Assembly (NCBI GenBank): GCA_016742095.1
Contig: JACVCJ010000015.1
Coordinates: forward strand, 1 to 64,000
Reading direction: 5' to 3'
Source of the DNA: Bacteroidia bacterium
Lineage (GTDB): Bacteria; Bacteroidota; Bacteroidia; CAIKAF01
DNA: 64,000 nt
Below the pieces are notes generated by a model. It saw nothing but the letters and a program-made list of their open reading frames with translations, ran no database searches and was not told the origin of the DNA. Of this stretch, positions 1 to 64,000 are shown in pieces; within the stretch, counting starts at the first letter, position 1, and the number at the start of each line of letters is the position of its first letter. A program made the position numbers and the translations under genes.

Positions 1-784
1 ATATTATACCTTTCTCAGTATTCATTATAAATCGCTCATATAATTCTGGTTCGTCAATTTCTATAGACAAATGTTTTATGTTCATTCTCATTTCATCATA
101 CAACATCATACTATCCTTCCCACCATATTTCATAAGCCTGTACTGCATTTCAATAAGCATATCAACAAGTCTCTGAAGCACACCTCTTGAAATATCGCTT
201 CTTCTTGGAAAACGTTTAGTATTTATTCTTGTTAGTTCCAAAACTTCTTCAAGTATCTCTCTTTCTGATCGTAATACATGGGGAGAAGATTCGACATGGC
301 TTTTTAAAATTTCATTTATTTTAGTTTCCAGTCTAGGCCACCACATTTCAAAAACATCATTTAGAACTGTCGAATCAAGTTTTGATTCTCCACCTGTATT
401 ATTTACGGTTACAAGTAGTTTTTTAAAATCTGCCTTATCAAATTTTGTAGCTTGAAAACTTGTTAAAGGGCCAGAAAAATCAGTACTATCAAAGTTAAAA
501 AGAATAGTGCACACATTTGATTTTCCGAAATTCTTTGAAAGTGCACCTGCTTCAAATAATATCCAAGGTTTATTAAGATTGTCTTTAGTCAAACAAATAA
601 TTCCAACACTTGAACTTTCAAGTTCCGAAGCAATATCTGTTGACCATCTTGTTCCTTTTTCGATATCATTGGGTGTAAAATAGGGTTTAACAAATTGCAG
701 AACTCCTGGAAGCCAAATTCTGACTTCTTCTGCCAGTTTTTTGCTTAATTCGCCACTCCAACTTATAAAAACTTTGCTTGCCAT
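1..784 (-). CDS. TIR-domain protein, C-terminus beyond window edge
   Basis: An open frame runs from an ATG at 784 off the left edge, giving 261 visible residues without a stop. The N-terminus (KVFISWSGE, then a WSTDIASELESSSVGIICLT stretch) has the TIR fold pattern. The PWILFEAGAL segment places a glutamate at residue 78 where NAD-cleaving TIR domains keep their catalytic Glu. Residues from about 170 on are helical, charged and not recognised. Known family: bacterial TIR proteins often act in anti-phage defence by NAD depletion or signalling; that role here is inference. Base composition is AT-rich, unlike the rest of the window, which suggests acquisition. No partner gene is visible because the downstream side is cut off. 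Confidence 0.85.
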   Translation of the reverse strand, partial: MASKVFISWSGELSKKLAEEVRIWLPGVLQFVKPYFTPNDIEKGTRWSTDIASELESSSVGIICLTKDNLNKPWILFEAGALSKNFGKSNVCTILFNFDSTDFSGPLTSFQATKFDKADFKKLLVTVNNTGGESKLDSTVLNDVFEMWWPRLETKINEILKSHVESSPHVLRSEREILEEVLELTRINTKRFPRRSDISRGVLQRLVDMLIEMQYRLMKYGGKDSMMLYDEMRMNIKHLSIEIDEPELYERFIMNTEKGII

Positions 785-1317
785 CTTTATTATTTGTCTT
801 TAATGATTGTTTCTTATAATACGCCAAATTAGGGACCACTGATAGATGTTTTAAACCCCATATGAATGGAAGGGCTCGCAACGCATAGGCTGCCTCCAAA
901 GCAAGCGCCCAAGTCACTATTTACTTGCAATTAAATAAATCTATTCGATTATGTTCACAGACAGTTTCTTAATATTAGGGCTAGTTTTAAGTTATCTACG
1001 AGCTTTTCGATGTCATCTTTAATAAGTCTGTGCGGTTTCAGAGATGATATAGGTTGTTTCATATACAGGGTAATTCGTATTTCATGGTAAGCGCAAGAAT
1101 GCGTACTAAGATATGTAAATCCAATACAAAAGTAAGCTATGCTGTAAAATTTTTAGAAAATCATCAGATTCCTTAGTCAGTAGGCCAAGCGTTTACTTGA
1201 CCAACGTCGAATTTTTCGGTTTACTCTCTAAACGTTTAGGTCCAGAAGCTAAATTTTTAGGTTATACTATACCTCCTAAACATTTGGTTTCCAAGGCTAA
1301 AAGCTACTGGTTCGCAG
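785..1317. other. AT-rich intergenic spacer at a composition boundary
   Basis: About 530 bases between the TIR gene and the first GC-rich gene. It contains no convincing gene. A 76-codon minus frame at 687-917 overlaps the TIR start in another phase and looks spurious. A plus-strand frame without ATG runs from about 1110 to 1340 and may be chance or a decayed remnant. Composition switches to GC-rich near 1310-1330, which marks the inner edge of the probable acquired segment. Confidence 0.6.
1228..1287. repeat. Three degenerate palindromic repeats
   Basis: CTAAACGTTTAG at 1228-1239 is a perfect 12-base palindrome. Related copies follow at 1249 (CTAAATTTTTAG) and 1276 (CTAAACATTTGG). They lie close to the composition boundary. 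Function unknown; possibly operator-like sites or chance in AT-rich DNA. Confidence 0.35.
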
Positions 1318-1824
1318 CTATTGCACTCCGTTCATGGTAAAAGACTTACTGAAGCGCTTCCAGCCTTTTTTATCCAGCTTACCATTTGTCATATACAGGA
1401 CCTGCAGCAGGGTACCCCGAGCAAACATAATGCAGGCCGAACCCCGGTAGATATTGCTGCTGAAGGAGAAACTCAGGGTGCTGAGCCCGTTGGCTTCCTT
1501 GTATTTTTCGCCTTTTACGGTGGCGCCCAGTTTGCCCGTCATGCCGTTTTTGGCGCCGTCGAGTGTGGCGCGTATGGCAGCCGGACTTTCCACCAGGCCC
1601 TGCATGCTGTTGTAGGCGAACATATATACTTCGCCCGACGTTGGGGTGCACAGGTAGCCCTTCATTTGTACGGGACCCACCGGCGTGCTGATCTCCTCCT
1701 GCAGGGGCTGCGGCGCACAGGGAAAATCGAGGCTGATGCCCAGGGAATCCTGCCGGAAAAGGTGCTGGGCCTGTAAACTGCCCATGCCGGCCATAAATGC
1801 GAGTGTGTAGAGTAGTGTTTTCAT
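1318..1824 (-). CDS. Secreted protein, paralogue 1 of a tandem trio
   Basis: 168 residues with a signal peptide ending near LQAQ. It shares with the next two upstream genes a DSLGxSxDFP segment just after the signal peptide, a central alpha/beta region and a C-terminal W-KRFSKSF motif. The layout resembles small PsbP/DcrB-like secreted folds, but that is a tentative guess. It is last in the minus-strand trio, 15 bases after its neighbour, and borders the AT-rich spacer. Function unknown. Confidence 0.75.
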   Translation of the reverse strand: MKTLLYTLAFMAGMGSLQAQHLFRQDSLGISLDFPCAPQPLQEEISTPVGPVQMKGYLCTPTSGEVYMFAYNSMQGLVESPAAIRATLDGAKNGMTGKLGATVKGEKYKEANGLSTLSFSFSSNIYRGSACIMFARGTLLQVLYMTNGKLDKKGWKRFSKSFTMNGVQ

Positions 1825-1839
1825 GTGTATTGTTTGTTA

Positions 1840-2340
1840 TTACCAGTCGGTCTTAAAAGAGGTGGAAAAGCGCTCCCAGGTGGCATTGTCGGGCTTTTCT
1901 TCCGTAAGGTAAACGATCTGTACCAGGTATCCGCTGCGACACTGCAGCCAGAAATCGCCGTTGATCTCCTTACTGCGCATCCGGAAACGCATTTCGCCCG
2001 AGGTTTCGGTGACCTCCATCTGCTGGCCCAGTATCGGCGTATCACCGAAGCCATCTATGATCTCGTTCTTAGCCGTCAGCAGGTATTGCTCTATATTGTA
2101 TCTGGTGGCCTCGAATACCGGCATTTTGGTAATGAAGACACTGAAGATCGATCTCTTCTGTTCACAGAAAATAATGTACTCATCTTCAAACCCTTCACCC
2201 TCATCCCGGCTTTCTCTTTCTTCCTGCGGCTGGCAGGGAAAATCGGCGCTGATGCCCAATTCAGCGTTTTTGTATATATACTGTGCCTGCAACTCAAAAC
2301 CTGCGCAGCACAGAAGCAGGATCAGGAACCATTTTTTCAT
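1840..2340 (-). CDS. Secreted protein, paralogue 2 of a tandem trio
   Basis: 166 residues with signal peptide (FELQAQ cleavage region). It keeps the family marks: ELGISADFPC near the mature N-terminus, a Y-x-F-C strand around residue 60, and WERFSTSFKTDW at the C-terminus. The C-terminal KTDW is shared exactly with paralogue 3, so these two are the closer pair. It begins one base after the upstream stop, so it is almost certainly cotranscribed. Function unknown; periplasmic or outer-membrane-associated location expected. Confidence 0.75.
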   Translation of the reverse strand: MKKWFLILLLCCAGFELQAQYIYKNAELGISADFPCQPQEERESRDEGEGFEDEYIIFCEQKRSIFSVFITKMPVFEATRYNIEQYLLTAKNEIIDGFGDTPILGQQMEVTETSGEMRFRMRSKEINGDFWLQCRSGYLVQIVYLTEEKPDNATWERFSTSFKTDW

Positions 2341-2341
2341 A

Positions 2342-2854
2342 TTACCAGTCGGTTTTCAGCGAAGCGGAAAACTTTTTCCAGGCATCTTCATTGATCTTGT
2401 CTGCACACATGCACAGCTCCTGCACCAGGCGGCCGCCGCGGTAAATAACACGGGCCCGGGTAGGAAAACCGGTAGTGGCGTCCACATAATCGAAGGTCAT
2501 TTCGCCTGTATGCGCCGTGAAGTTCTCTTTACTTTTACCCTTTGTTTCCGAAAGGCCGTTCAGTATGCCCTCTTTGGCCCCCTGCAGGCAGGAACGGATG
2601 CTTTCGGCATCTTCTTCAAAAGCGGGTAAGGCATTTACAGAAACCAGGAACACTTCGGTCTGCTCCGTCATGCACATGAACATGTACACGGTGGTCTGTG
2701 CATCGCCTTTTTCTACTACTTCGGGCGGCAGGGCCTGGTATTCAGCCGGAAAATCGATGGAAAAGCCCAGGCTGTCGTGACGCAGTACGTGCTGTGCATG
2801 CAGGGCGCTTATACCCGTAAGCAGGCCGGGTAAAAGAAAACAGAGTTTTTTCAT
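2342..2854 (-). CDS. Secreted protein, paralogue 3 of a tandem trio
   Basis: 170 residues with signal peptide (ALHAQ). DSLGFSIDFPAEY follows the cleavage site and AWKKFSASLKTDW ends the protein. It is first in the minus-strand trio. Unlike its relatives it has lost the Cys after DFP but carries several cysteines in the middle and near the end (LCMCADK). It starts 73 bases after the stop of the PhoH gene and may be read through from it. No function is recognised. Confidence 0.75.
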   Translation of the reverse strand: MKKLCFLLPGLLTGISALHAQHVLRHDSLGFSIDFPAEYQALPPEVVEKGDAQTTVYMFMCMTEQTEVFLVSVNALPAFEEDAESIRSCLQGAKEGILNGLSETKGKSKENFTAHTGEMTFDYVDATTGFPTRARVIYRGGRLVQELCMCADKINEDAWKKFSASLKTDW

Positions 2855-2927
2855 AGCAGGTTATGTTTGTCTGCAAAGAAACGATATTCCTTATAATAAA
2901 ACACGCCTGCCGGCAGAATACTGCTTT

Positions 2928-4280
2928 CTATAACAGATCGTTGGCCAGGTTAGCCAGTTCGCTGCGCTCGCCGCGCTCCAGCGTAATGTGGGCGTGCAGC
3001 GGATGGCTGTGGATCTTGTCGATGAGGTAGCTGAGCCCGTTGGACTGGGTGTCCAGGTACGGTGTGTCGATCTGGAAGATATCGCCCGTGAACACGATCT
3101 TGGTATTATCGCCCGCCCGGGTAATAATGGTCTTGATCTCATGCGGGGTAAGGTTCTGCGACTCGTCCACGATAAAGAACACATTGCTGAGACTACGCCC
3201 GCGGATATAGGCCAGGGGCTGCACCACCAGCTTTTCGTTCTCGAGCATCTCGGCCACTTTCTTACTTTCCTTATCGGTTTCGGCAAACTGGCTCTGGATG
3301 TATTTCAGGTTATCGTACAGCGGTTCCATGTAGGGGTTCAGCTTGCTTTTGATGTCGCCGGGCAGGTACCCGATGTCTTTATTGCTGAGCGGTACAATGG
3401 GGCGCGCCAGGTAGATCTGGTGAAAGTTGCGGCGCTGTTCGATGGCCGCCGCCAGGGCCAGCAGCGTTTTTCCCGTTCCGGCCACCCCCTGCAGGGTCAC
3501 CAGCTTTACGTCGGGGTTCAGCAGGGCATGCAGGGCAAACACCTGCTCTACGTTGCGGGCACGTACGCCGTAGGCATCGCGGCGCTCGATACGTTCTATG
3601 CGGTTCTCGGGCTGGTTGTAATAGGCCAGCACCGACGATTTGGCATTCTTGATGAGGTAATACTGGTTGGCGATATGCTCCATGCCCTTGGGCAGTTCCT
3701 TTACGGAGCAGAAACCGTCTTTGTAGATCTTGTCGATGAGCTCCGGGGCCACATCGTCGATCTCTACCTTGCCGGTAAAGAGATTACTTACGTCGCGCAC
3801 CTTGCCGGTCTCGAAATCCTCGGCGTCGATCTGTAAAGATTTAGCCTTGATACGCAGGTTGATGTCCTTGGAAACCAGTACCACCCGGCGCTGCGGGTTC
3901 TGGCGCTGCAGGCTCAAGGCCACGTTCAGGATGCGGTGATCGGCCTTGTCGGTACCGAAGGCCTTGATGGCATCGGGTTGTTCGCTCCTGCCGAGGTGTT
4001 CTTCCATCACCACCTTGAAAAGGCCTTTGCCTTTACCGTTGATGGGGATCCAGTCGTTGAAGGTGGCTCCTTTGGCATAGCCATCGAGCAGGCGGATGAA
4101 TTCGCGGGCTTCAAAATTCTTGGTGTCGTTGCCTTTTTTGAAGGTGTCCAGCTCCTCGAGCACACTGATGGGAATAGCTACGTCGTGCTCCTGGAATACG
4201 TTGATCGCGTTGTGGTTGTAAAGGATTACCGAAGTGTCGAGTACAAAGATCTTGGGCAGTGCTTTTTTCCGTACGGCCAT
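2928..4280 (-). CDS. PhoH family protein (PIN domain plus PhoH ATPase)
   Basis: 450 residues. The N-terminal PIN nuclease-like domain starts with KIFVLDTSVILYN, giving the first metal-binding Asp. The C-terminal PhoH ATPase has Walker A GVAGTGKT at about residue 263 and Walker B FIVDESQN near 370. This is the PhoH2 arrangement, in which the PIN part can cut RNA and the ATPase part can unwind it (family knowledge). ATG at 4280 is chosen over a TTG at 4295 that would add five residues. It lies 73 bases before the secreted trio on the same strand. Confidence 0.9.
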   Translation of the reverse strand: MAVRKKALPKIFVLDTSVILYNHNAINVFQEHDVAIPISVLEELDTFKKGNDTKNFEAREFIRLLDGYAKGATFNDWIPINGKGKGLFKVVMEEHLGRSEQPDAIKAFGTDKADHRILNVALSLQRQNPQRRVVLVSKDINLRIKAKSLQIDAEDFETGKVRDVSNLFTGKVEIDDVAPELIDKIYKDGFCSVKELPKGMEHIANQYYLIKNAKSSVLAYYNQPENRIERIERRDAYGVRARNVEQVFALHALLNPDVKLVTLQGVAGTGKTLLALAAAIEQRRNFHQIYLARPIVPLSNKDIGYLPGDIKSKLNPYMEPLYDNLKYIQSQFAETDKESKKVAEMLENEKLVVQPLAYIRGRSLSNVFFIVDESQNLTPHEIKTIITRAGDNTKIVFTGDIFQIDTPYLDTQSNGLSYLIDKIHSHPLHAHITLERGERSELANLANDLL

Positions 4281-4383
4281 AGGCGAAAGAATCAAATTTT
4301 GTCCAAGTTAGTAATTGCGGATAGGCTTCCGGTCCCGAAATACAAATAGATTTCAACAAGTTTTGCGCAGTTTTGGGGCCTGT

Positions 4384-5595
4384 TTAGCGCAGCAGGCTTA
4401 ACTCGTTCGCCTTCAGGGCCCGTACCCGCAGGTACACGGTAAGCAGTCCGATACCCAGTACCAGCACCAGGATCAGCAGCAGGTCGTCCCATTGCAGAAT
4501 AACCGGATAGGCCGGCGCTTCGGGGTTGCTGTTGATCCTGACCATGCTCCATTTCTGCTGCATGAGGCATATACCCAGCCCGGCCAGCAGTCCGCTCATG
4601 GCGCCCAGCACCACGATACCGGCGCCCTGCCAGAAGAATACGGCCCGTATGCGCCGGATGGAAAAACCCAGGGAACGCAGCACCATGGTATCCTTGCGTT
4701 TTTCTACCATCAACATGGTAAGCGCCCCGATGATATTAAAAGAAGCTATGAGGAAGATAAAGGCCAGTATGATGAATATGGCCAGCTTTTCGCTTTCCAT
4801 TACACGCAGGGCCACGGCATGCTGATGCAGGCGGTCCTGTACCTCCAGGCCGGGCGGCAGCAACGCCTGTATGGATTCTATGGCGGCAGATTCTGAAGCT
4901 CCGGCTTTGAGTTCGATGTCCATCGCGGAGATCTTTCCCCGCATTTCCAGCACGTCGTCGCCCATTTCCAGCGGAACGATCACATAGGTAAAGTCGAAGT
5001 CCTTCTGGAGTTCAAAAACGCCCTCCGGAAAAGCAAAAGCCGTGTGGAAAGGTTGCAGCATATCTACCTTTTTACCGCGTTTGGGAAAATATACGGACAG
5101 GTATTCGTAGGAATTCGGATTGACGCCCAGCGAAACGGCCACGCCCGAGCCCATAATGCAGGCGTAGAGCGAATCGTAGAAGATGTCCGTATCGCCGTCC
5201 ACCATATAGGGCCGTATCTTCTGTAACCCGGCCCACTGGGGCTCGATGGCCTTTAGTTTGCCTATGTATTGCTTTTCGCCGTACATAAAAAGGGCGTTCT
5301 CTTCGATGACGCGGCTCACGCTTTCTACCTGGGGCAGGGCGGCTATTTTGTCCAGCACCAGGCTGTCCGTCTCAAAGGATTTGCCTTCGGCGGGCACCAC
5401 TTTCAGCGTGGGGTCCAGCGTGTTAAAGATGTCCAGCACCATCCCTTCGAGACCGTTAAAGGCGCTGAGTACGATCACCAGGGCGGCCGTTACCACAAAT
5501 ACCGCAATTCCCGAGATAAAGGATATGATATTGATGATGTTACGGCTTTTTTTTGAAAAAAGGTACCGGAGTGCTATGAAGAATGTGGCTCTCAT
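4384..5595 (-). CDS. FtsX/LolC-type ABC transporter permease
   Basis: 403 residues from the ATG at 5595; the frame could extend to 5622, but MRATFFIALRYLFSKK is the normal family start. One transmembrane helix follows (residues ~17-45), then a long periplasmic domain of the MacB-PCD type (~45-260), then three helices (~270-390), which is the LolC/LolE/FtsX topology. Family members work with a LolD-like ATPase to move lipoproteins or lipids from the inner membrane. No ATPase gene is nearby, so its partner must be elsewhere. It diverges from the MMPL gene. Confidence 0.85.
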   Translation of the reverse strand: MRATFFIALRYLFSKKSRNIINIISFISGIAVFVVTAALVIVLSAFNGLEGMVLDIFNTLDPTLKVVPAEGKSFETDSLVLDKIAALPQVESVSRVIEENALFMYGEKQYIGKLKAIEPQWAGLQKIRPYMVDGDTDIFYDSLYACIMGSGVAVSLGVNPNSYEYLSVYFPKRGKKVDMLQPFHTAFAFPEGVFELQKDFDFTYVIVPLEMGDDVLEMRGKISAMDIELKAGASESAAIESIQALLPPGLEVQDRLHQHAVALRVMESEKLAIFIILAFIFLIASFNIIGALTMLMVEKRKDTMVLRSLGFSIRRIRAVFFWQGAGIVVLGAMSGLLAGLGICLMQQKWSMVRINSNPEAPAYPVILQWDDLLLILVLVLGIGLLTVYLRVRALKANELSLLR

Positions 5596-5734
5596 CTTTT
5601 GTAGACAAACGCAAAGTTGCAATATTATTTCTTATGTCCTACCTTCGCCCCTTCGAATTAAAATTTCTCAATTCAGGATCAACAAACAGTGATGCACCGT
5701 AGCCTGCATATTGTCCCATCAAAAACACAGCAAC

Positions 5735-8074
5735 ATGTTTAAATATATTGCCACGTTTGCCATACGTTTTCGTATTCCTATCCTTATTGTGCTCATACTT
5801 TCCACCGCTTATTTTGCTTACCGCGGTACGGAACTTACCATGAGCTACAAACTGGCGCAGCTGCTGCCTAAATCCGACTCTTCGTATATAGCTTACGAAA
5901 ACTTTAAGAAGAACTACGGACAGGACGGCAGTATCGTGATCATTGCCGTAAAAGATAAAGACTTCTGGAAAGCGGAAAAACTAAAGGCATTCATCAAACT
6001 GAGCGACGACCTGAAGGCCATTAAAGGCGTGGAGCGCGTAGCCAGTCTTAAAAATGCCATTGTGCTTACCCGGAACGACAGTCTTACCCGTTTTGAGACC
6101 GTTCCCCTGATACGCGAAGGCCTGACGATCGATCAGCGACGGGCAGACAGCATACGCATCGAGCTGTTCAACCAGCCCCTGTACGATAAACTGCTCTACA
6201 ACAGCAACGAAAATACCTACCTGCTGCTGGCCACCCTGAAAAAGGACGTGCTCAACAGCAAGGAACGCCTGAACGTGGTGGATAAAATGGAGAAGACCGT
6301 GCTGGCCTTTGAAAGCGACCAGAAAGTAGAGGCCCACATCAGCGGACTACCTTATATACGTACCGTGAACGTAAAAATGGGCCAGAAGGAAATTTCACTC
6401 TTCATCGGCCTGGCCGTCCTGGTTACCGCCATTGTACTGCTTCTTCTCTACCGCAGTTTCTGGGAGGTGATCGTGCCCCTCATCATGGTGGGTATCTCCG
6501 TTTTCTGGGCCCAGGGCATTACTGTAGTGATGGGTTACCAGGTAACCATTCTTACCGGCCTGGTGCCGCCCCTGCTCATTGTGATCGGGATACCCAACTC
6601 CATATACATTATTACCAAGTACCACCGCGAGTACGGATTGCAGGGCGACAAACTCAAGGCCCTGATCCATGTGATCGACAAGGCCGGTTCCGCCATCTTT
6701 ATGGCCAACCTGACCACGGCCATCGGTTTCGGTACCTTTATGGCCACCAACAGTGAGATCCTGAAAGAATTCGGCTTTGTAGCCTCCATCAATATACTGC
6801 TGCTGTTCGTGATGAGTATCCTCTTTATCCCGATCGTCTTCAGCTTCCTGCCCGCGCCTTCGGTACGTGTACGTGCCCACCTCGATAAAAAACTGACCAC
6901 CGCTGTAGTACGTATATTTATCCTGGTAAGTCAGAACTACCGCAAATGGGTATTTATAGGCGCTACGGCCGTTGTACTTTTTTCTGTGTACGGCATTTCC
7001 AAGATCAAGACCAAGGGCAGCATCGTGGACGATATGCCCGAGAACAACCGGGCCATGACCGACCTGCGCTTCTTTGAAAAGACCTTCGGAGGCGTGATGC
7101 CGCTGGAGATCCTGGTGGACACCAAGCGCGAAAAAGGCGCCGTGCGCGACCAGAAGACCTGGAAACGCATCGACGAACTGCAGGAATACATCCGCAACCA
7201 GACCATTTATTCCCGTCCGCTCAGTATCGTGGAGCTGCTTAAAGTGGCCAACCAGGCCTTTTACGAAGGCGATCCGGGCAGCTATTCCGTGCCCAGCAAA
7301 CTGGATGCGCCTTTCATCATCGACTATGTAAAGACCGAGAACGGTCAGGACCCCCTGCTGAACAGTCTCACCGACAGTACCAAGGCCGTGGCCCGCATCA
7401 GCGTACAGATGAAAAACCTGAACACGAACGAAATTGCCCAGGCCCGCGACGATATACAGGCCAAGGCCAACGAGATCTTCGATCCGGAAAATTATAACAT
7501 AACGATAACAGGCGCCTCCATTTCGTTCATGAACGGAACCAAATACCTGGTGAACAACCTGTTCCAGAGTCTGGCCCTGGCGGTGTTCCTCATTGCCTTC
7601 TTTATGGGCCTTATGTTCCGTAACCTGCGCATTGTGATCATATCGCTTATCCCGAATATGATCCCGGCCCTGCTTACGGCCGGACTGATGGGTTATTTCG
7701 GCATACCGCTGAAACCCTCCACCGTACTGGTATTCAGCATTGCCTTCGGTATTTCGGTAGACGATACCATTCACTTCCTGTCGCGTTTCCGCCAGGAAAT
7801 GAAGGCCCACAGCGGCAATATCCGTTCGGCGGTGATCAAGGCCCTGCGCGAAACAGCCGTGGGTATGGCCTACACCTCCATTGTACTGTTCTTCGGCTTC
7901 TCGGTGTTCGCAGCGTCCAACTTCGGCGGTACCAAGGCCCTGGGCATACTGGTTTCGCTTACCCTGCTGTCGGCCATGTTCACCAACCTGCTGCTGCTGC
8001 CGTCCCTGCTGATGGTGATGCACAAAGGCCAGAACCGCCGCCGCGTCCGTAAAATGCAAAAACTGCAGCAATAA
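5735..8074 (+). CDS. MMPL/RND-superfamily transporter
   Basis: 779 residues from ATG 5735; a TTG at 5711 would add eight residues. The layout is the two-fold RND repeat: a single helix at ~10-28, a periplasmic domain, five or six helices at ~218-390, a second single helix at ~405-425, a second periplasmic domain and a last helix block at ~620-770. [14 protein letters not shown] in the second block resembles the proton-relay region of HAE3/MMPL exporters. Such proteins usually export lipids or hydrophobic compounds; the substrate is unknown. Its stop overlaps the rfbA start by one base (TAATG), so the genes are translationally coupled. Confidence 0.88.
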
Positions 8075-8940
8075 TGAAAGGTATCATTTTAGCCGGTGGT
8101 TCGGGCACCCGCCTGTACCCTATTACCTATGCCATCAGCAAGCAGATCATGCCGGTGTACGATAAGCCCATGATCTATTACCCGCTGTCGACACTGATGA
8201 TGGCCGGCATAAAAGAGATACTGATCATCAGCACCCCCAAAGACCTTCCCCTGTTCCGTGAACTATTCGGCAACGGCAGCCACCTGGGACTACAGATCGA
8301 ATACTGTGTACAGGAAGTACCCAATGGTCTGGCACAGGCTTTTGTACTGGGCGAATCCTTCATCGGCACGGATCCCGTTTCCCTGATCCTGGGCGACAAT
8401 ATTTTTTATGCCAGCGGACTCAGCCGTAAACTACAGCAATGTACCGCGCCAAACGGTGGCATCATTTTTGCATATCATGTGTCAGATCCGGAACGATACG
8501 GAGTAGTGGAATTTGATGCGGATAAAAAGGCCGTTTCCATCGAGGAAAAGCCTCAGCACCCCAAAAGCAACTATGCCGTACCCGGCCTGTATTTTTACGA
8601 TAACTCCGTGGTAGACATTGCAAAAAATCTGCGCCCCAGCGCCCGTGGCGAATACGAGATAACCGACGTGAACAAGGCTTATCTCGCTTCCGGCAAACTG
8701 CATGTAAATGTGTTTGACCGGGGTACCGCCTGGCTCGATACCGGCACCGTTGCATCCCTGATGCAGGCAGGCCAGTTCGTACAGGTAATAGAAGAACGCC
8801 AGGGCCTGAAAATAGGCTGTATAGAGGAAATTGCCTGGAGAATGCATTTCATCAGCGACGCCCAGCTCGAAGAACTGGCCGCCCCCATGCTGAAAAGCGG
8901 CTACGGACAATACTTACTAAATCAACTTAAAAGCAGATGA
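8074..8940 (+). CDS. rfbA: Glucose-1-phosphate thymidylyltransferase
   Basis: 288 residues, the usual RmlA length. It makes dTDP-glucose from glucose-1-phosphate and dTTP, the first step of dTDP-rhamnose and related sugar routes. The start [17 protein letters not shown] is the nucleotide-binding loop, and LGDNIFY holds the metal-binding Asp. ERYGVVEFD and [11 protein letters not shown] are typical RmlA segments. The other rhamnose genes (rfbB, C, D) are not adjacent. It is the middle gene of a coupled trio: it overlaps the MMPL stop by 1 base and the epimerase start by 4 (ATGA). Confidence 0.95.
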
Positions 8941-9872
8941 GTACACGCAACATCCTGGTAACGGGCGGAGCCGGTTTTATCGGCAGTTCCATGGCCGAAA
9001 AACTTTCTAAAGACCCGCTCAATAACATCGTTATTACCGATAACCTGCTTACCGGGTCGCTGCGTAAAGTACCCAAATCGGACAATGTGACCTTTCTCAA
9101 GGCCAATGTGAACCGCTTTGACGAGATCTCGGACATCTTCTATACCAAAGGATTCGATTACGTGTTCCATTATGCCGCCATGGTGGGCGTACAGCGCACG
9201 CTGAGCAACCCGGTTTCGGTGCTCGACGATATCCACGGCCTCGAAAATATACTGCGTCTTTCCAAGAACACCGGCGTAAAACACGTATACTATGCCAGTA
9301 GCAGCGAAGTGTACGGCGAACCGGTGGAATTTCCGCAGAACGAACAGACCACCCCGCTCAACAGCCGCCTGCCCTACGCCATTGTAAAGAACGTGGGCGA
9401 GGCCTACCTGCGCTCTTACCAGCAGGAATACGGACTTAACTATACCATTTTCCGCTTTTTCAATACTTACGGGCCCAAACAGAGCCGCGATTTTGTGATC
9501 AGCAAGTTCATCGGACTGGCCCTCAAGAACGAGGATATTACCATTTACGGCGACGGTTCGCAGACCCGCACCTTCTGTTTCGTGGAAGATAACGTAGAGG
9601 CCTGCTACAACGCGTTCCACAAGCATATGTACATCAACGACGTGGTGAATATCGGCAGCAACCGCGAAACGTCTATCCTGGAGCTGGCACAGATCATCAT
9701 ACGCCTGGTGGGTTCCAGTTCACGCATTGTGCACCTGGCCCCGCTCAAAGAGGGCGATATGACGCGTCGCCTGCCCGATAATGCCAAAATGCTGCAGCTG
9801 CTCGGCCGTGCGCCGCGCGAGCTGGAAAAAGGGCTCCAGGAGATCCTGGACAACCCCGGCTTTATCCTGTAA
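8937..9872 (+). CDS. NAD-dependent nucleotide-sugar epimerase/dehydratase
   Basis: 311 residues of the extended short-chain dehydrogenase family. The N-terminal Rossmann loop is TGGAGFIG. The catalytic set is visible as SSSEVYG and the YAIVK Tyr-Lys pair. [15 protein letters not shown] is the segment shared with UDP-glucuronate decarboxylases and UDP-glucose 4-epimerases. The exact reaction cannot be fixed by eye. Coupling to rfbA suggests it acts on a dTDP- or UDP-sugar for surface polysaccharide or glycolipid synthesis, and the MMPL transporter upstream may export a product; both are inference. Confidence 0.85.
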
Positions 9873-9874
9873 GA

Positions 9875-10654
9875 TCATTCCATTTTTTCAACCCCGGCAA
9901 AATAGGGGTCTTTTTCGGCCAGCAGGTTCCACATGTCCCTGCGGATACGGTCGCGCAGTGCCGGTACGTCCGCTTCGGTCAGCCCCTCGGTGGGGTACGG
10001 CGGCAGAAAGTAGATATCGATCTTTCCGAAGGGTTTAAAAAAGATGCCTTTCGGGTCGAAGACCGTACGCGGATGCACGGCCACGAACACGCACAAAGGT
10101 ACTCCGGCCTGCACGGCCAGGCGGAAAGCCCCGTCGTAAAATTCCTTCACCGGCGTGCGGCTTTTGTTGCGCGTACCTTCGGGGTACATAAAAATACTGT
10201 GCGTGCCGCTGCGCAGGTCCTGCCCCAGTTTTTCGAAGCTGCGGCGACGGCTTTCGGCACTGGCACGGTCCACGAACACGCTTACCATGGCAAAGGCCGT
10301 TCCCAGCAGGGGAATGCGTTTAATTTCCTTTTTGGCCAGCACCCGCACGGGCGCCCGCAGCGGAATGGTGGAACAGAACACGTCGAGCAGGCTCACGTGA
10401 TTGCTGCACACTACATAGGTAGTATCTTTGCGGTAATATTCGTCCCGGTTGTGCATGCGGTAACGGACGCCGCAGATGAACATCCAGAAAGCGGCCCAGA
10501 AGGCGCCGTAGCGAAAAAAACGCCTGTCGGCCGTACGCGGAAAAAAAAGTTTCAGGATCAGGGCTGCCGGCAGCACCGTAAGCAGAAAAACCAGGAACCA
10601 GCTCACGGCCCATACCGAATAAATCGGTGAAAATATCGCTCTTATGACCTGCAT
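9875..10654 (-). CDS. 1-acyl-sn-glycerol-3-phosphate acyltransferase family protein
   Basis: 259 residues from ATG 10654; the frame stays open upstream to 10996, but that part is only antisense to gmk. It has an N-terminal membrane segment (~10-35), the NHVSLLD catalytic motif (HX4D) and YPEGTR for phosphate binding, which are the PlsC hallmarks. It acylates a lysophospholipid or related acceptor at the inner membrane. It is convergent with the epimerase (2-base gap) and divergent from gmk (42-base gap). Confidence 0.9.
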   Translation of the reverse strand: MQVIRAIFSPIYSVWAVSWFLVFLLTVLPAALILKLFFPRTADRRFFRYGAFWAAFWMFICGVRYRMHNRDEYYRKDTTYVVCSNHVSLLDVFCSTIPLRAPVRVLAKKEIKRIPLLGTAFAMVSVFVDRASAESRRRSFEKLGQDLRSGTHSIFMYPEGTRNKSRTPVKEFYDGAFRLAVQAGVPLCVFVAVHPRTVFDPKGIFFKPFGKIDIYFLPPYPTEGLTEADVPALRDRIRRDMWNLLAEKDPYFAGVEKME

Positions 10655-10696
10655 TATTTTCAAGTTACAACGAAAATACGGATTTTTGCGCGCAAT

Positions 10697-11278
10697 ATGC
10701 ATCCGAATACACCTGGTAAACTTATTATCTTCTCTGCTCCCTCCGGCGCCGGCAAAACCAGCATCGTACACCGCCTCATGCACGAAATGCCCAACCTCGC
10801 CTTCTCTGTCTCCGCCTGTACCCGCGAACAGCGGCCCGGTGAAGTGCACGGAAAGGACTACTATTTCATGACCATCGAGGAATTTAAACAGAAAGCGGCC
10901 AACAACGAATTTGTGGAATGGGAAGAGGTGTATACCAACGGTTTTTACGGCACCCTGCGCAGCGAGATCGAGAACATACGCAACAGCGGTCGCCACGTAC
11001 TTTTTGATGTGGACGTGGAAGGTGGACTGAGCCTTAAAAGCATCTACGGCGACGATGCCCTGGCCATTTTTGTGATGCCGCCCTCCGTAGAAGTACTGGA
11101 GACCCGCCTGCGCGGACGTGGTACCGAAAACGAGGAATCTTTGCAGAAACGACTGAAAAAAGCCATTAAAGAACTCGATTATTACAGTAAATTTGATGTA
11201 GTGGTCCTGAACGACGTCCTGGCCGATGCCGTTGTGGAAGCCAGGGAAAAGATCAACGAATTTATACGAACGCCATGA
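10697..11278 (+). CDS. gmk: Guanylate kinase
   Basis: 193 residues, the normal length. It phosphorylates GMP to GDP. Walker A is SAPSGAGKTS at residues 13-22. SACTREQRPGEVHGKDYYF is the GMP-binding segment and DVDVEGGLSLK the conserved DVDxQG-type region (Glu in place of the usual Gln). ATG 10697 has an imperfect -7 box (GATTTTTG) ending 8 bases before it, so the leader is short. It overlaps the next gene by 4 bases (ATGA). Confidence 0.96.
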   Translation: MHPNTPGKLIIFSAPSGAGKTSIVHRLMHEMPNLAFSVSACTREQRPGEVHGKDYYFMTIEEFKQKAANNEFVEWEEVYTNGFYGTLRSEIENIRNSGRHVLFDVDVEGGLSLKSIYGDDALAIFVMPPSVEVLETRLRGRGTENEESLQKRLKKAIKELDYYSKFDVVVLNDVLADAVVEAREKINEFIRTP

Positions 11279-11886
11279 ATGTAAAAAAGCCCGTGAACCT
11301 CCGTCTGTATATCGGCATAGCCATACTGGTCATTGCCGTTTTCACCGGGTACGGGATCTTTAAACGCCTGCGTTCGGCCGGCAGCCAGACGGTAGTGACC
11401 CATGAGGCCATCATCGAAGAAATTAAGACCATGGGCAAGATGGAACTGGCTACCCTGTACGTAAAAGACATCATCGAGTACAAAGAAGAACGTGCCTTTC
11501 TGCCCGACAGTAAAGTATTGCTGATGGTCAGCGGCGAAGTGAACGGTTGTGTAGATCTTCAGAAACTGAAGGACAAAGACCTGGAACTGAGCGAGGATAA
11601 GCTGCTGGTATACCTGCCTCCGCCGGAGATCTGCTTCAGTAAGGTAGACCACGAACATTCCAAAGTGTACGAAAAAACCTCCTGGATACTGCTGGACGAC
11701 GATGCCGAACTGATCGACAAGACCTACAAGGAAGCCGATAAGTACCTGAAAAGCCCCGCCGTGACCCAGAAAGCCATGCAGACGGCCGCCGAAAAAGCGC
11801 CCGAAATACTGGAACCGATCTTTAAGAAGATCTCCGGTAAAAAAACGGTGGAGGTACGTTTCCGCACTACGCCCGTACTTCCTTAA
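11275..11886 (+). CDS. DUF4230-type membrane-anchored protein
   Basis: 203 residues with one N-terminal transmembrane helix (LYIGIAILVIAVFTGYGIF, ~10-28) and an exported domain. VTHEAIIEEIKTMGKMELATLYVKD and the strand VSGEVNGCVDLQKL fit the DUF4230 pattern. Function unknown in the family. Coupled to gmk by an ATGA overlap; its stop overlaps the convergent zinc-ribbon gene by four bases. Confidence 0.8.
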   Translation: MNVKKPVNLRLYIGIAILVIAVFTGYGIFKRLRSAGSQTVVTHEAIIEEIKTMGKMELATLYVKDIIEYKEERAFLPDSKVLLMVSGEVNGCVDLQKLKDKDLELSEDKLLVYLPPPEICFSKVDHEHSKVYEKTSWILLDDDAELIDKTYKEADKYLKSPAVTQKAMQTAAEKAPEILEPIFKKISGKKTVEVRFRTTPVLP

Positions 11887-12998
11887 AATCCGCCCTGGAA
11901 GATCAGGAACAATATCAGTATCAGCAATAATCCCCCGATCACTGCCAGCGCAATTTTCCAGGCGCTGTAGGGTCGTTCGCCCTGTACCTCGCCCGTGCGC
12001 GCGTTGATGAGAAAGCGGTATACCTTATCGTTGTAGCGGTAGGCGCTGATGTACAGCGGCAGCAGGATATGCTTGAACGTAACCTCGTTGTAATCCGTGT
12101 CCATGGAGGAAATACGCTGCTCATCCCCGCCGATGTCCCGGCATACGCTCTGGCGTATAAAACTGTCCATTTTGCCTTTGGCATTCCCGAAACCGTTCTC
12201 CAGGTTCACAGAATATACTTCGGACTGGAAACCGCTCAGGTACTGATCGTTGAAGGGCACCAGGTTGTGCAGGTCCCAGGGTTCCAGCTTTTCAATGATG
12301 CTCAGGGGCAGGCTGTTCGCCGCCATAATGAGTATATCGTCGAAACTGTCGTGTACATTGCCGTAGGCCGCGCTCCAGCGTATGTGCCGCACCTGCCGCG
12401 TACGCTGCACGCTTTGCCCGTTTTCGGTGGTGGTATAGGCTTCTGTTACGTAATACGCATCACCCCGCATGCCGGTATAATCGGTATCCGTTTCAGCATC
12501 AAAGGTCCAGTAGGGGATATACATGCCCTTTAAACGGTCTGCATAATCGCCGAATTTCTTCAGGTCGTTGGGGGCGAACCAGAGTCCTTTCAGCCAGTCC
12601 CTGAACTTGGCATGGGCCTGTTTGTTATCGATGGCAAAGGGCAGCACGTAGTGCGGTTTGATAAAGCGCGCCGTAGAGCTGGCCGCAACCACCAGGGCCG
12701 TATCGCAGAAGGGACAGTTGACCGAGGTAACATTGGGCGGCAACGTAGTAGTGGCCCCGCAGGCATTGCATTTGGCGGCGTGCTGCTCTTCGGTCTCGCT
12801 TACGGAGGCCATTTCGCGGATCATCGCTTCAAAATCGTGCTCTTTTACTTCGGCGGTCTCTTCCTCAGCCACTTCGATCTCGTTGGTGGTACCGCAATAC
12901 GAACATTGCAGGCTGGTGGTGCCGGGCGCATATTTCAGGTCGCCTCCGCAGGATCTGCAGCGGATATGACCCAGTGTTTCCGTTTCGTTGTTTTCCAT
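11883..12998 (-). CDS. Double zinc-ribbon membrane protein
   Basis: 371 residues. Two CxxC...CxxC zinc ribbons lie at the N-terminus: CRSCGG...CSYCG (~11-37) and CNACGA...CPFCD (~78-99). A beta-rich middle follows, including YIPYWTFDAETDTDYTG. A single transmembrane helix sits at the C-terminus (IALAVIGGLLLILILFLIF). Proteins of this type are often found beside SPFH/YdjI-like genes, as here, where the SPFH gene ends 18 bases upstream. The pair may form a membrane-associated complex; function unknown. Confidence 0.8.
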   Translation of the reverse strand: MENNETETLGHIRCRSCGGDLKYAPGTTSLQCSYCGTTNEIEVAEEETAEVKEHDFEAMIREMASVSETEEQHAAKCNACGATTTLPPNVTSVNCPFCDTALVVAASSTARFIKPHYVLPFAIDNKQAHAKFRDWLKGLWFAPNDLKKFGDYADRLKGMYIPYWTFDAETDTDYTGMRGDAYYVTEAYTTTENGQSVQRTRQVRHIRWSAAYGNVHDSFDDILIMAANSLPLSIIEKLEPWDLHNLVPFNDQYLSGFQSEVYSVNLENGFGNAKGKMDSFIRQSVCRDIGGDEQRISSMDTDYNEVTFKHILLPLYISAYRYNDKVYRFLINARTGEVQGERPYSAWKIALAVIGGLLLILILFLIFQGGF

Positions 12999-13016
12999 AG
13001 GGATGATGCGGCGGGT

Positions 13017-14114
13017 TTAGGCCAGTGGCGGCGGAACGTTGGCAAAGATGGTGGCCAGTTCGGGTATCTGTCCGGCCGGGGTCCAGGCGCCCATGCCCGT
13101 TTTCCACACCAGGCTTTCGCGGGTGATCTGTCCCTGTGCGGCCATACCGCTGAGTACGCCGTTATCGAAGGGGCCCTGCTGCTGTCCGTTCACCGCTACG
13201 AACCAGATGGCCTGGTTGGGCAGCGGCGGCGGGTTCTGCTGGTTTTGCTGGCCCTGCATGTTCTGTTGCATCATTCCGCTCATCATACCACCCATGGCCA
13301 TGCCCATTCCCGCACCCATACCGGCGCCCATCAGTCCGCCCGGGTTATCGGCCGAGGCTTCGATGGCCTTGGCTGCCTTCATCTGGGTCAGTTTGGCCAT
13401 ATCGATCTTGTTGAGACGGCTGTATTCGAAGATCTCTTTCTTGAGCTCTTCGGGCATGCTTACGTTCTCTACCAGGAAATCGGTGATCTCCAGTCCGTAG
13501 GCCGTAAAGCGGTCGTTCAGTTTTTCTCTGCCCAGCTGGGAAAGTTCTTCCAGGTTGGCCGCGAATTTTTCCACGGGAATATTGCCTTCGCCGATGGCAT
13601 CGCTGAACTTGGTCACCACCAGGGTGCGCAGCTGTCCATTGATCTCTTCGGTGGTGAAACGGCCCGAGGTACCGGCGATCTCTTTCAGGAAAAGCCCGGC
13701 ATCGCTCACCCGGAAGCTGTAGTTGCCGAAGGCGCGCAGCTCGATGAAACCGAAGCGGTCATCGTCCAGCGTAACGGGATTTTTGGTGCCCCATTTCTGA
13801 TCGGTGAACTGCCGGGTGCTCACAAAGAACACATCGGCCTTAAAGGGACTGTTGAAACCGTATTTCCAGCCTTTGAGCGTGGCCAGGATCGGCATGTTCT
13901 GGGTTTCCAGCGTGTACATGCCCGGCCCGAACACGTCGGCGATCTTACCTTCGTTCAGGAAAACGGCCGCCTGGCTTTCGCGTACGGTGAGTTTGGCGCC
14001 GTATTTTATTTCGTCCTGGTAACGCGGGAAACGCCATACCAGCGTATCACCCGTTTCGTCTTTCCAGTCGATGATGTCAACAAATTCGTTGCGTATTTTG
14101 TCAAACAGACCCAT
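13017..14114 (-). CDS. SPFH-domain (YdjI-like) protein with C-terminal GYF_2 domain
   Basis: 365 residues. The N-terminal SPFH/band-7-like part (~20-270) begins MGLFDKIRNEFVDIIDW and includes VFGPGMYTLETQNMPIL. A Gly/Met/Gln-rich linker (~278-315) follows. The C-terminal GYF_2-type module (~318-360) has IWFVAVNGQQQGPFDNG and the VWKTGMGAWTPA tail, a peptide-binding fold. There is no clear transmembrane segment, so it may sit on the membrane surface or on the zinc-ribbon partner cotranscribed next to it. Family knowledge links such proteins to membrane stress and virion-like assemblies, but no firm role. Confidence 0.82.
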   Translation of the reverse strand: MGLFDKIRNEFVDIIDWKDETGDTLVWRFPRYQDEIKYGAKLTVRESQAAVFLNEGKIADVFGPGMYTLETQNMPILATLKGWKYGFNSPFKADVFFVSTRQFTDQKWGTKNPVTLDDDRFGFIELRAFGNYSFRVSDAGLFLKEIAGTSGRFTTEEINGQLRTLVVTKFSDAIGEGNIPVEKFAANLEELSQLGREKLNDRFTAYGLEITDFLVENVSMPEELKKEIFEYSRLNKIDMAKLTQMKAAKAIEASADNPGGLMGAGMGAGMGMAMGGMMSGMMQQNMQGQQNQQNPPPLPNQAIWFVAVNGQQQGPFDNGVLSGMAAQGQITRESLVWKTGMGAWTPAGQIPELATIFANVPPPLA

Positions 14115-14192
14115 AGTAATTGGTATTTATTTTGTTCTTACGAATATACGGTTTTTTGAAGGCAGTGTTTCAGACTTTCTATGAATACTGTG

Positions 14193-15386
14193 TTACGTTC
14201 TGCGAAGTTGGTCCAGCGCCAGATAAACCATAAGTCCCATGCCGGTCTTGAGCGCTTCCTCGTCGATATCGAAATGCGGATTGTGTACATTGGCCGTGAT
14301 GCCTTTTCCCGGATTGCCCGTGCCCAGGCGGTAAAAACAGCAGGGTACGTACTGGGTGTAATAGGCAAAATCTTCGGCGGTCATACGCAGATCCAGCTCC
14401 CTTACCTGTTCCGCACCCAGGTATTCGATGGCTGCCCGGCGGCAGGCTTCTGTCAGTTTCGGATCGTTATACAATACAGGGTATCCTTTTTCGATACGTA
14501 CCTCGGCCGTGGCGCCGTGTTCCTTAGCCACCCGACCGGCTATTTCCTGCAGCAGCACATGCACGCGTGCACGCCAGTCCTCGTCCATGGTACGTAGCGT
14601 ACCTTCTACGTCCATGGTATCGGGAATTACATTGGTGGCGCCTTCGGCGATCACTTTTCCGAAGGAGAGCACCATAGGCGTATCTGCCGGTTTCTGTTCC
14701 TCTATTTCTTTTTTCAGGGCCAGCAGCGTGTGCATACCGGCCGTAATGGGGTCGATATTCAGCTGGGGCGTGGCCGCGTGGCCACCTTTGCCCGTAAACG
14801 TAATGTACAGTTCATCGGTAGAGGCCATGTACTGTCCGCTGCGGAAACCTACCGTACCCGCCGGCAGCGGCGTAAATACGTGCTGGGCCAGTCCGGCCTG
14901 CGGACGCGGGTTTTCCAGCACTCCCTCTTTGATCATCAGGGAGGCTCCGCCCGGCAGTTTTTCTTCGCCCGGCTGAAACACAAAGGAGATCATTCCTTTC
15001 CACTGTGTGCGGAACTTTTGCAGTATTTTCAGGGCACCCAGCAGCGAAGCCGTATGTACGTCGTGCCCGCAGGCATGCATGATGCCCGGGTTCTGCGAAG
15101 CGTATTCCGCGCCCGTTCTTTCGTGTATCGGCAGGGCGTCTGTATCGGCCCGCAGGAAAATACAGGGGCCTTCGGCGTCCGCGCCGGAAAGTGCGCCGTG
15201 TATACCGTGACCGGCAATACCGTTGCGGTGTTCAATGCCCCATTCTGTAAGTTTTGCAGAAATGTAAGCCGCCGTTCTTTCTTCCATGAACGACAGTTCC
15301 GGGTGGCGGTGCAGGTGCCTGCGAATGGCCACGATGTCGGGGAATATCGTCTCCGCTTCCTGTTTTATTTCTTTTACCAGGTCCAT
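14193..15386 (-). CDS. M20 family amidohydrolase/carboxypeptidase
   Basis: 397 residues. ATG 15386 is chosen; a GTG at 15405 would overlap the upstream gene. It has RRHLHRHPELSF at the start, the metal motif MHACGHDVHTA (~100) and PGEEKLPGGA (~135) with the catalytic Glu, as in HipO/N-acyl-L-amino acid amidohydrolases. It probably releases an amino acid from an N-acyl or peptide substrate. It is the last gene of a tight minus-strand unit, 7 bases after the DUF4258 gene. Confidence 0.92.
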   Translation of the reverse strand: MDLVKEIKQEAETIFPDIVAIRRHLHRHPELSFMEERTAAYISAKLTEWGIEHRNGIAGHGIHGALSGADAEGPCIFLRADTDALPIHERTGAEYASQNPGIMHACGHDVHTASLLGALKILQKFRTQWKGMISFVFQPGEEKLPGGASLMIKEGVLENPRPQAGLAQHVFTPLPAGTVGFRSGQYMASTDELYITFTGKGGHAATPQLNIDPITAGMHTLLALKKEIEEQKPADTPMVLSFGKVIAEGATNVIPDTMDVEGTLRTMDEDWRARVHVLLQEIAGRVAKEHGATAEVRIEKGYPVLYNDPKLTEACRRAAIEYLGAEQVRELDLRMTAEDFAYYTQYVPCCFYRLGTGNPGKGITANVHNPHFDIDEEALKTGMGLMVYLALDQLRRT

Positions 15387-15393
15387 ATGCTTG

Positions 15394-15807
15394 TTAATTA
15401 CAGGCACAGGGGTGCTCTTCGCCCAGGTCTATGGCCGTTACCACCACCATTTCGCTTGCACACTGTGCAAATATGATACGCAGTTCCTGCCCGTCGGCGC
15501 TGTTGCCTTCCAGGGCCCAGCGCGGGCAGCGTTCGTTATCCGGTTCGCTCTTGGCCAGGTTCACCCGACCGGTCCTGCGCACTTCCTGTATCTCGGCTTC
15601 GGAGATCTGGCGGCAATTCATGCGGCAGCGGGCGTGTTTGCTGTATTCCAGCTGCAGGCTGTCGCGGTCAAAGGTTTCCGAGGCCGTGTTGCGTGCGGTC
15701 TGCCTGCCCGGTTTTGCATCGCGGCCGGCCGAAAAATACCAGGCCAGCACGCCGATCAGCAGCAGCGGCAATACGATCCGAAAAAGTGAAGAGTTCCTGT
15801 TCTGCAT
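15394..15807 (-). CDS. DUF4258-type membrane-anchored protein
   Basis: 137 residues from ATG 15807, which overlaps the upstream stop by one base (TAATG); a GTG at 15819 is less likely. An N-terminal transmembrane anchor (FRIVLPLLLIGVLAWYFSAG) is followed by YSKHARCRMNCRQISEAEIQ, the mark of DUF4258, and several cysteines, ending HPCACN. Some DUF4258 members resemble RelE-like RNases, but an exported, Cys-rich form like this is unlikely to be a toxin. Function unknown. Confidence 0.78.
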   Translation of the reverse strand: MQNRNSSLFRIVLPLLLIGVLAWYFSAGRDAKPGRQTARNTASETFDRDSLQLEYSKHARCRMNCRQISEAEIQEVRRTGRVNLAKSEPDNERCPRWALEGNSADGQELRIIFAQCASEMVVVTAIDLGEEHPCACN

Positions 15808-16970
15808 TATTTTTTGCACCGGTAGGGGCCGGCATCCCTGCTCATATTTTTGAATTTATTGGCGGCGTCGATCTGTACAAAACGCTCGTTGCTGTTGTTG
15901 TACACACAGATATTGGCCGGGTTCTCCTCTATTTTGCGCTGGTCTTTATCCCAGATGCCGTCGTAAAGGATGAACGGCGTGTCTTTTTTCAGCTTGAACC
16001 AGATCAGCAGGCCCATCTGGGTCTGTTTCGACGGTTTGTACTTCTTATCTCTTTCGAAATGATTGTTGTACACTTCCACGTTCTGGGGCAGCGGATCGTA
16101 AGCTTCGTCCCTGTAGGGGCGCTGCGAGAGGTAAAAGCTCACGATGCCGCAGGAGGCCGTGCGGTTGTTGACAATGCGGTTCTGGTACACTTTTACGTCG
16201 GAACAGGCCAGCACCAGTACGCCCGTACCGGGAGGCACCTCGCCCACGATATTGCCTTTGGGGGCAAAATTGCGGTAGTTGTTCTCGACCACCGTGTTAT
16301 TGTACACCTGGATGTTACCGCCTTTTTTCATGGGCAGTTCCGGCAGGTCGAACACCAGTATGCCGCCTGTATTGTTCTTTGCCAGGCATTCGTACACTCT
16401 GGCATCGCGGCAGTTCTCGATCTCGATGCCGGCCACATTGTAAAAGGCTTCGCAGCGGCGCACTTCCACGCGGGTGCTCTGTCCCACGTATATGCCTGCG
16501 TCCGAGGCCCCGATGGCCGTACAGCTGTCCAGCACCACATCCGTGCAGCTTACCGGGTAAAAGCCGTAGGCTCCGTTCCTGGGACCGGGTTTAGCCGTCC
16601 ACTCGGTTTTTACCTTGTATACGTAAATACGGCTGGTGTTCAGCATTTTTATACAGTCGCCCTTGGCATTGCGGATGGTAAAACCGATGAGGCTTACGTT
16701 CTCGCAGCGGTTTATCTTGAGGCCTTCGGCACCGTCGATCTGTTCGGAAAAGTCGAAGATACTGGCGTTCTTACCGGCCCCGAGCAGGGTAATGTTCTTC
16801 TTGTCATCCAGCAGCAGGGCGCGGTTAAAACGATATGTACCGGCAGGCAGCTGAATGGTATCTCCGTCGGCCGCCTCAATAAGGCTGGTCTGTATCTTCC
16901 GGAATACCTCCTCCTGGGCCGGGAGAAGCAGCGGGCAGAGCAGAGCAATGATCAGGAACAGTTTTTTCAT
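15807..16970 (-). CDS. Secreted right-handed parallel beta-helix protein
   Basis: 387 residues with signal peptide (LLCPLLLPAQ). It begins as a family of carbohydrate-active or scaffold beta-helices: FRKIQTSLIEAADGDTIQLPAGTY. Repeated coils follow, with VxNNxxxN and GIxVxxS strings over residues ~60-330 (PbH1 repeats). There is no T9SS tail. Substrates of such proteins are usually acidic polysaccharides, but no catalytic residues can be named here. First gene of the coupled beta-helix/DUF4258/M20 unit. Confidence 0.85.
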   Translation of the reverse strand: MKKLFLIIALLCPLLLPAQEEVFRKIQTSLIEAADGDTIQLPAGTYRFNRALLLDDKKNITLLGAGKNASIFDFSEQIDGAEGLKINRCENVSLIGFTIRNAKGDCIKMLNTSRIYVYKVKTEWTAKPGPRNGAYGFYPVSCTDVVLDSCTAIGASDAGIYVGQSTRVEVRRCEAFYNVAGIEIENCRDARVYECLAKNNTGGILVFDLPELPMKKGGNIQVYNNTVVENNYRNFAPKGNIVGEVPPGTGVLVLACSDVKVYQNRIVNNRTASCGIVSFYLSQRPYRDEAYDPLPQNVEVYNNHFERDKKYKPSKQTQMGLLIWFKLKKDTPFILYDGIWDKDQRKIEENPANICVYNNSNERFVQIDAANKFKNMSRDAGPYRCKK

Positions 16971-17043
16971 GGGTATATACTTCCTCTCAAATGTACTATC
17001 TTCTTTGCAATTTGCCCAGTGACGCGTGTACTTTTTACGTCAA

Positions 17044-17076
17044 TTGCTTATATTTACAACCGGCTTTGTATCTTTG
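17044..17076 (+). promoter_or_regulatory. Promoter of the hybrid histidine kinase gene
   Basis: TTG at 17044-17046, 22 bases, then TATCTTTG at 17069-17076 match the Bacteroidota -33/-7 pattern. The ATG follows nine bases after the -7 box, so the leader is very short. Confidence 0.5.
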
Positions 17077-17085
17077 GTATAGGGT

Positions 17086-19614
17086 ATGGCAGATCCACAG
17101 GAAAAATGGCAGAATCTCGGCGGAAGACTTTCGCGGCTCCGCATCAACGTATTGCTGGGCGTAGGGCTTACCGTGTTCTTTATCCTGCTGCTGACCTGGC
17201 TTTCGGCGGGCAGTGTAAAGCAGATCCTGCACTCCGTGTCCAAGCTCAGCACCCCGCGTACCGAAGGCCGCCTGCTCAACCAGATGATCTCGGGCATATC
17301 GTCCCTGCAGGTATACTCCGGCAAATACAGCAGTACCGGCAATCCCGATTATCTCAAGAACTACAAATCTCAGACGGACGAAATTCGTATACTTATCGAC
17401 AGCATGCAGAATGCGCCGGGCGCGCGGAATTATCATGCCAAGGTAGATACGCTCGAAAAGTATTTCGACGGCTATATAGAATCGCTCGATGAGTACATCC
17501 TGGTACGTTCGCGCAACCAGGACCTGCCCGACAATAAGCTGTACGGCCTGCTGCAGACCAGTGAGAGCAACCTGCACACCAATACGCCCCTGCCCCGCAC
17601 CGAAATTATACGCACTACCGAAACGGTACCCGTTTACATCAAGGAAGAAAAGACCGTAAAGCCGAAGAACCGGCGGCAGAAAAAAGATGCCGGAGCCGAG
17701 ACCATTAAGGTGGATACGCTTACACCCACCGTTACCACACAGGTAATTACCCAGGTAGACAGCAGTTATTTTCAGCAGATGGACACCCTGATGAAAAGCA
17801 TGAAGAAAACGCTGGACGCAGGTGTGGCGCGGCGCACGGTGATCCGCAACAAAATTGCCGATAAGGAACAGACCCTGCTCGATAACGAAATGCTGTTCAT
17901 GGACCGCATACAGCTGCTGCTTTCGGAGATCGAGAACCAGGAACAGATCACGGCCCGCGAAGAGACCCTGGCCGCCCGCAAAGCCGTGGACAACAATACC
18001 AAAAAACTGGCCCTGCTGGGTTCCGTCACCGTATTTATTATGCTTATCCTGGTATTTACGGTCTCTTCGGACGTATCCAAGAGCCTGTTTTACCGGAAAA
18101 AACTCATGGAGGCCAAACAGGAGGCCGAACGTCTGGCCATTGCCAAGGAAGAGTTCCTGGCCAATATGAGCCATGAGATACGTACCCCGCTCAACAGCAT
18201 CATCGGTTTTGCCGAACAGCTGAACCAGAGCAGCCTGCAACCCGGACAAAAAGCCAAGGTACATGCCGTGCTGCGTTCCGGCGATCACCTGCTGTCGCTC
18301 GTGAACGACATTCTCGATTATTCGAAGATCGAAGCCGGTTCCCTGCGCCTGGAAAAAATAGGCTTTTACGTAACCGATGTGGTGGACGAAGTGATCGAAG
18401 TGCTGGAACCCGAAGCAGAGGCCAAGGGCCTGCACATACTTTTTGAACCCGGTAAATACACCGACCTGCAGGTAAGCGGCGACCCCGTACGCCTGAAACA
18501 GATCCTGCTGAACCTCATGGGAAATGCCGTAAAATTTACCCGGGAAGGATTCCTGCAGATCAAAATAGAGGCCCGTACGGAACAACAGACCGTATGGACA
18601 AAATTTACGGTGATCGACACCGGCGACGGTATCCCGTCTGAAAAACTGGAAAGCATCTTTGCCAAATTCGAACAGGCCGATACCTCCGTAACCCGTAAAT
18701 ACGGCGGTACCGGGCTGGGTCTCAGCATCTGTAAAAAACTGGTGGAACTGCAGAACGGTACCATTTACGCACAGTCGCAGCCGGGAAAAGGATCGGAGTT
18801 CATTTTTGAGATCCCTTACGAAAAGACAGAGAACATCGAGTACAGAACCGACCGTAAATCAGTAGGGCCACCGACCCTGCTGCCCGGTAAAAAAGTGCTG
18901 GTGGTAGACGATGATGCCATGACCGAAGCTCTGCTGGGTCCTTATTTTATTGAAGAAAAAGCCGACGTATGTTTTGAAAAAAGTCCCGTTTCGGCCCTGG
19001 AACTGCTGCGGAAAAATTCGTTCGACCTCATTATTGCCGACCTGCATATGCCCGGCATGGACGGGGTGATCTTCCTGGAAAAAGCCCGCAGCCTTAAAAA
19101 TAACCGCAACGTGCGTACTATTTTATGCACCGCCAGCGTGGCCCGGGATATTAAAAGTAAACATATTGATGAAATTTTACACAAACCATACCGGCGTAAT
19201 GATCTGCAAATCAGTATCGGCAAGGTTTTTGATGTATTCATAGAAAACGGTAATGCGGATATGGCACAATTTTCATTAGACTACTTCCTGACCTTTGCAG
19301 GAGGTGATACGGAGCAATTGGACCGGTTTGTGGATTTGTTTATTGAGAACTCCCGCAAGGAAATACTGAAGATCAAACAATCTTTCACCGACGGAAACAC
19401 AGAGCAGATCGGCGAATCGGCCCATCTGCTGAAGAACACCTATGGCCAGCTGAAAGCTACTGAAGCCATGGAAATTATACGGAACCTGGAAGGGCTCGTA
19501 GAAGAAAAGTACCTGAGCAATGAACAGATCGAACGGCTTGTGGCCCAGCTGGAGCTACGTTCCGAGGAACTTTTCGGCGAGCTTAAGAATGCGATGCTCA
19601 GCATTCATCATTAG
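17086..19614 (+). CDS. Hybrid sensor histidine kinase (HisKA, HATPase, REC, HPt)
   Basis: 842 residues. Transmembrane helix 1 (~21-43) and helix 2 (~306-328) enclose a helical periplasmic sensor. HisKA carries FLANMSHEIRTPL with phospho-acceptor His363. HATPase has VIDTGDGIP and YGGTGLGLSICKK. A receiver domain starts KKVLVVDDD (~606) with phospho-acceptor Asp652 in IIADLHMPGMDG. The C-terminal HPt has His780 (ESAHLLKNTYGQL). It is therefore a complete four-step phosphorelay in one chain, needing an external response regulator. It is convergent with the NtrC-type regulator and shares four bases at the stops; whether the two are partners is unproven. Confidence 0.92.
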   Translation: MADPQEKWQNLGGRLSRLRINVLLGVGLTVFFILLLTWLSAGSVKQILHSVSKLSTPRTEGRLLNQMISGISSLQVYSGKYSSTGNPDYLKNYKSQTDEIRILIDSMQNAPGARNYHAKVDTLEKYFDGYIESLDEYILVRSRNQDLPDNKLYGLLQTSESNLHTNTPLPRTEIIRTTETVPVYIKEEKTVKPKNRRQKKDAGAETIKVDTLTPTVTTQVITQVDSSYFQQMDTLMKSMKKTLDAGVARRTVIRNKIADKEQTLLDNEMLFMDRIQLLLSEIENQEQITAREETLAARKAVDNNTKKLALLGSVTVFIMLILVFTVSSDVSKSLFYRKKLMEAKQEAERLAIAKEEFLANMSHEIRTPLNSIIGFAEQLNQSSLQPGQKAKVHAVLRSGDHLLSLVNDILDYSKIEAGSLRLEKIGFYVTDVVDEVIEVLEPEAEAKGLHILFEPGKYTDLQVSGDPVRLKQILLNLMGNAVKFTREGFLQIKIEARTEQQTVWTKFTVIDTGDGIPSEKLESIFAKFEQADTSVTRKYGGTGLGLSICKKLVELQNGTIYAQSQPGKGSEFIFEIPYEKTENIEYRTDRKSVGPPTLLPGKKVLVVDDDAMTEALLGPYFIEEKADVCFEKSPVSALELLRKNSFDLIIADLHMPGMDGVIFLEKARSLKNNRNVRTILCTASVARDIKSKHIDEILHKPYRRNDLQISIGKVFDVFIENGNADMAQFSLDYFLTFAGGDTEQLDRFVDLFIENSRKEILKIKQSFTDGNTEQIGESAHLLKNTYGQLKATEAMEIIRNLEGLVEEKYLSNEQIERLVAQLELRSEELFGELKNAMLSIHH

Positions 19615-20993
19615 GCGTCCAGGCCATACAACCTGATCTTATTGTACAGGGTCTTGCGGTCGATGTTCAGCATCTGGGCCGCTTTCGACTTATTGTATTT
19701 TACTTTTTCGAGGGCTTCCACGATCTTTTTCTTTTCTATGTCCTCGGAGATCACTTTCAGGTCTACCGTGTTCTCCACGGGGATCTCGAAATGTTCACTG
19801 CGCAGTTCCGAAGGCAGGGCGTTCAGCTCTACCATATCGCTGCGTGAAAGCAGTACCGAACGTTTGATCACGTTCTTGAATTCGCGCAGGTTGCCCGGCC
19901 AGGGATATTCCATGAACTTCTGCATCACTTCACGGCTGAAACCTTTTACGTGCTTGCCCAGTTCGGCATTGGCCAGTTCCAGGAAACTACCGGCAAACAG
20001 GGGCAGGTCGTCCTTGCGGTTGCGCAGGGGTTCTACCCGTATGGAAAACTCGTTGAGACGATGATACAGGTCCTCGCGGAAACTGCCCCGGCGTATGCCG
20101 TTGGTAAGGTCTTCGTTGGTGGCGGCAATAATGCGTACGTCCACCGGTATATCTTTTACACTGCCCACCTTGCGGATCTTACGTTCCTGTATGGCGCGCA
20201 GCAGCATGATCTGTACCTCGTAGGAAAGGTTCCCGATCTCGTCCAGGAACACAGTGCCCCCGTTGGCGGCCTCGAATTGACCGGTTTTATCGGTAACGGC
20301 GCCTGTGAACGAGCCTTTTACATGCCCGAAGAATTCGCTGGCCGCGATCTCGCCCGAGAGCGTTCCGCAGTCGATGGCCACAAAGGGTTCCCCGGCGCGT
20401 ACGCTCAGGTCGTGCAGGCGGCGGGCCACAAATTCCTTACCGGTGCCGCTCTCACCCAGTATAATTACCGAAAGCGGCGTAGGGGCCACCAGGTCTATAT
20501 GTTCGTTGATCTGTTTCCAGTTGGCGCTTACGCCGTGTACAAAACCGTCCTGTGTGTAGGAGGGCGACACACTTTTGCCGGCGGGCACCCTGTTCACGGC
20601 TGCCTGTACGGCCGCTGCCGCAGGCCGGGCATCCGTATCCAGTATATTTTTTACTACTTCCAGCAGTTCCGAAGGATTCACCGGTTTGGTCAGGTAGTCG
20701 CGGGCACCGGCTTTCATGGCGCGCACGGCCAGGCGTATGTCACCGAAGCCCGTCATCAGCACCAGGGGCAGACCCGGATTTGTTTTCTGTATCTCTTCCA
20801 GCATTTCCATGCCGTCTTTGCCGGGCATCCGGTAATCGGAGAGCACCAGGTCGGGCGGACTTTTGCGGATACTTTCCAGGGCCGCATGTACATTCCCTGC
20901 AAGTGAAACCTCGAAGCCGTTCTTATTCAGGTAAGCCTGTATCATCAGACTGAACGTACTATCATCGTCGACTGCTAATATCTTCTTAGGCAT
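19611..20993 (-). CDS. Sigma-54-dependent NtrC-family response regulator
   Basis: 460 residues: receiver domain (AVDDDSTFS; phospho-Asp in LVLSDYRMPGKDG, ~54), AAA+ domain with GESGTGKE (~181) and the sigma-54 contact loop GSFTGA, and a Fis-type HTH at the end (NKSKAAQMLNIDRKTLYNKI). It activates sigma-54 promoters by ATP hydrolysis. Its targets are not evident in this window. The adjacent hybrid kinase with an HPt domain is a plausible phosphodonor. It lies downstream of a terminator that isolates it from the PepSY-like gene. Confidence 0.94.
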   Translation of the reverse strand: MPKKILAVDDDSTFSLMIQAYLNKNGFEVSLAGNVHAALESIRKSPPDLVLSDYRMPGKDGMEMLEEIQKTNPGLPLVLMTGFGDIRLAVRAMKAGARDYLTKPVNPSELLEVVKNILDTDARPAAAAVQAAVNRVPAGKSVSPSYTQDGFVHGVSANWKQINEHIDLVAPTPLSVIILGESGTGKEFVARRLHDLSVRAGEPFVAIDCGTLSGEIAASEFFGHVKGSFTGAVTDKTGQFEAANGGTVFLDEIGNLSYEVQIMLLRAIQERKIRKVGSVKDIPVDVRIIAATNEDLTNGIRRGSFREDLYHRLNEFSIRVEPLRNRKDDLPLFAGSFLELANAELGKHVKGFSREVMQKFMEYPWPGNLREFKNVIKRSVLLSRSDMVELNALPSELRSEHFEIPVENTVDLKVISEDIEKKKIVEALEKVKYNKSKAAQMLNIDRKTLYNKIRLYGLDA

Positions 20994-21021
20994 CTTTCAA
21001 AAGTTTTCGATTTAAATATAA

Positions 21022-21054
21022 GAAAAAGCCCCCGCTTATCGCGGAGGCTTTTTC
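21022..21054 (-). terminator. Intrinsic terminator after the PepSY-like gene
   Basis: GAAAAAGCC and GGCTTTTTC arms with inner CCCGC/GCGG pairing around a short loop. A T-run follows on the minus strand. It sits 22 bases after the minus-strand stop at 21076. Confidence 0.8.
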
Positions 21055-21075
21055 AACACCCTGTTTCTCACACCC

Positions 21076-21390
21076 TTACTCTTTAACCAATTCTCCTTTC
21101 GGTCCATACTTCAAGGTAATTTCGCCGGCGCCGGAATTCAACACCACTTCGTAACCCACTATGGCGCCGGCTTCATTCACCCATTTATATGACTTTGAAA
21201 TCTGTGCTTCTTTATAGTTCTCCGTCAGATGTTTTGCTACCTCCACCGGTAATTCATCTGCTTTGATCTCTATTCTTTTATCCTTGTTATTGCTGATCGC
21301 ATTCACGATCTCATTCTGTATCGCCGCATTCAATGTAACAGCTGTAATTCCAGAAAGGGCCAGTCCGATAATTAATAATCCACGTTTCAT
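21076..21390 (-). CDS. Small periplasmic protein, PepSY-like
   Basis: 104 residues from ATG 21390 (MKRGLLIIGLALSGIT...), which gives a normal signal peptide; the frame stays open to 21516 without one. The mature part reads DELPVEVAKHLTENYKEAQISKSYKW, then GYEVVLNSG and a GPKGELVKE tail. This is the shape of small PepSY-like/BLIP-like proteins of Bacteroidota. Such proteins are often stress-induced; function unknown. Confidence 0.7.
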   Translation of the reverse strand: MKRGLLIIGLALSGITAVTLNAAIQNEIVNAISNNKDKRIEIKADELPVEVAKHLTENYKEAQISKSYKWVNEAGAIVGYEVVLNSGAGEITLKYGPKGELVKE

Positions 21391-21486
21391 ATCTTTGTAT
21401 TTAATCGTTTCGCTTGAATTCTCCAGGTTTCTGTCGTTACGTGTCTGTCGTTGTTGTTGCGTTGTCTGATAAGAGTAATACGAAAA

Positions 21487-21514
21487 ATCGTGCCGCAAAA
21501 AGGCGCATCGTGCC
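21487..21514. repeat. Direct repeat ATCGTGCC, 20-base period
   Basis: Two exact copies of ATCGTGCC, at 21487-21494 and 21507-21514, lie about 100 bases upstream of the PepSY-like gene. On its coding strand they read GGCACGAT. A regulator site spaced two helical turns apart is possible. Confidence 0.35.
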
Positions 21515-21628
21515 AAATACTGAAAATCAGCATATTAAAAATTTCAGTTTTTTCATGCCACCCTGCGGGCTGTGGAATAATTCCCCACTTTGTACAAAAA
21601 GGGCCTGCTTTCGCTACAATTTGAGGCG

Positions 21629-23344
21629 TTAAAGGTCCGCAGCCAGGTCTTTTATGTCCAGCTGCAGGGTGGTCTGCCCGTTAAAATGGTTCTCTTTCAG
21701 GCTGCACAATACCGAAAAGGACGGCGCATTGCGTATGGCCTCATATTTTTCGCCCAGTTTAAAGCCGATGGCATTGTATACATTAAAGTTCTGTTCCGGG
21801 CTGTAGAGCTGCATCTGCAGGTGCTCTTCCTTGAGCAGGCGCAGGTGCCCGTTGTATATCTTCAGGTTGCGGATGCAGAATACCGGGCTCATATTTCCCG
21901 GGCCGAAGGGTGCAAACTGTTTCAGGATACGAAAGAACGACGGTCCTATGAAAGAGAGGGGAATTTCGGCATCGTATTCCAGCACGGGTTCCAGCATACC
22001 CGGTTTTACGCGGCGTACGGCCGCCATATCGAAGCGGCGGATGAACTCCGGCAGGTTCTCCGGTTCCATGGTAAGTCCGGCGGCGTGTGTGTGTCCGCCC
22101 CAGTTCAGCAGCAGGTCGTCGCATTCACTGAGGGCATCGTACAGGTCGAAACCTTTGATGGAACGCGCCGAACCGGTGATCTTGCCGTTACTTTCGGTAA
22201 GTACAATGGTGGGACGATAATGTTTTTCGATGATGCGCGAGGCCACGATGCCCACCACACCTTTATGCCAGTGCGGCCGGTACACCACCGTAGAACTGCG
22301 GCCGGACCATTCGTTGTCGGCAGCGATCATTTCCAGCGCTTCGCGCGTCATTTCGCGGTCCAGGTCCTGCCGTTCCAGGTTGTTCTCGTTGATCTGCGCG
22401 GCCATCTTCGAGAGTTCAGGCCCTTCGCCGCCTGTGAGGAGCTCCACTACGCGCGATCCGTGTGCGATACGTCCGGCGGCATTGATGCGCGGCCCCAGGA
22501 TGAACACGGCATCTTCCACGTTCAGTTCCCGGCCTTCGGCGCCTGCTTTTTTCAGTAACTGCAGGAATCCCGGGCGCGGGGCGCGGTTGATGCGTTCCAT
22601 GCCAAAATGCACCAGTACGCGGTTCTCACCCGTCAGCGGCACGATATCGGCACAGGTACTGATGGCTGCAAAGTCCACGTATTCGTACACGGCCTCTTCG
22701 GACAGTCCGTTCTCATCGGCCAGGGCCTGCAGCAGCTTAAAGGCCACGCCGCAGCCCGATAATTCCTTAAAGGGATAGGCACAGTCCTTCTGTTTGGGGT
22801 TCAGTATGGCCACGGCGGGCGGCAGGGTTTCATCGGGCAGGTGATGGTCGCACACGATGGTATCGATGCCCAGGGTCTGTGCGTGCAATATCTTATCGAG
22901 CGATTTAATGCCGCAGTCGAGCGTGATCAGCAGGCCAAAGCCGTTATCGGCCGCATAGCTGATGCCTGCGTACGACACGCCGTAGCCTTCGGTATAGCGG
23001 TCGGGGATGTAATAGCCCACATTTTCATAGCGCAGCTGATCGCGGATGAACGAAACCACCATGCTTACCGCCGTAGTGCCGTCCACATCGTAATCTCCGT
23101 ACACCAGTATCTGTTCGCGGCGCATCATGGCCTTCTGTATGCGTTGCACGGCCTTCTGCATGTCCTTCATACGATAAGGGGAATGCAGCTGGCTGTAGGC
23201 CGGACGGAAATAGGTACGGGCTTCGTCGAAGGTACGAATGCCGCGTTGCAGGAGCAGTTGAATAAAAACGGGATGGATGTTCAGTTCCTGCTGAAGTTCA
23301 GCACGTTCTTCCGCCGTAAAGACGTGTTTAGAGGTCCAGTTCAT
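21629..23344 (-). CDS. recJ: Single-stranded-DNA-specific exonuclease RecJ
   Basis: 571 residues. DHH-family phosphoesterase motifs are visible: YGDYDVDGTTAVSM (motif I), ITLDCGIKS, and VCDHHLPDE, the DHH motif itself. The DHHA1 part has GSARSIKGFDLYDAL and WGGHTHAAGLTM. It degrades single-stranded DNA 5' to 3' in recombination and repair. Single-gene unit, divergent from the thioredoxin gene. Confidence 0.96.
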   Translation of the reverse strand: MNWTSKHVFTAEERAELQQELNIHPVFIQLLLQRGIRTFDEARTYFRPAYSQLHSPYRMKDMQKAVQRIQKAMMRREQILVYGDYDVDGTTAVSMVVSFIRDQLRYENVGYYIPDRYTEGYGVSYAGISYAADNGFGLLITLDCGIKSLDKILHAQTLGIDTIVCDHHLPDETLPPAVAILNPKQKDCAYPFKELSGCGVAFKLLQALADENGLSEEAVYEYVDFAAISTCADIVPLTGENRVLVHFGMERINRAPRPGFLQLLKKAGAEGRELNVEDAVFILGPRINAAGRIAHGSRVVELLTGGEGPELSKMAAQINENNLERQDLDREMTREALEMIAADNEWSGRSSTVVYRPHWHKGVVGIVASRIIEKHYRPTIVLTESNGKITGSARSIKGFDLYDALSECDDLLLNWGGHTHAAGLTMEPENLPEFIRRFDMAAVRRVKPGMLEPVLEYDAEIPLSFIGPSFFRILKQFAPFGPGNMSPVFCIRNLKIYNGHLRLLKEEHLQMQLYSPEQNFNVYNAIGFKLGEKYEAIRNAPSFSVLCSLKENHFNGQTTLQLDIKDLAADL

Positions 23345-23387
23345 AAAAAGCTATAAGGAAAGTTGATAAATAGATTGAAAACCATTA

Positions 23388-23420
23388 TTTGCTTCTATAC
23401 GTAGAAAAGCTGTAATTTTG
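23388..23420 (+). promoter_or_regulatory. Promoter of the thioredoxin gene
   Basis: TTTG at 23388-23391, 21 bases, then TAATTTTG at 23413-23420. The ATG follows 17 bases later. Confidence 0.6.
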
Positions 23421-23437
23421 CCCTAAAATTAATAAAT

Positions 23438-23761
23438 ATGGCTGTAATTCTTTCTACCGACCAGGATTTCGGAACGCTTCTGAAGGACAATGAAAAAGTG
23501 ATCGTAAAATACTATGCCGACTGGTGTGGTTCCTGTAAACTGTTTGCCCCTAAATTCCGCCGTATTTCCGAAGAGGAGAACTATGCCGGCATTGCATTCC
23601 TGGACGTGAACGCCGAAGAGAATCCCGAGGCGCGTAAAGCCGCCGGGGTGGACAATCTGCCCTTTTTCGCCACCTTTAAGAACGGCGAACTGGTAAAAGC
23701 ATCTTCGGGCTCGAAGGAAGAATTTGTAAAAGGCCTGCTGGACGAACTTAAGAACGCATAA
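23438..23761 (+). CDS. Thioredoxin-family protein with a CGSC active site
   Basis: 107 residues, a bare thioredoxin fold with no signal peptide, so cytoplasmic. The active site is W-C30-G-S-C33 rather than the classical CGPC, which normally changes redox potential. The cis-proline is present in DNLPFFATF (~74). It probably serves as a disulfide reductant or as donor to a peroxiredoxin. It is followed two bases later by a small conserved protein, implying a joint operon. Confidence 0.88.
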   Translation: MAVILSTDQDFGTLLKDNEKVIVKYYADWCGSCKLFAPKFRRISEEENYAGIAFLDVNAEENPEARKAAGVDNLPFFATFKNGELVKASSGSKEEFVKGLLDELKNA

Positions 23762-23763
23762 AC

Positions 23764-24006
23764 ATGAAGATCCCCGCCATAAAAAAAGCTGTGGAGAACT
23801 ACAGCACCGAAGAGCTGAAAGCCGCTGAGGAAGCACTGTACGCCGAAGAGAAACTGCAGATAGAGATCGACGGCGACGACGAAGGCGAGCAGCTTACACA
23901 CGTACTGGCCGCTATCTGGATCAAGGAGGATATGCTGCAGAAAGGCACGGATTTCAAGGATTCACTGCGCGCATACACCCAGCGTGTACGCAACAGTATT
24001 TCCTGA
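23764..24006 (+). CDS. Small conserved Bacteroidota protein (DUF6952-like)
   Basis: 80 residues, acidic. It has the pattern IPAIKKAVENYSTEELKAAEEAL, then IDGDDEGEQLTHVLAAIW and a basic YTQRVRNSI tail. I recall this as the DUF6952 type, found beside thioredoxin and peroxiredoxin genes; the name is tentative. No transmembrane or signal segment. Cotranscribed with the thioredoxin gene (2-base gap), so a redox-linked accessory role is possible. Confidence 0.75.
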   Translation: MKIPAIKKAVENYSTEELKAAEEALYAEEKLQIEIDGDDEGEQLTHVLAAIWIKEDMLQKGTDFKDSLRAYTQRVRNSIS

Positions 24007-24078
24007 AAATATTGCAGATAAAGTATAGCGGTATAGCCGAATATTTCCTAAGTTTGAATAAAACTTTTCAACGCAACT

Positions 24079-24576
24079 ATGAAATTCCGTTATGCCGGGT
24101 TACTGGCTCTTCCGTTGGTGCTGCTTCTGCAGGCCTGTCCCGTTGGCACTGATTATCCCCTGGGTACGCCCGGAAAGGAAAAAGCCGATGCGGGTCTGCT
24201 GGGTACCTGGGCTTCCATTGAAGGTACGCCCGAAGTAGTAAAAGCGGTGGTCTCCAAAAAAACGACCAACAGTTTCACGGTAACCGTGCAGGAAAAAGGC
24301 GAAATGTACTCGCTTACTTCCATGGCCTTTACGGGCTATACCACCGTGCTGGAAGGCAAGAACTTCCTGTACGTGCAGGACCCCGAAGATTCCAAGTACT
24401 ACCTGTACCACTACGAACTGATCGGTAAAAAAGGCCTGGCGCTGTACGACGTAAGTTTCCTGGAAAAGGGCATGGACGGCATCACCAGCACCGAAACGTT
24501 CCGCGAAGAGGTAAAAGCCTCTATGGCCAAGGAAGGCGGATGTTTCTCCGAGAAAAAAATGTACCAGAAACAATAA
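24079..24576 (+). CDS. Hypothetical lipoprotein
   Basis: 165 residues with a type II signal peptide; the lipobox is LLQAC, with the lipidated Cys at residue 20. The mature part reads GLLGTWASIEGTPE, like the opening of small lipocalin-type or stress lipoproteins, and contains KKTTNSFTVTVQEKGE strands. A TAAGTTTG -7 box at 24049-24056 suggests its own promoter. Function unknown. Confidence 0.75.
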   Translation: MKFRYAGLLALPLVLLLQACPVGTDYPLGTPGKEKADAGLLGTWASIEGTPEVVKAVVSKKTTNSFTVTVQEKGEMYSLTSMAFTGYTTVLEGKNFLYVQDPEDSKYYLYHYELIGKKGLALYDVSFLEKGMDGITSTETFREEVKASMAKEGGCFSEKKMYQKQ

Positions 24577-24600
24577 GGGCAGTCAAGCACTTAAAAGCAA

Positions 24601-24635
24601 AAAAAAGAGGCAGCCCTGTGGTTGCCTCTTTTTTT
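24601..24635. terminator. Bidirectional terminator between convergent genes
   Basis: A-run, then GGCAGCC-CTGT-GGTTGCC stem (one G-U pair), then T-run. It serves the lipoprotein gene (plus) and the acidic-protein gene (minus). Confidence 0.85.
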
Positions 24636-24663
24636 GTTAATGCGATGCTACAATGCGATATGA

Positions 24664-24900
24664 TCAGAAATCATCATCGTCGTCATCATAAAAGTCGTCA
24701 TCGAAATCGTCCAGATTGTCGAACTCCGGTTCAGACTCTTTTGAAGAATCTTCCTCTTCCTCGTCTGATGAATAATATGTGTCTTCCGGCTCATATTCAT
24801 CGTCATCATGGCCATCGGGCAGATTTGTATGCTTTTTTGCCATGCCGATAAATGCATTCGTGTGCATTTGTTCACTGAAATAAGAGGTGCTCTTCCTCAT
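24664..24900 (-). CDS. Small protein with a very acidic C-terminal tail
   Basis: 78 residues from ATG 24900. A short basic/neutral N-terminus (MRKSTSYFSEQMHTNAF) is followed by about 50 residues dominated by Asp and Glu, ending in a run of six Asp before the final Phe. Probably disordered. It may bind basic proteins, metals or nucleic-acid-binding surfaces as a DNA mimic; all of this is inference. The good promoter upstream and terminator downstream argue that it is a real gene. Confidence 0.65.
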   Translation of the reverse strand: MRKSTSYFSEQMHTNAFIGMAKKHTNLPDGHDDDEYEPEDTYYSSDEEEEDSSKESEPEFDNLDDFDDDFYDDDDDDF

Positions 24901-24949
24901 GATTAATCCTTTTGATGTTCTGTGTTGTGGTTTATCAATAACGTTTGTA

Positions 24950-24978
24950 CAAATGTAAGACACATTTTATTTTCACAA
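24950..24978 (-). promoter_or_regulatory. Promoter of the acidic-protein gene
   Basis: On the minus strand: TTG (24978-24976), 18 bases, TACATTTG (24957-24950). The start codon lies about 50 bases downstream. Confidence 0.6.
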
Positions 24979-25135
24979 GCAAAATATTCAGAGATTTTTT
25001 CCGTTGTCAGAATGAATTTAACAATTCATCCGTGTTTTTTTTTGCACCTTCACTATTGTTAAGAAAATGTATGCGGACGATGAAGGTATTGTTAATTCTA
25101 TGTTTCCTTCACCCGGCCCGGGAGAAAAAACAAGA

Positions 25136-25143
25136 TACCTTTG
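25136..25143 (+). promoter_or_regulatory. -7 box of the PhoB-like regulator gene
   Basis: TACCTTTG matches TAnnTTTG. It lies 26 bases before the ATG; no clear -33 box. Confidence 0.45.
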
Positions 25144-25169
25144 CGCCGTAAAATTTTTAATCACTGTTT

Positions 25170-25856
25170 ATGAGTGAAGTAGTTTCAAAAATTCTTTTAG
25201 TAGACGACGAGCCCGATATACTGGAGTTTCTCTCGTATAACCTGGCCAAGGAAGGCTATGAAGTGTTTACCGCCAACACCGGTAAAGAGGGCCTGGAAAT
25301 TGCCAAAAAAGTACGTCCCGACCTGGTGATACTGGATGTGATGATGCCCGAAATGGACGGCATTGAAACCTGCCGCGAACTACGGCAGAACAACGATCTG
25401 AAAAACGTGCTGGTGGCCTTTCTCACAGCCCGCGGCGAAGATTATTCACAGATCGCCGGTTTTGATGCCGGTGCGGACGATTATATCACCAAACCCATCA
25501 AACCCCGTGTATTCGTAAGCCGCGTAAAAGCGCTGCTGCGCCGCTCGGGTGAAGAAGTTTCGAAAGAGGACAACATGCTGTCGCTCGGCGATCTGAAGAT
25601 CGACCGCGAGAAATACCTCGTGTACTACGGCGAAACCGAAATGCAGATGCCCAAGAAAGAATTCGAGCTGTTGTACCTGCTGGCTTCCAAGCCGGGCAAG
25701 GTGTTCAACCGCGACGAGATCTTACGCAGCGTCTGGGGACAGGAAGTGGTAGTGGGCGACCGCACCATCGACGTACACATCCGTAAACTGCGCGAAAAAC
25801 TCGACGATAAGTTCATCAAGACCGTAAAAGGTGTCGGGTATAAATTTGAATTCTGA
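25170..25856 (+). CDS. OmpR/PhoB-family response regulator
   Basis: 228 residues. Receiver domain ILLVDDEPDILEFL with phospho-Asp in LVILDVMMPEMDG (~56) and the conserved Lys in ITKPIKP. Winged-helix domain ending VWGQEVVVGDRTIDVHIRKLREKL and TVKGVGYKFEF. The organisation and the next gene resemble PhoB/PhoR. It is followed 14 bases later by the sensor kinase. Confidence 0.93.
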   Translation: MSEVVSKILLVDDEPDILEFLSYNLAKEGYEVFTANTGKEGLEIAKKVRPDLVILDVMMPEMDGIETCRELRQNNDLKNVLVAFLTARGEDYSQIAGFDAGADDYITKPIKPRVFVSRVKALLRRSGEEVSKEDNMLSLGDLKIDREKYLVYYGETEMQMPKKEFELLYLLASKPGKVFNRDEILRSVWGQEVVVGDRTIDVHIRKLREKLDDKFIKTVKGVGYKFEF

Positions 25857-25870
25857 AGCTGAAACGCCAT

Positions 25871-26938
25871 TTGAAAAGTAACAGTCCGTCGTCCCTGGCA
25901 TTGTATGTCGCCGCCACCAGTTCGGTGATCATTACCCTGTTCCTGCTGCTCAGTCTCTGGCTGCTGGAAACGGCCATGCCCTGGCAGCTGCCGGTGATCG
26001 TTCTTGTGATCAGCTTTTTTACCATTTTCTTCCTCTTCCGCTTCACGGTAAACCGCTTTATTTACGATAAGATCAAACTGGTGTATAAGACCATACACCA
26101 GCTGAAACTCGGGCAGAAAAAGAACCTGCGCAAAAAACTGGAAGAAGGCGAGAACGTGATCGACGACGTAAACCGCGAAGTGGTGGAATGGGCCGCCGAC
26201 AAGACCAAGGAGATCGACAACCTGAAAAAGATGGAGGCCTACCGCCGCGAATTCATCGGCAACCTAGCGCACGAACTCAAAACGCCCATCTTCAACATCC
26301 AGGGCTATATCACTACCCTGCTCGACGATGACGAGGCCGAAGAGGACCTGGGTCCTGAAGAAAAAATGCGGGTCCGTTACCTGCGAAACGCAGAAAAGAA
26401 CATAGAGCGCATGATCAACCTGGTGCATGACCTGGATACCGTAAGCCGGCTCGAAAGTGGCGATATGCCCCTCGTAATGGAAAAATTCGATATTGTAGAG
26501 CTCGCTACCGACGTGATCGATATGCTCGAAAAAAGAGCGGCCGATAAACAGGTGTTGCTGCAGCTGCGCGAAAACTACGGCCCCATCTATGTAATGGCCG
26601 ATCAGAACACCATACGCCAGGTGTTCACCAACCTGCTGGTCAATTCCATCATTTACGGCAACGAACACGGCAATACCAAGATCTCTTTCTTCGATATGCA
26701 CGAGAACATCCTCATCGAAGTGGCCGATAACGGGCCGGGCATCACCGAAGAGCACCTGCCCCGACTGTTCGAACGTTTTTACCGGGTAGACAAGAGCCGC
26801 AGCCGCAATATGGGCGGCACCGGGCTGGGACTGGCCATCGTAAAGCACATCATTGAAGCGCACCGCCAGACCATTAACGTACGCAGCGCCGTGGGCAAGG
26901 GCGCTACTTTTTCATTTACCCTGAAAAAAGCCAGATAA
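25871..26938 (+). CDS. PhoR-like sensor histidine kinase
   Basis: 355 residues, start TTG 25871; no in-frame ATG is near, and an ATT at 25850 is the only upstream alternative. Two transmembrane helices (~8-30 and ~37-57) leave almost no periplasmic loop, so it probably senses inside the membrane or through a partner, as PhoR does. The H-box is GNLAHELKTPIFN (His ~134), with NGPGITEEHLPRLFERFYR and GGTGLGLAIVKHI in the ATPase part. Partner of the preceding regulator. Confidence 0.92.
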   Translation: MKSNSPSSLALYVAATSSVIITLFLLLSLWLLETAMPWQLPVIVLVISFFTIFFLFRFTVNRFIYDKIKLVYKTIHQLKLGQKKNLRKKLEEGENVIDDVNREVVEWAADKTKEIDNLKKMEAYRREFIGNLAHELKTPIFNIQGYITTLLDDDEAEEDLGPEEKMRVRYLRNAEKNIERMINLVHDLDTVSRLESGDMPLVMEKFDIVELATDVIDMLEKRAADKQVLLQLRENYGPIYVMADQNTIRQVFTNLLVNSIIYGNEHGNTKISFFDMHENILIEVADNGPGITEEHLPRLFERFYRVDKSRSRNMGGTGLGLAIVKHIIEAHRQTINVRSAVGKGATFSFTLKKAR

Positions 26939-27054
26939 GTCAAACGGCAGCACTGGCAAGGCTTGCAGCATTCCGGGCATGCGCTGCGATGTTTATAACC
27001 CTGTTAAATTGTTGAAATCTCAGCCGTTTATTTTAATATCCGGAAAATATAGTC

Positions 27055-27062
27055 TACTTTTG
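27055..27062 (+). promoter_or_regulatory. -7 box of the DEAD-box helicase gene
   Basis: TACTTTTG matches TAnnTTTG. The start codon is 97 bases downstream, so this gene has an unusually long leader for this window. Confidence 0.5.
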
Positions 27063-27087
27063 CAGCCGATTTAAACAAAATACTTTG

Positions 27088-27143
27088 CATAGTGCATTTG
27101 TGCCGTGTCGATGGCATTATCACCTTACAAAGTATGCACTATG
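27088..27143 (+). promoter_or_regulatory. Inverted repeat in the helicase 5' leader
   Basis: CATAGTGCA (27088-27096) pairs exactly with TGCACTATG (27135-27143), enclosing a 38-base loop just upstream of the ATG at 27160. ACTTTG beside the first arm and CAAAGT beside the second can also pair, but not nested with the first stem, so two alternative folds are possible. Long leaders that switch with temperature are known for cold-shock genes in other bacteria; the role here is inference. Confidence 0.5.
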
Positions 27144-27159
27144 TACAATTACAAGACAA

Positions 27160-28830
27160 ATGACAAACATTGAAAACGGTACGCTCACGTTTCGTGAGCT
27201 GGGCTTGTCTGAAAGTACCCTTCAGGCAATTGAATCGAAGGGGTACGTAAATCCTACGCCCATTCAGGCAGCCTGCATCCCTCTTCTTCTCGGCAACGAG
27301 AAAGACATCATCGGCCGTGCCCAGACGGGTACCGGCAAAACCGCCGCATTCGGTCTTCCGCTTATTGAACTGCTGGAAGAACAACAACCCGGCGGATCTC
27401 CCCAGGCCCTTATCCTGGCTCCCACCCGCGAACTGGCCATCCAGGTGGCCGAAGAGATCATCTCGTTCAAAGGTTCCAAAAAACTGTTCGTAACCACTGT
27501 ATACGGCGGTGCGTCCATGACCCAGCAGCTGAAAGACCTGCGTAAAGGTACCAGCATCGTGGTAGGTACGCCCGGCCGCGTGCTCGATCACCTGCACAAA
27601 GGTTCCCTGCGCCTCGAAAACCTGAGCCACCTTGTACTCGACGAAGCCGACGAAATGCTCAACATGGGCTTTATCGACGATATACGCGAGATCCTGTCGC
27701 ATGCGCCCGATGAAAAACGCATGCTGCTGTTCTCCGCTACCATGCCGCCCGATATCCGTAACATCGCCCGTGAATTCATGGGCCCTTACGACGAAGTGGC
27801 CGTGGCCAAACAACAGATGACCAACAGCAACATTTCGCAGGTATACTACGAAGTGTCCGAGGCCGACAAACTGGAAGCCCTGGTGCGCCTGATGGAAATT
27901 GAAAAGGACTTTTACGGGCTCATCTTCTGCCAGACCAAGGTAGAGACCGACAACGTGGCCAACAAGCTCATCGAGCGCGGTTATGCCGCCGAGGCCCTGC
28001 ACGGTGATATTTCGCAGCACCAGCGCGAACGTATCCTGAGCCGCTTCAAGGGTAGATCCATCAATATCCTGGTAGCTACCGACGTGGCCGCCCGCGGTAT
28101 CGACATCAATAACCTTACGCACGTGTTCAACTTTGGCCTGCCGCAGGACCCCGAAAGTTATGTACACCGTATCGGACGTACCGGTCGCGCCGGCCGTAAA
28201 GGTACCGCCGTGTCCTTTATTTCGCCCCGCGAATTCCGCCGCCTGGCCCTGGTAAAACGTGTGGCCAAAGCCGAGATCGTAAAAGGCAAACTGCCCGGCG
28301 TAAAAGAAGTGATCGACGCCAAAGTGGGTCACATCAAGGAAGAAGTTTCCAAACTGCTGGTGACCGAAGAGGTGGAATACGGTAAATTCTCCGGTATTGC
28401 CGCCGAACTTCTGGAACTGGGCACGCCCGAAGAAGTACTGGCCGCCGTACTGAAGATCAGCTACGAGGACGACCTGGACGAAAAAAGCTTTAACAAGATC
28501 AGCGAAGGCGGATTCTTTAAAGACAAAGGCGACCGCCGCGAAGGTGGTAAAGGCCGCCGCGGAGGCTACAGCGACGGTGGCGGAGCCTTCGGCGAACGCA
28601 AACGCCTGTTCATCGCCCTGGGTAAACTCGATAAGATCAACGGTCCGCGCGAAATGGCCTCTTACCTCGAAAGAGAGACCGGCGTACCGGGCAAGTTCAT
28701 CCACGAGATACGCGTAACCGATAAGTTCTCCTTTGCATCCGTTTCCGAAAGAGACGCCATGCAGATCATGGAAAAACTCAACGGCAAATCGCGCAACAAA
28801 AAAACCATGGTAGAGATCGCCAAGAACTAA
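27160..28830 (+). CDS. DEAD-box RNA helicase, DeaD/CsdA type
   Basis: 556 residues from ATG 27160; the frame stays open to 27085, but that part lies in the structured leader. Q motif ending VNPTPIQ, Walker A AQTGTGKT, VLDEADEML, FSATMP and HRIGRTGRAG are all present. A basic Gly/Arg stretch (~465-485) precedes a DbpA-type RNA-binding domain (LFIALGKLDKINGPREMA...). It probably unwinds rRNA or mRNA structures in ribosome assembly and cold adaptation. Single-gene unit closed by a terminator. Confidence 0.94.
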   Translation: MTNIENGTLTFRELGLSESTLQAIESKGYVNPTPIQAACIPLLLGNEKDIIGRAQTGTGKTAAFGLPLIELLEEQQPGGSPQALILAPTRELAIQVAEEIISFKGSKKLFVTTVYGGASMTQQLKDLRKGTSIVVGTPGRVLDHLHKGSLRLENLSHLVLDEADEMLNMGFIDDIREILSHAPDEKRMLLFSATMPPDIRNIAREFMGPYDEVAVAKQQMTNSNISQVYYEVSEADKLEALVRLMEIEKDFYGLIFCQTKVETDNVANKLIERGYAAEALHGDISQHQRERILSRFKGRSINILVATDVAARGIDINNLTHVFNFGLPQDPESYVHRIGRTGRAGRKGTAVSFISPREFRRLALVKRVAKAEIVKGKLPGVKEVIDAKVGHIKEEVSKLLVTEEVEYGKFSGIAAELLELGTPEEVLAAVLKISYEDDLDEKSFNKISEGGFFKDKGDRREGGKGRRGGYSDGGGAFGERKRLFIALGKLDKINGPREMASYLERETGVPGKFIHEIRVTDKFSFASVSERDAMQIMEKLNGKSRNKKTMVEIAKN

Positions 28831-28852
28831 GTATCATTCATTCTGAAAATAC

Positions 28853-28886
28853 AAAAGCCCTGCCGCGCAAACGGAAGGGCTTTTTT
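28853..28886 (+). terminator. Intrinsic terminator after the helicase gene
   Basis: AAAAGCCCT and AGGGCTTTT arms around a 14-base loop, followed by T's. Confidence 0.8.
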
Positions 28887-28914
28887 GTGCCTTCCGGAGT
28901 TTCTTTCAATATTT

Positions 28915-28945
28915 TTTGAAAGTTTAGAACTTATCCCTAATTTTG
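28915..28945 (+). promoter_or_regulatory. Near-consensus promoter of the GbsR-type regulator gene
   Basis: TTTG at 28915-28918, exactly 19 bases, then TAATTTTG at 28938-28945. Only four bases separate the -7 box from the ATG, which predicts a leaderless mRNA. Confidence 0.75.
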
Positions 28946-28949
28946 TAGA

Positions 28950-29450
28950 ATGGAATACGCCGAAGCACGCAATAAATTCATCCAAAGCTGGGGAGCGCTG
29001 GGCTCGCAGTGGGGCATCAATAAAACCATGGCCCAGATCCATGCCCTGCTCATGATCTCGGAACAACCCCTGTCGATGGAAGACATCATGGAAGAGCTGC
29101 AGATCTCGCGCGGCAATGCCAGCATGAACCTGCGCGGACTTATGGACTGGGGCCTGGTGTACAAGGAATTTAAGGCCGGGGAACGCCGCGAGTATTTCAG
29201 CGCCGAAAAAAATGTGGAGGACATGGCCGTGAAAATTGCCCGGGAACGCAGCAAACGCGAGATAAAACCCGCCCTGCGCATCCTGAAGGAAGTTTCGGGC
29301 ATTAAAGAGAACAACCCCGAAGCCCAACAGTTCGTAAAACAGACCGGCGAGCTGTATGCCTTTATGGAAAAGGCCGATAACGTGCTGGACAAGGTTACGC
29401 GCCAGAAAGACACCCTGCTGAGTAAATTCCTGATGAAATTCCTGCGCTGA
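28950..29450 (+). CDS. GbsR/MarR-family transcriptional regulator
   Basis: 166 residues, the usual GbsR length. The winged HTH covers ~20-85: INKTMAQIHALLMISEQPLSMEDIMEELQISRGNASMNLRGLMDWGLV. A helical C-terminus (KFLMKFLR) serves as dimer interface. The family contains repressors of osmoprotectant or efflux genes. It is not in an obvious operon with a target gene. The leader is essentially absent. Confidence 0.88.
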   Translation: MEYAEARNKFIQSWGALGSQWGINKTMAQIHALLMISEQPLSMEDIMEELQISRGNASMNLRGLMDWGLVYKEFKAGERREYFSAEKNVEDMAVKIARERSKREIKPALRILKEVSGIKENNPEAQQFVKQTGELYAFMEKADNVLDKVTRQKDTLLSKFLMKFLR

Positions 29451-29571
29451 GCAGCATTTTCCTTTACCCGTTCCCATACGCTTTACCCGACGGTACCGGT
29501 ATGATCCGGCGGCCGCCTACCTAATATTGGTGGTTTTTTCCGCAGCAGGCCCGATTGCGGAGCGGAATGTC

Positions 29572-29579
29572 TATTTTTG
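29572..29579 (+). promoter_or_regulatory. -7 box of the M28 peptidase gene
   Basis: TATTTTTG matches TAnnTTTG and lies 17 bases before the chosen ATG at 29597, which supports that start. Confidence 0.5.
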
Positions 29580-29596
29580 CACAAAAAACAGCGTAT

Positions 29597-31273
29597 ATGC
29601 AAGCAAAATGGTTTCTGTTCACGGGACTCCTGGCCCTTTCCATCGCCGCACAGGCACAGTTTGTAACGGCCACACAGGAAAAAGAGATGCAGAAGAACCT
29701 GTACTACCTGGCCTCCGATAAACTGGAAGGCCGCGCTCCCGGCACCAAAGGCGAAACCCTCGCCTCGGACTACATTGCTAAAAAATTTGCCAAAGCCGGT
29801 CTTACACCCGGCGGTGACGAAGGCAGCTGGTTCAATTATTTCGAGTTTTCGGGCGATGCCAAAGTGAACGACAACTGCATGCTGCATGTATACAACAAAA
29901 GCTACAAACTGCACGAGGATTTCTGGCCGCTTTCTTCTTCTGCCAACAGCAGCGTGAAGGGCATGACCCGGTACGTAAAATTCGGCATACAGGCCCCGGA
30001 GAACCAGTACAACGATTATGCCCATTTTTCAGCCGATGACCTCAAAGGCCGCATTTTTGTAATAGAGATCTCCACGCCCGACGGCGTACACCCGCACAGT
30101 GCGTACCTGAAACATGCCGATCTTTCTGTCCGCGTACAGAAAGCCGAAGAAATGGGTGCGGCCGGGGTAATTTTTATCGACAATTACAAGAATGCCGAAG
30201 AGCCTTCGGAACGTATATCCAAAAACATAACGCCTTCGCGCATTCCCGTGGTCTTTGCCAAAGGCGTGGTAACCAAGGTACTTACAGACGGCGGTTCGCT
30301 GGAAGCTACCCTTTCCGTTAACATTGAACGCAGCACGGTAAAGGCCCGCAACGTGATCGGGGTCATCAACAACGGCGCGGCCAATAATGTGATCGTGGGA
30401 GCACATTACGATCACCTGGGCTGGGGTGAGGAAGGCTCGCTGCACCGCGGCGAAAAAGCCATCCACAACGGCGCCGACGACAATGCCTCCGGAACCGTGG
30501 CCCTCATAGCCATTGCCGAATACATGGCCAAGAACGGCCCTAAGAACAACAACTACGTTTTCGTGGCCTTCTCTGCCGAAGAAAAAGGCCTGTTCGGCTC
30601 ATCGGCCTACACGAAATCGCCCCTGTTCGATCCCGCAAAGACCAATTACATGCTCAATATGGACATGGTAGGCCGCCTGGAGAACGACGAGATCGCCGTG
30701 AACGGTGTAGGCACCAGCAGCATGTGGGGCAATAACCTCAATGCCATCAAAACGGGCAACCTGAAGCTGAAAACGTCTGAAAGCGGCGTGGGCCCCAGCG
30801 ATCATACTTCTTTTTACCTGAAGAACGTGCCGGTGCTGCATTTCTTTACCGGTTCGCACAACGATTACCACAAACCGGCCGACGATGCCGATAAGATCAA
30901 TTACCCGGGCCTTACGCGCGTTACCGATTTCATCATCGACCTGATGGTGCGCATGGATGCCCAGGGACGCATCGATTTCCAGAAAACGAAGGAACAGGAG
31001 CAGACCAAGGCCCCGCGTTTCAGCGTAACGCTGGGTATTGTGCCCGATTACATGTACGACGGCGAAGGCGTGCGTATGGACGGTGTGAGCGACGGTAAAG
31101 CCGCTTCCCGCGCCGGAATGCAGGCCGGTGATGTACTTGTTGAACTGGGCGGATACAAGGTGAGCGATATGATGGGCTACATGGAAGCGCTGGGTAAATT
31201 CAAAAAAGGCGATAAAGTAAAAGCCACGGTGTTACGCAACGGCGAATCTAAAGTCTTTGACGTGGAATTTTAA
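29597..31273 (+). CDS. Secreted M28 family zinc aminopeptidase with PA and PDZ domains
   Basis: 558 residues from ATG 29597, which gives a clean signal peptide (FLFTGLLALSIAAQAQ); the frame is open to 29555. A protease-associated insert (~110-240) precedes the metallopeptidase core: GAHYDHLGWG, HNGADDNASGT, FSAEEKGLFGSS, NMDMVGRL and GPSDHTSF supply the two-zinc ligands. A PDZ domain follows at the C-terminus (GVSDGKAASRAGMQAGDVLVELGG). It probably trims N-terminal residues from peptides in the periplasm or outside the cell. Confidence 0.93.
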   Translation: MQAKWFLFTGLLALSIAAQAQFVTATQEKEMQKNLYYLASDKLEGRAPGTKGETLASDYIAKKFAKAGLTPGGDEGSWFNYFEFSGDAKVNDNCMLHVYNKSYKLHEDFWPLSSSANSSVKGMTRYVKFGIQAPENQYNDYAHFSADDLKGRIFVIEISTPDGVHPHSAYLKHADLSVRVQKAEEMGAAGVIFIDNYKNAEEPSERISKNITPSRIPVVFAKGVVTKVLTDGGSLEATLSVNIERSTVKARNVIGVINNGAANNVIVGAHYDHLGWGEEGSLHRGEKAIHNGADDNASGTVALIAIAEYMAKNGPKNNNYVFVAFSAEEKGLFGSSAYTKSPLFDPAKTNYMLNMDMVGRLENDEIAVNGVGTSSMWGNNLNAIKTGNLKLKTSESGVGPSDHTSFYLKNVPVLHFFTGSHNDYHKPADDADKINYPGLTRVTDFIIDLMVRMDAQGRIDFQKTKEQEQTKAPRFSVTLGIVPDYMYDGEGVRMDGVSDGKAASRAGMQAGDVLVELGGYKVSDMMGYMEALGKFKKGDKVKATVLRNGESKVFDVEF

Positions 31274-31325
31274 GTCTCACTTCTTCTGTACGGTCGGTAC
31301 GGCGGCTTTTTGCTATCTTTATACC

Positions 31326-32048
31326 ATGCACTACCGACAACTTAAGAACATCCTGTTCATCGATATTGAAACGGTCCCCCAGGAGGAATCGTACGACGCG
31401 CTGGGCGAGGAGGCGCGCAAACTCTGGGACCGCAAGGCACAGACCCTGCTGCCCCGCCTTACCGACAAATACACCGGCGAAAGAGACCTGTACGAACGGG
31501 CGGGCATCTATGCCGAATTCGGCCGTATCATCTGCATTTCGGCCGGTTATGTGACCAATGAGAACGGCGCCTGGGAAGCCCGCATCAAATCTTTTTCCGG
31601 GCATGACGAAAAAGCGCTGCTGGAAGAATTTACGCATATACTAAAAGAAGAGTTCGGGTTCAAATCGCTCTGCGCCCACAACGGTAAGGAGTTCGACTTC
31701 CCGTATCTCTGCCGCCGCCTCATGATCAACCGTCTGCCCATTCCCCGCATCCTGAACCTGGCCGGGCTCAAACCCTGGGAAGTACCCCACTACGATACCA
31801 TGGAAATGTGGAAATTCGGCGATTACAAAAGCTTCGTGTCCCTCGATCTGCTGGCCCACGTATTTGGTATTCCCACACCCAAGGAAGATATCGACGGCAG
31901 TATGGTACGCGAGGTGTATTATGTACAGAACGACCTGGAACGTATTGCCGGCTACTGTAGCAAGGATGTATATACGTTAATGCGTATCTTTTTCCGTATG
32001 CAGAACATCGCCTGGGACGAAGAGCAGAACCCCGTATCATACGTATAA
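31326..32048 (+). CDS. Predicted 3'-5' exonuclease (PolB-like)
   Basis: 240 residues from ATG 31326; the longer frame to 31257 overlaps the peptidase. FIDIETVPQ is the ExoI motif with two acidic metal ligands, LCAHNGKEFDFPYL is ExoII, and YCSKDVYTL is ExoIII. This matches the DnaQ-like family related to the PolB exonuclease domain. It stands alone, without a polymerase domain, and probably acts in DNA repair or RNA turnover. Confidence 0.88.
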   Translation: MHYRQLKNILFIDIETVPQEESYDALGEEARKLWDRKAQTLLPRLTDKYTGERDLYERAGIYAEFGRIICISAGYVTNENGAWEARIKSFSGHDEKALLEEFTHILKEEFGFKSLCAHNGKEFDFPYLCRRLMINRLPIPRILNLAGLKPWEVPHYDTMEMWKFGDYKSFVSLDLLAHVFGIPTPKEDIDGSMVREVYYVQNDLERIAGYCSKDVYTLMRIFFRMQNIAWDEEQNPVSYV

Positions 32049-32176
32049 CGTGGCCGGGCGGACACACACATGAGTAAGGAGTCGTATCTTTCATGCAAAC
32101 GCACTCTTTCCGTTCCGCCCCGTTTCGCACGGGAGTTCATACTCTGCGCTCAGGCTTTCTGACAACAAGTTTTTAT

Positions 32177-32866
32177 TTACTGTTTTAGTATATGTATCTC
32201 GGTGCGGCGGTTCATACGGCGTCCGGCATCCGTGCCGTTATCGGCCACCGGACTTTCCTGCCCGTAGCCTTTCGCTTTCACCCGTGAGGGATGGATACTC
32301 TTTGCCACCAGGTAATTCCGCACGGCTTCGGCACGTTTCTGCGAAAGGGCCAGGTTCGATTCCGCATTGCCCACATTATCGGTATGTCCCGCCACTTCGA
32401 TCTCCATCGTGGTCTTGCGTTTCATGAACGCCGCCAGTTCATCGAGGCTTTTGTTGGACGAAGCGCTGAGTGTGGCGCTGCCCGTTTCAAAAAGTACATT
32501 CTGAAGGGTAATGCTGGCCGGCAGTTCGTACTTTATCTTCACCCAGCCGGAATATTCCCCCGGCTCATCGGGTACGCGCACCTGTGAATATTCTTTCTGC
32601 TCGCCGATGGACGCGATCAGGATGCGATAGGTATCACCCTTGGGCAGCAGCAGGTCCAGTTTACCTTCGGCATCCGAAATACCGCTTATCTTTTTCTGGG
32701 TTTTCTGGCCTATGAAAATAATTTCGTCCCCGGCGCGGGCAATACCCTTGTAATCGGTTACAGTAACGCTTATGAGTCCGTTCTTTTCGTCAGGTTTAAG
32801 GCCGCTTTGTGCCTGCGCGGACCCGTATATCCAGGCGATGCTAAAAAAAAGGAGCAGTTTTTTCAT
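32177..32866 (-). CDS. OmpA-family protein
   Basis: 229 residues from ATG 32866 (MKKLLLFFSIAWIYGSAQAQ signal peptide); the frame is open to 32899. A carboxypeptidase-like regulatory beta-sandwich (~28-110: GLISVTVTDYKGIARAGDEI) is followed by a C-terminal OmpA domain: LFETGSATLSASSNKSLDELA, VAGHTDNVG and NLALSQKRAEAVRNYL. It anchors peptidoglycan from the periplasm or outer membrane. No beta-barrel part is present. Confidence 0.9.
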   Translation of the reverse strand: MKKLLLFFSIAWIYGSAQAQSGLKPDEKNGLISVTVTDYKGIARAGDEIIFIGQKTQKKISGISDAEGKLDLLLPKGDTYRILIASIGEQKEYSQVRVPDEPGEYSGWVKIKYELPASITLQNVLFETGSATLSASSNKSLDELAAFMKRKTTMEIEVAGHTDNVGNAESNLALSQKRAEAVRNYLVAKSIHPSRVKAKGYGQESPVADNGTDAGRRMNRRTEIHILKQ

Positions 32867-32964
32867 CCGTTTTGTATTTGCCTGTATAATGCCGGTCAAC
32901 GGAAAAAGTAACCGGGATTAACGCTCTTTAACAGAAAACAATGAAACGAATGTTCTTCCTGAAC

Positions 32965-32995
32965 TTGCAAAATGATAACTTTTAAGTTAACTTTA
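32965..32995 (+). promoter_or_regulatory. Promoter with overlapping palindromes (candidate operator)
   Basis: TTG at 32965-32967, 20 bases, TAACTTTA at 32988-32995 form a Bacteroidota promoter. Inside it lie TAACTT-TT-AAGTTA (32976-32989) and the 10-base palindrome AAGTTAACTT (32984-32993). Both fall between and over the boxes, where an autorepressor would block transcription. The ATG is at 33000, so the mRNA is probably leaderless. Confidence 0.6.
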
Positions 32996-32999
32996 TGGA

Positions 33000-33299
33000 A
33001 TGAAATCACAAATCCATGCTAAAAACTTTGACGAGTTATTAGACCACAAATACGGAAAGACCGGTACCGAAAAACGGGATGCGTTCGAAGAAAAAGCGCA
33101 GTATTTTGTGATCAGTGAAATGCTGAAGGAAGCCCGTAAAGAGGCAAACATGACCCAGGAACAGCTGGCCGAAAAAGTCGGGACCAAAAAAAGCTATATC
33201 TCACGGCTTGAGAACGGGAAATGTGATATCCAGCTTTCTACACTGTACCGGATATTTGAGTTCGGACTGGGGAAACGGGTGCACCTGTCCATCGGGTAA
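33000..33299 (+). CDS. XRE-family HTH regulator, HigA-like
   Basis: 99 residues. A helical N-terminus precedes the HTH: LKEARKEANMTQEQLAEKVGTKKSYISRLENGK (~43-75), then DIQLSTLYRIFEFGLGKRVHLSI. This resembles HigA-type antitoxins. No RelE/HigB toxin gene is found on either side: the upstream space holds only the divergent OmpA gene and a few codons. It is either a solitary regulator or the survivor of a toxin-antitoxin pair. Confidence 0.88.
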   Translation: MKSQIHAKNFDELLDHKYGKTGTEKRDAFEEKAQYFVISEMLKEARKEANMTQEQLAEKVGTKKSYISRLENGKCDIQLSTLYRIFEFGLGKRVHLSIG

Positions 33300-33316
33300 C
33301 AAAAGCTATAAGCTAT

Positions 33317-33520
33317 TTAGCTGAACAACAGAATAAGCAGCAGCAAAAGCAGCAGCATGAACAGGAAATAGAACCGGTTTTTGAGCCGGTAGGGCTTGCG
33401 GCGGCGCACCCCCAGCAGATGTCCGCGATAGCGGCTCTGCACCTTCGAAAAATCACGGTGCCGGCGTATCTCCTCCCCGGGTAGTTCAGGTTCTTCGTTA
33501 TCGATTTGTATACTCGTCAC
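33317..33520 (-). CDS. Small single-span membrane protein overlapping the sigma gene
   Basis: 67 residues, GTG start at 33520. Residues 1-48 are charged and cytoplasmic-looking (DNEEPELPGEEIRRHRDFS, then Arg/Lys-rich RGHLLGVRRRKPYRLK). A strongly hydrophobic helix ends the protein (YFLFMLLLLLLLILLFS). The start overlaps the sigma-factor stop by 23 bases in another frame, which implies translational coupling. Place and shape suggest a membrane partner of the sigma factor, but it is far smaller than usual anti-sigma factors; unproven. Confidence 0.6.
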   Translation of the reverse strand: MTSIQIDNEEPELPGEEIRRHRDFSKVQSRYRGHLLGVRRRKPYRLKNRFYFLFMLLLLLLLILLFS

Positions 33521-34046
33521 GTGTTTCCAGCTGCTTTTTTAATACCTCTAAAATACGATAAACTTTCATTTTTACCGCGGCTTCGGTGGAAGATTCCATT
33601 TCGGCGATCTCTTTAAAACGGATCCCGTCGAAAAAGCGCCACTCGATCAGCTGCAGGTCTTCGGGCGAAAGCCGGCCCAGCGCTTCGGCCAGCTGCCGGC
33701 GCCACGCGGGATCGTCCCACTGTGCATTCCATTCTTCGCGCAGGTCCTCGTGCACCGATATGTGTTTCACTTTACCGGTACGCCGGAAGTACATGTTCAC
33801 TTCATTCACCGCTATCCGGAACAGCCAGGCTGAAAAAGGAATACCCTTCGGCTCGTAACTACGTATATGCATCAAAGCCTTCAGGAATACTTCCGAAGTA
33901 AGGTCGGCCGTTTGCTCCGTATCGCGTACTTTGGAGTACACATAACGGAAAATACGGTCGTGATGCCGGTTATACAGCCACTCAAAGGCCCGCGGGTCCC
34001 GCTGACTGATGTAAATGTATTTCTCTTCCTCTTCGTGGTCGTGCAT
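33498..34046 (-). CDS. ECF-type RNA polymerase sigma factor
   Basis: 182 residues. Region 2: AFEWLYNRHHDRIFRYVYSKV and TADLTSEVFLKAL (core and -10 binding), then GIPFSAWLFRIAVNEV. Region 4: LSPEDLQLIEWRFFDGIRFKEIAEMESSTEAAVKMKVYRILEVL, the -35 HTH. A TACATTTG -7 box on its strand at 34077-34070 lies 23 bases upstream of the ATG. No classical anti-sigma gene follows; only the overlapping tiny membrane-protein gene does. Confidence 0.93.
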   Translation of the reverse strand: MHDHEEEEKYIYISQRDPRAFEWLYNRHHDRIFRYVYSKVRDTEQTADLTSEVFLKALMHIRSYEPKGIPFSAWLFRIAVNEVNMYFRRTGKVKHISVHEDLREEWNAQWDDPAWRRQLAEALGRLSPEDLQLIEWRFFDGIRFKEIAEMESSTEAAVKMKVYRILEVLKKQLETRDEYTNR

Positions 34047-34120
34047 AGGGCGTCACAGGCCTGTTTTTCCAAATGTACGCATTTGTATACAGCCTGTTTC
34101 TAAAAATACCCTAAAAGCGC

Positions 34121-35503
34121 TTAACGGCGCACGATCTTCTGCACGGAAAGTTCCTGCCCGCCCCGGTACAGGTGCATAATGTACACCCCCGGCGCCAGCT
34201 GTTGCAGATCGATCCCGGAGGAGGCCTGCAGTACTTTTACGTCGGCACATACCCGGCCCTGCATATCCTTCACCTGTAAACGGTCCGGCGCACTGTTCGC
34301 GGGATCTTCCAGGTAGATGCGGCCCGTGAACGGATTCGGGTACAGGCGCAGCGGCGCTTTGCCCGACGTTTCTTCCAGGCTGTTCACAAAGGGGGGCTTC
34401 AGGACGATAATACTGTGTGTATTAGGCTCCGTATTGGACGAAAGCGGCCCGTTGGTAGCGAGGTAGATCTCTTTCTGCGGACCCACGCATACATCGCGCA
34501 GGCGGCCGAACTGGTTCACGAAATACTGGTCCTCGGACAGGATCTGGTCCCCGGCGGGGTTCAGATGCAGTACGGCCAGTTTTTTATCCTTCAGCACGGC
34601 CAGCAACAGGCTGTTGTCAAACTCGGGGAACTCCGGGTTGCTGTAATAATCCATGCCCGAAGGTGCAATGGTAGGCGTCCAGGCGCGGATGGGCTCCACT
34701 ACGTTGTGGTCGTTACAGAAAGTGGTTTCCGAAGGCTGATCGCAATAGCCCTGTACATCGGGCCAGCCGTAATTGCGGCCGGCTTCCAGTATCTGTATCT
34801 CATCGTCGGAAGAGGCGCCGTGTTCTGATGCATATACGCGGCCGTTCGCCACTACCAGGCCCTGCATATTGCGGTGTCCCAATGTATATACGTAACTTCC
34901 GGGAAAAGGATTATCGCCCGGGGCCGTTCCGCCGGCGGCCAGGCGCAGCACCTTGCCGTTGAGTGAGGACATGTTCTGCGGCAGCGATGTATTCTGTGCA
35001 TCGCCCGTGCTCATAAGCAGGGTCTTGTCCGGCAGGAAGGCCAGGCGTGAACCGTCGTGCGTGCTGTTGCCCGCAATACTGTCGATCAGTACCTGTGGAC
35101 TGCCCAATGTGCTGCCGTTGTAACTGTAGCGCACCAGGCGTTCGAATATATTCCCCGAAGAGCCGAAGGTATATACTAAAAAAACGTCGGGAACGGTCGG
35201 GAAGTCGGGATGCAGCGCCATACCCAGCAGACCGGATTCCGACTGCTGGTAAACCTGTCCCGTGATGTCGAGCACAGGGGTCTTGGTTTTGGCAACCGGG
35301 TCTATACGGCTTACCAGGCCCTTTCGTTCGATTATCCAGAGGTGATCATCAGGCGCGTAGGTGATTTCCCAGGGAATGTCCAGCCCGGTGTACACGATGT
35401 CTATTTCCACCGTGGTGTTACCGATAAGGACCGTTGACTGCGCAATGGCCTGCGAAAGGCCCAGAGCCGTCAAAAATACCGGCAGTACAAATCCTTTTTT
35501 CAT
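34121..35503 (-). CDS. Secreted PQQ-type sugar dehydrogenase with T9SS sorting tail
   Basis: 460 residues from ATG 35503, which gives a signal peptide (FLTALGLSQAIAQ); the frame is open to 35527. The six-bladed GSDH-like propeller has GLDIPWEITYAPDDHLWIIERKG, ESGLLGMALHPDF, NSTHDGSRLAFLPDKTLLMSTGD, LGHRNMQGL and RNYGWPDVQGYC. The C-terminal ~75 residues (LRLYPNPFTGRIYLED ... GVYIMHLYRGGQELSVQKIVRR) are a type A T9SS sorting signal. So it should be exported to the cell surface or medium, where it may oxidise sugars if PQQ is bound. Confidence 0.9.
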   Translation of the reverse strand: MKKGFVLPVFLTALGLSQAIAQSTVLIGNTTVEIDIVYTGLDIPWEITYAPDDHLWIIERKGLVSRIDPVAKTKTPVLDITGQVYQQSESGLLGMALHPDFPTVPDVFLVYTFGSSGNIFERLVRYSYNGSTLGSPQVLIDSIAGNSTHDGSRLAFLPDKTLLMSTGDAQNTSLPQNMSSLNGKVLRLAAGGTAPGDNPFPGSYVYTLGHRNMQGLVVANGRVYASEHGASSDDEIQILEAGRNYGWPDVQGYCDQPSETTFCNDHNVVEPIRAWTPTIAPSGMDYYSNPEFPEFDNSLLLAVLKDKKLAVLHLNPAGDQILSEDQYFVNQFGRLRDVCVGPQKEIYLATNGPLSSNTEPNTHSIIVLKPPFVNSLEETSGKAPLRLYPNPFTGRIYLEDPANSAPDRLQVKDMQGRVCADVKVLQASSGIDLQQLAPGVYIMHLYRGGQELSVQKIVRR

Positions 35504-35544
35504 GATCGTTTTCTTGTGAATATACAAAATTCTCCGAAACGATC
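35504..35544. repeat. Inverted repeat at the sugar-dehydrogenase promoter
   Basis: GATCGTTT at 35504-35511 and AAACGATC at 35537-35544 are exact complements 25 bases apart, directly before the minus-strand ATG at 35503. They flank a weak -7-like AATTTTG. Possible regulator site. Confidence 0.4.
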
Positions 35545-35558
35545 ACAGATACAGGGTC

Positions 35559-36653
35559 TTATTTTGCCGCCGTGTTCAGCGGGGTTCCGTCGCGCAGTTC
35601 CTCGCCCGCCTTTACTACGTAAATGCCGCCCGCTTCCAGGTTGCCGAATACTTCTACCTTGTTGTTCTGTTCGCGACCTTTGCGTACTTCCACGCGCTGT
35701 GCCTTATTATCCACGGAACGTACCAGGAAAATACCTTCGGCTGAGGTCACCACGGCGGTTTTGGGCACGATATACGCGCTGTCGTTCTGCCCGATGGGCA
35801 GTTTTACTTCGGCCACCATGCCGGGCAGCAGTTTTTTATCGTTGTTGTAAACGTCCATTTCTATTTTTTCGGAACGCAGTCGTACGTCCAGGACGCCTGC
35901 CATACGCGATACTTTGGCCGTAAATTCCTCACCGGGCAGGGAACGCACGCCGAATTTCACGGCATCGCCCGGCTTCAGGAAACCTGCATAGGCTTCGGGG
36001 ACCGAAACGGTGAGACGCAGTTTTTTCTGCTCCTGCAGGGTGAACAGCGGCTGTTCCGAACCCCGGCCGGCCGGCCCTACAAAAGCGCCGGGGTTCACGT
36101 TACGCGCCGTAATGATCCCGCTGAAGGGCGCCCGGATCTCCAGGTAGTTCTTCATGGTGGTCACCTCTTTGTAAATGGCTTTGGCCGCGTCCAGTTGTGC
36201 CAGGTCTGAATTTTTACGCGCTTCGGCCTGGTCCAGTTCGTTTTTCGATACAGTTCCCGGCGTTTTCGACGTTTCCAGCAGGCGATCGTAGGTGGCTTTA
36301 GAGGCGGCATATACCGCTTCCTGGGAACGCAGGCGCGATTCGGCGGCCACCAGCTGTGAGCTGATCTCCGGCGCTTCCAGTACCACCAGCAGCTGACCTT
36401 CCTTTACTTCGGTACCCAGGTCGGCTTTGAGTTCTTTTACGAAACTGCTCACCTTGGCATACAGGTCTACCTGCTGAAAGGCGATGAGTTCCCCCGGCAG
36501 CTGCAGTCCGGATGAAAGTGTATCTTTTTTCAATACGAACGTTTCTGTAACGGCAGGCCCGGCGGCAGCCGTTTTATCTTCCTGTTTTTCCGAAGCGGCA
36601 CAACCGGCCAGCAGCAGCCCGATCGCGGTGTATACTATGTGTATCCTGTTCAT
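35559..36653 (-). CDS. RND efflux periplasmic adaptor (lipoprotein)
   Basis: 364 residues. Type II signal peptide with lipobox LLAGC (Cys19), so it is anchored in a membrane facing the periplasm. It has the HlyD/AcrA order: beta-barrel start, lipoyl half-motif (YAKVSSFVKELKADLGTEVKEGQLLVVLEAPE), helical hairpin (~115-170), second lipoyl half (IRAPFSGIITARNVNPGAFVGPAG) and a membrane-proximal domain. It bridges the RND pump and the TolC-like channel. Last gene of the efflux operon. Confidence 0.93.
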   Translation of the reverse strand: MNRIHIVYTAIGLLLAGCAASEKQEDKTAAAGPAVTETFVLKKDTLSSGLQLPGELIAFQQVDLYAKVSSFVKELKADLGTEVKEGQLLVVLEAPEISSQLVAAESRLRSQEAVYAASKATYDRLLETSKTPGTVSKNELDQAEARKNSDLAQLDAAKAIYKEVTTMKNYLEIRAPFSGIITARNVNPGAFVGPAGRGSEQPLFTLQEQKKLRLTVSVPEAYAGFLKPGDAVKFGVRSLPGEEFTAKVSRMAGVLDVRLRSEKIEMDVYNNDKKLLPGMVAEVKLPIGQNDSAYIVPKTAVVTSAEGIFLVRSVDNKAQRVEVRKGREQNNKVEVFGNLEAGGIYVVKAGEELRDGTPLNTAAK

Positions 36654-36679
36654 TTTAGTATATATATCATTAAGTCCGG

Positions 36680-39600
36680 TTATACGTTATGTTCGCTGCC
36701 TTCTTCGTAAAAGCGGCTGTTCTTATCGGTAGGGTCGAGCGAAAGCGACGTAGTGGCGGCTTTACCCTGTACCCAGGCAAATACCAGGGGCAGGATCACC
36801 AGTACGGCAAAGGTGGAAGCGATCAGTCCGCCGATCACAGCACGGCCCAGCGGCGACACCTGGTCACCGCCCTCTCCGTGCCCGATGGCCATCGGCAGCA
36901 TACCCATTACCATGGCCACACTGGTCATAAGGATCGGACGCAGGCGCAGGGAAGTGGCCTCTTTAGCCGCCTGCAATGCGTCGCCCGTGCGCTTGCGGAT
37001 CTCTTCGGCATTGTTGATGAGAAGTACGGCATTGGCAATGGAAACCCCCACCGACATAATGATACCCATGTACGACTGCAGATTGAGCGTAGAGCCCGTG
37101 AGCATAAGCAGCAGCAGGGAACCCAGCACCACTGCCGGCACCGCGGTAAGCACCACCAGCGAAACCTTGAACGACTGGAAATTAGCCGAAAGCATGAGGA
37201 AGATCACCACCACGGCCACCAGCAGTCCGGCCTGCAGACTATCGAGCGTTTCGCCCAGTACCTTGCCCAGACCGATCTGTTCCACGAAAAGTCCGCGCGG
37301 CAGTTCACCCAGGGAGGCAATGGCCTTTTGTACATCCGCAGAGGCGGAACCCAGGTCTTTGTCGTGCAGATTGGCCGTTACCGACAGGTAGGGCATGGCG
37401 CCCAGGTTGTCATTCTGGCCATAGGTAGTGTCCTGCGTAATGGTAGCCACATCGCCCAGTATGGGACGTATCTGGTTACGTAACAAAGGAATTTCCCCGA
37501 TGTTGTTCTCACTGCGCATCTCATTCAGCGGCACCTGCACCTGTACGTTGTAGGAAAGGCCTACGCGTTCGTCCACCCACACGTTCTTTTCGGTGTACCT
37601 TGAGGAAGAGGTGGAAGCGATCAGCGAGCGTGAAACGTCGCTCATGTCCACACCCAGCTGGGCGGCCCGCGTACGGTCAATGTCGATGTTCAGCGCCGGG
37701 TAACGGATGGGCTGGGCGATCTGCACATCGCGCAGGTATTCAATGCCCCGCAGTTTCTCCACGATCTTCAGCGCATATTCTTCATTCTGTTTTTTATTCT
37801 TACCCGCAATACGCACCTCCACCGGTGTGGGCGAGCCCTGGCTCAATACCTTATCCGTAAGTTCTATGGGTTCAAAGGAAAGTTTTACGTCCGGCAGCAC
37901 CTTGTAAATGCGCTCCCGCAGCTGGTCCTTGAACGCGTCCATATCAGCCTCGTAATCCTTCAGGCTCACCTGGAACACGGCCTCGTGCGGACCGGCGGTG
38001 AACAGGTAAATGGGCGATACGGAGAACAATGAAGGGTGCTGGCCCACGTACACCGAAGTTATATTGATATGTTCCTTACCCACCATGTCTTCCAGTTCTT
38101 TCAGCACCAGCAGCGTCTTTTCCTCGGTGCGTTCGATACGGGTGCCGTCTGCCGCGCGCATACGCAGCTGAAACTGGCTGGAATCCACTTTGGGCAGTAC
38201 GTCGCGGCCGATGTTCGAAAGGAACAGCACAGCCAGCGCCGAAACGCCCAATATATATACTAAAACGACCGGCTTGCGGAATGGAACAAGGCGTTGATGC
38301 ATATCCAAAAATCGGTTGCGGAATGTATCGAAACGGGATACTTTTGCCGCTTTCGCTTTGTGTTTTTCTTCTGTATGCGCGTGTGCCTTCATCAGCCAGT
38401 TGGCCATAATGGGTACAAAGGTCTGCGAAAGCAGGAAGGAAACGATCATGGCAAAGCCGATGGCCAGGGCCAGGGGCAGGAACAACGCACCCGGAATGCC
38501 CGACATGGTAAAGGCCGGGGCAAATACCGCCAGGATACAGAACAGGATCAGCAGTTTGGGGAAGGCGATCTCCCGACAGGCGTCCCAGATGGCCAGGGCC
38601 TTGGATTTACCCATGGCCAGGTGCTGGTGAATGTTCTCGATGGTCACCGTAGACTCGTCCACCAAAATACCAATGGCCAGGGCCAGACCGCTGAGCGACA
38701 TGATATTGATGGTTTGTCCGGCCAGTTTCAGGAACAGTACCCCCGCGATCACCGAAGTGGGAATGGTAAGGATCACGATGAGGGCCGCACGGCGATCGCC
38801 CAGGAACAGCAGTACCATCAGGCCGGTGAGCAGGGCCCCGATCACACCTTCGCTGATGAGACTTTTTACGGCGTTGATCACGTACACCGACTGGTCGAAC
38901 TCGTAGGAAAGCGTAACGTCCTCGGGCAGGGTACTCTGAATTTTAGGCAGGTTCTCCTTCAGCTGGTTCACCACTTCCCAGGTAGAGGCATCGGCAGCCT
39001 TGGCAATACTGATGTATACCGAGCGCTTGCCGTTCACCAGGGCATAACCGGCGGTAATGTCGGCGCCGTCCTTCACCGTGGCCACATCGCGCAGGTACAG
39101 GTTCTGCACGCCGCCTTTGAAGAGCGGTATACTGCCGAAATCCCCGATGTTCTTAATCGTATTATTGGTGGGTGTTATGTAATTGAAATCACCGATGCGT
39201 ACGTTCCCCGATGGCGCCGTCTGGTTATTGAGGCGGATGGCTTCCACGATCTGATCGGGCGTAAGATTGTGCGCACGCAGAGCTTCGGGGTTCACATTGA
39301 TCTCGATGGTACGCGGACTACCCCCGAACGGTGGCGGCGCCAGCAGACCCGGAATGGCCGTGAATGAGGCCCGCACGTATACGTTGGCCAGGTCCTGCAG
39401 TTCATTGTTGGAACGCGTGGGACTGCTCAGTACCAGCTGCCCTACGGGAAGCGAAGAGGCATCGAAACGGATCACGAAGGGCGGTTGCGAACCCGGCGGA
39501 AAGATCGCCTGTATACGGTTGGAAAGCGCACTGAGCTCCGATGCGGCCTGGGCCATATTGGTGCCTTCGTAATAGGTAAGCTTCATGAGCATGAGCCCCT

Positions 39601-39856
39601 GTATGTTCTTGGTCTCGATTGTTTTGATACCGTTGGCGAACAGCAGGATGTTCACGTACTGCTTGCCGAAATACGCCTCCATCTGGTTGGGCGTGTAGCC
39701 TCCGAAAGGGTGTGCTATGTAAATTACCGGCAGGTTCATCTTCGGCAGAATGTCCACCTTAATATCCCGCACGGCCTGTATCCCGAAGAAAAACAATCCC
39801 GCTACCAGTACCAGTACCGTAATGGGTTTGCGTAATGCGGCCCTTATCAAGTTCAT
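36680..39856 (-). CDS. RND efflux pump, AcrB/HAE1 superfamily
   Basis: 1058 residues, full length. Twelve transmembrane helices in two sets, with two large periplasmic domains. GILVDESTVTIENIHQHL is the TM4 proton-relay region, with an Asp-Glu pair. GFAMIVSFLLSQTFVPIM and the C-terminal MSVGVSIANAVLLINNAEE / GMLPMAIGHGEGGDQVSPLGRAV are typical of the family. The substrate is unknown; sequence reading cannot separate drug from metal export, but the methionine pairs of CusA were not seen. Middle gene of the tolC-pump-adaptor operon. Confidence 0.94.
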   Translation of the reverse strand: MNLIRAALRKPITVLVLVAGLFFFGIQAVRDIKVDILPKMNLPVIYIAHPFGGYTPNQMEAYFGKQYVNILLFANGIKTIETKNIQGLMLMKLTYYEGTNMAQAASELSALSNRIQAIFPPGSQPPFVIRFDASSLPVGQLVLSSPTRSNNELQDLANVYVRASFTAIPGLLAPPPFGGSPRTIEINVNPEALRAHNLTPDQIVEAIRLNNQTAPSGNVRIGDFNYITPTNNTIKNIGDFGSIPLFKGGVQNLYLRDVATVKDGADITAGYALVNGKRSVYISIAKAADASTWEVVNQLKENLPKIQSTLPEDVTLSYEFDQSVYVINAVKSLISEGVIGALLTGLMVLLFLGDRRAALIVILTIPTSVIAGVLFLKLAGQTINIMSLSGLALAIGILVDESTVTIENIHQHLAMGKSKALAIWDACREIAFPKLLILFCILAVFAPAFTMSGIPGALFLPLALAIGFAMIVSFLLSQTFVPIMANWLMKAHAHTEEKHKAKAAKVSRFDTFRNRFLDMHQRLVPFRKPVVLVYILGVSALAVLFLSNIGRDVLPKVDSSQFQLRMRAADGTRIERTEEKTLLVLKELEDMVGKEHINITSVYVGQHPSLFSVSPIYLFTAGPHEAVFQVSLKDYEADMDAFKDQLRERIYKVLPDVKLSFEPIELTDKVLSQGSPTPVEVRIAGKNKKQNEEYALKIVEKLRGIEYLRDVQIAQPIRYPALNIDIDRTRAAQLGVDMSDVSRSLIASTSSSRYTEKNVWVDERVGLSYNVQVQVPLNEMRSENNIGEIPLLRNQIRPILGDVATITQDTTYGQNDNLGAMPYLSVTANLHDKDLGSASADVQKAIASLGELPRGLFVEQIGLGKVLGETLDSLQAGLLVAVVVIFLMLSANFQSFKVSLVVLTAVPAVVLGSLLLLMLTGSTLNLQSYMGIIMSVGVSIANAVLLINNAEEIRKRTGDALQAAKEATSLRLRPILMTSVAMVMGMLPMAIGHGEGGDQVSPLGRAVIGGLIASTFAVLVILPLVFAWVQGKAATTSLSLDPTDKNSRFYEEGSEHNV

Positions 39857-39868
39857 CCCTCTGAGTGA

Positions 39869-41260
39869 TTAAAATTCATTAATAAATATACTAAAATCGC
39901 CTGCGGCCGCCGCTTTCATAAGCAGGGCCTGCCATACATTACTATACGCAATATCGCGGTGGGTTTCGGCGCGGTTCAGTGCGTACATGCTCTGGGTCAC
40001 TTCTACAATGGTAGAAAGTCCGTTGCGGTACATGGTACTTTTTTGTACATAGGCCTCCGAAGCGGCTTTTACCTGCTGCGGCACCTCGGCGTAGGCGTCC
40101 ATGGCGTTGCGTACCTTCTGTTCGGCCAGGGCCTGCTGGGCCAGTATCTGCTGCCGGGCCAGGTCGTATTCCTGCTGCAGGCCGTCGCTGATGTATTTCT
40201 GCGAACGTACCCGGGCCTCGTTCTGCAGTACCGACATAATATTCCAGTTCATGCCGATGCCCACCAGATAATTGGCCCGTGTGGGCGTAACCCCGGTGCC
40301 GTAGTTGCGGGTGAACTTGGTCTGGTCCTGCGTGTAACCGGCCTCAAAACCCGATCCGCGGCCCTGCATAATACCAAAGAGCGAAAAGGACGGGTAATAC
40401 TGCCGGCGCAGCAGTTTGGTCTGCTCCAGGCTGATATTGGTGCGGCTCTGCAGAAAGCGCAGCACCGGGTGGGTTTCCTCGCGCAAGGAAGCGGAAGAAA
40501 AAACGGAAGCAGGAACTGTGCTGAGAAATGTGGTATCCAGCACAAAATCCGTCGTTTGAATCCCCATTAAAACAGACAGTGTATTAGCCTGTTCCTGCTC
40601 CGTATCTTTTGCCCGTATAAGTGCTATTCTTGCGGCAGAGACCTCCGCGGCGGCCAGGGAGGAATCTACTCCCGGGATAAGGCCGTTGGCGGCGCGGCTT
40701 ACCGTGGTCGATTTAAAGACCAGGGCCCGTTCCAGGTTGCGTTCCTGTGAGCGGGTGATGCGTTGTGCAGCCAGCAGGTTCAGGTAGGCCGAAGCCACTT
40801 TTACCTGGTGCTGGAACTGCTCCTGGGCCAGGTCGGCCGAGTCGCGCTGCAGCGTGGTCTTTGCTACTTTAATACGCTCGCGCACGCGTCCGAACGTGAA
40901 AAATTCCCAGTTGAAATTGGCCAGGTACAGGGCGCCGAAAGCGGCATTCCAGTTCTGGTCGGGAAGCGGCAGCCCCGAAGAGGCCACCCCGAAACCGCCA
41001 AAGCCGTACAGGGGTCCGTTTTGTCCGTTCACCGTTCCGTAGTCCTGCTGGGCAGACACCACCAGGTTGGGCGCGTACGAACGCCTTGCCTGTCCCAGCT
41101 GTGCCGCCGATGCCTGTACATAACTGCTTTTTGCTTTTATACTGCCGTAATTGTTCAGCGCGATATTCAGTGCGTCCTTCATGTTCAGCACCTGCGCCTG
41201 CAGCCCCGCACAAAAGAAAAATGCCAGGCCGCTTAAACCATACATGTTTTTTCGTATCAT
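39869..41260 (-). CDS. TolC-family outer-membrane efflux channel
   Basis: 463 residues with signal peptide (SGLAFFFCAGLQAQ). Two OEP repeats of long helices, e.g. VLNMKDALNIALNNYGSIKAKSSYVQASAAQLGQ in the first and YAEVPQQVKAASEAYVQKSTMYRNGLSTIVEVTQSMYALNRAE in the second. Trimers form the outer-membrane exit duct. First gene of the efflux operon; 12 bases separate it from the pump gene. Its promoter carries the shared CTTCA direct repeat. Confidence 0.92.
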   Translation of the reverse strand: MIRKNMYGLSGLAFFFCAGLQAQVLNMKDALNIALNNYGSIKAKSSYVQASAAQLGQARRSYAPNLVVSAQQDYGTVNGQNGPLYGFGGFGVASSGLPLPDQNWNAAFGALYLANFNWEFFTFGRVRERIKVAKTTLQRDSADLAQEQFQHQVKVASAYLNLLAAQRITRSQERNLERALVFKSTTVSRAANGLIPGVDSSLAAAEVSAARIALIRAKDTEQEQANTLSVLMGIQTTDFVLDTTFLSTVPASVFSSASLREETHPVLRFLQSRTNISLEQTKLLRRQYYPSFSLFGIMQGRGSGFEAGYTQDQTKFTRNYGTGVTPTRANYLVGIGMNWNIMSVLQNEARVRSQKYISDGLQQEYDLARQQILAQQALAEQKVRNAMDAYAEVPQQVKAASEAYVQKSTMYRNGLSTIVEVTQSMYALNRAETHRDIAYSNVWQALLMKAAAAGDFSIFINEF

Positions 41261-41298
41261 ATACTAATAGGTCCTCTCTGTGTGGTATGATCCGGGGA

Positions 41299-41333
41299 CA
41301 AAGAGAATACAGGAATCTGAAGTAATTTTGAAG
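41299..41333 (-). promoter_or_regulatory. Efflux-operon promoter with response-regulator-type direct repeat
   Basis: On the minus strand: CTTCA (41333-41329), six bases, CTTCA (41322-41318), eleven bases, then the -7-like TCTCTTTG (41306-41299). The repeat period is 11 bp. The same layout precedes the alcohol-dehydrogenase and response-regulator genes. The tolC ATG is 39 bases downstream of the -7 box. Confidence 0.7.
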
Positions 41334-41377
41334 CCTGCGCTACCCTGTGCCTTTTTTGGAGTTCCTTAACAAAAGGA

Positions 41378-41411
41378 TAAAAAAAGTCCGCATACTTCTG
41401 GCATGCGGACT
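41378..41411 (-). terminator. Intrinsic terminator after the aldo/keto reductase gene
   Basis: AGTCCGCAT (41385-41393) and ATGCGGACT (41403-41411) arms around a 9-base loop, followed by a run of seven T on the minus strand. It separates the dehydrogenase unit from the efflux operon. Confidence 0.8.
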
Positions 41412-41502
41412 GCGAGACTTGAGAATTCCCCCTCTTATGAAAAAGTAACGAATTTGAGAAACATGGAATTGCGCTCTCCTCCCGACTCAGGCTATACTAT
41501 GT

Positions 41503-42453
41503 TTACAGGGCAGACGCCTCATTGAGCCGCTGCACCGCCTCTGCAGACAGTGTAAGTTCCGGCGCTTTTACGAGGGACTGCAGCTGGTCCGTACTGGTGG
41601 CGCTTACGATAGGCGCGGTTACCGAAGGCCGCTGTATCAGCCAGGCCAGGGCTACCGTTGCCGGCGTGGAACCGGTTTCGGCCGCCGTTCTGTCCAGGGC
41701 GTCCAGGATGCGCATACCGCGAGCGTCCAGGTATTTTTTTACTCCGCCGCCACGGGCCGACTGTGAAAGGTCGCTTTCCGTGCGGTACTTGCCGCTCAGG
41801 AAACCGCTGGCCAGTGCATAATAGCCGATCACACCCAGATCATTCTCCGTGCACACTTTTTCGAGTGCCGTTTCAAAACCGGCGCGGTCGTACAGGTTAT
41901 ACTGCGGTTGCAGGCTTTCGTAGCGGGGCAGACCGTTCTTTGCTGAAATTTCGAGGGCCGATGCCAGGCGCTCCGCCTTAATGTTCGAAGCCCCGATCCA
42001 GCGTACCTTGCCTTCTTTTATCAGTTCGGCATAGGTTTGCAGCACTTCTTCCCGGGGCACGTTTTCGTCGTCCACGTGCGACTGGTACAGGTCGATATGG
42101 TCTGTCTGCAGGCGGTTCAGTGAATCTTCCACGGCGCGGCGGATGTACGCGGGGGCCAGACCTTTGCGGCCATCCCCGAAGTCCCAGCCTACCTTGGTGG
42201 CAATGATCACTTTATCCCGGTTACCACGGCTCTTCAGCCAGCGGCCTATGATGGTTTCCGACTCCCCGCCCTTGTTGCCGGGCGCCCAGGCCGAATATAC
42301 GTCGGCCGTATCTATAAAATTGAAACCTGCGGCGATAAACCCGTCCAGCAGTTCAAAAGAAGTTTTCTCATCGGCCGTCCAGCCGAATACATTGCCTCCG
42401 AACGTAAGCGGACTTACATACAGGTCGCTTCTTCCCAGTTGTCTTTTTTCCAT
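41503..42453 (-). CDS. Aldo/keto reductase
   Basis: 316 residues, single (beta/alpha)8 barrel. The catalytic tetrad is visible: Asp in NFIDTADVYS with the following Tyr, Lys in KVIIATKVGWDFGDG, His in DHIDLYQSHVDD. The cofactor segment is APIVSATSTDQLQSL. It reduces aldehydes or ketones with NADPH, in the YghZ/Tas-like group. It is 14 bases after the alcohol dehydrogenase gene and shares its regulated promoter, suggesting joint carbonyl detoxification. Confidence 0.93.
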   Translation of the reverse strand: MEKRQLGRSDLYVSPLTFGGNVFGWTADEKTSFELLDGFIAAGFNFIDTADVYSAWAPGNKGGESETIIGRWLKSRGNRDKVIIATKVGWDFGDGRKGLAPAYIRRAVEDSLNRLQTDHIDLYQSHVDDENVPREEVLQTYAELIKEGKVRWIGASNIKAERLASALEISAKNGLPRYESLQPQYNLYDRAGFETALEKVCTENDLGVIGYYALASGFLSGKYRTESDLSQSARGGGVKKYLDARGMRILDALDRTAAETGSTPATVALAWLIQRPSVTAPIVSATSTDQLQSLVKAPELTLSAEAVQRLNEASAL

Positions 42454-42467
42454 TTCTGCTAAAAATC

Positions 42468-43517
42468 TTATTGTTTAAGGGAGGCCAGGTCGATCACAAA
42501 ACGGTATTTCACATCGCTTTTTTCCATGCGGCTGTAGGCTTCATTGATATACGACATATCGATCACTTCCACTTCGGAAACGATGTTGTGTCCGGCACAG
42601 AAGTCGAGCATTTCCTGGGTCTCGGCAATACCGCCGATGAGCGAACCGATAATGCTGCGGCGTTTGCCGATGAGGTTAAAGGCCGGTACCTGCGAGGCTT
42701 CGGGCGGTACGCCCACCACGATCATGGTGCCGTTGGTACGCAGCAGGTTCAGGTAGATATTGTAATCGTGCGGGGCCGAAACGGTATTCAGGATAAAATC
42801 GAATGTGCCGGCGGCCTGTTTCATGGCTTCCTGGTCCGAAGTGAGAATAAAGTGATGCGCGCCCAGTTTTTCGGCATCGGCCGCTTTGGAAGGCGAGCTG
42901 CTGAGCATGGTCACCTCGGCACCAAAGGCCACCGCAAATTTCACGGCCATGTGTCCCAGTCCGCCCAGGCCCAACACGGCCACTTTATGCCCTTTGCCCG
43001 CTTTTACGTAACGCAGGGGCGAATAGGTGGTGATACCCGCACAGAGCAGGGGCGCTACGGCATGCAGGGGCAGTTTGTCTGAAATGTGCAGGGTATACTG
43101 CTCGTCTACCACGATCTGTGTGGAATAACCACCGTACGTGGGTGTTTTACCATCGCGTTCATGATCGTTGTAGGTACTGGTCATTCCTTCGTCGCAGTAT
43201 TGTTCCAGTCCGGCCTTACAGTTATCGCAGGTACGGCAGGAGTCCACGAAGCAGCCAACACCGGCCAGGTCGCCCACGGTAAAGTTTTTTACATGATCGC
43301 CCACGGCCGTGATCTTACCTACAATTTCGTGACCCGGCACCAGCGGGTAAATGGCCGGGCCCCATTCGCTGCGGGCCTGGTGAATATCTGAATGGCATAC
43401 GCCACAATATAGGATCTCGATCTGTACATCGTGCGGACCAACCGCTCTTCTTTCCAGCTGAAACGGGGCCAGTGGCGTTCCGGCATCCTGTGCAGCATAA
43501 GCATTTGCAAGACTCAT
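42468..43517 (-). CDS. Zinc-dependent alcohol dehydrogenase, YahK-like
   Basis: 349 residues. Catalytic zinc: Cys in YCGVCHSDIH and His in PGHEIVGKI. Structural zinc: C-x5-C...C-x2-C-x7-C in VGCFVDSCRTCDNCKAGLEQYC. Rossmann loop GLGGLGHMAVKFA. This is the NADPH-dependent aldehyde-reductase group that includes YahK and cinnamyl-alcohol dehydrogenases. First gene of the two-gene reductase unit, preceded by the shared CTTCA repeat. Confidence 0.93.
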   Translation of the reverse strand: MSLANAYAAQDAGTPLAPFQLERRAVGPHDVQIEILYCGVCHSDIHQARSEWGPAIYPLVPGHEIVGKITAVGDHVKNFTVGDLAGVGCFVDSCRTCDNCKAGLEQYCDEGMTSTYNDHERDGKTPTYGGYSTQIVVDEQYTLHISDKLPLHAVAPLLCAGITTYSPLRYVKAGKGHKVAVLGLGGLGHMAVKFAVAFGAEVTMLSSSPSKAADAEKLGAHHFILTSDQEAMKQAAGTFDFILNTVSAPHDYNIYLNLLRTNGTMIVVGVPPEASQVPAFNLIGKRRSIIGSLIGGIAETQEMLDFCAGHNIVSEVEVIDMSYINEAYSRMEKSDVKYRFVIDLASLKQ

Positions 43518-43579
43518 ACGTTAAAATTTGATCGTTAATACAAAAAGAAAGGGGTATTCCCCGGAAGTGTTTTACCGTT

Positions 43580-43614
43580 CAAAGAGAATACATAAATCTG
43601 AAGAAAGTTTGAAG
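43580..43614 (-). promoter_or_regulatory. Dehydrogenase-unit promoter with the shared direct repeat
   Basis: On the minus strand: CTTCA (43614-43610), six bases, CTTCA (43603-43599), eleven bases, TCTCTTTG (43587-43580). From the second CTTCA to the end of the -7 box only three bases differ from the efflux promoter. The ATG is 63 bases further. Confidence 0.7.
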
Positions 43615-43619
43615 TGCGC

Positions 43620-44876
43620 CTACGGAAAACGTATATCCATGATATGCCAGTTCTCTTCGTATACATAACTGATCCTGTACGAATTGAGGTCGCATATCTG
43701 CTTCACGATGGCCAGGCCCACCCCGATGGAAGCACTGCTCTGGTTCCCTTTTTTAAAGCGCTGGAACAGCTGTTCGGTGGGCACTTCGGGTGCTTCGCCC
43801 GTATTTTTTATGATAAGACCCTGACGGTTGAGCGAAAGCACCACTTTTCCACCCGGAATATTGTGACGTATGGCATTACTAAGCAGATTGTTAAGCAGAA
43901 TATCGGCCAGGGCCGGATGCACGGGCAGGTGTACCTTTTCTTCCACATGCGATTCAAATTCCAGTGCATGCATGTCCATCAGCTCGCTGAAGGTGGCCGC
44001 GGCCTCGCGCGTGGCGCGGCAGAACGGGATATTTACCGAGGTCTCGAATTCGTGGTTCTCCAGTTTATTGAGCAGGATGAGCGACTGGTTGATGCGTGAA
44101 AGCTTGTCGATGCCGGCCTGTATATTGCCGATCAGCTGCGCCTGGTCGTCGTTCAGTTCAGTTTCCATCAGCAGGTCCAGCTTGGTGCGCATAATGGCCA
44201 GGGGCGTCTGCAGCTCGTGCGAGGCGTTCTCTGAAAATTCCTTCAGGGCGTTGTAATCTTCCAGCACTTTATCGGTCATTTTGTTCAGGAAATCGTTCAG
44301 CTCATTGAATTCCTTTGTACGTGTTTCCGGCAGCTGCATGGGTTTTTTATCGCGCAGACTGAAGTGATGTATACGGTCCAGCGCTACATGAAAAGGCCGC
44401 AGGATGCGGTTGGACACCAGGCGGGCCGAAATGCCGATGAGTACGGCCAGCAGCAGCAGGATCAGCAGGAAGGAACTGATGAGTCCGCGCAGGATCTGGC
44501 TGGTTTTGGTAACGTAGTTATAGGACGAAATGCGGTAGCTCTGGTCGTTGATGGTATAGTAGGAATTGACCGTAAGCCGGCATTCCTTGTGGTTGATGTT
44601 CGGGTTGTAGAAACTGCTTTCCTTTACCTCGCAGGTGTTGGACACTACGTTGGAGTCGAGTTTGGCGATCTCGATGGGACGGCCGTTGGTCTGCAGTTCG
44701 GTAGCCACACCCAGGCGGATCTGTTCGGCCGTTTTATTGTTCAGGTTCTTCAGCCGTTCGATCTCCCCGTCGTCGATCTCTTTTTTTACCCGGTAATAGG
44801 CAATGGTACCGCCGATCAGCATGACAAAAAGCGTAATACTGATGTACCAGAGAGTAAATTTATTGACGAGTTTCAT
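43620..44876 (-). CDS. Sensor histidine kinase of the efflux/reductase regulon
   Basis: 418 residues. Transmembrane helices at ~8-27 and ~132-154 enclose a ~100-residue periplasmic sensor containing two Cys (NTCEVKE... KECRL), possibly a disulfide or metal/electrophile sensing site. HAMP-like linker, then H-box SENASHELQTPLAIM (His ~220) and an ATPase domain with LLNNLLSNAIRHN and SIGVGLAIVKQI. Its start overlaps the regulator stop by 4 bases (ATGA), so it is the cognate partner. Confidence 0.92.
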   Translation of the reverse strand: MKLVNKFTLWYISITLFVMLIGGTIAYYRVKKEIDDGEIERLKNLNNKTAEQIRLGVATELQTNGRPIEIAKLDSNVVSNTCEVKESSFYNPNINHKECRLTVNSYYTINDQSYRISSYNYVTKTSQILRGLISSFLLILLLLAVLIGISARLVSNRILRPFHVALDRIHHFSLRDKKPMQLPETRTKEFNELNDFLNKMTDKVLEDYNALKEFSENASHELQTPLAIMRTKLDLLMETELNDDQAQLIGNIQAGIDKLSRINQSLILLNKLENHEFETSVNIPFCRATREAAATFSELMDMHALEFESHVEEKVHLPVHPALADILLNNLLSNAIRHNIPGGKVVLSLNRQGLIIKNTGEAPEVPTEQLFQRFKKGNQSSASIGVGLAIVKQICDLNSYRISYVYEENWHIMDIRFP

Positions 44877-45556
44877 TTTTTTGCGGTATTGAATTTATAG
44901 CCGAGCCCGTAAACGGTATCAATGTAATCGGTTCCGCCTGCCGCGGCAATTTTTTTGCGCAGGTTCTTCAGGTGCTGGTACACGAAGTCGAAATTGTCGA
45001 GGCTGTCGGTATAATCGCCCCAGAGGTGTGTAGCGATGGACTGCCGGGAAAGTACGCGGTTCTTGTTCACCATGAAATACAGCAGCAGGTCGAACTCTTT
45101 ACGCGTCAGTTCCAGCGCCGATCCGTTCACCGCTGTTTCCATTTTATCGGTATCGAGGCTGATCTCGTTGAATTCCACCAGGTGGCCGCCGTTCAGTTTT
45201 TTGCGGCGGTAAATGGCACGCAGGCGGGCGTGTAGCTCGGCCAGGTGAAAGGGTTTGGTGATGTAGTCGTCGGCACCGCCTTCCAGGCCTTCGATCTTGT
45301 CGTCGAGTGCATTTTTGGCCGAAGCGATGAGGATACTGCTTTGTATTTTAGCCTCCCGGATAAATTTGAGCAGCTGCAGGCCGTTGCCGTCAGGCAGCAT
45401 AATATCCAGAATGATGCAATCGTAACTGTACAGGGTCAGTTTTTCACGGGCTTCCTCGCAGGTATAACTCAGCTCGCAGATATAGCCTTCATGCGTCAGG
45501 AAACGCTGAATGCTGTTGGCGAGTTCTTCATTATCCTCAATAATAAGCACTTTCAT
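44873..45556 (-). CDS. OmpR-family response regulator of the efflux/reductase regulon
   Basis: 227 residues from ATG 45556 (a TTG three codons upstream is less likely because it lies inside the -7 box). Receiver domain MKVLIIEDNEELANSIQ with phospho-Asp in CIILDIMLPDGNG (~51) and Lys in ITKPFHLAE. Winged helix with TRKEFDLLLYFMVNKNRVLSRQ and DFVYQHLKNLRKKI. OmpR-type regulators bind tandem direct repeats about one helical turn apart, which is what stands in front of this gene, the dehydrogenase unit and the efflux operon. Confidence 0.93.
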   Translation of the reverse strand: MKVLIIEDNEELANSIQRFLTHEGYICELSYTCEEAREKLTLYSYDCIILDIMLPDGNGLQLLKFIREAKIQSSILIASAKNALDDKIEGLEGGADDYITKPFHLAELHARLRAIYRRKKLNGGHLVEFNEISLDTDKMETAVNGSALELTRKEFDLLLYFMVNKNRVLSRQSIATHLWGDYTDSLDNFDFVYQHLKNLRKKIAAAGGTDYIDTVYGLGYKFNTAKK

Positions 45557-45562
45557 GGGATG

Positions 45563-45597
45563 CAAGATTACAGCAAAATTCTGAAGAAAGTTTGAAG
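45563..45597 (-). promoter_or_regulatory. Response-regulator promoter with the shared direct repeat
   Basis: On the minus strand: CTTCA (45597-45593), six bases, CTTCA (45586-45582), eleven bases, TAATCTTG (45570-45563). The 18-base repeat block is identical to the one before the dehydrogenase gene. The ATG at 45556 lies six bases after the -7 box, so the mRNA is leaderless or nearly so. Confidence 0.7.
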
Positions 45598-45623
45598 ATT
45601 CCTAACCCGGCCCGGGCAGCGGC

Positions 45624-46067
45624 CTATTTGCCTGTCGCCGGAAACTCCCGTACGTAATAATCCAGGCTCATGTTCAGCGGATTCGCAGGATGAGCGCATA
45701 CCACCAGGTAATAACGGTCGCCTACCGGCAGGCCCACCGTGCGGTTTCCGCCGGCCATACCATAGGACGATACGGGGATCTTTACGTCACATACCGTTGT
45801 TTCGCCGCCCCGGCTGATCCAGCTAAAGCCATCCTGTGCAAATTTACGCCAGCGCAGGCTGTATTCCCCGCAGGGACCCAGGCTGTCTGCAGGGTGCGGA
45901 CCCGTGGCATATTCCCGGAACTGCTCTTCGAACGCGTAAAATTCCCGTTCCATGGCTGTTTGCACAGAATCGGCCGAAAGTCCGTGCTCTTCCTTTTCCA
46001 GGACGGTTTGCGTATATGCCGGCACAGACATGACCCAGAACAACAGGAAGAACCCAAGTGCTTTCAT
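45624..46067 (-). CDS. Secreted protein with one GDRYY cysteine repeat
   Basis: 147 residues from ATG 46067 (MKALGFFLLFWVMSVPAYTQ signal peptide); the frame is open to 46190 without a signal. The mature part is a single copy of the domain found twice in the preceding gene: F-x-x-F-E-E-x-F-R-E-Y, G-P-C-x-x-Y-x-L-R-W, a second Cys, then PVGDRYYLVVCAHP and LDYYVRE. Three cysteines could form disulfides in the periplasm. Fourth and last gene of the exporter-fusion operon. Domain not recognised; function unknown. Confidence 0.75.
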   Translation of the reverse strand: MKALGFFLLFWVMSVPAYTQTVLEKEEHGLSADSVQTAMEREFYAFEEQFREYATGPHPADSLGPCGEYSLRWRKFAQDGFSWISRGGETTVCDVKIPVSSYGMAGGNRTVGLPVGDRYYLVVCAHPANPLNMSLDYYVREFPATGK

Positions 46068-46072
46068 CCGGT

Positions 46073-46780
46073 TCAGGGTTTCTTCTCCGGCGTTTGCCGT
46101 TCGTAATAGTATACATCCTGCCGGATGGTGCTCACCGGTATATCGATGGTGCAGATGTAATAGCGGTCGCCAATGACCAGCGGCCAGCAACCGCCTGTGA
46201 GCGGGTGTTCCGTCTTTTTCCCCTTACAGAGCGCTTCGCCGTCGCCCCGTTCTACATTTTCAAAAAAACTGTGGTTGGAATAATGCCATACCAGTTTGTA
46301 CTCTTCGCAGGGACCGGGCACATCCGGGGCATGGGGCGCACTTTTATAGGCCTCTATCTCTGCCAGGAAGTCTGCATATTCCTTTTGTATATTTATTTCT
46401 GACGAATCGAGCATGTAATACCAGGTAGTACTGTGTACCGAGCCCGTAGGTTCTTCGTAGCTGCACACATAATACCGATCGCCGATGTACCTGGACCTGA
46501 GGCAGAAACCGGCCGGCTGGCCATTTGTCTCCGGACCGCAGAGTGGCTGGCCGTTGCCGGAACTGATCGTTTGCTCCCGGTTGTCTACCCGGTACACCCA
46601 TACCTGGCGGAAGCGTTCACAGTTCATGATCAGCGACCCGGGCGGTTTCGTGGCTGCATAGGCCTCCATCTCCGACAAAAATGCATCAAAGGCTTTGTTC
46701 CCCGTGGAACGCAGAGTGTCGTTCTGGGCCCTTAAGGCCAGCGAAAAACCAAAAAACAACAGGCAGAAAAGTACTCTCAT
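46073..46780 (-). CDS. Secreted protein with two GDRYY cysteine repeats
   Basis: 235 residues with signal peptide (CLLFFGFSLALRAQ). Two copies of one domain, ~30-125 and ~132-228: FLSEMEAYA / FLAEIEAYK, then MNCERFRQVW / GPCEEYKLVW, GNGQPLC / GDGEALC, then YIGDRYYVCSYE / VIGDRYYICTID and a closing YY. Cysteines and GDRYY are conserved in all three copies in the operon. It follows the FAD oxidoreductase gene by 35 bases and precedes its paralogue by 5. Function unknown. Confidence 0.75.
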   Translation of the reverse strand: MRVLFCLLFFGFSLALRAQNDTLRSTGNKAFDAFLSEMEAYAATKPPGSLIMNCERFRQVWVYRVDNREQTISSGNGQPLCGPETNGQPAGFCLRSRYIGDRYYVCSYEEPTGSVHSTTWYYMLDSSEINIQKEYADFLAEIEAYKSAPHAPDVPGPCEEYKLVWHYSNHSFFENVERGDGEALCKGKKTEHPLTGGCWPLVIGDRYYICTIDIPVSTIRQDVYYYERQTPEKKP

Positions 46781-46815
46781 ACTCCTTTATACACGCTGCG
46801 CCGGCAAACGTTCAG

Positions 46816-48318
46816 TTATACGCTGCGCATCTCCGAGGCCATCCATTCCTGCCCCAGTATAGCCGCGGCCGTTACCGCCGAACTGATGCTTACGCCCAGG
46901 ATGCCGTGCAGGTTCAGGTTCTGCCCGGTAAGGAAGAGACCGGGTACTTTGGTACGCGGGGAAAACAGCGAGGAGGCCGGACTGGCCGAATCCTGCAGAA
47001 TACCATAGAGGCTGCCGTCCGGACTGCCCAGGTAATCGCGGAAAGTAAGCGAAGTACTGCTGTACACGTTCTGAACGCCCGCGCCGAACCCGGGATACAA
47101 CTCTTCCAGGGCCTGCACAATGGCTTCTTCCTTAGAACTTTTAAAGTCTTCGTATTCCGCACCGCGGCTTTCCGTATAATGCGGTTCCGTACGGAACGTT
47201 TTATTCCAGGCCGCCGTTTCATCGGGATGCATATACGTCATTACGTTCAGCACACGCGTATAGGCCTGTGCATCTTCGTCCAGCGAGGGGAAAATGCCCA
47301 TGGTATTGGGAAATCCGTCTTTTTCGTATACAGGTAATCCGCCGCTGCGGGTATAATAGGTGTTGAAGTTTTCGTAGGGTAATGCTTCCGGCTGCATCAC
47401 GAACTGGGCCGAAAAACAGCCGAGACTGTCCGGCAGGTTATGGACACGTTCTATATACGAACTTCGCATAAAGCGGTTCTCCTTCAGCAGGTCCAGGGTA
47501 CTGTGCGGATGTATATTGCTGATGATCCTGCGGGCCGGGATGACCTCACCGTCGTTCAGTTTTACGCCGGTTACACCATCGCTGTCCGTAAGAATTTCGC
47601 TTACCTCCGCATAATTCCGGTATTCCACGCCCATTTCTCGACCCGCGCGTATCATCTGCCGGGCGATCTGAGCGCCGCCTTTTTTAAAACGCCAGGCACT
47701 GCGTATATACGAACCCATGATGATACCATGTGTATACAAAGACGTACTCTGCGGACGAAGATCGTATAGTATTCCCGCCCCGAACAGGGCGCGTGTCAGC
47801 GGCATATCGCCCACGGTCATTTCATAAATATACGCAAATGCATTTTTGCCGGAATAGGGATTGGCCAGCGGATCGGTCTCTCCCGGCCGGAAAGAGAAAA
47901 AAGGGAATTGTTCCGGCATTTCCGCCAGCATTTTTACATAGGCATGAATTTCCCTGTGTTTATGCGGAAAGCGTTCTGAAAGCACATCGGCATGATGTTC
48001 AAAACCCTGGGCAAAATGTACCGGCGCTTCATCCCGGAAACACACACGGTCGTAAACATCCGTGTCCATCTGTACAAAATCCAGCTTGTCGTATATACCA
48101 AAATAGCGGAAATAGCGGCCCAGGGCTTCGTCTTTACCCAAGCTTCCCACGTAGTGTACACCGGTGTCTAAAATTTGTTTGTCGCGGGAAAATATCTGCA
48201 AGGCCCCGCCGAACTGCCTGTTCTTTTCCAGCACCAGCACTTTCATGCCCGCTTTGGCCAGGAACAATGCGGTCCCCAGTCCGCCCATGCCGCTGCCTAT
48301 GACCAGGGCATCATACAT
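46816..48318 (-). CDS. FAD-dependent oxidoreductase, phytoene desaturase/CrtI-like
   Basis: 500 residues. N-terminal FAD-binding GSGMGGLGTALFLAKAG and LEKNRQFGGALQIF; C-terminal FAD segment GLFLTGQNLNLHGILGVSISSA. This is the CrtI/retinol-saturase superfamily, which desaturates, saturates or isomerises long isoprenoid or polyene chains. Its start overlaps the stop of the fusion gene by 8 bases, so the two are coupled. In Bacteroidota, similar neighbours occur in flexirubin/aryl-polyene clusters, but no ketosynthase or ACP gene is here, so the product is unknown. Confidence 0.88.
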   Translation of the reverse strand: MYDALVIGSGMGGLGTALFLAKAGMKVLVLEKNRQFGGALQIFSRDKQILDTGVHYVGSLGKDEALGRYFRYFGIYDKLDFVQMDTDVYDRVCFRDEAPVHFAQGFEHHADVLSERFPHKHREIHAYVKMLAEMPEQFPFFSFRPGETDPLANPYSGKNAFAYIYEMTVGDMPLTRALFGAGILYDLRPQSTSLYTHGIIMGSYIRSAWRFKKGGAQIARQMIRAGREMGVEYRNYAEVSEILTDSDGVTGVKLNDGEVIPARRIISNIHPHSTLDLLKENRFMRSSYIERVHNLPDSLGCFSAQFVMQPEALPYENFNTYYTRSGGLPVYEKDGFPNTMGIFPSLDEDAQAYTRVLNVMTYMHPDETAAWNKTFRTEPHYTESRGAEYEDFKSSKEEAIVQALEELYPGFGAGVQNVYSSTSLTFRDYLGSPDGSLYGILQDSASPASSLFSPRTKVPGLFLTGQNLNLHGILGVSISSAVTAAAILGQEWMASEMRSV

Positions 48319-51300
48319 CGCGGTAAATTTTCCAGGTTTTATTGGCCGTATAGGCGCCCGATCCGATCTCTTCCACCCGGAAGCCGGCGGCTCCGCACAC
48401 CTCTTTCAGAAAGGCCTCGTTAAAGAAATACAGGCGTTCGTGTACTTTTTTATTAAAGCGGATCACGCGGGTACTGGCCACTTCGGTATTCTGTGTGTTC
48501 TTAAAGCGCGGACTGCTGCTGTCGCCGTCCTTCAGCAGGATCACCCCGCCCGGGTTCAGGGCCTGCATGCAGCGTTGCAGCAGCTGTACCTGCTCCTCTG
48601 TGTTTATGTAGTGCAGCACATCGCTGATGACGATGCCCTCGCAGGCCTCCGGCTGCCAGCTGCGGATATCTGCCGTGTAAAAATGCAGGTGTTCGTTATT
48701 CATGAACCGGTGCTGCGCCGTGGCAATTTTTTCTTCATCGTGGTCCAGGCCGGTTATTTCGCGGCCTTCGGCGGCGTAATGCAGTATGGTAGAGGCAAAA
48801 CCGTAGCCGCAGCCTACATCGTATATTTTGCCGCTCAGGGGCAGGTTTTCGTCCAGCAGGGCGTAGCGCTTCTCCATTTTCGATTTTACGCGCAGGTACC
48901 ATTCCAGCACGGGACTCAGGTATACGTAATTGAGGTGGATCCGTTTACGCAGGTAGTACGTCATGCCGTAATTGCGTTTCATACGCTCCAGTTCGGCCAC
49001 CATGTATTTTCGTATATTTTTCGATCGTTCTGTATACGTAGTTCCGTATTCTGTATTTTCGGGTGTTATGCGGGGCAGGATTTCCACCACCAGGTCGTTG
49101 CGTACGCCCCAGAAGGCACCTTTGGGCAGAAAATCGCCCAGGCCGTGGATAAGCACCGGTACCAGATCAGCCTGCAGATCTTCGGCCAGTTTAAACGCCC
49201 CCTTATGAAAGCGGTGTACCCTGCGGTCCTCACTGCGCGTACCTTCGGGGAACACCAGGAAGGAATAGCCTTTGTCCCAGAGTGTGCGTATCTGCTTTTC
49301 GAGTACGTCGAAACCGTCGCTCACGTTCAGGAAGTCGCAGAAACGGCTCACCGGGCCAAAGATCGGGTTGTTGTATATACGATTATTGGTGGCGATGATG
49401 GCATGGGGCGTAAAACTGAACATCAGTACGGTATCCAGGAACGACTGGTGATTGGCGATGATAACGGCCTGTTTACGGAAATGCTCCTTCTGCCGGTTGA
49501 TGATATGGCGGCGTCCGAAGAACAGGATGAACAGGTACACATTGGCCCAGGCATACAGCATCCAGTGGATCATGTGTTTGCGGGTATCCAGCGGAACAAA
49601 GAACAGCAGGCGCACCGGAACCGCGTAAAAAATGAATACGTGAAAACCCCAGAGTACCATGCTCCAGGCCAGTATGCTGGTGAAAATATTCTTGAGCGTA
49701 AGCGGCGGACGGCCTTTCTGCGTACGGGCCGTGACCACAAAATGGAACAGCACCGGCAGCAGCGTATAGGTAAGCAGCAGCACCGAAGCAATGCCCACCA
49801 CGCTCATAATGGCAATGGACCTCAGCGCGGGATGCCCGGCAAAGATCATACCGCCCATGCCCAGTATGGTGGTAAACGCCGAAAGAAAAATGGACGTTTT
49901 ATACGATCTGAGGCGATTGGTCCCCGTACGGTAATCCTGTATCAGTCCGTTAATGATGAATATACTATAATCGATGCCCAGACCGAATACAAAAGAAGTT
50001 ACGATCAGGTTGATGATGTTCATTTTAAGTCCGAAAAGCTGCATGGCGCCCATTACCCACACCCAGCTGAGCATGAGCGGTGTAAAAGTGATGAGGGCCA
50101 TTTCGATGCGACCGAAGGCCAGCAGCAGTATCAGGAACACCACCACGAGCGAAAGGTTTGCCAGTAACTGAAAATCGGCTGAAACGCTTTTTACCATTTC
50201 CTGGGTGAGGTACTTTTTATCAAAGACCACTACTTCGTCCTGCCCTTCGAAGGCTTTGTACACCTGCGGCCGGTCTTCGCTTTTTACGCGAATGATGGCA
50301 AAGGCCGAGGCTCCTTTTTCGGTTTTGTTGATGAATTCGGACAACACGCCTCCTTCGGTAAGCCCGGAAAAGGCTTCGGGAGGCCGGGGCATAAACACTT
50401 TGTCCAACTGGGTATAAAAAGGAACAAAGGCCGTCTCCCGGAAGCCCAGGCGGCGGCTTTCCTGCAATACCGTCTGTTTCACGGAGGCTTTGCGGGTGGG
50501 TGTCCAGAAGGCCTCCCACTGTTCTATCTTACGGAGTTGTTCACTGGCGGGCAGCAGCAAGAGGGAGGGGCTCACCACTTTCTGCGCCACCTGTTCCCGT
50601 TTCAATGCGTCGAAGCGGTCCTGTACAGCGGCCAGTTTTTCCAGGGCCTCGTTCACATCTTTTCCGCGGGCGATCACAAAGACCGAACGCAGTGATACGT
50701 CGCCGATGCTGTCCAGGTACTCTTCGGTAGCCCGCATTTCCTCAGACATGTAATTGAGATTGTCCATATCGGACTCAAACCCGGGCTGCCTGAAAAACAC
50801 AATGGCGGCAATGCTGATGAGCGTAACGCCCAGCGTAAGCACGATGCTCTTATGAAAAGGATAACCCAGCGCACGTTCCACCAGATTGGGTTTCAGTTCT
50901 TTCCGCGGCTTTTTCGGCAGCAGATGCGGCAGCACCAGCAGGCTGGCCAGGGCCGCGCCCAGTATGCTGAGCCCGGCAAAGGAACCCAGATCGTGCAGCA
51001 CGGTGGAGCGGGTGAACCAGAGACAGAAAAAGGCCGCAATGGTGGTAAGACAACTGAGTACCAGCGAAGTGGAAAGTTCCCGCAGCATCAGGCTTTTATC
51101 GGGCGTGTGATTGAAATGCGTAAAAACGTGCAGCGAATAGTCGATGGTGATGCCCAGCAGTATGGCGCCCACACCCACGGAAACGGCGCTTACCTCGGGT
51201 TGTACCCAGCCCATGAGCCCCAGTCCGAAAATACCGCCCAGCAGCACCGGCACCACCAGGATGAGGAAATACTGCGGTTTGCGGTAAAAATAAAAGAGAA

Positions 51301-52147
51301 AGAGAAAAAGACAGATGCCCACCACGGACATGGTAAGATTTACGTCTTTTTTGATGCGGGTGGCATTGCCCGCGGCCACCAGCGGAGCGCCGAAAATGTG
51401 CACCCGGCAGTTGTACTGCGTTTCGGTTTCGCGGGCCATACGGTCCAGTTCTTCGGCAAAAAGGGCGTTTTGGGCACTTTCGCGGGCCTTGTAGCGCGGC
51501 GTAATGAACATGAGCACATTTTTACCGTCGGCCGTATAAATGCGGTTATTGGTGGCGGTAAAACCCTCGTCGGCCTGTAACCCCTGCAGACGGCGCAGGG
51601 CGCGCGGGGTCATGCTCAGCGGATCGCGGGTGAGTGTCTTCTGAATAAAGGAACCGGCCGGGGTAAGCAGCAGTTTATAGGCGCTTTCGATGCCCCGTTT
51701 TATATTTTCGGGCTGTGTGGCCAATTCCAGTTCCCGGTAATCGGCAGAATCGAGGTACAGGGGCAGATGTTCGTAAAACAGATCGAAGTAATAGAGCATC
51801 TGTTCTTCGTCGATCTTATAGGCCAGTTCGCTGATGTAAGTACTTTTCAGCGGTTCCAGGCGAACGGCAAAAGCATCCGCGGCCGTGGTTATTTTTTGCT
51901 GCGTATCGGCGCTTGTATCGTTTGCCGTAACAGCCACCATGATCTTATCGGTAAAACGTACTTCCTGCAGGGCATCGTTAATAGCTTTCACCTTCGGGTC
52001 CGAAGGCAGTATCTGGGTAATGTCCTCTACAAAATTCAGGCGCAGCAGTCCGCCTGCAAAAATTCCCGTACCGGCGATCACCAGGACCCAGAACAATAAT
52101 TTACGCCGTGAAAAGTATTCAAAAATGTCAGCAAAAAAGGAGCCCAC
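48311..52147 (-). CDS. Trifunctional MMPL exporter / lysophospholipid acyltransferase / SAM methyltransferase
   Basis: 1278 residues in one chain, GTG start at 52147 (no in-frame ATG nearby). Residues ~1-800 are an MMPL/RND exporter with two membrane blocks (e.g. GAILLGITIDYSLHVFTHF and FVFGLGIDYSIFIINGLI, each with the relay Asp). Residues ~880-1060 are a PlsC acyltransferase: NHQSFLD (HX4D, ~897) and FPEGTRS (~969). Residues ~1095-1278 are a class I methyltransferase: IYDVGCGYGFAST, then LDHDEEKI and ISDVLHYI. I recall this fusion type from Bacteroidota flexirubin-like loci. It could acylate, methylate and move one lipid or pigment precursor. First gene of the four-gene operon. Confidence 0.9.
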   Translation of the reverse strand: MGSFFADIFEYFSRRKLLFWVLVIAGTGIFAGGLLRLNFVEDITQILPSDPKVKAINDALQEVRFTDKIMVAVTANDTSADTQQKITTAADAFAVRLEPLKSTYISELAYKIDEEQMLYYFDLFYEHLPLYLDSADYRELELATQPENIKRGIESAYKLLLTPAGSFIQKTLTRDPLSMTPRALRRLQGLQADEGFTATNNRIYTADGKNVLMFITPRYKARESAQNALFAEELDRMARETETQYNCRVHIFGAPLVAAGNATRIKKDVNLTMSVVGICLFLFLFYFYRKPQYFLILVVPVLLGGIFGLGLMGWVQPEVSAVSVGVGAILLGITIDYSLHVFTHFNHTPDKSLMLRELSTSLVLSCLTTIAAFFCLWFTRSTVLHDLGSFAGLSILGAALASLLVLPHLLPKKPRKELKPNLVERALGYPFHKSIVLTLGVTLISIAAIVFFRQPGFESDMDNLNYMSEEMRATEEYLDSIGDVSLRSVFVIARGKDVNEALEKLAAVQDRFDALKREQVAQKVVSPSLLLLPASEQLRKIEQWEAFWTPTRKASVKQTVLQESRRLGFRETAFVPFYTQLDKVFMPRPPEAFSGLTEGGVLSEFINKTEKGASAFAIIRVKSEDRPQVYKAFEGQDEVVVFDKKYLTQEMVKSVSADFQLLANLSLVVVFLILLLAFGRIEMALITFTPLMLSWVWVMGAMQLFGLKMNIINLIVTSFVFGLGIDYSIFIINGLIQDYRTGTNRLRSYKTSIFLSAFTTILGMGGMIFAGHPALRSIAIMSVVGIASVLLLTYTLLPVLFHFVVTARTQKGRPPLTLKNIFTSILAWSMVLWGFHVFIFYAVPVRLLFFVPLDTRKHMIHWMLYAWANVYLFILFFGRRHIINRQKEHFRKQAVIIANHQSFLDTVLMFSFTPHAIIATNNRIYNNPIFGPVSRFCDFLNVSDGFDVLEKQIRTLWDKGYSFLVFPEGTRSEDRRVHRFHKGAFKLAEDLQADLVPVLIHGLGDFLPKGAFWGVRNDLVVEILPRITPENTEYGTTYTERSKNIRKYMVAELERMKRNYGMTYYLRKRIHLNYVYLSPVLEWYLRVKSKMEKRYALLDENLPLSGKIYDVGCGYGFASTILHYAAEGREITGLDHDEEKIATAQHRFMNNEHLHFYTADIRSWQPEACEGIVISDVLHYINTEEQVQLLQRCMQALNPGGVILLKDGDSSSPRFKNTQNTEVASTRVIRFNKKVHERLYFFNEAFLKEVCGAAGFRVEEIGSGAYTANKTWKIYRDV

Positions 52148-52234
52148 TTCGCATTGGTTCGTTTAGGCGGCTAAAATACAACTTTTAGCGTTCGGGCGGC
52201 AGGGGCAAAGCACATCCGTTTCCGGCACTTTGTG

Positions 52235-52242
52235 TACCTTTG
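52235..52242 (+). promoter_or_regulatory. -7 box of the GNAT gene
   Basis: TACCTTTG matches TAnnTTTG. The ATG at 52250 follows seven bases later, which supports that start and a very short leader. Confidence 0.5.
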
Positions 52243-52249
52243 CAGCCTG

Positions 52250-52726
52250 ATGAATACACCACTGATCCGAAAAGCGCGCCCGGAAGATGCCCCCCGTATC
52301 CTGGAGCTGATCAAAGAACTGGCCGAATATGAAAAAGCGCCGCAGGAAGTGACCAATACCGTGGACATGATCCTGGAGGACGGCTTTGGCGAAGATCCGG
52401 CGTTCACCTGCGGACTGGCCGAATACGACGGACAGATCGCCGGCCTGTACCTCTGGTACACCCGTTACAGCACCTGGAAAGGCAAAGGCGTATACCTGGA
52501 AGATATTATCGTAAGCGAAGCTTTCCGCGGAAAAGGCCTCGGCCGGGCTTTACTGAATGCCTGCATTGCCGATGCACAGGCCTGCAACGCTGCTTTTATT
52601 ACCTGGCAGGTGCTCGACTGGAACACCCCCGCCATCGAATTTTATAAAAGTTTTGGGGCCTCTTTCGACGAGACCTGGATCAATGTAAAACTGAACCGCG
52701 AACAGATCGCTTCGTATACCTTTTAA
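52250..52726 (+). CDS. GNAT N-acetyltransferase, spermidine/diamine type
   Basis: 158 residues from ATG 52250; the frame is open to 52232, but that part is promoter. IRKARPEDAPRILELIKELAEYEKAP and VYLEDIIVSEAFRGKGLGRALLNA (acetyl-CoA loop R-G-K-G-L-G) match the SSAT group that acetylates polyamines or small diamines. WQVLDWNTPAIEFYKSFGA is the typical C-terminal segment. Followed two bases later by tatD. Confidence 0.9.
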   Translation: MNTPLIRKARPEDAPRILELIKELAEYEKAPQEVTNTVDMILEDGFGEDPAFTCGLAEYDGQIAGLYLWYTRYSTWKGKGVYLEDIIVSEAFRGKGLGRALLNACIADAQACNAAFITWQVLDWNTPAIEFYKSFGASFDETWINVKLNREQIASYTF

Positions 52727-52728
52727 TA

Positions 52729-53496
52729 ATGATCATTCTCAGCGATACACACACGCACCTGTACGACGAAGCCTTTGCCGGCGAGACCGATGCCGTTTTT
52801 ACCCGCGCACAGCACAACCGGGTGCGCCGTTTCTTTATTCCGAACGTGGACCGCACCACGGCCGCGCCCCTCGTAGAACTCTGCAAGACCCGCGAAGGCG
52901 TGTACGGTATGATGGGCGTACATCCCTGTTCCGTAAAGGCCGATTATAAAGAAGAACTGGCCCATGCCGAAAAATGGCTGGGAATGTTTGATTTTGTAGC
53001 CATCGGGGAGATCGGGCTGGACCTGTACTGGGACAAAACGTTCCTGGCCGAACAGATCGATGCACTGGAAACGCAGCTGCACTGGAGCATGGATAAAAAC
53101 CTGCCCGTGGCCATCCACTGCCGCGATGCCTTTGATCCGATCTGGGAAGTGCTTTCGAAGCCGGAATTCAACGCCGTTCGCGGTATTTTTCACTGCTTCA
53201 GCGGTACTGAAGAACAGGCCCGCAAACTTACGGACAAAGGCTGGTACCTGGGTATCGGCGGAGTACTTACGTTCAGGAACAGCGGGCTGGACAAAGCCAT
53301 TGCCTCTATTCCGCTGGAACAGCTGGTGCTGGAGACCGACGCACCGTACCTGGCCCCGGTGCCCTTCCGCGGAAAACGCAACGAGCCCTCTTATCTGCTG
53401 CATGTAGCCGAAAAACTGGCAGAGCTAAAAGGCGTATCCCTCGCCGAAGTGGCGGAGATCACCACCCGGAATTCCGAAAAGATCTTCGGCGTATAA
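52729..53496 (+). CDS. TatD-family metal-dependent deoxyribonuclease
   Basis: 255 residues, amidohydrolase-type barrel. SDTHTHLYDEAF gives the HxH metal pair, GEIGLDLYWD the bridging Glu, PVAIHCRDAFDP and IFHCFSGTEEQARKL two His ligands, and LETDAPYLAP the last Asp. Family members are 3'-5' DNases with roles in DNA repair and fragmentation. Two bases after the GNAT gene. Confidence 0.93.
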   Translation: MIILSDTHTHLYDEAFAGETDAVFTRAQHNRVRRFFIPNVDRTTAAPLVELCKTREGVYGMMGVHPCSVKADYKEELAHAEKWLGMFDFVAIGEIGLDLYWDKTFLAEQIDALETQLHWSMDKNLPVAIHCRDAFDPIWEVLSKPEFNAVRGIFHCFSGTEEQARKLTDKGWYLGIGGVLTFRNSGLDKAIASIPLEQLVLETDAPYLAPVPFRGKRNEPSYLLHVAEKLAELKGVSLAEVAEITTRNSEKIFGV

Positions 53497-53623
53497 AAAC
53501 CGGGAAGCCGCAAATAGTTAAGGCTTCTGAACAGATCTGCCAAATTCCCGTATATATACAATGAAGGGGCCGTTCGGGGAAAATGCAGATATTAGCGTTC
53601 TGAATTAAAACCTGAACCAGTAT

Positions 53624-54667
53624 ATGCAGCCACGCAGAAAGATCCTGATCCTGTACACGGGCGGAACCATCGGAAGCGTACACGACGAGAAGACCGGCGC
53701 CCTGAAGCCGGTGGATTTCCGGAACCTGCGCCTGCTGATGCCCGAGCTGGACCGCCTGGAGGTGGAACTTTCCTTTGCTTCGCTGCAAACCCCGGTGGAT
53801 TCTTCGGATATGAGTCCGGCCGAATGGCTGGAAATGCTGCAGATCATCGATGAGAACTACGACACGCAGGACGGTTTTGTAGTTTTGCACGGCACCGATA
53901 CCATGCCTTACAGCGCCTCGGCGCTCAGTTTTATGATACAGGGACTGGGCAAACCCGTTATTTTCACCGGTTCGCAGCTGCCGCTGAACGTGATCCGCTC
54001 CGACGGCAAGGAGAATATTCTCACGGCCGTGGAGATCGCCGCCTGTAATGAGAACGGCATACCGAAAGTGCAGGAGGTATGTATCTTTTTCCAGTCGAAG
54101 CTGTACCGCGGCAACCGTACGGTAAAGATCAGCGCCGAACATTTCAATGCCTTCGATTCGCCCAATCTGCCGCCCCTGGCCCAGGCCGGCGTACATATAG
54201 AATGGTGGAAAGGACTGCACAAGCCCCGGAAAAGGACACAGCGTCCCCGTTTTCATACCCGGCTCAACGCTGCCGTGGCGGTCATTACGCTTTTCCCCGG
54301 CATACAGGCATCGGTGGTGCGGGCCGTATGTGCCACGCCCGGTATCGGGGGCATCATACTCCGCAGTTTCGGATCGGGCAATGCACCTATAAAGGACGGT
54401 ATTGTAGAAGAACTGAAAGCGGCCATCGACGGGGGGATCTTTGTGGTAAATGTTACCCAGTGCCTTTCGGGGCGTGTGGAACAGGAAAAATATTATACCG
54501 GCAAGGCCCTGTACGATATCGGGGTGGAAGGCGGAAGCGATATTACGGCCGAGGCCGCGGTGTGCAAGCTGATGTACCTGCTGGGAAAACATACGGACAT
54601 GGAACGCGTCCGACGCGAATTCCGCAAGAACCTGAGGGGCGAAATGCGTAAAAACGACGATGAATAA
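53624..54667 (+). CDS. ansA: Type I L-asparaginase
   Basis: 347 residues, no signal peptide, so cytoplasmic. LYTGGTIGSVHD carries the nucleophile Thr, and VLHGTDTMPYSASALSFM the second catalytic Thr-Asp. FTGSQLPLNVIRSDGKENI is conserved in the family. It hydrolyses L-asparagine to aspartate and ammonia. It lies 127 bases after tatD and may be cotranscribed. Confidence 0.95.
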   Translation: MQPRRKILILYTGGTIGSVHDEKTGALKPVDFRNLRLLMPELDRLEVELSFASLQTPVDSSDMSPAEWLEMLQIIDENYDTQDGFVVLHGTDTMPYSASALSFMIQGLGKPVIFTGSQLPLNVIRSDGKENILTAVEIAACNENGIPKVQEVCIFFQSKLYRGNRTVKISAEHFNAFDSPNLPPLAQAGVHIEWWKGLHKPRKRTQRPRFHTRLNAAVAVITLFPGIQASVVRAVCATPGIGGIILRSFGSGNAPIKDGIVEELKAAIDGGIFVVNVTQCLSGRVEQEKYYTGKALYDIGVEGGSDITAEAAVCKLMYLLGKHTDMERVRREFRKNLRGEMRKNDDE

Positions 54668-54701
54668 GGGGTCTTGTCCGACAAACGCCGATAATTATTT
54701 T

Positions 54702-54731
54702 TTTGGGGGTACGTGAATTTTTGTAATTTGG
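54702..54731 (+). promoter_or_regulatory. Probable promoter of tRNA-Ser
   Basis: TTTG at 54702-54705, 18 bases, TAATTTGG at 54724-54731 (one mismatch to TAnnTTTG). The tRNA begins 72 bases later. Confidence 0.4.
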
Positions 54732-54803
54732 CGCACCTTTTAACGGGGGTAATGTTCTTTTAAGTGGTTTTTTGCGCTTGCAAAACATTGATAATGAACG
54801 ACT

Positions 54804-54890
54804 GGAGAGATGCCGGAGTGGTCGAACGGGCATGCCTGGAAAGCATGTGTACCTGCAAGGGTACCCAGGGTTCGAATCCCTGTCTCTCCG
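54804..54890 (+). tRNA. tRNA-Ser(GGA)
   Basis: 87 nucleotides. Acceptor arms GGAGAGA and TCTCTCC with discriminator G. Anticodon stem CATGC/GCATG with loop CTGGAAA, anticodon GGA at 54838-54840. A long variable arm (GTACC-TGCAAG-GGTAC region) marks it as class II serine tRNA. T-loop GTTCGAATC is present. CCA is not encoded. Confidence 0.95.
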
Positions 54891-54993
54891 CTTTTATCTG
54901 TTTTGCGTATACAATGAACCCTTTCCCCTTTTCGTTAATAAGGTTTAAAAATTCGGATTTAAAACAAAACAAATAAAAAGTAAAAGCACACAC

Positions 54994-55821
54994 ATGAAAA
55001 AGATCGTAGCTCTTTTCGCATTCGTAAGCTTTGTAGCCGCAGGACCAGTATATAACTATGCTCAGGGATCGGCTCCGGCAACGCAAACCACAGCTCCGGC
55101 TGCAACTGCCCAGGATTCAAACACGGCCACGGCTACCCCGGCTCCCGAAGCTCCGGCCACGGAAGAAGCGGCTCCTGCCCCGGCTAAAACGACCATTTCA
55201 CAGGACATTAAACGTTACTTCGTAGAAGGTGGTCCTGAGTTCATGGCCCTGGTTGTGATCTCACTGATCGTGGGTCTGGCCGTAGCTATCGAGCGTATCA
55301 TTTACCTGAACCTTTCCGCTACCAATTCTGAAAAACTCCTGAACCGTATCGATGCCGGCCTGAAATCTGGCGGTGTAAATGCGGCCAAAGAAGTTTGCCG
55401 TTCTACTCCGGGTCCTGTTGCAGGTATCTTCCTGGAAGGTCTGAACCGCTCAGAAGAAGGTATCGACATTGTAGAAAAGACCGTTATCGCATACGGCAGC
55501 GTTGAAATGAACAAACTGGAAAAAGGTCTTCCCTGGTTGAGCCTTATGATCGCCCTGGCGCCTATGCTCGGGTTCCTGGGAACCGTAGTAGGTATGATCC
55601 AGGCCTTCGACGCCATCGCCATCGCCGGTGACATCAACCCGACGGTAGTAGCCGCGGGTATCAAAGTGGCCCTTATCACCACGGTAGGTGGTCTGATCGT
55701 GGCCATCATCCTGCAGATCCTCTATAACTACCTGCTTTCTAAAATTGACTCGATCGTGGGCGACATGGAAGAAGCTTCCATCTCTTTCATCGATGTACTG
55801 GTAAAAAACAAAGTTGGTTAA
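54994..55821 (+). CDS. exbB: MotA/TolQ/ExbB proton-channel protein
   Basis: 275 residues. An N-terminal signal/anchor (ALFAFVSFVAAGPVYNYAQG) is followed by an unusual Ala/Pro/Thr-rich linker (~25-65). The ExbB core has helix MALVVISLIVGLAVAIERI, the GSVEMNKLEKGLPWLSLMIALAPMLGFLGTVVGMI helix and LITTVGGLIVAIILQILYNYL. It forms the proton-driven channel that powers TonB or a similar transducer with the ExbD proteins encoded downstream. First of four genes. Confidence 0.92.
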   Translation: MKKIVALFAFVSFVAAGPVYNYAQGSAPATQTTAPAATAQDSNTATATPAPEAPATEEAAPAPAKTTISQDIKRYFVEGGPEFMALVVISLIVGLAVAIERIIYLNLSATNSEKLLNRIDAGLKSGGVNAAKEVCRSTPGPVAGIFLEGLNRSEEGIDIVEKTVIAYGSVEMNKLEKGLPWLSLMIALAPMLGFLGTVVGMIQAFDAIAIAGDINPTVVAAGIKVALITTVGGLIVAIILQILYNYLLSKIDSIVGDMEEASISFIDVLVKNKVG

Positions 55822-55867
55822 TCCGGCTTTTTCTTTCAAAAGATTCATTTTAAAGCATTAATAGGTT

Positions 55868-56377
55868 ATGAATAATAAATTGATCCGCATATTATCACTG
55901 GGTGCCGCCGCCGTTATCGGTATCGGAGGCTTCCTGATGGTAGTGCTGATGCTCTTTTCCGGCCCGGATACAGCCGGTATGAGCAACAACGAAAAAATCA
56001 AGGCTCAGCTGGAGTCCATGAGCGGCTATCTGGGCTCTCTGAACACACTGTACCTGGTTTCTATCCTGCTGGCTATGGCCTTTATCCTGGGTTCATGGGT
56101 GTTTAAACTCATAAGCAAACCCAAAAGCGCACTGGGCTCCCTGGGTAGCATCGCAGCAATGGCACTTATTGGCTTTATCTCCTGGCAGCTGGCCGACTCC
56201 TATGTGAACTGGGGCGACCTTTCTGCCGAGCAGGTGGCCGACCTGAACAAGACCTTTACAGAAGGACAGCGTAAATTCAGCGGTGCCAACGTTTGGGCGA
56301 TGCTGATCCTCCTGGCCGTTACAGGAATTACCATCGTTGGAATGGAAGGTTTCCGTTTGTTCCGTACACGTAACTAA
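55868..56377 (+). CDS. Conserved membrane protein in the exb operon
   Basis: 169 residues with about four transmembrane helices: ~8-32 (LGAAAVIGIGGFLMVVLMLFS), ~60-82, ~92-112 and ~145-165. It is not ExbB- or ExbD-like. It sits between exbB and the two exbD genes, 46 bases after the first and 18 before the second, so it is probably part of the same complex. Not recognised beyond that. Confidence 0.75.
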   Translation: MNNKLIRILSLGAAAVIGIGGFLMVVLMLFSGPDTAGMSNNEKIKAQLESMSGYLGSLNTLYLVSILLAMAFILGSWVFKLISKPKSALGSLGSIAAMALIGFISWQLADSYVNWGDLSAEQVADLNKTFTEGQRKFSGANVWAMLILLAVTGITIVGMEGFRLFRTRN

Positions 56378-56395
56378 TTTTAATATTACATTCGA

Positions 56396-57037
56396 ATGGC
56401 TAAAAAAACTAGAGAAGTTCAGGAAATCAATGCCAGTTCCATGGCGGATATCGCCTTCCTGCTGCTGGTATTCTTCCTGGTAACGACCACATTCGATTCC
56501 GACTATGCCATTGAACGCCGCCTTCCTGCCAAACTGAAACAGGAGATCCCTCCTGAAGATGTTAAGATCGAAGCCAGAAACGTTTTCATCCTGCTCATTA
56601 ACAAACAGGATGAGCTGTTCGTGAACGGGGAACGCGGAGATATGAAAAAGCTCAAAGACGACGTAAAAACGTTCATTCTGAACCCGACCAATGACCCGCG
56701 CCTTTCTGAAAAAAGTCAGAAATTCGTACAGAGTCCGCTGCTCAAAGCCGGTAAATACTATAAGTCGAAAGGCGTGATCACCCTGCAGGGCGACCGTCTT
56801 ACGTCGTACCGCAAATACATTGCCGTACAGGGTATCCTTACCGCCGCTTTTGAAGAAATGCGCGACGAAGTGGCCGACCGGGAATTCCAGATGACCTACG
56901 CCGAGCTGAAAGAAAAGGCGTCGAAAGGAAACGACGAAATAGCGAAGAAAAAATTCGCAGAACGCGTAGATGCCATCGACGACCTGCTGCCTATGGCCAT
57001 TTCGGAAGCGGAAACACGTAAAAGTGCTGTTAAATAA
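56396..57037 (+). CDS. exbD: ExbD/TolR-family protein 1 (long form)
   Basis: 213 residues, longer than the usual ~140. The N-terminal anchor helix has the functional Asp in INASSMADIAFLLLVFFLVTTTFDSD. The periplasmic domain is extended by a helical, charged tail (~150-205). It acts with ExbB to couple proton flow to outer-membrane transport. Next gene is a second ExbD after 20 bases. Confidence 0.9.
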   Translation: MAKKTREVQEINASSMADIAFLLLVFFLVTTTFDSDYAIERRLPAKLKQEIPPEDVKIEARNVFILLINKQDELFVNGERGDMKKLKDDVKTFILNPTNDPRLSEKSQKFVQSPLLKAGKYYKSKGVITLQGDRLTSYRKYIAVQGILTAAFEEMRDEVADREFQMTYAELKEKASKGNDEIAKKKFAERVDAIDDLLPMAISEAETRKSAVK

Positions 57038-57057
57038 TAAACAGAAAGAACAGACTT

Positions 57058-57537
57058 ATGCTTAAAAAGAAAAAAAAGAAGAGCGTACCTGCCATATCCA
57101 CCGCATCACTGCCGGATATCGTATTCATGCTTCTCTTCTTCTTCATGGTGGCCACTAAAATGAAAGAGGTGACCCTGAAGGTGGAGATCAAGAGACCGTT
57201 CGCTTCTTTTGCGACCAAGCTCGATGATACGAATCCCATTAAGACCGTGTACGTAGGTAGACCAATTACCAGTATGCAGGGTGTATATGGTACCGAATCG
57301 CGTATACAGATCAACGATGTTATCGCTTCCGATGTAAATGGTCTAGTACAGGCCGTGGACGACTGGCGTAACGAGATCGGTGACGCCAACGTACCCAAAC
57401 TGACCGTGTTGCTGAAAATAGACAGAAACACCAAAATGGGTGTGGTGAACGACATCAAGAAAACACTGCGTGACCGCGAGCAGTATAAGATCGCGTATTC
57501 TTCTTCCAAAGGAGACGATCCGGAGGAAAACAATTAG
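57058..57537 (+). CDS. exbD: ExbD/TolR-family protein 2
   Basis: 159 residues. Lys-rich cytoplasmic start (MLKKKKKKS), then anchor helix with the functional Asp (SLPDIVFMLLFFFMVATKMKE). The short periplasmic domain ends KIDRNTKMGVVNDIKKTLRDREQYKIAYSS. Two different ExbDs could form the ExbD dimer inside the ExbB pentamer. Closes the operon before a terminator. Confidence 0.9.
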   Translation: MLKKKKKKSVPAISTASLPDIVFMLLFFFMVATKMKEVTLKVEIKRPFASFATKLDDTNPIKTVYVGRPITSMQGVYGTESRIQINDVIASDVNGLVQAVDDWRNEIGDANVPKLTVLLKIDRNTKMGVVNDIKKTLRDREQYKIAYSSSKGDDPEENN

Positions 57538-57566
57538 TATCCAGACTACGATCAGATACACAATAC

Positions 57567-57600
57567 AAAGCCTTTTCCGCAAGCGGGAAAGGCTTTTTTA
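57567..57600 (+). terminator. Terminator of the exb operon
   Basis: AAAGCCTTTTCCGC and GCGGGAAAGGCTTT arms (one G-U pair) around AA, then a T-run. It probably also serves the convergent sterol-desaturase gene. Confidence 0.85.
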
Positions 57601-58839
57601 CTTTACTGCCGGTTTTAACTGCGGTTGCAGGACCAGGAAAAATCCGCTGCTGACAGTCGTATACAGTACGTAAAGCCCGAAAAGCAATACCTGCCACAAC
57701 TCCCCGAAAACCGCCGTATAATACAGGAAAATGCCCGTAAGCAACAGCCGTATCCATTCGGAATATACCGCCCAGCGCTCCGATTCCAGGATACCGCTCC
57801 AGTTAATGATCATCTGCCACAGGAGTATGGCCGCCATCCAGCGTTCGGCCGTGCCCAGCACCGACTGCTCGCGGATCGTCAGCAACATCAGGAACAGCCC
57901 GAAGGCCAGCTGCACCACCAGGTATATACCCGAATAGCGGAATGCCTGTGAGCTGTACTTTTGCTGGTTGGCCAGGGTGATCTCTTCCGGGAAAGGCTTG
58001 GGCTGCAGACCACGGGGCGTCCAGCCCAAGGGCATGAACCACAGGCGGATCTTATCCCACACATAGGGCGCTTCCTTTGCCTGTTTCCAGAGCAGCACAT
58101 AGTAATGGAAATTGATCTTTACCGGGTTCCAGGAGTTCGGGTGACTGTACATGCCGTACACCACCTTTTCGTCCTCTTCCTGGAAGGTACCGAAGATGCG
58201 GTCCCAGATGATCAGGAATTCGGAAAAATTCTTGTCCAGGTACTTGTAATTTACGCCGTGATGCACGCGGTGGTGCGAAGGTGTGGTGAACACATATTCG
58301 ATGCCTCTCCAGAGCTTCGGAATAAGCTCGGTATGGTGCAGGAAGGCAATGAACAGGTGAATACCCGTCATGGCATAAATATCTTCGGGCGCAAAACCGA
58401 TGATGGTCAGCGGCCAGAAGAACAGGAAGGAGAACAGACGCTGTGTAACGCTGGCGCGCAGGGCCACGGCAAAGTTCATCTCCTCGGCCGAATGGTGCGG
58501 GGAATGCGCCGCCCACATAATATTGATGTGGTGCCCCCAGCGGTGTACCCAGTAAAAAATAAAATCGACCCCCAGCAACAGCAGCAGAAAGGTGTACCAG
58601 GTCATGGGAATATGGTCTATAATGCGGAAGTTCTGCCACAGGTAGCCGTATACCACGTATACGCCGGCCGCCACCAGTACGTTCACCGTCTGGTTTCCGA
58701 TAGCGGTGCCAAAATTGGCAATAAGTTCCTGGAAACGGATAAGCCCTTTTTTATACCAGGCATTGATACCCACTTCAAGCAGCACAAAAAAGATAGCCAG
58801 CGGCGTAAGCCAGGCATAGATATTACCTACGGATTGCAT
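57598..58839 (-). CDS. Sterol desaturase/fatty-acid hydroxylase superfamily membrane protein
   Basis: 413 residues, at least eight transmembrane helices. The di-iron histidine motifs are HRWGHH, HSPHHSAEEMN and HHRVHH, in family order, with a further His in FLHHTEL. The length and the extra C-terminal helices resemble alkylglycerol-monooxygenase-like members rather than short CrtZ. It probably hydroxylates or oxidises a lipid in the inner membrane; substrate unknown. Confidence 0.9.
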   Translation of the reverse strand: MQSVGNIYAWLTPLAIFFVLLEVGINAWYKKGLIRFQELIANFGTAIGNQTVNVLVAAGVYVVYGYLWQNFRIIDHIPMTWYTFLLLLLGVDFIFYWVHRWGHHINIMWAAHSPHHSAEEMNFAVALRASVTQRLFSFLFFWPLTIIGFAPEDIYAMTGIHLFIAFLHHTELIPKLWRGIEYVFTTPSHHRVHHGVNYKYLDKNFSEFLIIWDRIFGTFQEEDEKVVYGMYSHPNSWNPVKINFHYYVLLWKQAKEAPYVWDKIRLWFMPLGWTPRGLQPKPFPEEITLANQQKYSSQAFRYSGIYLVVQLAFGLFLMLLTIREQSVLGTAERWMAAILLWQMIINWSGILESERWAVYSEWIRLLLTGIFLYYTAVFGELWQVLLFGLYVLYTTVSSGFFLVLQPQLKPAVK

Positions 58840-58894
58840 GGTCGTGTACAGAATTTGTTACTTAAATATACAAAAACTGCGCAAAAACAGCCAT

Positions 58895-59984
58895 TTACAT
58901 GGCAAATTCCATCAGGTAGGCTTTCAGGAAGCCGTCTATATCGCCGTTGAGAACGCCCTGTGAATCGCTGGTCTCATAATCCGTGCGCAGGTCTTTTACC
59001 ATCTGGTACGGGTGCAGCACATAGGAACGGATCTGGGAGCCCCATTCAATTTTGCGTTTGTTGCCTTCGATCACGTCGCGGGCTTCGTTGCGCTTACGCA
59101 TTTCTTCTTCGTAGAGCATGGATTTAAGCAGGCGCACGGCATTCTCTTTGTTCTGGAGCTGCGAGCGTGATTCCTGGTTCTTTACCACGATGCCGGTCGG
59201 TTTATGGTACAGGCGCACGGCCGTTTCCACCTTGTTCACGTTCTGTCCGCCCTTACCGCCCGAACGGAAGGTTTCCCATTCGATATCGGCCTCTTTTACC
59301 TCGATGTCGATGGTATCGTCGATCAGCGGGTATACGTAAACCGAAGCGAAGGAAGTATGGCGTTTGGCGTTGGAATCGAAGGGTGAAATGCGCACGAGGC
59401 GGTGTACCCCGTTCTCGCCCTTCAGGTATCCGTAGGCATTGGGCCCGCTTACCTGCAGCGTAACCGATTTGATACCGGCCACATCGCCCTCCTGGTAATC
59501 CTGCTCAATGACCTTGTAGCCGCGTTTCTCGGCATACATGATGTACATACGCATCAGCATGGAGGCCCAGTCACAGCTTTCGGTACCCCCGGCGCCGGAC
59601 GTGATCTGTATCACGGCATCCATGGCGTCCTCCGGACGTGACAGCATGATCTGCAGTTCCATGTCTTCCAGGATGCCCCGGGCCGAATCATAGGACTGCT
59701 GCAGCTCTTCCTCGCTTACATCGCCTTCCTTAAAAAAGTCGTAAAGCACGGCCAGGTCGTCGATGGCGCTTTTGCAGGCTTCGAATTCCTTTACCTTGTT
59801 TTTTTTCTGGTTCAGCCCCTTGGAGATCTGTTCCGCCTTTTTGGGGTCGTTCCAGAATGTGGGGTCCAGTGTAATTTTCTCTTCTTCCTGTATCTGAATA
59901 GTTAGATCATCCAGGTCAAAGAGACCCCCTCACCGCATCCAGGCGGCCTTGAAGTTCCTTAATATGTTCCAGTGTAATATTCAT
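58895..59984 (-). CDS. prfB: Peptide chain release factor 2, programmed +1 frameshift
   Basis: Reading starts at ATG 59984 ([22 protein letters not shown]), meets an in-frame TGA at 59918-59916 and continues after a +1 shift, giving about 362 residues in all. The body has the SPF stop-codon tripeptide ([12 protein letters not shown]) and the catalytic GGQ ([15 protein letters not shown]). It terminates translation at UGA and UAA. Because the gene ends its first frame with UGA, low RF2 favours shifting and thus autoregulates its level (established for RF2). Confidence 0.97.
59916..59930 (-). promoter_or_regulatory. RF2 programmed frameshift site
   Basis: On the minus strand: AGGGGG (59930-59925), then TCT, CTT and TGA (59918-59916). 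The internal Shine-Dalgarno-like AGGGGG three bases before CTT-TGA is the standard RF2 stimulator and slippery site. Confidence 0.95.
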
Positions 59985-60011
59985 TTCTGTATAAACTTGA
60001 TGCAAATATAC

Positions 60012-60047
60012 AAAAAAGCAGCAGGCAGCCCTTGCGAGACTGCCTGC
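60012..60047 (-). terminator. Terminator after the T9SS surface-protein gene
   Basis: GCAGGCAG (60021-60028) and CTGCCTGC (60040-60047) arms. On the minus strand a T-run follows. It overlaps the likely prfB promoter region (a TATATTTG -7 box at 60010-60003). Confidence 0.75.
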
Positions 60048-60073
60048 CACGTGCTAAGTATGAACGTTATGAA

Positions 60074-61696
60074 TTAGTTCTTGATAAATTTAGCAGTATG
60101 AACAGAGCCGTTTGAAGAAACACGAACAACATAGGCTCCTTTAGAAAGATCGTTTACATTAAGGCTGTATACGTTTCCGGCCACATTGGCCACAGATACC
60201 ACCGTTTTACCGGTAATATCCATGATCTGTACCGAAGAGATACCGTTCAGTGAAATGTTCAGTACATCGGTAGCGGGGTTCGGATATACATCGAAAGCTA
60301 CTTCGTTTGAAGACTCTTCGTTAGAGAAGAATTCGCTTACGAAATCGAATACAGAACCTGTAGCTGCAGGTGAACCGGCAGCCGGACGCAGGTCAGGATT
60401 TGCGTTGGTGTTACCGAACGGATCCACCAGGTTCACTTCGTTTGAAGTAGCCAGTGTATCGTTGCTGATAGCCAGCAGTGCCGTAGCCATGGCAGCACCG
60501 GTAGTGATGCACAGCGTGTCTGAGTTGGCAGCCAGTTTAAAGTCACCATTGTTACCGGCCAGGATGTTGCCTGAGAAGTTCAGGGTACCTGTGCAGTAGT
60601 TGGCAACGGTGCGGCGTGAATCGAACAGCAGACCGGCATCTGTATATCCTGTGAAGATCGAGTTGTATACAGAAGTAGAGGAGTTACGACGGATGTGCAG
60701 GGCACGTTTGTAGTCCGCGTGGATAACATCGGGGTTACCTGTCCAGGAGGGACCGATGATGGTAACGTTAGAGAAAACAGGCGCTGTTTTCGGCGTGTTG
60801 GTAGTACCGTTGGCATCGTTATCCGACTCGAAACCGTTGGAACCGGACTGGTCAGCAACGCGTGAATCGCGGATAGAAGCGGCAAACTGGATACGGCCGC
60901 GGAAACCGTTGTCTGTATCGAAATCATCGTCCCAGCCACGGAAAGCTACCAGGTATTTGCAGTCTACTGCACCGCCGAACCACTCGTAAGAGTCGTCGCC
61001 GCTGTAAGAAACCTGGATGTGGTCAATTTTTGTCTGACGGCCTACAGAGTACATAGACAGACCGTTTACTTCGGAGTTGGAAGCGGGAGTCAGTGAAATA
61101 CCGGCAAACTCGATACGTACATAGCTCAGTACACCTGAGTTATCGTCGTCGTTGTTACCACCGTGTACACCTTTACCGGCATTGGCGTCACCGATACCAC
61201 CTTCTGCGATGGCATTGGGACCGGCAGGCAGGTTGTGCCGGGCAGCGCCGCAGAGCACCACACCGCCCCAGTCGCCGTAGTCGCGCTGACCGGCAGGAGC
61301 TGCAGAGGTGAATACGATCGGGTTGCTGGCAGTACCCTGAGCCATAATTTTAGAACCACGCTCGATGATGAGGGTAGCTTTACCTGTACCGCGGATAACC
61401 GTACCGGCTTCGATGGTCAGCGTAGCACCGTTCTTCACGTAGATGAACTGGTCGTCCAGCAGGTACACATTACTTGCCGTCCAGGTTGTGTTCGCAGAGA
61501 TGTCCGATGTAACCGTTACGGTCGGGGTGCCGTAAGTAGCCGCCATCGGGTCAAAGTTTGTCCAGCCGCTTGTCCATGGAGTAGCAGGCTGCGGAGCAAA
61601 AGCACCAACGTACGGTGTGTACTCGAAGAAAGCTCCCTGAGCGAACGCGCCACCAACCAAGGCGCTTCCGATTAAAAAGGATAGAAATTTTTTCAT
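60074..61696 (-). CDS. Secreted beta-helix-type surface protein with T9SS sorting domain
   Basis: 540 residues. Signal peptide (FLIGSALVGGAFAQ). The body has TLTIEAGTVIRGTGKATLIIERGSKI and DWGGVVLCG, as in right-handed beta-helix surface proteins, plus several Asp/Asn-rich loops (NNDDDNSG, WDDDFDTDNG) that could bind Ca. The C-terminal ~75 residues, VAFDVYPNPATDVLNISLNG to HTAKFIKN, are a type A T9SS signal. Exported to the surface. Its gene follows that of a TonB-dependent receptor, an arrangement that suggests a surface partner for uptake; substrate unknown. Confidence 0.88.
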   Translation of the reverse strand: MKKFLSFLIGSALVGGAFAQGAFFEYTPYVGAFAPQPATPWTSGWTNFDPMAATYGTPTVTVTSDISANTTWTASNVYLLDDQFIYVKNGATLTIEAGTVIRGTGKATLIIERGSKIMAQGTASNPIVFTSAAPAGQRDYGDWGGVVLCGAARHNLPAGPNAIAEGGIGDANAGKGVHGGNNDDDNSGVLSYVRIEFAGISLTPASNSEVNGLSMYSVGRQTKIDHIQVSYSGDDSYEWFGGAVDCKYLVAFRGWDDDFDTDNGFRGRIQFAASIRDSRVADQSGSNGFESDNDANGTTNTPKTAPVFSNVTIIGPSWTGNPDVIHADYKRALHIRRNSSTSVYNSIFTGYTDAGLLFDSRRTVANYCTGTLNFSGNILAGNNGDFKLAANSDTLCITTGAAMATALLAISNDTLATSNEVNLVDPFGNTNANPDLRPAAGSPAATGSVFDFVSEFFSNEESSNEVAFDVYPNPATDVLNISLNGISSVQIMDITGKTVVSVANVAGNVYSLNVNDLSKGAYVVRVSSNGSVHTAKFIKN

Positions 61697-61717
61697 TGCT
61701 TATTGTTTTATATGGTG

Positions 61718-61725
61718 CAAAAGTA
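61718..61725 (-). promoter_or_regulatory. -7 box of the T9SS surface-protein gene
   Basis: TACTTTTG on the minus strand; the ATG follows 21 bases later. The gene thus has its own promoter in addition to any read-through. Confidence 0.55.
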
Positions 61726-61780
61726 CCGGGGTCACATTACGCGCAGGCTACTCAATTGTTATCAAAAGATTATCCTTTAA

Positions 61781-61818
61781 AAAGAAAAAAACCGCCCCCG
61801 CTGGTTGCGGGGACGGTT
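61781..61818 (-). terminator. Terminator after the TonB-dependent receptor gene
   Basis: AACCGCCCCCGC and GCGGGGACGGTT arms around a short loop, followed on the minus strand by a run of T. Confidence 0.85.
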
Positions 61819-61857
61819 CCTGTAACGTATCTAACTACTGTTTTCCGGCGAAGGTCC

Positions 61858-64000
61858 TTAGAAATTATACCCCAGCGTCAGTGAGAACTGCTGTCCGTAA
61901 CGGAAACTGAAGTTCGTATTGTCTCCAACCTTGTCGTAGCGGCCGTTTCCGTTGGTATCTTCATAGAAATTTGCAAACTGGGCCAGCAGGTCGCGGGCAT
62001 TGAAACGGATCTCCAGTTTACGTTTAATAAACGTTTTGGTAAGCTGCAGGTCAAGGATCACACGCGGGTTTTCCCAGATGGTCGGGTCTACCGTGTTACC
62101 CACCGAGAAGATGCGGCGACCGATGTAATTGGCCATAAAGCTGATGCCGAAATCGTATTTGCTGTCGTTATACTGCAAACCTCCGTTGATGATAAAGGGC
62201 GACTGACCCTGCATCGGGCGTTTTTCGTTCACCCCGGCCACATCGCTCAGGTTCACCTGCGACTGTATGTACGCTAAGTTACCCGTGATGCTGAAATCTT
62301 CCAGGAAGCGCGATTTGTTCTTCTTCAGGAAAGAGGCAATGGTAAAGCGGAATTCCAGTTCGGCCCCGTAACTCACGGCAAAGGGCACGTTCAGGTAGTT
62401 AAAGGTACGCTGCGAAGCGCCCGGGAACAGGATACGCTCGATCGGGTTCTCGAAATATTTGTAAAAACCCGTTACGGAAATGAGCTGACCGGCCGCCGGG
62501 AAGTATTCGTAACGCAGGTCCACATTGGTAATTTTGGTACGCTTCAGCGAAGGGTTACCGCTCACCAGCGAGAACAGGCCGAAATCGTAGAAGGCGAAGG
62601 GCGCCAGCTCACGCGATTCGGGACGCGTTACGGTTTGTGAACCCGACAGGCGCAGGTTCATTTTGGAATGGAAACCGTAAATGATATTCATTGAAGGCAG
62701 GAAGTCGAGTACCGTGGTGTCCAGGTTAATGGGCGACTCGTCGGCCAGGGCAAAGGTATTGAGGCGCTGGCGGAAGTTCTCCATACGTACGCCATACACG
62801 AATTTAAGCTTATTGCTGAAGAACGAACTTTCCATCTGGATATAGGCCGCGATCAGGTCCTGGCTCGAGCTGTAGGTATCCGATTTTTTGGTGGCCTCTT
62901 TGATCATAAGTCCGTCCGGGCCCATATTGCGCGGGTCGAAAATAGAGTCGATACCCATGCGGCGAATGGCGGCCAGGTCGGCCCCGCTGCTTTTATAACT
63001 TACATAACCCAGCTGGCGGGCACCGAAATCGCGGTTACGCTTCTGCAGGAAAGCCCCGGCCTTGAACTCGTGGCGGGTAGCTCCCAGTTTAAAGGGCGCT
63101 GTAAAATCGAAAGTACCGGAGTAAATATTGTCGAGCTGTTCAGAGAAGAAACGGCCGGCAATGTTCGGTTGTACCGATGAAGAGATCGGAACGGCAAACG
63201 GCTGTGTAGAATCGCTGCGCTGGTACTGTATCGTGCGGTAATCGGGGATGATACGCTGCAGGCGGCTGTAACCACCCGACCAGTCGAAACGGATCTTGCT
63301 TTTGGGCAGCACGTGTTCTCCGTTCAGTTGTGAAGAGAACAGGTTGTTCTGCGTGTAATACATGTTGTATGCCATGATATCGGCATTGGGGCCCAGGTTG
63401 GCATAGTCCTTACCGGTACGCTGCACCAGCTGATCGTTGGTGTTTACGTTGTACAGGTTCTTGAGGGAGATGCGGTTATTGGCGCCGTTCTTCTTCGACA
63501 GGGAGAAGGCCAGGTTCCACAGGGCACCCCAGGAGGTGTTCTTGCTGTACTGACGGTCAAAGAAATCCTGCATCTTATCGTTCTGAAAATCGAACTCGGC
63601 ACGCTGTACCTCGCGGTATTGCGGCGTGGTGTTGTAGGTAACGGCAAAAACGCTTCCGAGCGTGGCCTTGTTACCGGCGTTGTTGCCCGATTCCTTGCGC
63701 GAAAGGTTAATAAGGTGTCCCATGGAGAACTGCAGGTTCAGACCCGGCATGGCATTGAACTGACGGATGGGATAGTTGTTGCGCAGCATTTTGGCATAGT
63801 CTACCAGTTTGTCGCGCTCAAAAGCCGTCTGGGCCTCAGATACCTGTGCATTGGTAGGGAAACCCTGGGCCAGTTTACGGGTACCGTCATCAAAACCAAG
63901 AACGTCCATTTTACCGCCCGTAGCCCTCGAAAAGGGTTTAAAGCTGGTAATGGCGTTCATATTGGTACCGATGGAAATATTGTAATAGTTTTTGTCGGGG
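61858..64000 (-). CDS. TonB-dependent receptor, N-terminus beyond window edge
   Basis: 714 visible residues, open to the right edge (PDKNYYNISIGTN is in frame before the first internal Met). The visible part is the C-terminal barrel with alternating strands such as KMNLRLSGSQTVTRPESRELAPF, a segment typical of TonB receptors in the BtuB/CirA line, and ends QFSLTLGYNF with the aromatic C-terminus needed by the BAM complex. The plug and any carboxypeptidase-like domain are missing from view. It imports a siderophore, sugar or other ligand with ExbB/ExbD energy. The following T9SS surface protein may assist it. Confidence 0.9.
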   Translation of the reverse strand, partial: PDKNYYNISIGTNMNAITSFKPFSRATGGKMDVLGFDDGTRKLAQGFPTNAQVSEAQTAFERDKLVDYAKMLRNNYPIRQFNAMPGLNLQFSMGHLINLSRKESGNNAGNKATLGSVFAVTYNTTPQYREVQRAEFDFQNDKMQDFFDRQYSKNTSWGALWNLAFSLSKKNGANNRISLKNLYNVNTNDQLVQRTGKDYANLGPNADIMAYNMYYTQNNLFSSQLNGEHVLPKSKIRFDWSGGYSRLQRIIPDYRTIQYQRSDSTQPFAVPISSSVQPNIAGRFFSEQLDNIYSGTFDFTAPFKLGATRHEFKAGAFLQKRNRDFGARQLGYVSYKSSGADLAAIRRMGIDSIFDPRNMGPDGLMIKEATKKSDTYSSSQDLIAAYIQMESSFFSNKLKFVYGVRMENFRQRLNTFALADESPINLDTTVLDFLPSMNIIYGFHSKMNLRLSGSQTVTRPESRELAPFAFYDFGLFSLVSGNPSLKRTKITNVDLRYEYFPAAGQLISVTGFYKYFENPIERILFPGASQRTFNYLNVPFAVSYGAELEFRFTIASFLKKNKSRFLEDFSITGNLAYIQSQVNLSDVAGVNEKRPMQGQSPFIINGGLQYNDSKYDFGISFMANYIGRRIFSVGNTVDPTIWENPRVILDLQLTKTFIKRKLEIRFNARDLLAQFANFYEDTNGNGRYDKVGDNTNFSFRYGQQFSLTLGYNF

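What the first reader, a model, noticed from the sequence alone, without database searches (positions are those of the whole stretch)
1..1317. TIR-domain gene at an AT-rich island border
The TIR protein keeps the Glu expected for NAD cleavage and lies in DNA of very different composition from the adjoining housekeeping region. This is typical of defence-island edges. Its C-terminal half is unrecognised and its neighbours are outside the window.
Basis: partly seen in the sequence, partly recalled or inferred. Interest (0 to 1): 0.5.

Follow-up and report, generated by a model that had tools for sequence, protein, structure and literature searches.

The report
Solo TIR defence gene, cut off
This looks like a bacterial immune gene, probably one that stops viruses by destroying the cell's NAD, cut off at the end of the assembled DNA; it is a relative of a gene already tested as part of a three-gene defence, but its relatives mostly travel alone, which suggests that the three-gene version is two separate parts.

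Summary
The gene is real: window 784→2, minus strand, 261 codons, start intact, 3' end lost because window base 1 is the end of its contig. Bases 785–1317 are AT-rich without a convincing gene. The protein belongs to PADLOC's 'TIR-TM' family (E 3.8e-78), the TIR component of the 2TM-1TM-TIR locus of P2-like phage AC1, which protects E. coli when cloned whole (PMC9122126, passages). W74 and the putative catalytic E78 are identical in 24 of 24 aligned members. The model is a TIR fold plus five helices; the TIR part is conserved, the tail hypervariable.

The two membrane genes were not found in this genome assembly, nor in 35 stretches (34 genes) around non-AC1 members. Conversely, the 2TM-1TM pair occurs without the TIR. 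In 398 Pseudomonadota genomes the TIR family rang in 11 and 1TM in 9, none shared. Solitary members sit in prophages, plasmids and defence clusters of at least five phyla. Best reading: a horizontally moved, stand-alone TIR immune enzyme with a variable, possibly sensing, tail. 'Defence-island edge' cannot be shown, since the neighbours are not assembled. New member of a known kind; moderate interest.

The parts
2..784 (-). TIR gene, 261 codons from ATG at 784, 3' end lost at the contig end
   Evidence: Open frame; Pfam TIR_2; PADLOC TIR-TM PDLC03016 E 3.8e-78; PHROG 13899 E 6e-72
374..784 (-). TIR fold, residues 1–137
   Evidence: Residues 1–137 are spanned by the structural matches, Z about 10 to SPARTA, SARM1 and SpbK TIRs
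551..553 (-). Codon of E78, putative catalytic Glu
   Evidence: Identical in 24 of 24 aligned members; aligned with the Glu of plant TIR NADases (its catalytic role recalled)
215..373 (-). Helical connector, residues 138–190, with the conserved LRSEREILEEVLELTR stretch
   Evidence: Helices 138–162 and 174–189 in the model; conserved columns R172, R175, E179, E180, L182, R186 in 10 of 10; E180 and R186 in 22 of 24 each
2..214 (-). Hypervariable helical tail, residues 191–261 (incomplete)
   Evidence: 51–52% identical to the two nearest relatives where the TIR part is 86–91%; 34% to L010 and 7–23% to the other 20
785..1317 (.). AT-rich stretch between the TIR gene and the first host-like gene; no convincing ORF
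   Evidence: GC 0.358; only a 76-aa ORF overlapping the TIR gene; single copy in the genome apart from chance matches

Best explanation
A horizontally acquired, stand-alone TIR immune gene. The N-terminal TIR domain most likely cleaves NAD through E78 when the protein assembles; the conserved helical connector would carry assembly, and the fast-changing helical tail would sense a phage product. Activation would drain NAD and stop the phage together with the cell (abortive infection). Shown here: family, predicted fold, conserved residues, variable tail, foreign composition, sparse distribution, mobile and mostly solitary contexts, no 2TM or 1TM match in the assembly. Inferred: NAD cleavage, assembly, sensing by the tail, and defence by this copy.
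For: PADLOC TIR-TM family, shared with the AC1 locus that is active when cloned whole (PMC9122126, passages). E78 and W74 in 24 of 24. TIR fold in the model. 1TM and 2TM profiles ring in 1 of 21 TIR-holding genomes or records, AC1 itself; no TM match in 35 stretches around 34 non-AC1 TIR genes. TIR in 11 and 1TM in 9 of 398 genomes, none shared. TM pair without TIR around the 9 1TM loci. DNA homology with four relatives ends within 33 bases of the start codon. Prophage, plasmid and defence-cluster contexts.
Against: The 3' side is unassembled, so a downstream partner is not excluded. The only active relative was tested together with two membrane genes, so TIR-only activity is unproven. Flanks examined are often only about 1.5 kb and some are cut. 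Several weak TIR and 1TM matches may be other families. Model confidence is moderate (pLDDT 71.6, pTM 0.55). No NAD assay exists for this subfamily in what I saw.
Confidence: 0.6

Rival explanations
1. Signal-making TIR: it turns NAD into a nucleotide signal that activates a separate membrane or other effector, as proposed for AC1. In this genome the effector lies on the unassembled DNA or is a different, unrecognised protein.
For: The authors of PMC9122126 propose this for AC1 (passage); in 13 of 13 E. coli genomes with the AC1 locus all three genes are together; some members have other TM genes nearby (L172, L225).
Against: No 1TM or 2TM match in 35 stretches around 34 non-AC1 TIR genes, and neighbours vary from member to member; the 13 E. 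coli loci are at least 99% identical, so one lineage.
Confidence: 0.25
2. Not a defence gene in this host: a TIR protein with another role (for example stress or phage-phage or host interaction) kept as prophage or island cargo.
For: No activity data for this copy; PHROG 13899 is of unknown function.
Against: Family member within an active antiphage locus (PMC9122126, passages) and repeated placement beside defence genes: Thoeris pair, CD-NTase with SLATT_4, cas1-cas2/cas10.
Confidence: 0.1
3. A decayed remnant: the gene is broken just beyond the contig end.
For: The end of the frame is unseen; the upstream flank is gene-poor.
Against: 261 codons without stop or frameshift, conserved residues kept, alignment with L006 continuing to within about 15 residues of its end.
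Confidence: 0.05

Closest known systems
2TM-1TM-TIR locus of P2-like phage AC1 (PMC9122126; PADLOC 2TM-TIR, 1TM-TIR, TIR-TM)
   Same: The TIR proteins are one family: PADLOC PDLC03016 at 3.8e-78 for the window and 2.7e-118 for AC1; TIR parts 50% identical
   Different: No 2TM or 1TM gene on the 5' side, where AC1 has them, and none found in the assembly; tails 14% identical
Thoeris (ThsB TIR with ThsA)
   Same: TIR protein of antiphage context; one family member (L256) lies beside a Thoeris pair
   Different: No match to the Pfam ThsB profile at E up to 1; in L256 the Thoeris pair has its own ThsB besides this TIR
SPARTA TIR-APAZ / short Argonaute
   Same: TIR fold; SPARTA TIRs are among the top structural matches
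   Different: Full-length near relatives are 267–292 aa, solved SPARTA TIR chains 371–450 residues; no SPARTA profile in PADLOC at E up to 1
CBASS Cap12 and Pycsar PycTIR effectors (Pfam PF10137)
   Same: TIR domain; weak similarity, 16 bits
   Different: Below the curated cut-off of 24.7 bits; TIR is N-terminal with a short helical tail

Membership tests
2TM-1TM-TIR (AC1 system) | TIR protein of the PADLOC TIR-TM family | tested here: met
   E 3.8e-78, residues 4–208
2TM-1TM-TIR (AC1 system) | 2TM and 1TM genes directly upstream of the TIR gene | tested here: not met
   No such gene in 785–1317 or the first 6 kb; 1TM and 2TM profiles silent in G000, with AC1 as positive control. The assembly is 98.6% complete and the 3' side is missing
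2TM-1TM-TIR (AC1 system) | Protection against phages | not testable with these tools
   Needs expression and phage challenge
TIR NADase | TIR fold with the catalytic Glu | tested here: met
   Fold; E78 in 24 of 24, aligned to plant TIR NADase Glu (role recalled)
TIR NADase | NAD cleavage | not testable with these tools
   Needs an enzyme assay
Thoeris | ThsB-type TIR profile | tested here: not met
   PF08937 not listed at E up to 1
Thoeris | Neighbouring ThsA effector | tested here: inconclusive
   5' side has none by inspection of ORFs; 3' side unassembled; ThsA was not searched for in G000
CBASS Cap12 / Pycsar PycTIR | PF10137 TIR profile above its cut-off | tested here: not met
   16 bits against 24.7
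SPARTA | C-terminal APAZ part and Argonaute partner | tested here: inconclusive
   Near relatives too short (267–292 aa) and no PADLOC SPARTA match, but the partner side is unassembled and Argonaute was not searched for in G000

The most novel reading that the evidence does not exclude
The catalogued 2TM-1TM-TIR system is a composite of two independent phage-borne modules. The TIR is an autonomous single-gene immune sensor-enzyme with a diversifying tail, present in at least five phyla and missed by finders that demand the membrane genes; the 2TM-1TM pair is a separate phage gene pair.
Probability: 0.5. Interest if true: 0.5.

Novelty: new member of a known kind. Interest (0 to 1): 0.36.

Why it matters
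If the TIR works alone, a defence family now named only as part of a three-gene system would be wider (phages, plasmids and chromosomes of several phyla), and its variable tails would be a natural set for learning how a small TIR protein recognises phage. It would also correct the component list of a named system, because the passages I saw report a test of the three genes cloned together.

Tried and rejected
Continuation on another contig: no 16-mer of window bases 1–400 occurs in the outermost 500 bases of the 138 ends of the other 69 contigs, and no end overlap of 12–200 bases was found. Translations of 18 of the AT-rich ends, inspected by eye, do not resemble the TIR tail. A search with window 1–300 found itself and chance matches.

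Partner from the nearest provirus: the 434-aa gene next to the TIR in L006 has no match in G000 (an empty answer without a positive control), and no PADLOC, PHROG or Pfam match.

Empty site: the PhoH-like neighbour is found in 15 of 15 same-family relatives (in G010 only as a weak match). In the 14 neighbourhoods fetched no other gene of the first 16 kb of the window is kept beside it apart from two chance-level matches, and several are cut by contig ends, so no empty site could be shown and synteny says little.

Regulation: no repeats in 700–1900; sigma-70-like and terminator-like sites not clearly above shuffles; a recalled Bacteroidota promoter pattern has four matches in the window, none upstream of this gene.

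Structure: many TIRs (SPARTA, SARM1, MyD88, SpbK, plant) tie at Z 9–11, so the fold does not single out a subfamily. A profile match of the tail to a designed helical protein I take as helical look-alike.

Dropped before the counts: weak or partial TIR matches (L004, L005, L175–L180, L230–L238) and duplicates of loci already in (L001, L169, L173, L227, L255). L243, a 1TM locus by profile, gave no phmmer match to any of the nine references.

Literature: searches in the held library listed no paper that I recognised as treating stand-alone members of this family; I saw listings and abstract starts except for passages of PMC9122126, PMC9090908 (not used) and PMC11291487.

Full report
What is there. 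The window begins at base 1 of a 97,065-base contig of a 70-contig genome. An open frame runs from ATG at 784 to the contig end on the minus strand, 261 codons. GC of the gene is 0.328 and of the 533 bases upstream 0.358, against 0.523 (sd 0.046) for 254 windows of 500 bases; the first is the lowest of the 254. Upstream there is no convincing gene until a 168-aa gene at 1318–1824. AT-rich ends are not rare here: at least 14 of 138 other contig ends have GC under 0.40 in the outer 300 bases (my count from the list).

Family. Pfam TIR_2 matches at E 4.2e-8, PADLOC 'TIR-TM' PDLC03016 at 3.8e-78, PHROG 13899 at 6e-72. The same PADLOC family matches the TIR of Escherichia phage P2_AC1 at 2.7e-118, and the two genes upstream of it match '1TM-TIR' and '2TM-TIR'. 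[quoted passage not shown] The passages I saw report no single-gene deletions for this locus. A passage of PMC11291487 shows '2TM 1TM TIR' used as a system name.

Enzyme features. W74 and E78 are identical in 24 of 24 aligned members. A profile of 16 members aligns this Glu with that of plant TIR NADases at E 0.003 (its catalytic role is recalled). Models of the window protein (pLDDT 71.6, pTM 0.55) and of its nearest full-length relative L006 (pLDDT 76.7, pTM 0.53) show a TIR-like part followed by five helices; the TIR part of the first matches SPARTA, SARM1 and SpbK TIRs at Z about 10.

Tail. Against the two nearest relatives the first 155 residues are 86–91% identical and residues 191–261 only 51–52%. 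For the other 21 members the tail is 34% (L010) or 7–23% (the other 20). A short connector around R172–R186 is kept. A conserved enzyme with a fast-changing tail suggests a sensing role for the tail; that is inference.

Solitary gene. Profiles for 1TM and 2TM ring in 1 of 21 genomes or records that hold a TIR member, AC1 itself, which serves as positive control; G000 has neither. I compared all frames of 36 stretches around TIR genes (35 genes: L002 and L217 are the same gene; L028, L248 and L249 are near-identical copies in three records) with eight 1TM and 2TM proteins; the only match was AC1. Flanks differ: many stretches show about 1.5 kb each side, the window only its 5' side, and some are cut. 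In the 398 Pseudomonadota genomes (same number and same handles as far as listed) the TIR family rings in 11 (5 at E below 1e-20) and the 1TM family in 9 (2 at E below 1e-10), none in common. Independent genes would give this; an obligate unit would share genomes. The weaker matches may belong to other families. Of the nine 1TM loci, phmmer finds a 2TM match in seven, a 1TM match in eight and a TIR match in none. Three of the seven supplied reference proteins, so four are independent. By eye their neighbours look like phage genes (RusA-, terminase- and portal-like, not scanned against families). tblastn of the AC1 1TM protein finds only the two AC1 records in 50,697 phage records and nothing in 72,556 plasmid records. 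Against my reading: in E. coli the AC1 locus is whole in 13 of 13 genomes that have it (of 5,426). These are at least 99% identical, one lineage, and do not separate the readings.

Contexts of members without the TM pair: between holin and Q antiterminator in phage mEp390 and in E. coli prophages (by DNA in 25 of 5,426 genomes; contexts read in two of those and in the plasmid record of the query); next to a terminase-like gene (L257) and beside a Zot-like gene and a Thoeris pair (L256) in viral contigs; a small mobilisable Serratia plasmid and an Acidithiobacillus plasmid; between cas1-cas2 and cas10 in Gloeothece verrucosa; beside a YhcG nuclease, with a CD-NTase and SLATT_4 further on, in L010; 25–75 bases behind a parE-like gene in three roseobacters (named from the sequence). 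Records name Bacteroidota, Pseudomonadota, Bacillota, Cyanobacteriota and Deinococcota (the last covers 49% of the query). One member (G122) is fused to an N-terminal extension.

Mobility. DNA homology with L006, L009, L010 and L226 stops within 33 bases of the start codon and does not run into the 5' flank. A homologue is found in 1 of 15 held same-family relatives and in 13 of 395 genomes of the phylum draw, the window's own included. The tree puts the relative's copy (G005) in a group with AC1 (99/96) and the window's copy with a provirus and two Bacteroidales copies (100/99), then with G628 and roseobacters (97/94).

Reading. The simplest account is a horizontally moved, stand-alone TIR immune enzyme. 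As a '2TM-1TM-TIR system' it fails on the two membrane genes; it is a member of that system's TIR family. Whether it sits in a defence island stays open, because the downstream side is not assembled.

Noticed in passing
L251:4007-4849; L252:5998-6831: In Gloeothece verrucosa a TIR of this family lies between cas1-cas2 and cas10 of a type III-B CRISPR locus; in G. citriformis it lies near a RAMP-family Cas gene and transposases. A CRISPR-linked TIR effector is a lead only.
   Followed up: no
L256:4998-7412: Viral contig with a Zot-like gene where the TIR is followed by a Thoeris pair, ThsA_Macro (PF20016) and ThsB_TIR (PF08937).
   Followed up: partly
L239-L247, about 1000-2500 in each: The 2TM-1TM pair of the AC1 locus occurs without a TIR match among genes that look like phage genes; it may be an independent unit of unknown role.
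   Followed up: partly
L011:5964-8834; L013:5990-8795; L015:6011-8846: In three roseobacters the TIR gene sits 25–75 bases behind a parE-like gene in the same direction, a recurrent insertion place or an inherited one.
   Followed up: no
L027:8953-11556 (Acidithiobacillus plasmid pGT2): The same 14-kb plasmid is annotated with two further TIR-domain genes besides the family member.
   Followed up: no
L006:8971-10275: 434-aa gene behind the nearest TIR relative, without Pfam, PADLOC or PHROG match; its N-terminal part looks like a PD-(D/E)XK nuclease to my eye.
   Followed up: partly
L217:7959-12003 (same-family genome G005): The relative's TIR lies between a 654-aa ATPase-like gene and a 341-aa nuclease-like gene, a likely defence cluster (named from the sequence, not scanned).
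   Followed up: no
window 24501-25250: The only other stretch of the window with GC under 0.40 in 500-base windows (0.37–0.40); it lies between a small lipoprotein-like ORF and a response-regulator-like gene.
   Followed up: partly

Follow-up and report, generated by a model that had tools for sequence, protein, structure and literature searches.

The window (the whole stretch of DNA analysed here, 64 kb) encodes an OmpR-type two-component pair that very probably controls an autoregulated regulon with four operators, whose output would be two RND pumps and two putative carbonyl reductases. In the proposed mechanism, a PorY-family kinase would phosphorylate the response regulator (RR) encoded beside it. 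The RR would then bind as a dimer to head-to-tail half-sites with a period of 11 bp (family consensus nTTCnrAAT), which in this genome would read CTTCAAAnTT and CTTCAGA and occupy about -39 to -24. Judged from the position of the site, the bound RR would activate a primary-sigma promoter in a class II-like manner, with the -7 box at a fixed spacing. It would drive its own RR-HK transcript, adh-akr and tolC-rnd-mfp in the window and, in trans, mfp2-rnd2-tolC2 on contig C70. The expected response is more RND efflux together with the two putative carbonyl reductases. The features are listed in Table 1.

Table 1. Genes, predicted operators and -7-like boxes of the proposed regulon
Feature	Position	Strand	Remarks
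Operator 1, CTTCAAACTTTCTTCA	45582-45597	minus	RR promoter, predicted autoregulation site; repeat and 18-mer rarity
-7-like box of RR promoter, TAATCTTG	45563-45570	minus	RR start codon 6 nt downstream
OmpR-family response regulator (RR)	44873-45556	minus	receiver domain and Trans_reg_C winged helix
PorY-family sensor histidine kinase	43620-44876	minus	NF052314, 397.7 bits (cutoff 350)
Operator 2, CTTCAAACTTTCTTCA	43599-43614	minus	adh promoter; begins 5 nt past kinase stop codon
-7-like box of adh promoter, TCTCTTTG	43580-43587	minus	11 nt past repeat
Zinc alcohol dehydrogenase / aldehyde reductase (adh)	42468-43517	minus	closest solved chain E. coli YahK (1uuf)
Aldo/keto reductase (akr)	41503-42453	minus	14 nt past adh, same operon
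Operator 3, CTTCAAAATTACTTCA	41318-41333	minus	tolC promoter
-7-like box of tolC promoter, TCTCTTTG	41299-41306	minus	11 nt past repeat
TolC-type outer-membrane efflux protein	39869-41260	minus	family/domain profile matches
RND permease (ACR_tran)	36680-39856	minus	distant from solved pumps; best ZneA, 250 bits
RND periplasmic adaptor	35559-36653	minus	TIGR01730
C70 operon (mfp2-rnd2-tolC2)			adaptor 354 aa; RND permease 1022 aa; TolC 437 aa

The two-component pair

The RR stop codon overlaps the kinase start. Both RR domains score over cutoff (PF00072, 93.2 bits; PF00486, 70.9 bits), and no Pfam domain besides these two was found in the RR. The nearest solved relatives of the RR include BasR/PmrA; it fails the PmrA equivalog cutoff (165.2 bits versus 330) and falls far short of the cutoffs of the BaeR, CusR-like and CzcR models. 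The PorY-family cutoff (NF052314) was also passed by nine of the ten related kinases tested. The sensor domain of the kinase is divergent, and its sensor region holds cysteines at residues 82 and 99, a possible lead for a redox or thiol sensor. Conservation of the two cysteines was rejected, as they are not typical of relatives.

Two small proteins (45624-46067 and 46073-46780, minus strand) are encoded upstream of the RR gene and are probably exported. They are homologous to each other (30% over 111 aa), the larger one holds two copies of the shared unit, and no family match was found for either. These upstream genes lie on the same strand as the RR gene and could also supply its transcription.

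Three predicted operators with a fixed promoter layout

The repeat CTTCA-N6-CTTCA is present at the tolC, adh and RR promoters as the earlier note had claimed. All three copies in the window are on the minus strand, as is every gene named in that note, whereas dinucleotide shuffles gave a mean of 0.09 copies per window with a maximum of 1. The gap between the end of the repeat and the -7-like octamer is exactly 11 nt at all three promoters, also as claimed. Each octamer agrees with TAnnTTTG at five of the six fixed positions, so the label "-7 box" is right but imperfect. In Flavobacterium psychrophilum, the -7 box was mapped at -12 to -5 (PMC9723704). With the box at the same place, the half-sites would occupy about -39 to -35 and -28 to -24, and the -33 region therefore falls between them. 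This arrangement is consistent with the class II-like placement around the -33 region that had been proposed, and the operator at the RR's own promoter argues for the proposed self-regulation.

The tolC, rnd and mfp genes form one operon downstream of adh-akr. By sequence reading, the window RND permease carries VDES in its fourth transmembrane helix; AcrB-type pumps carry VDDA or VDDG there. The gene 55 nt past the adaptor gene (34121-35503, minus strand) encodes a glucose/sorbosone-dehydrogenase-like protein whose C-terminus carries a type IX secretion signal, and this gene may share the efflux-adaptor transcript.

A fourth predicted operator at a second RND operon

Bare CTTCA-N6-CTTCA was rejected as a diagnostic motif, as it has 10 matches genome-wide versus 6 in the reversed control and 5.6 expected, and an extended motif was therefore needed. 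The 18-mer CTTCAAANTTNCTTCAGA, which was derived from the three window sites, has exactly four exact matches in the 3.7 Mb genome, where 0.0017 are expected. The fourth copy (C70:50247-50264) is on another contig, had no part in the earlier note and is independent of the motif derivation. All four sites are at promoters, and the box of the C70 site, TTAGTTTA, is again 11 nt from the repeat. Behind this operator lies a second complete RND operon, mfp2-rnd2-tolC2 (L118, G000:C70:46000-58000, positions 3735-9787), whose permease is AcrB/MexB-like and reaches 529 bits with its best solved chain. The fourth site thus strengthens the earlier suggestion that efflux genes are probable targets. A MarR-family gene precedes the C70 operator and operon and may add a second layer of control to it.

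The genome-wide scan suggested in the earlier note was carried out with the repeat plus TTTG at a fixed distance, allowing at most one mismatch. It returned 7 sites, namely the four CTTCAAANTTNCTTCAGA sites, the site past the kinase gene of a paralogous pair (contig C64) and two probable chance matches. When one extra spacing base was allowed, a site of a third paralogous pair was gained (C65:78230, before a PepSY-like gene), together with two further probable chance matches. The hits are thus mostly the sites of the pair itself and of its paralogues. The earlier note had named commonness of the pattern at unrelated promoters as evidence against the regulon, and these two scans indicate that it is not common there; this holds for the repeat with its box, which is rare, whereas the bare 5+5 pattern discriminates poorly. 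At C47:16523, ahead of a TPR-like gene, CTTCAGATTTTCTTCA may be a fifth site, though a weak candidate. The open-access literature that was searched contains no description of the operator motif.

The layout recurs beside related pairs

RR homologues with 39-61% identity were collected, nearly all of them from the same class and with an adjacent kinase gene. Of 84 loci, 31 had TTC-N8-TTC within 150 nt before the RR gene, whose promoter showed no clear repeat with this simple pattern in the remaining 53; past the kinase gene, the pattern was found at 29 of 77. After removal of near-duplicates, and with TTTG placed at +19 or +20 from the second TTC, the repeat with TTTG was present before the RR gene in 12 of 64 non-redundant regions (0.11 in dinucleotide shuffles, 0 antisense) and after the kinase gene in 13 of 58 (0.14 and 0, respectively). 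When periods of 7-17 were compared, period 11 was found in 25 regions and every other period in 0-1. Period 11 alone thus stands out in the relatives, in support of the claim that the window repeats have the period of OmpR-type operators. The sites of the relatives that were aligned had been selected for these features; their consensus is aTTCaaAaTTtcTTCaaAATc, a short spacer and then tAnmTTTG. The spot after the kinase gene occupied by operator 2 is where many relatives keep theirs. These results indicate that the combination of tag and promoter is not private to this genome but recurs beside related pairs across the class.

The nearest relative (61% RR identity) has no adh or tolC sites. Conservation of the whole regulon in it was rejected, as its second CTTCAA match (G242:C30) has no correctly spaced -7 box. 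Matches in G002 and G197 were rejected as operators for the same reason, and all three are therefore taken as chance.

In 15 of the 29 relatives with a site at the RR promoter, the distance from the last G of the -7 box to the RR start codon is 4 or 5 nt. Across all 84 loci, TTTG is most frequent at gaps of 4 and 5, with 13 loci, and seldom occurs at others. If the box occupies -12 to -5, such a gap would place the transcription start on the start codon, and the RR mRNA of many relatives is therefore predicted to be leaderless. This would be unusual, because leaderless mRNAs are only 5.5% of the total in F. psychrophilum (PMC9723704). For the RR of the window, the gap is 6 nt and the predicted start is at about 45558, giving a leader of about 2 nt. 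The predicted leaders of the targets are about 58 nt for adh, about 34 for tolC and about 51 for the C70 operon.

Paralogous pairs have their own half-sites

The genome has three paralogous pairs, each with its own half-site: CTTCA for the window pair, ATTCAG for the pair on C64, and ATTCCC/TTTCCC for the pair on C65 near 75 kb. The second pair (G000:C64:20697-21362, L144) is followed by genes for a PepSY-like protein and an OMP_b-brl_3 barrel. The third, a PorY-type pair (G000:C65:75294-75959 and following, L145), is on the contig of the window, about 30 kb away, and its operators are found at the RR, after the kinase gene and before the PepSY-like gene. Across relatives, half-site letters also show a strong association with two residues of the recognition helix. 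Where the helix carries Gln instead of His, the fifth letter of the proximal half-site is C in 5 of 5 cases, versus 1 of 28 for the others. One residue earlier, Ala goes with A at the start of the distal half-site in 13 of 16 cases, and Thr or Gln in 0 of 10. Recognition-helix residues may hypothetically set these letters; the counts contain only one or two phylogenetically independent contrasts, so shared ancestry could also explain them.

Taken together, the comparisons suggest a class-wide grammar of PorY-kinase/OmpR-RR pairs, for which the chances appear evenly balanced. In this grammar, an 11-bp repeat would replace the -33 element at a fixed spacing in two places, one ahead of the RR gene and one past the kinase gene. 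The RR mRNA would be leaderless and the target mRNAs leadered, half-sites would drift with the two recognition-helix residues, and paralogues would be insulated from each other.

Genes at the target position

Of the 19 genes tested that directly follow the kinase gene in relatives, 9 are PepSY-like (PF11396), 3 are OMP_b-brl_3 barrels, 4 are Omp85-type and 1 is TolC-type; the other 2 had no family match. Thirteen of 85 related pairs have an RND system no more than 8 kb away, which in 11 cases points in the same direction. In the neighbourhood search of the 85 loci, neither reductase was clearly found as a homologue in an operon with the pair, and two weaker reductase-type matches, an AKR on the opposite strand and a distant ADH, are kilobases away. 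No type IX secretion gene was among the targets tested. These counts indicate that efflux is recurrent, that envelope genes are commonest and that the reductases are local to this genome, where the regulon seems to have gained them.

Alternative explanations

The earlier note had proposed a system that senses a reactive or toxic compound and answers with reduction and export; in its fullest form, this compound would be a reactive carbonyl or a similar electrophile. A YahK-like dehydrogenase and an aldo/keto reductase that share their operator with two RND pumps are in line with this, as are the two atypical sensor cysteines. However, the relatives show no linkage of reductases to the pair, the conserved target position holds mostly envelope genes, and the two reductases are known by enzyme family only. 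Because envelope genes are commonest there and the reductases are local, the idea is weakened; with a kinase of the PorY family it finds no support in these data and is considered improbable. The signal is more likely to be envelope damage, or a toxic compound that can be exported, than a specific carbonyl. A change in the sign of regulation is somewhat less probable still. A site over -39 to -24 could block polymerase, so that the RR would repress instead of activating, and both the site position taken alone and boxes near consensus are compatible with repression. PmrA- and PhoB-type class II activation works by sigma contact. The distance between repeat and box is constant throughout the class, as expected for such a contact, whereas a repressor would tolerate other spacings.

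The operators could also be real but belong to another OmpR-type regulator, such as a paralogous pair. OmpR-type sites resemble one another, and the two paralogous RRs on C64 and C65 might also bind the CTTCA sites. In contrast, the paralogues' own promoters bear different half-sites, and CTTCA sites are found at the promoter of the window pair itself and directly past its kinase gene, which makes control by another regulator quite unlikely. The least probable explanation, with very little chance of being correct, needs no common regulator: a promoter module would have been copied recently, or the sites would resemble one another by chance. Over about 36 bp, the adh promoter is indeed similar to that of tolC, and the tolC and C70 sites share an identical 18-mer. 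However, the flanks of the sites are unrelated, all four sites stand at promoters, almost no 18-mer match is expected by chance in the genome, and the architecture is kept in distant relatives although their letters differ; a copied module could, moreover, still be functional. Control of all four operators by the RR encoded in the window is preferred.

Comparison with known systems

Such pairs appear beside pumps and envelope genes in this phylum, and few two-component operators of the phylum were found in the literature searched. A fixed promoter layout would allow regulons to be predicted from sequence for the large PorY-type kinase family, whose namesake is known from type IX secretion. In two systems of the same phylum, HaeSR of Porphyromonas gingivalis (PMC3764172) and PhoPR of Riemerella anatipestifer (PMC9603813), binding extends from the system's own promoter to numerous envelope genes. 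The Riemerella PhoP motif was reported as TTTAACA (PMC9603813), unlike the TTC repeat found here, and no HaeR motif was found in the text searched (PMC3764172).

PorXY of P. gingivalis, which regulates type IX secretion (PMC4800418), is related through its kinase, as the kinase of the window also belongs to the NCBIfam PorY family. However, the kinase here is partnered with an OmpR-type RR encoded next to it and not with a PglZ-domain PorX, and PorY and PorX of P. gingivalis are encoded apart (PGN_2001 and PGN_1019). The window pair therefore does not look like PorXY. BaeSR, CusSR and CzcRS are OmpR-type pairs controlling an RND pump, as the window pair appears to do. In contrast to these, one operator here joins two unlinked RND operons and a reductase operon, so that a single sensor would link two unlinked pumps.

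PmrA/BasR, QseB and PhoB resemble the window system in operator layout, being OmpR-type regulators with tandem half-sites of 11-bp period over the upstream promoter element. The PmrA box consists of CTTAA-type repeats, whereas the half-site here is centred on TTC and not on TTAA. The promoters of the window have a Bacteroidota -7 box in place of a -10 element. On these features, the regulon would work like a PmrA- or PhoB-type class II system, yet it is not that of PmrA.
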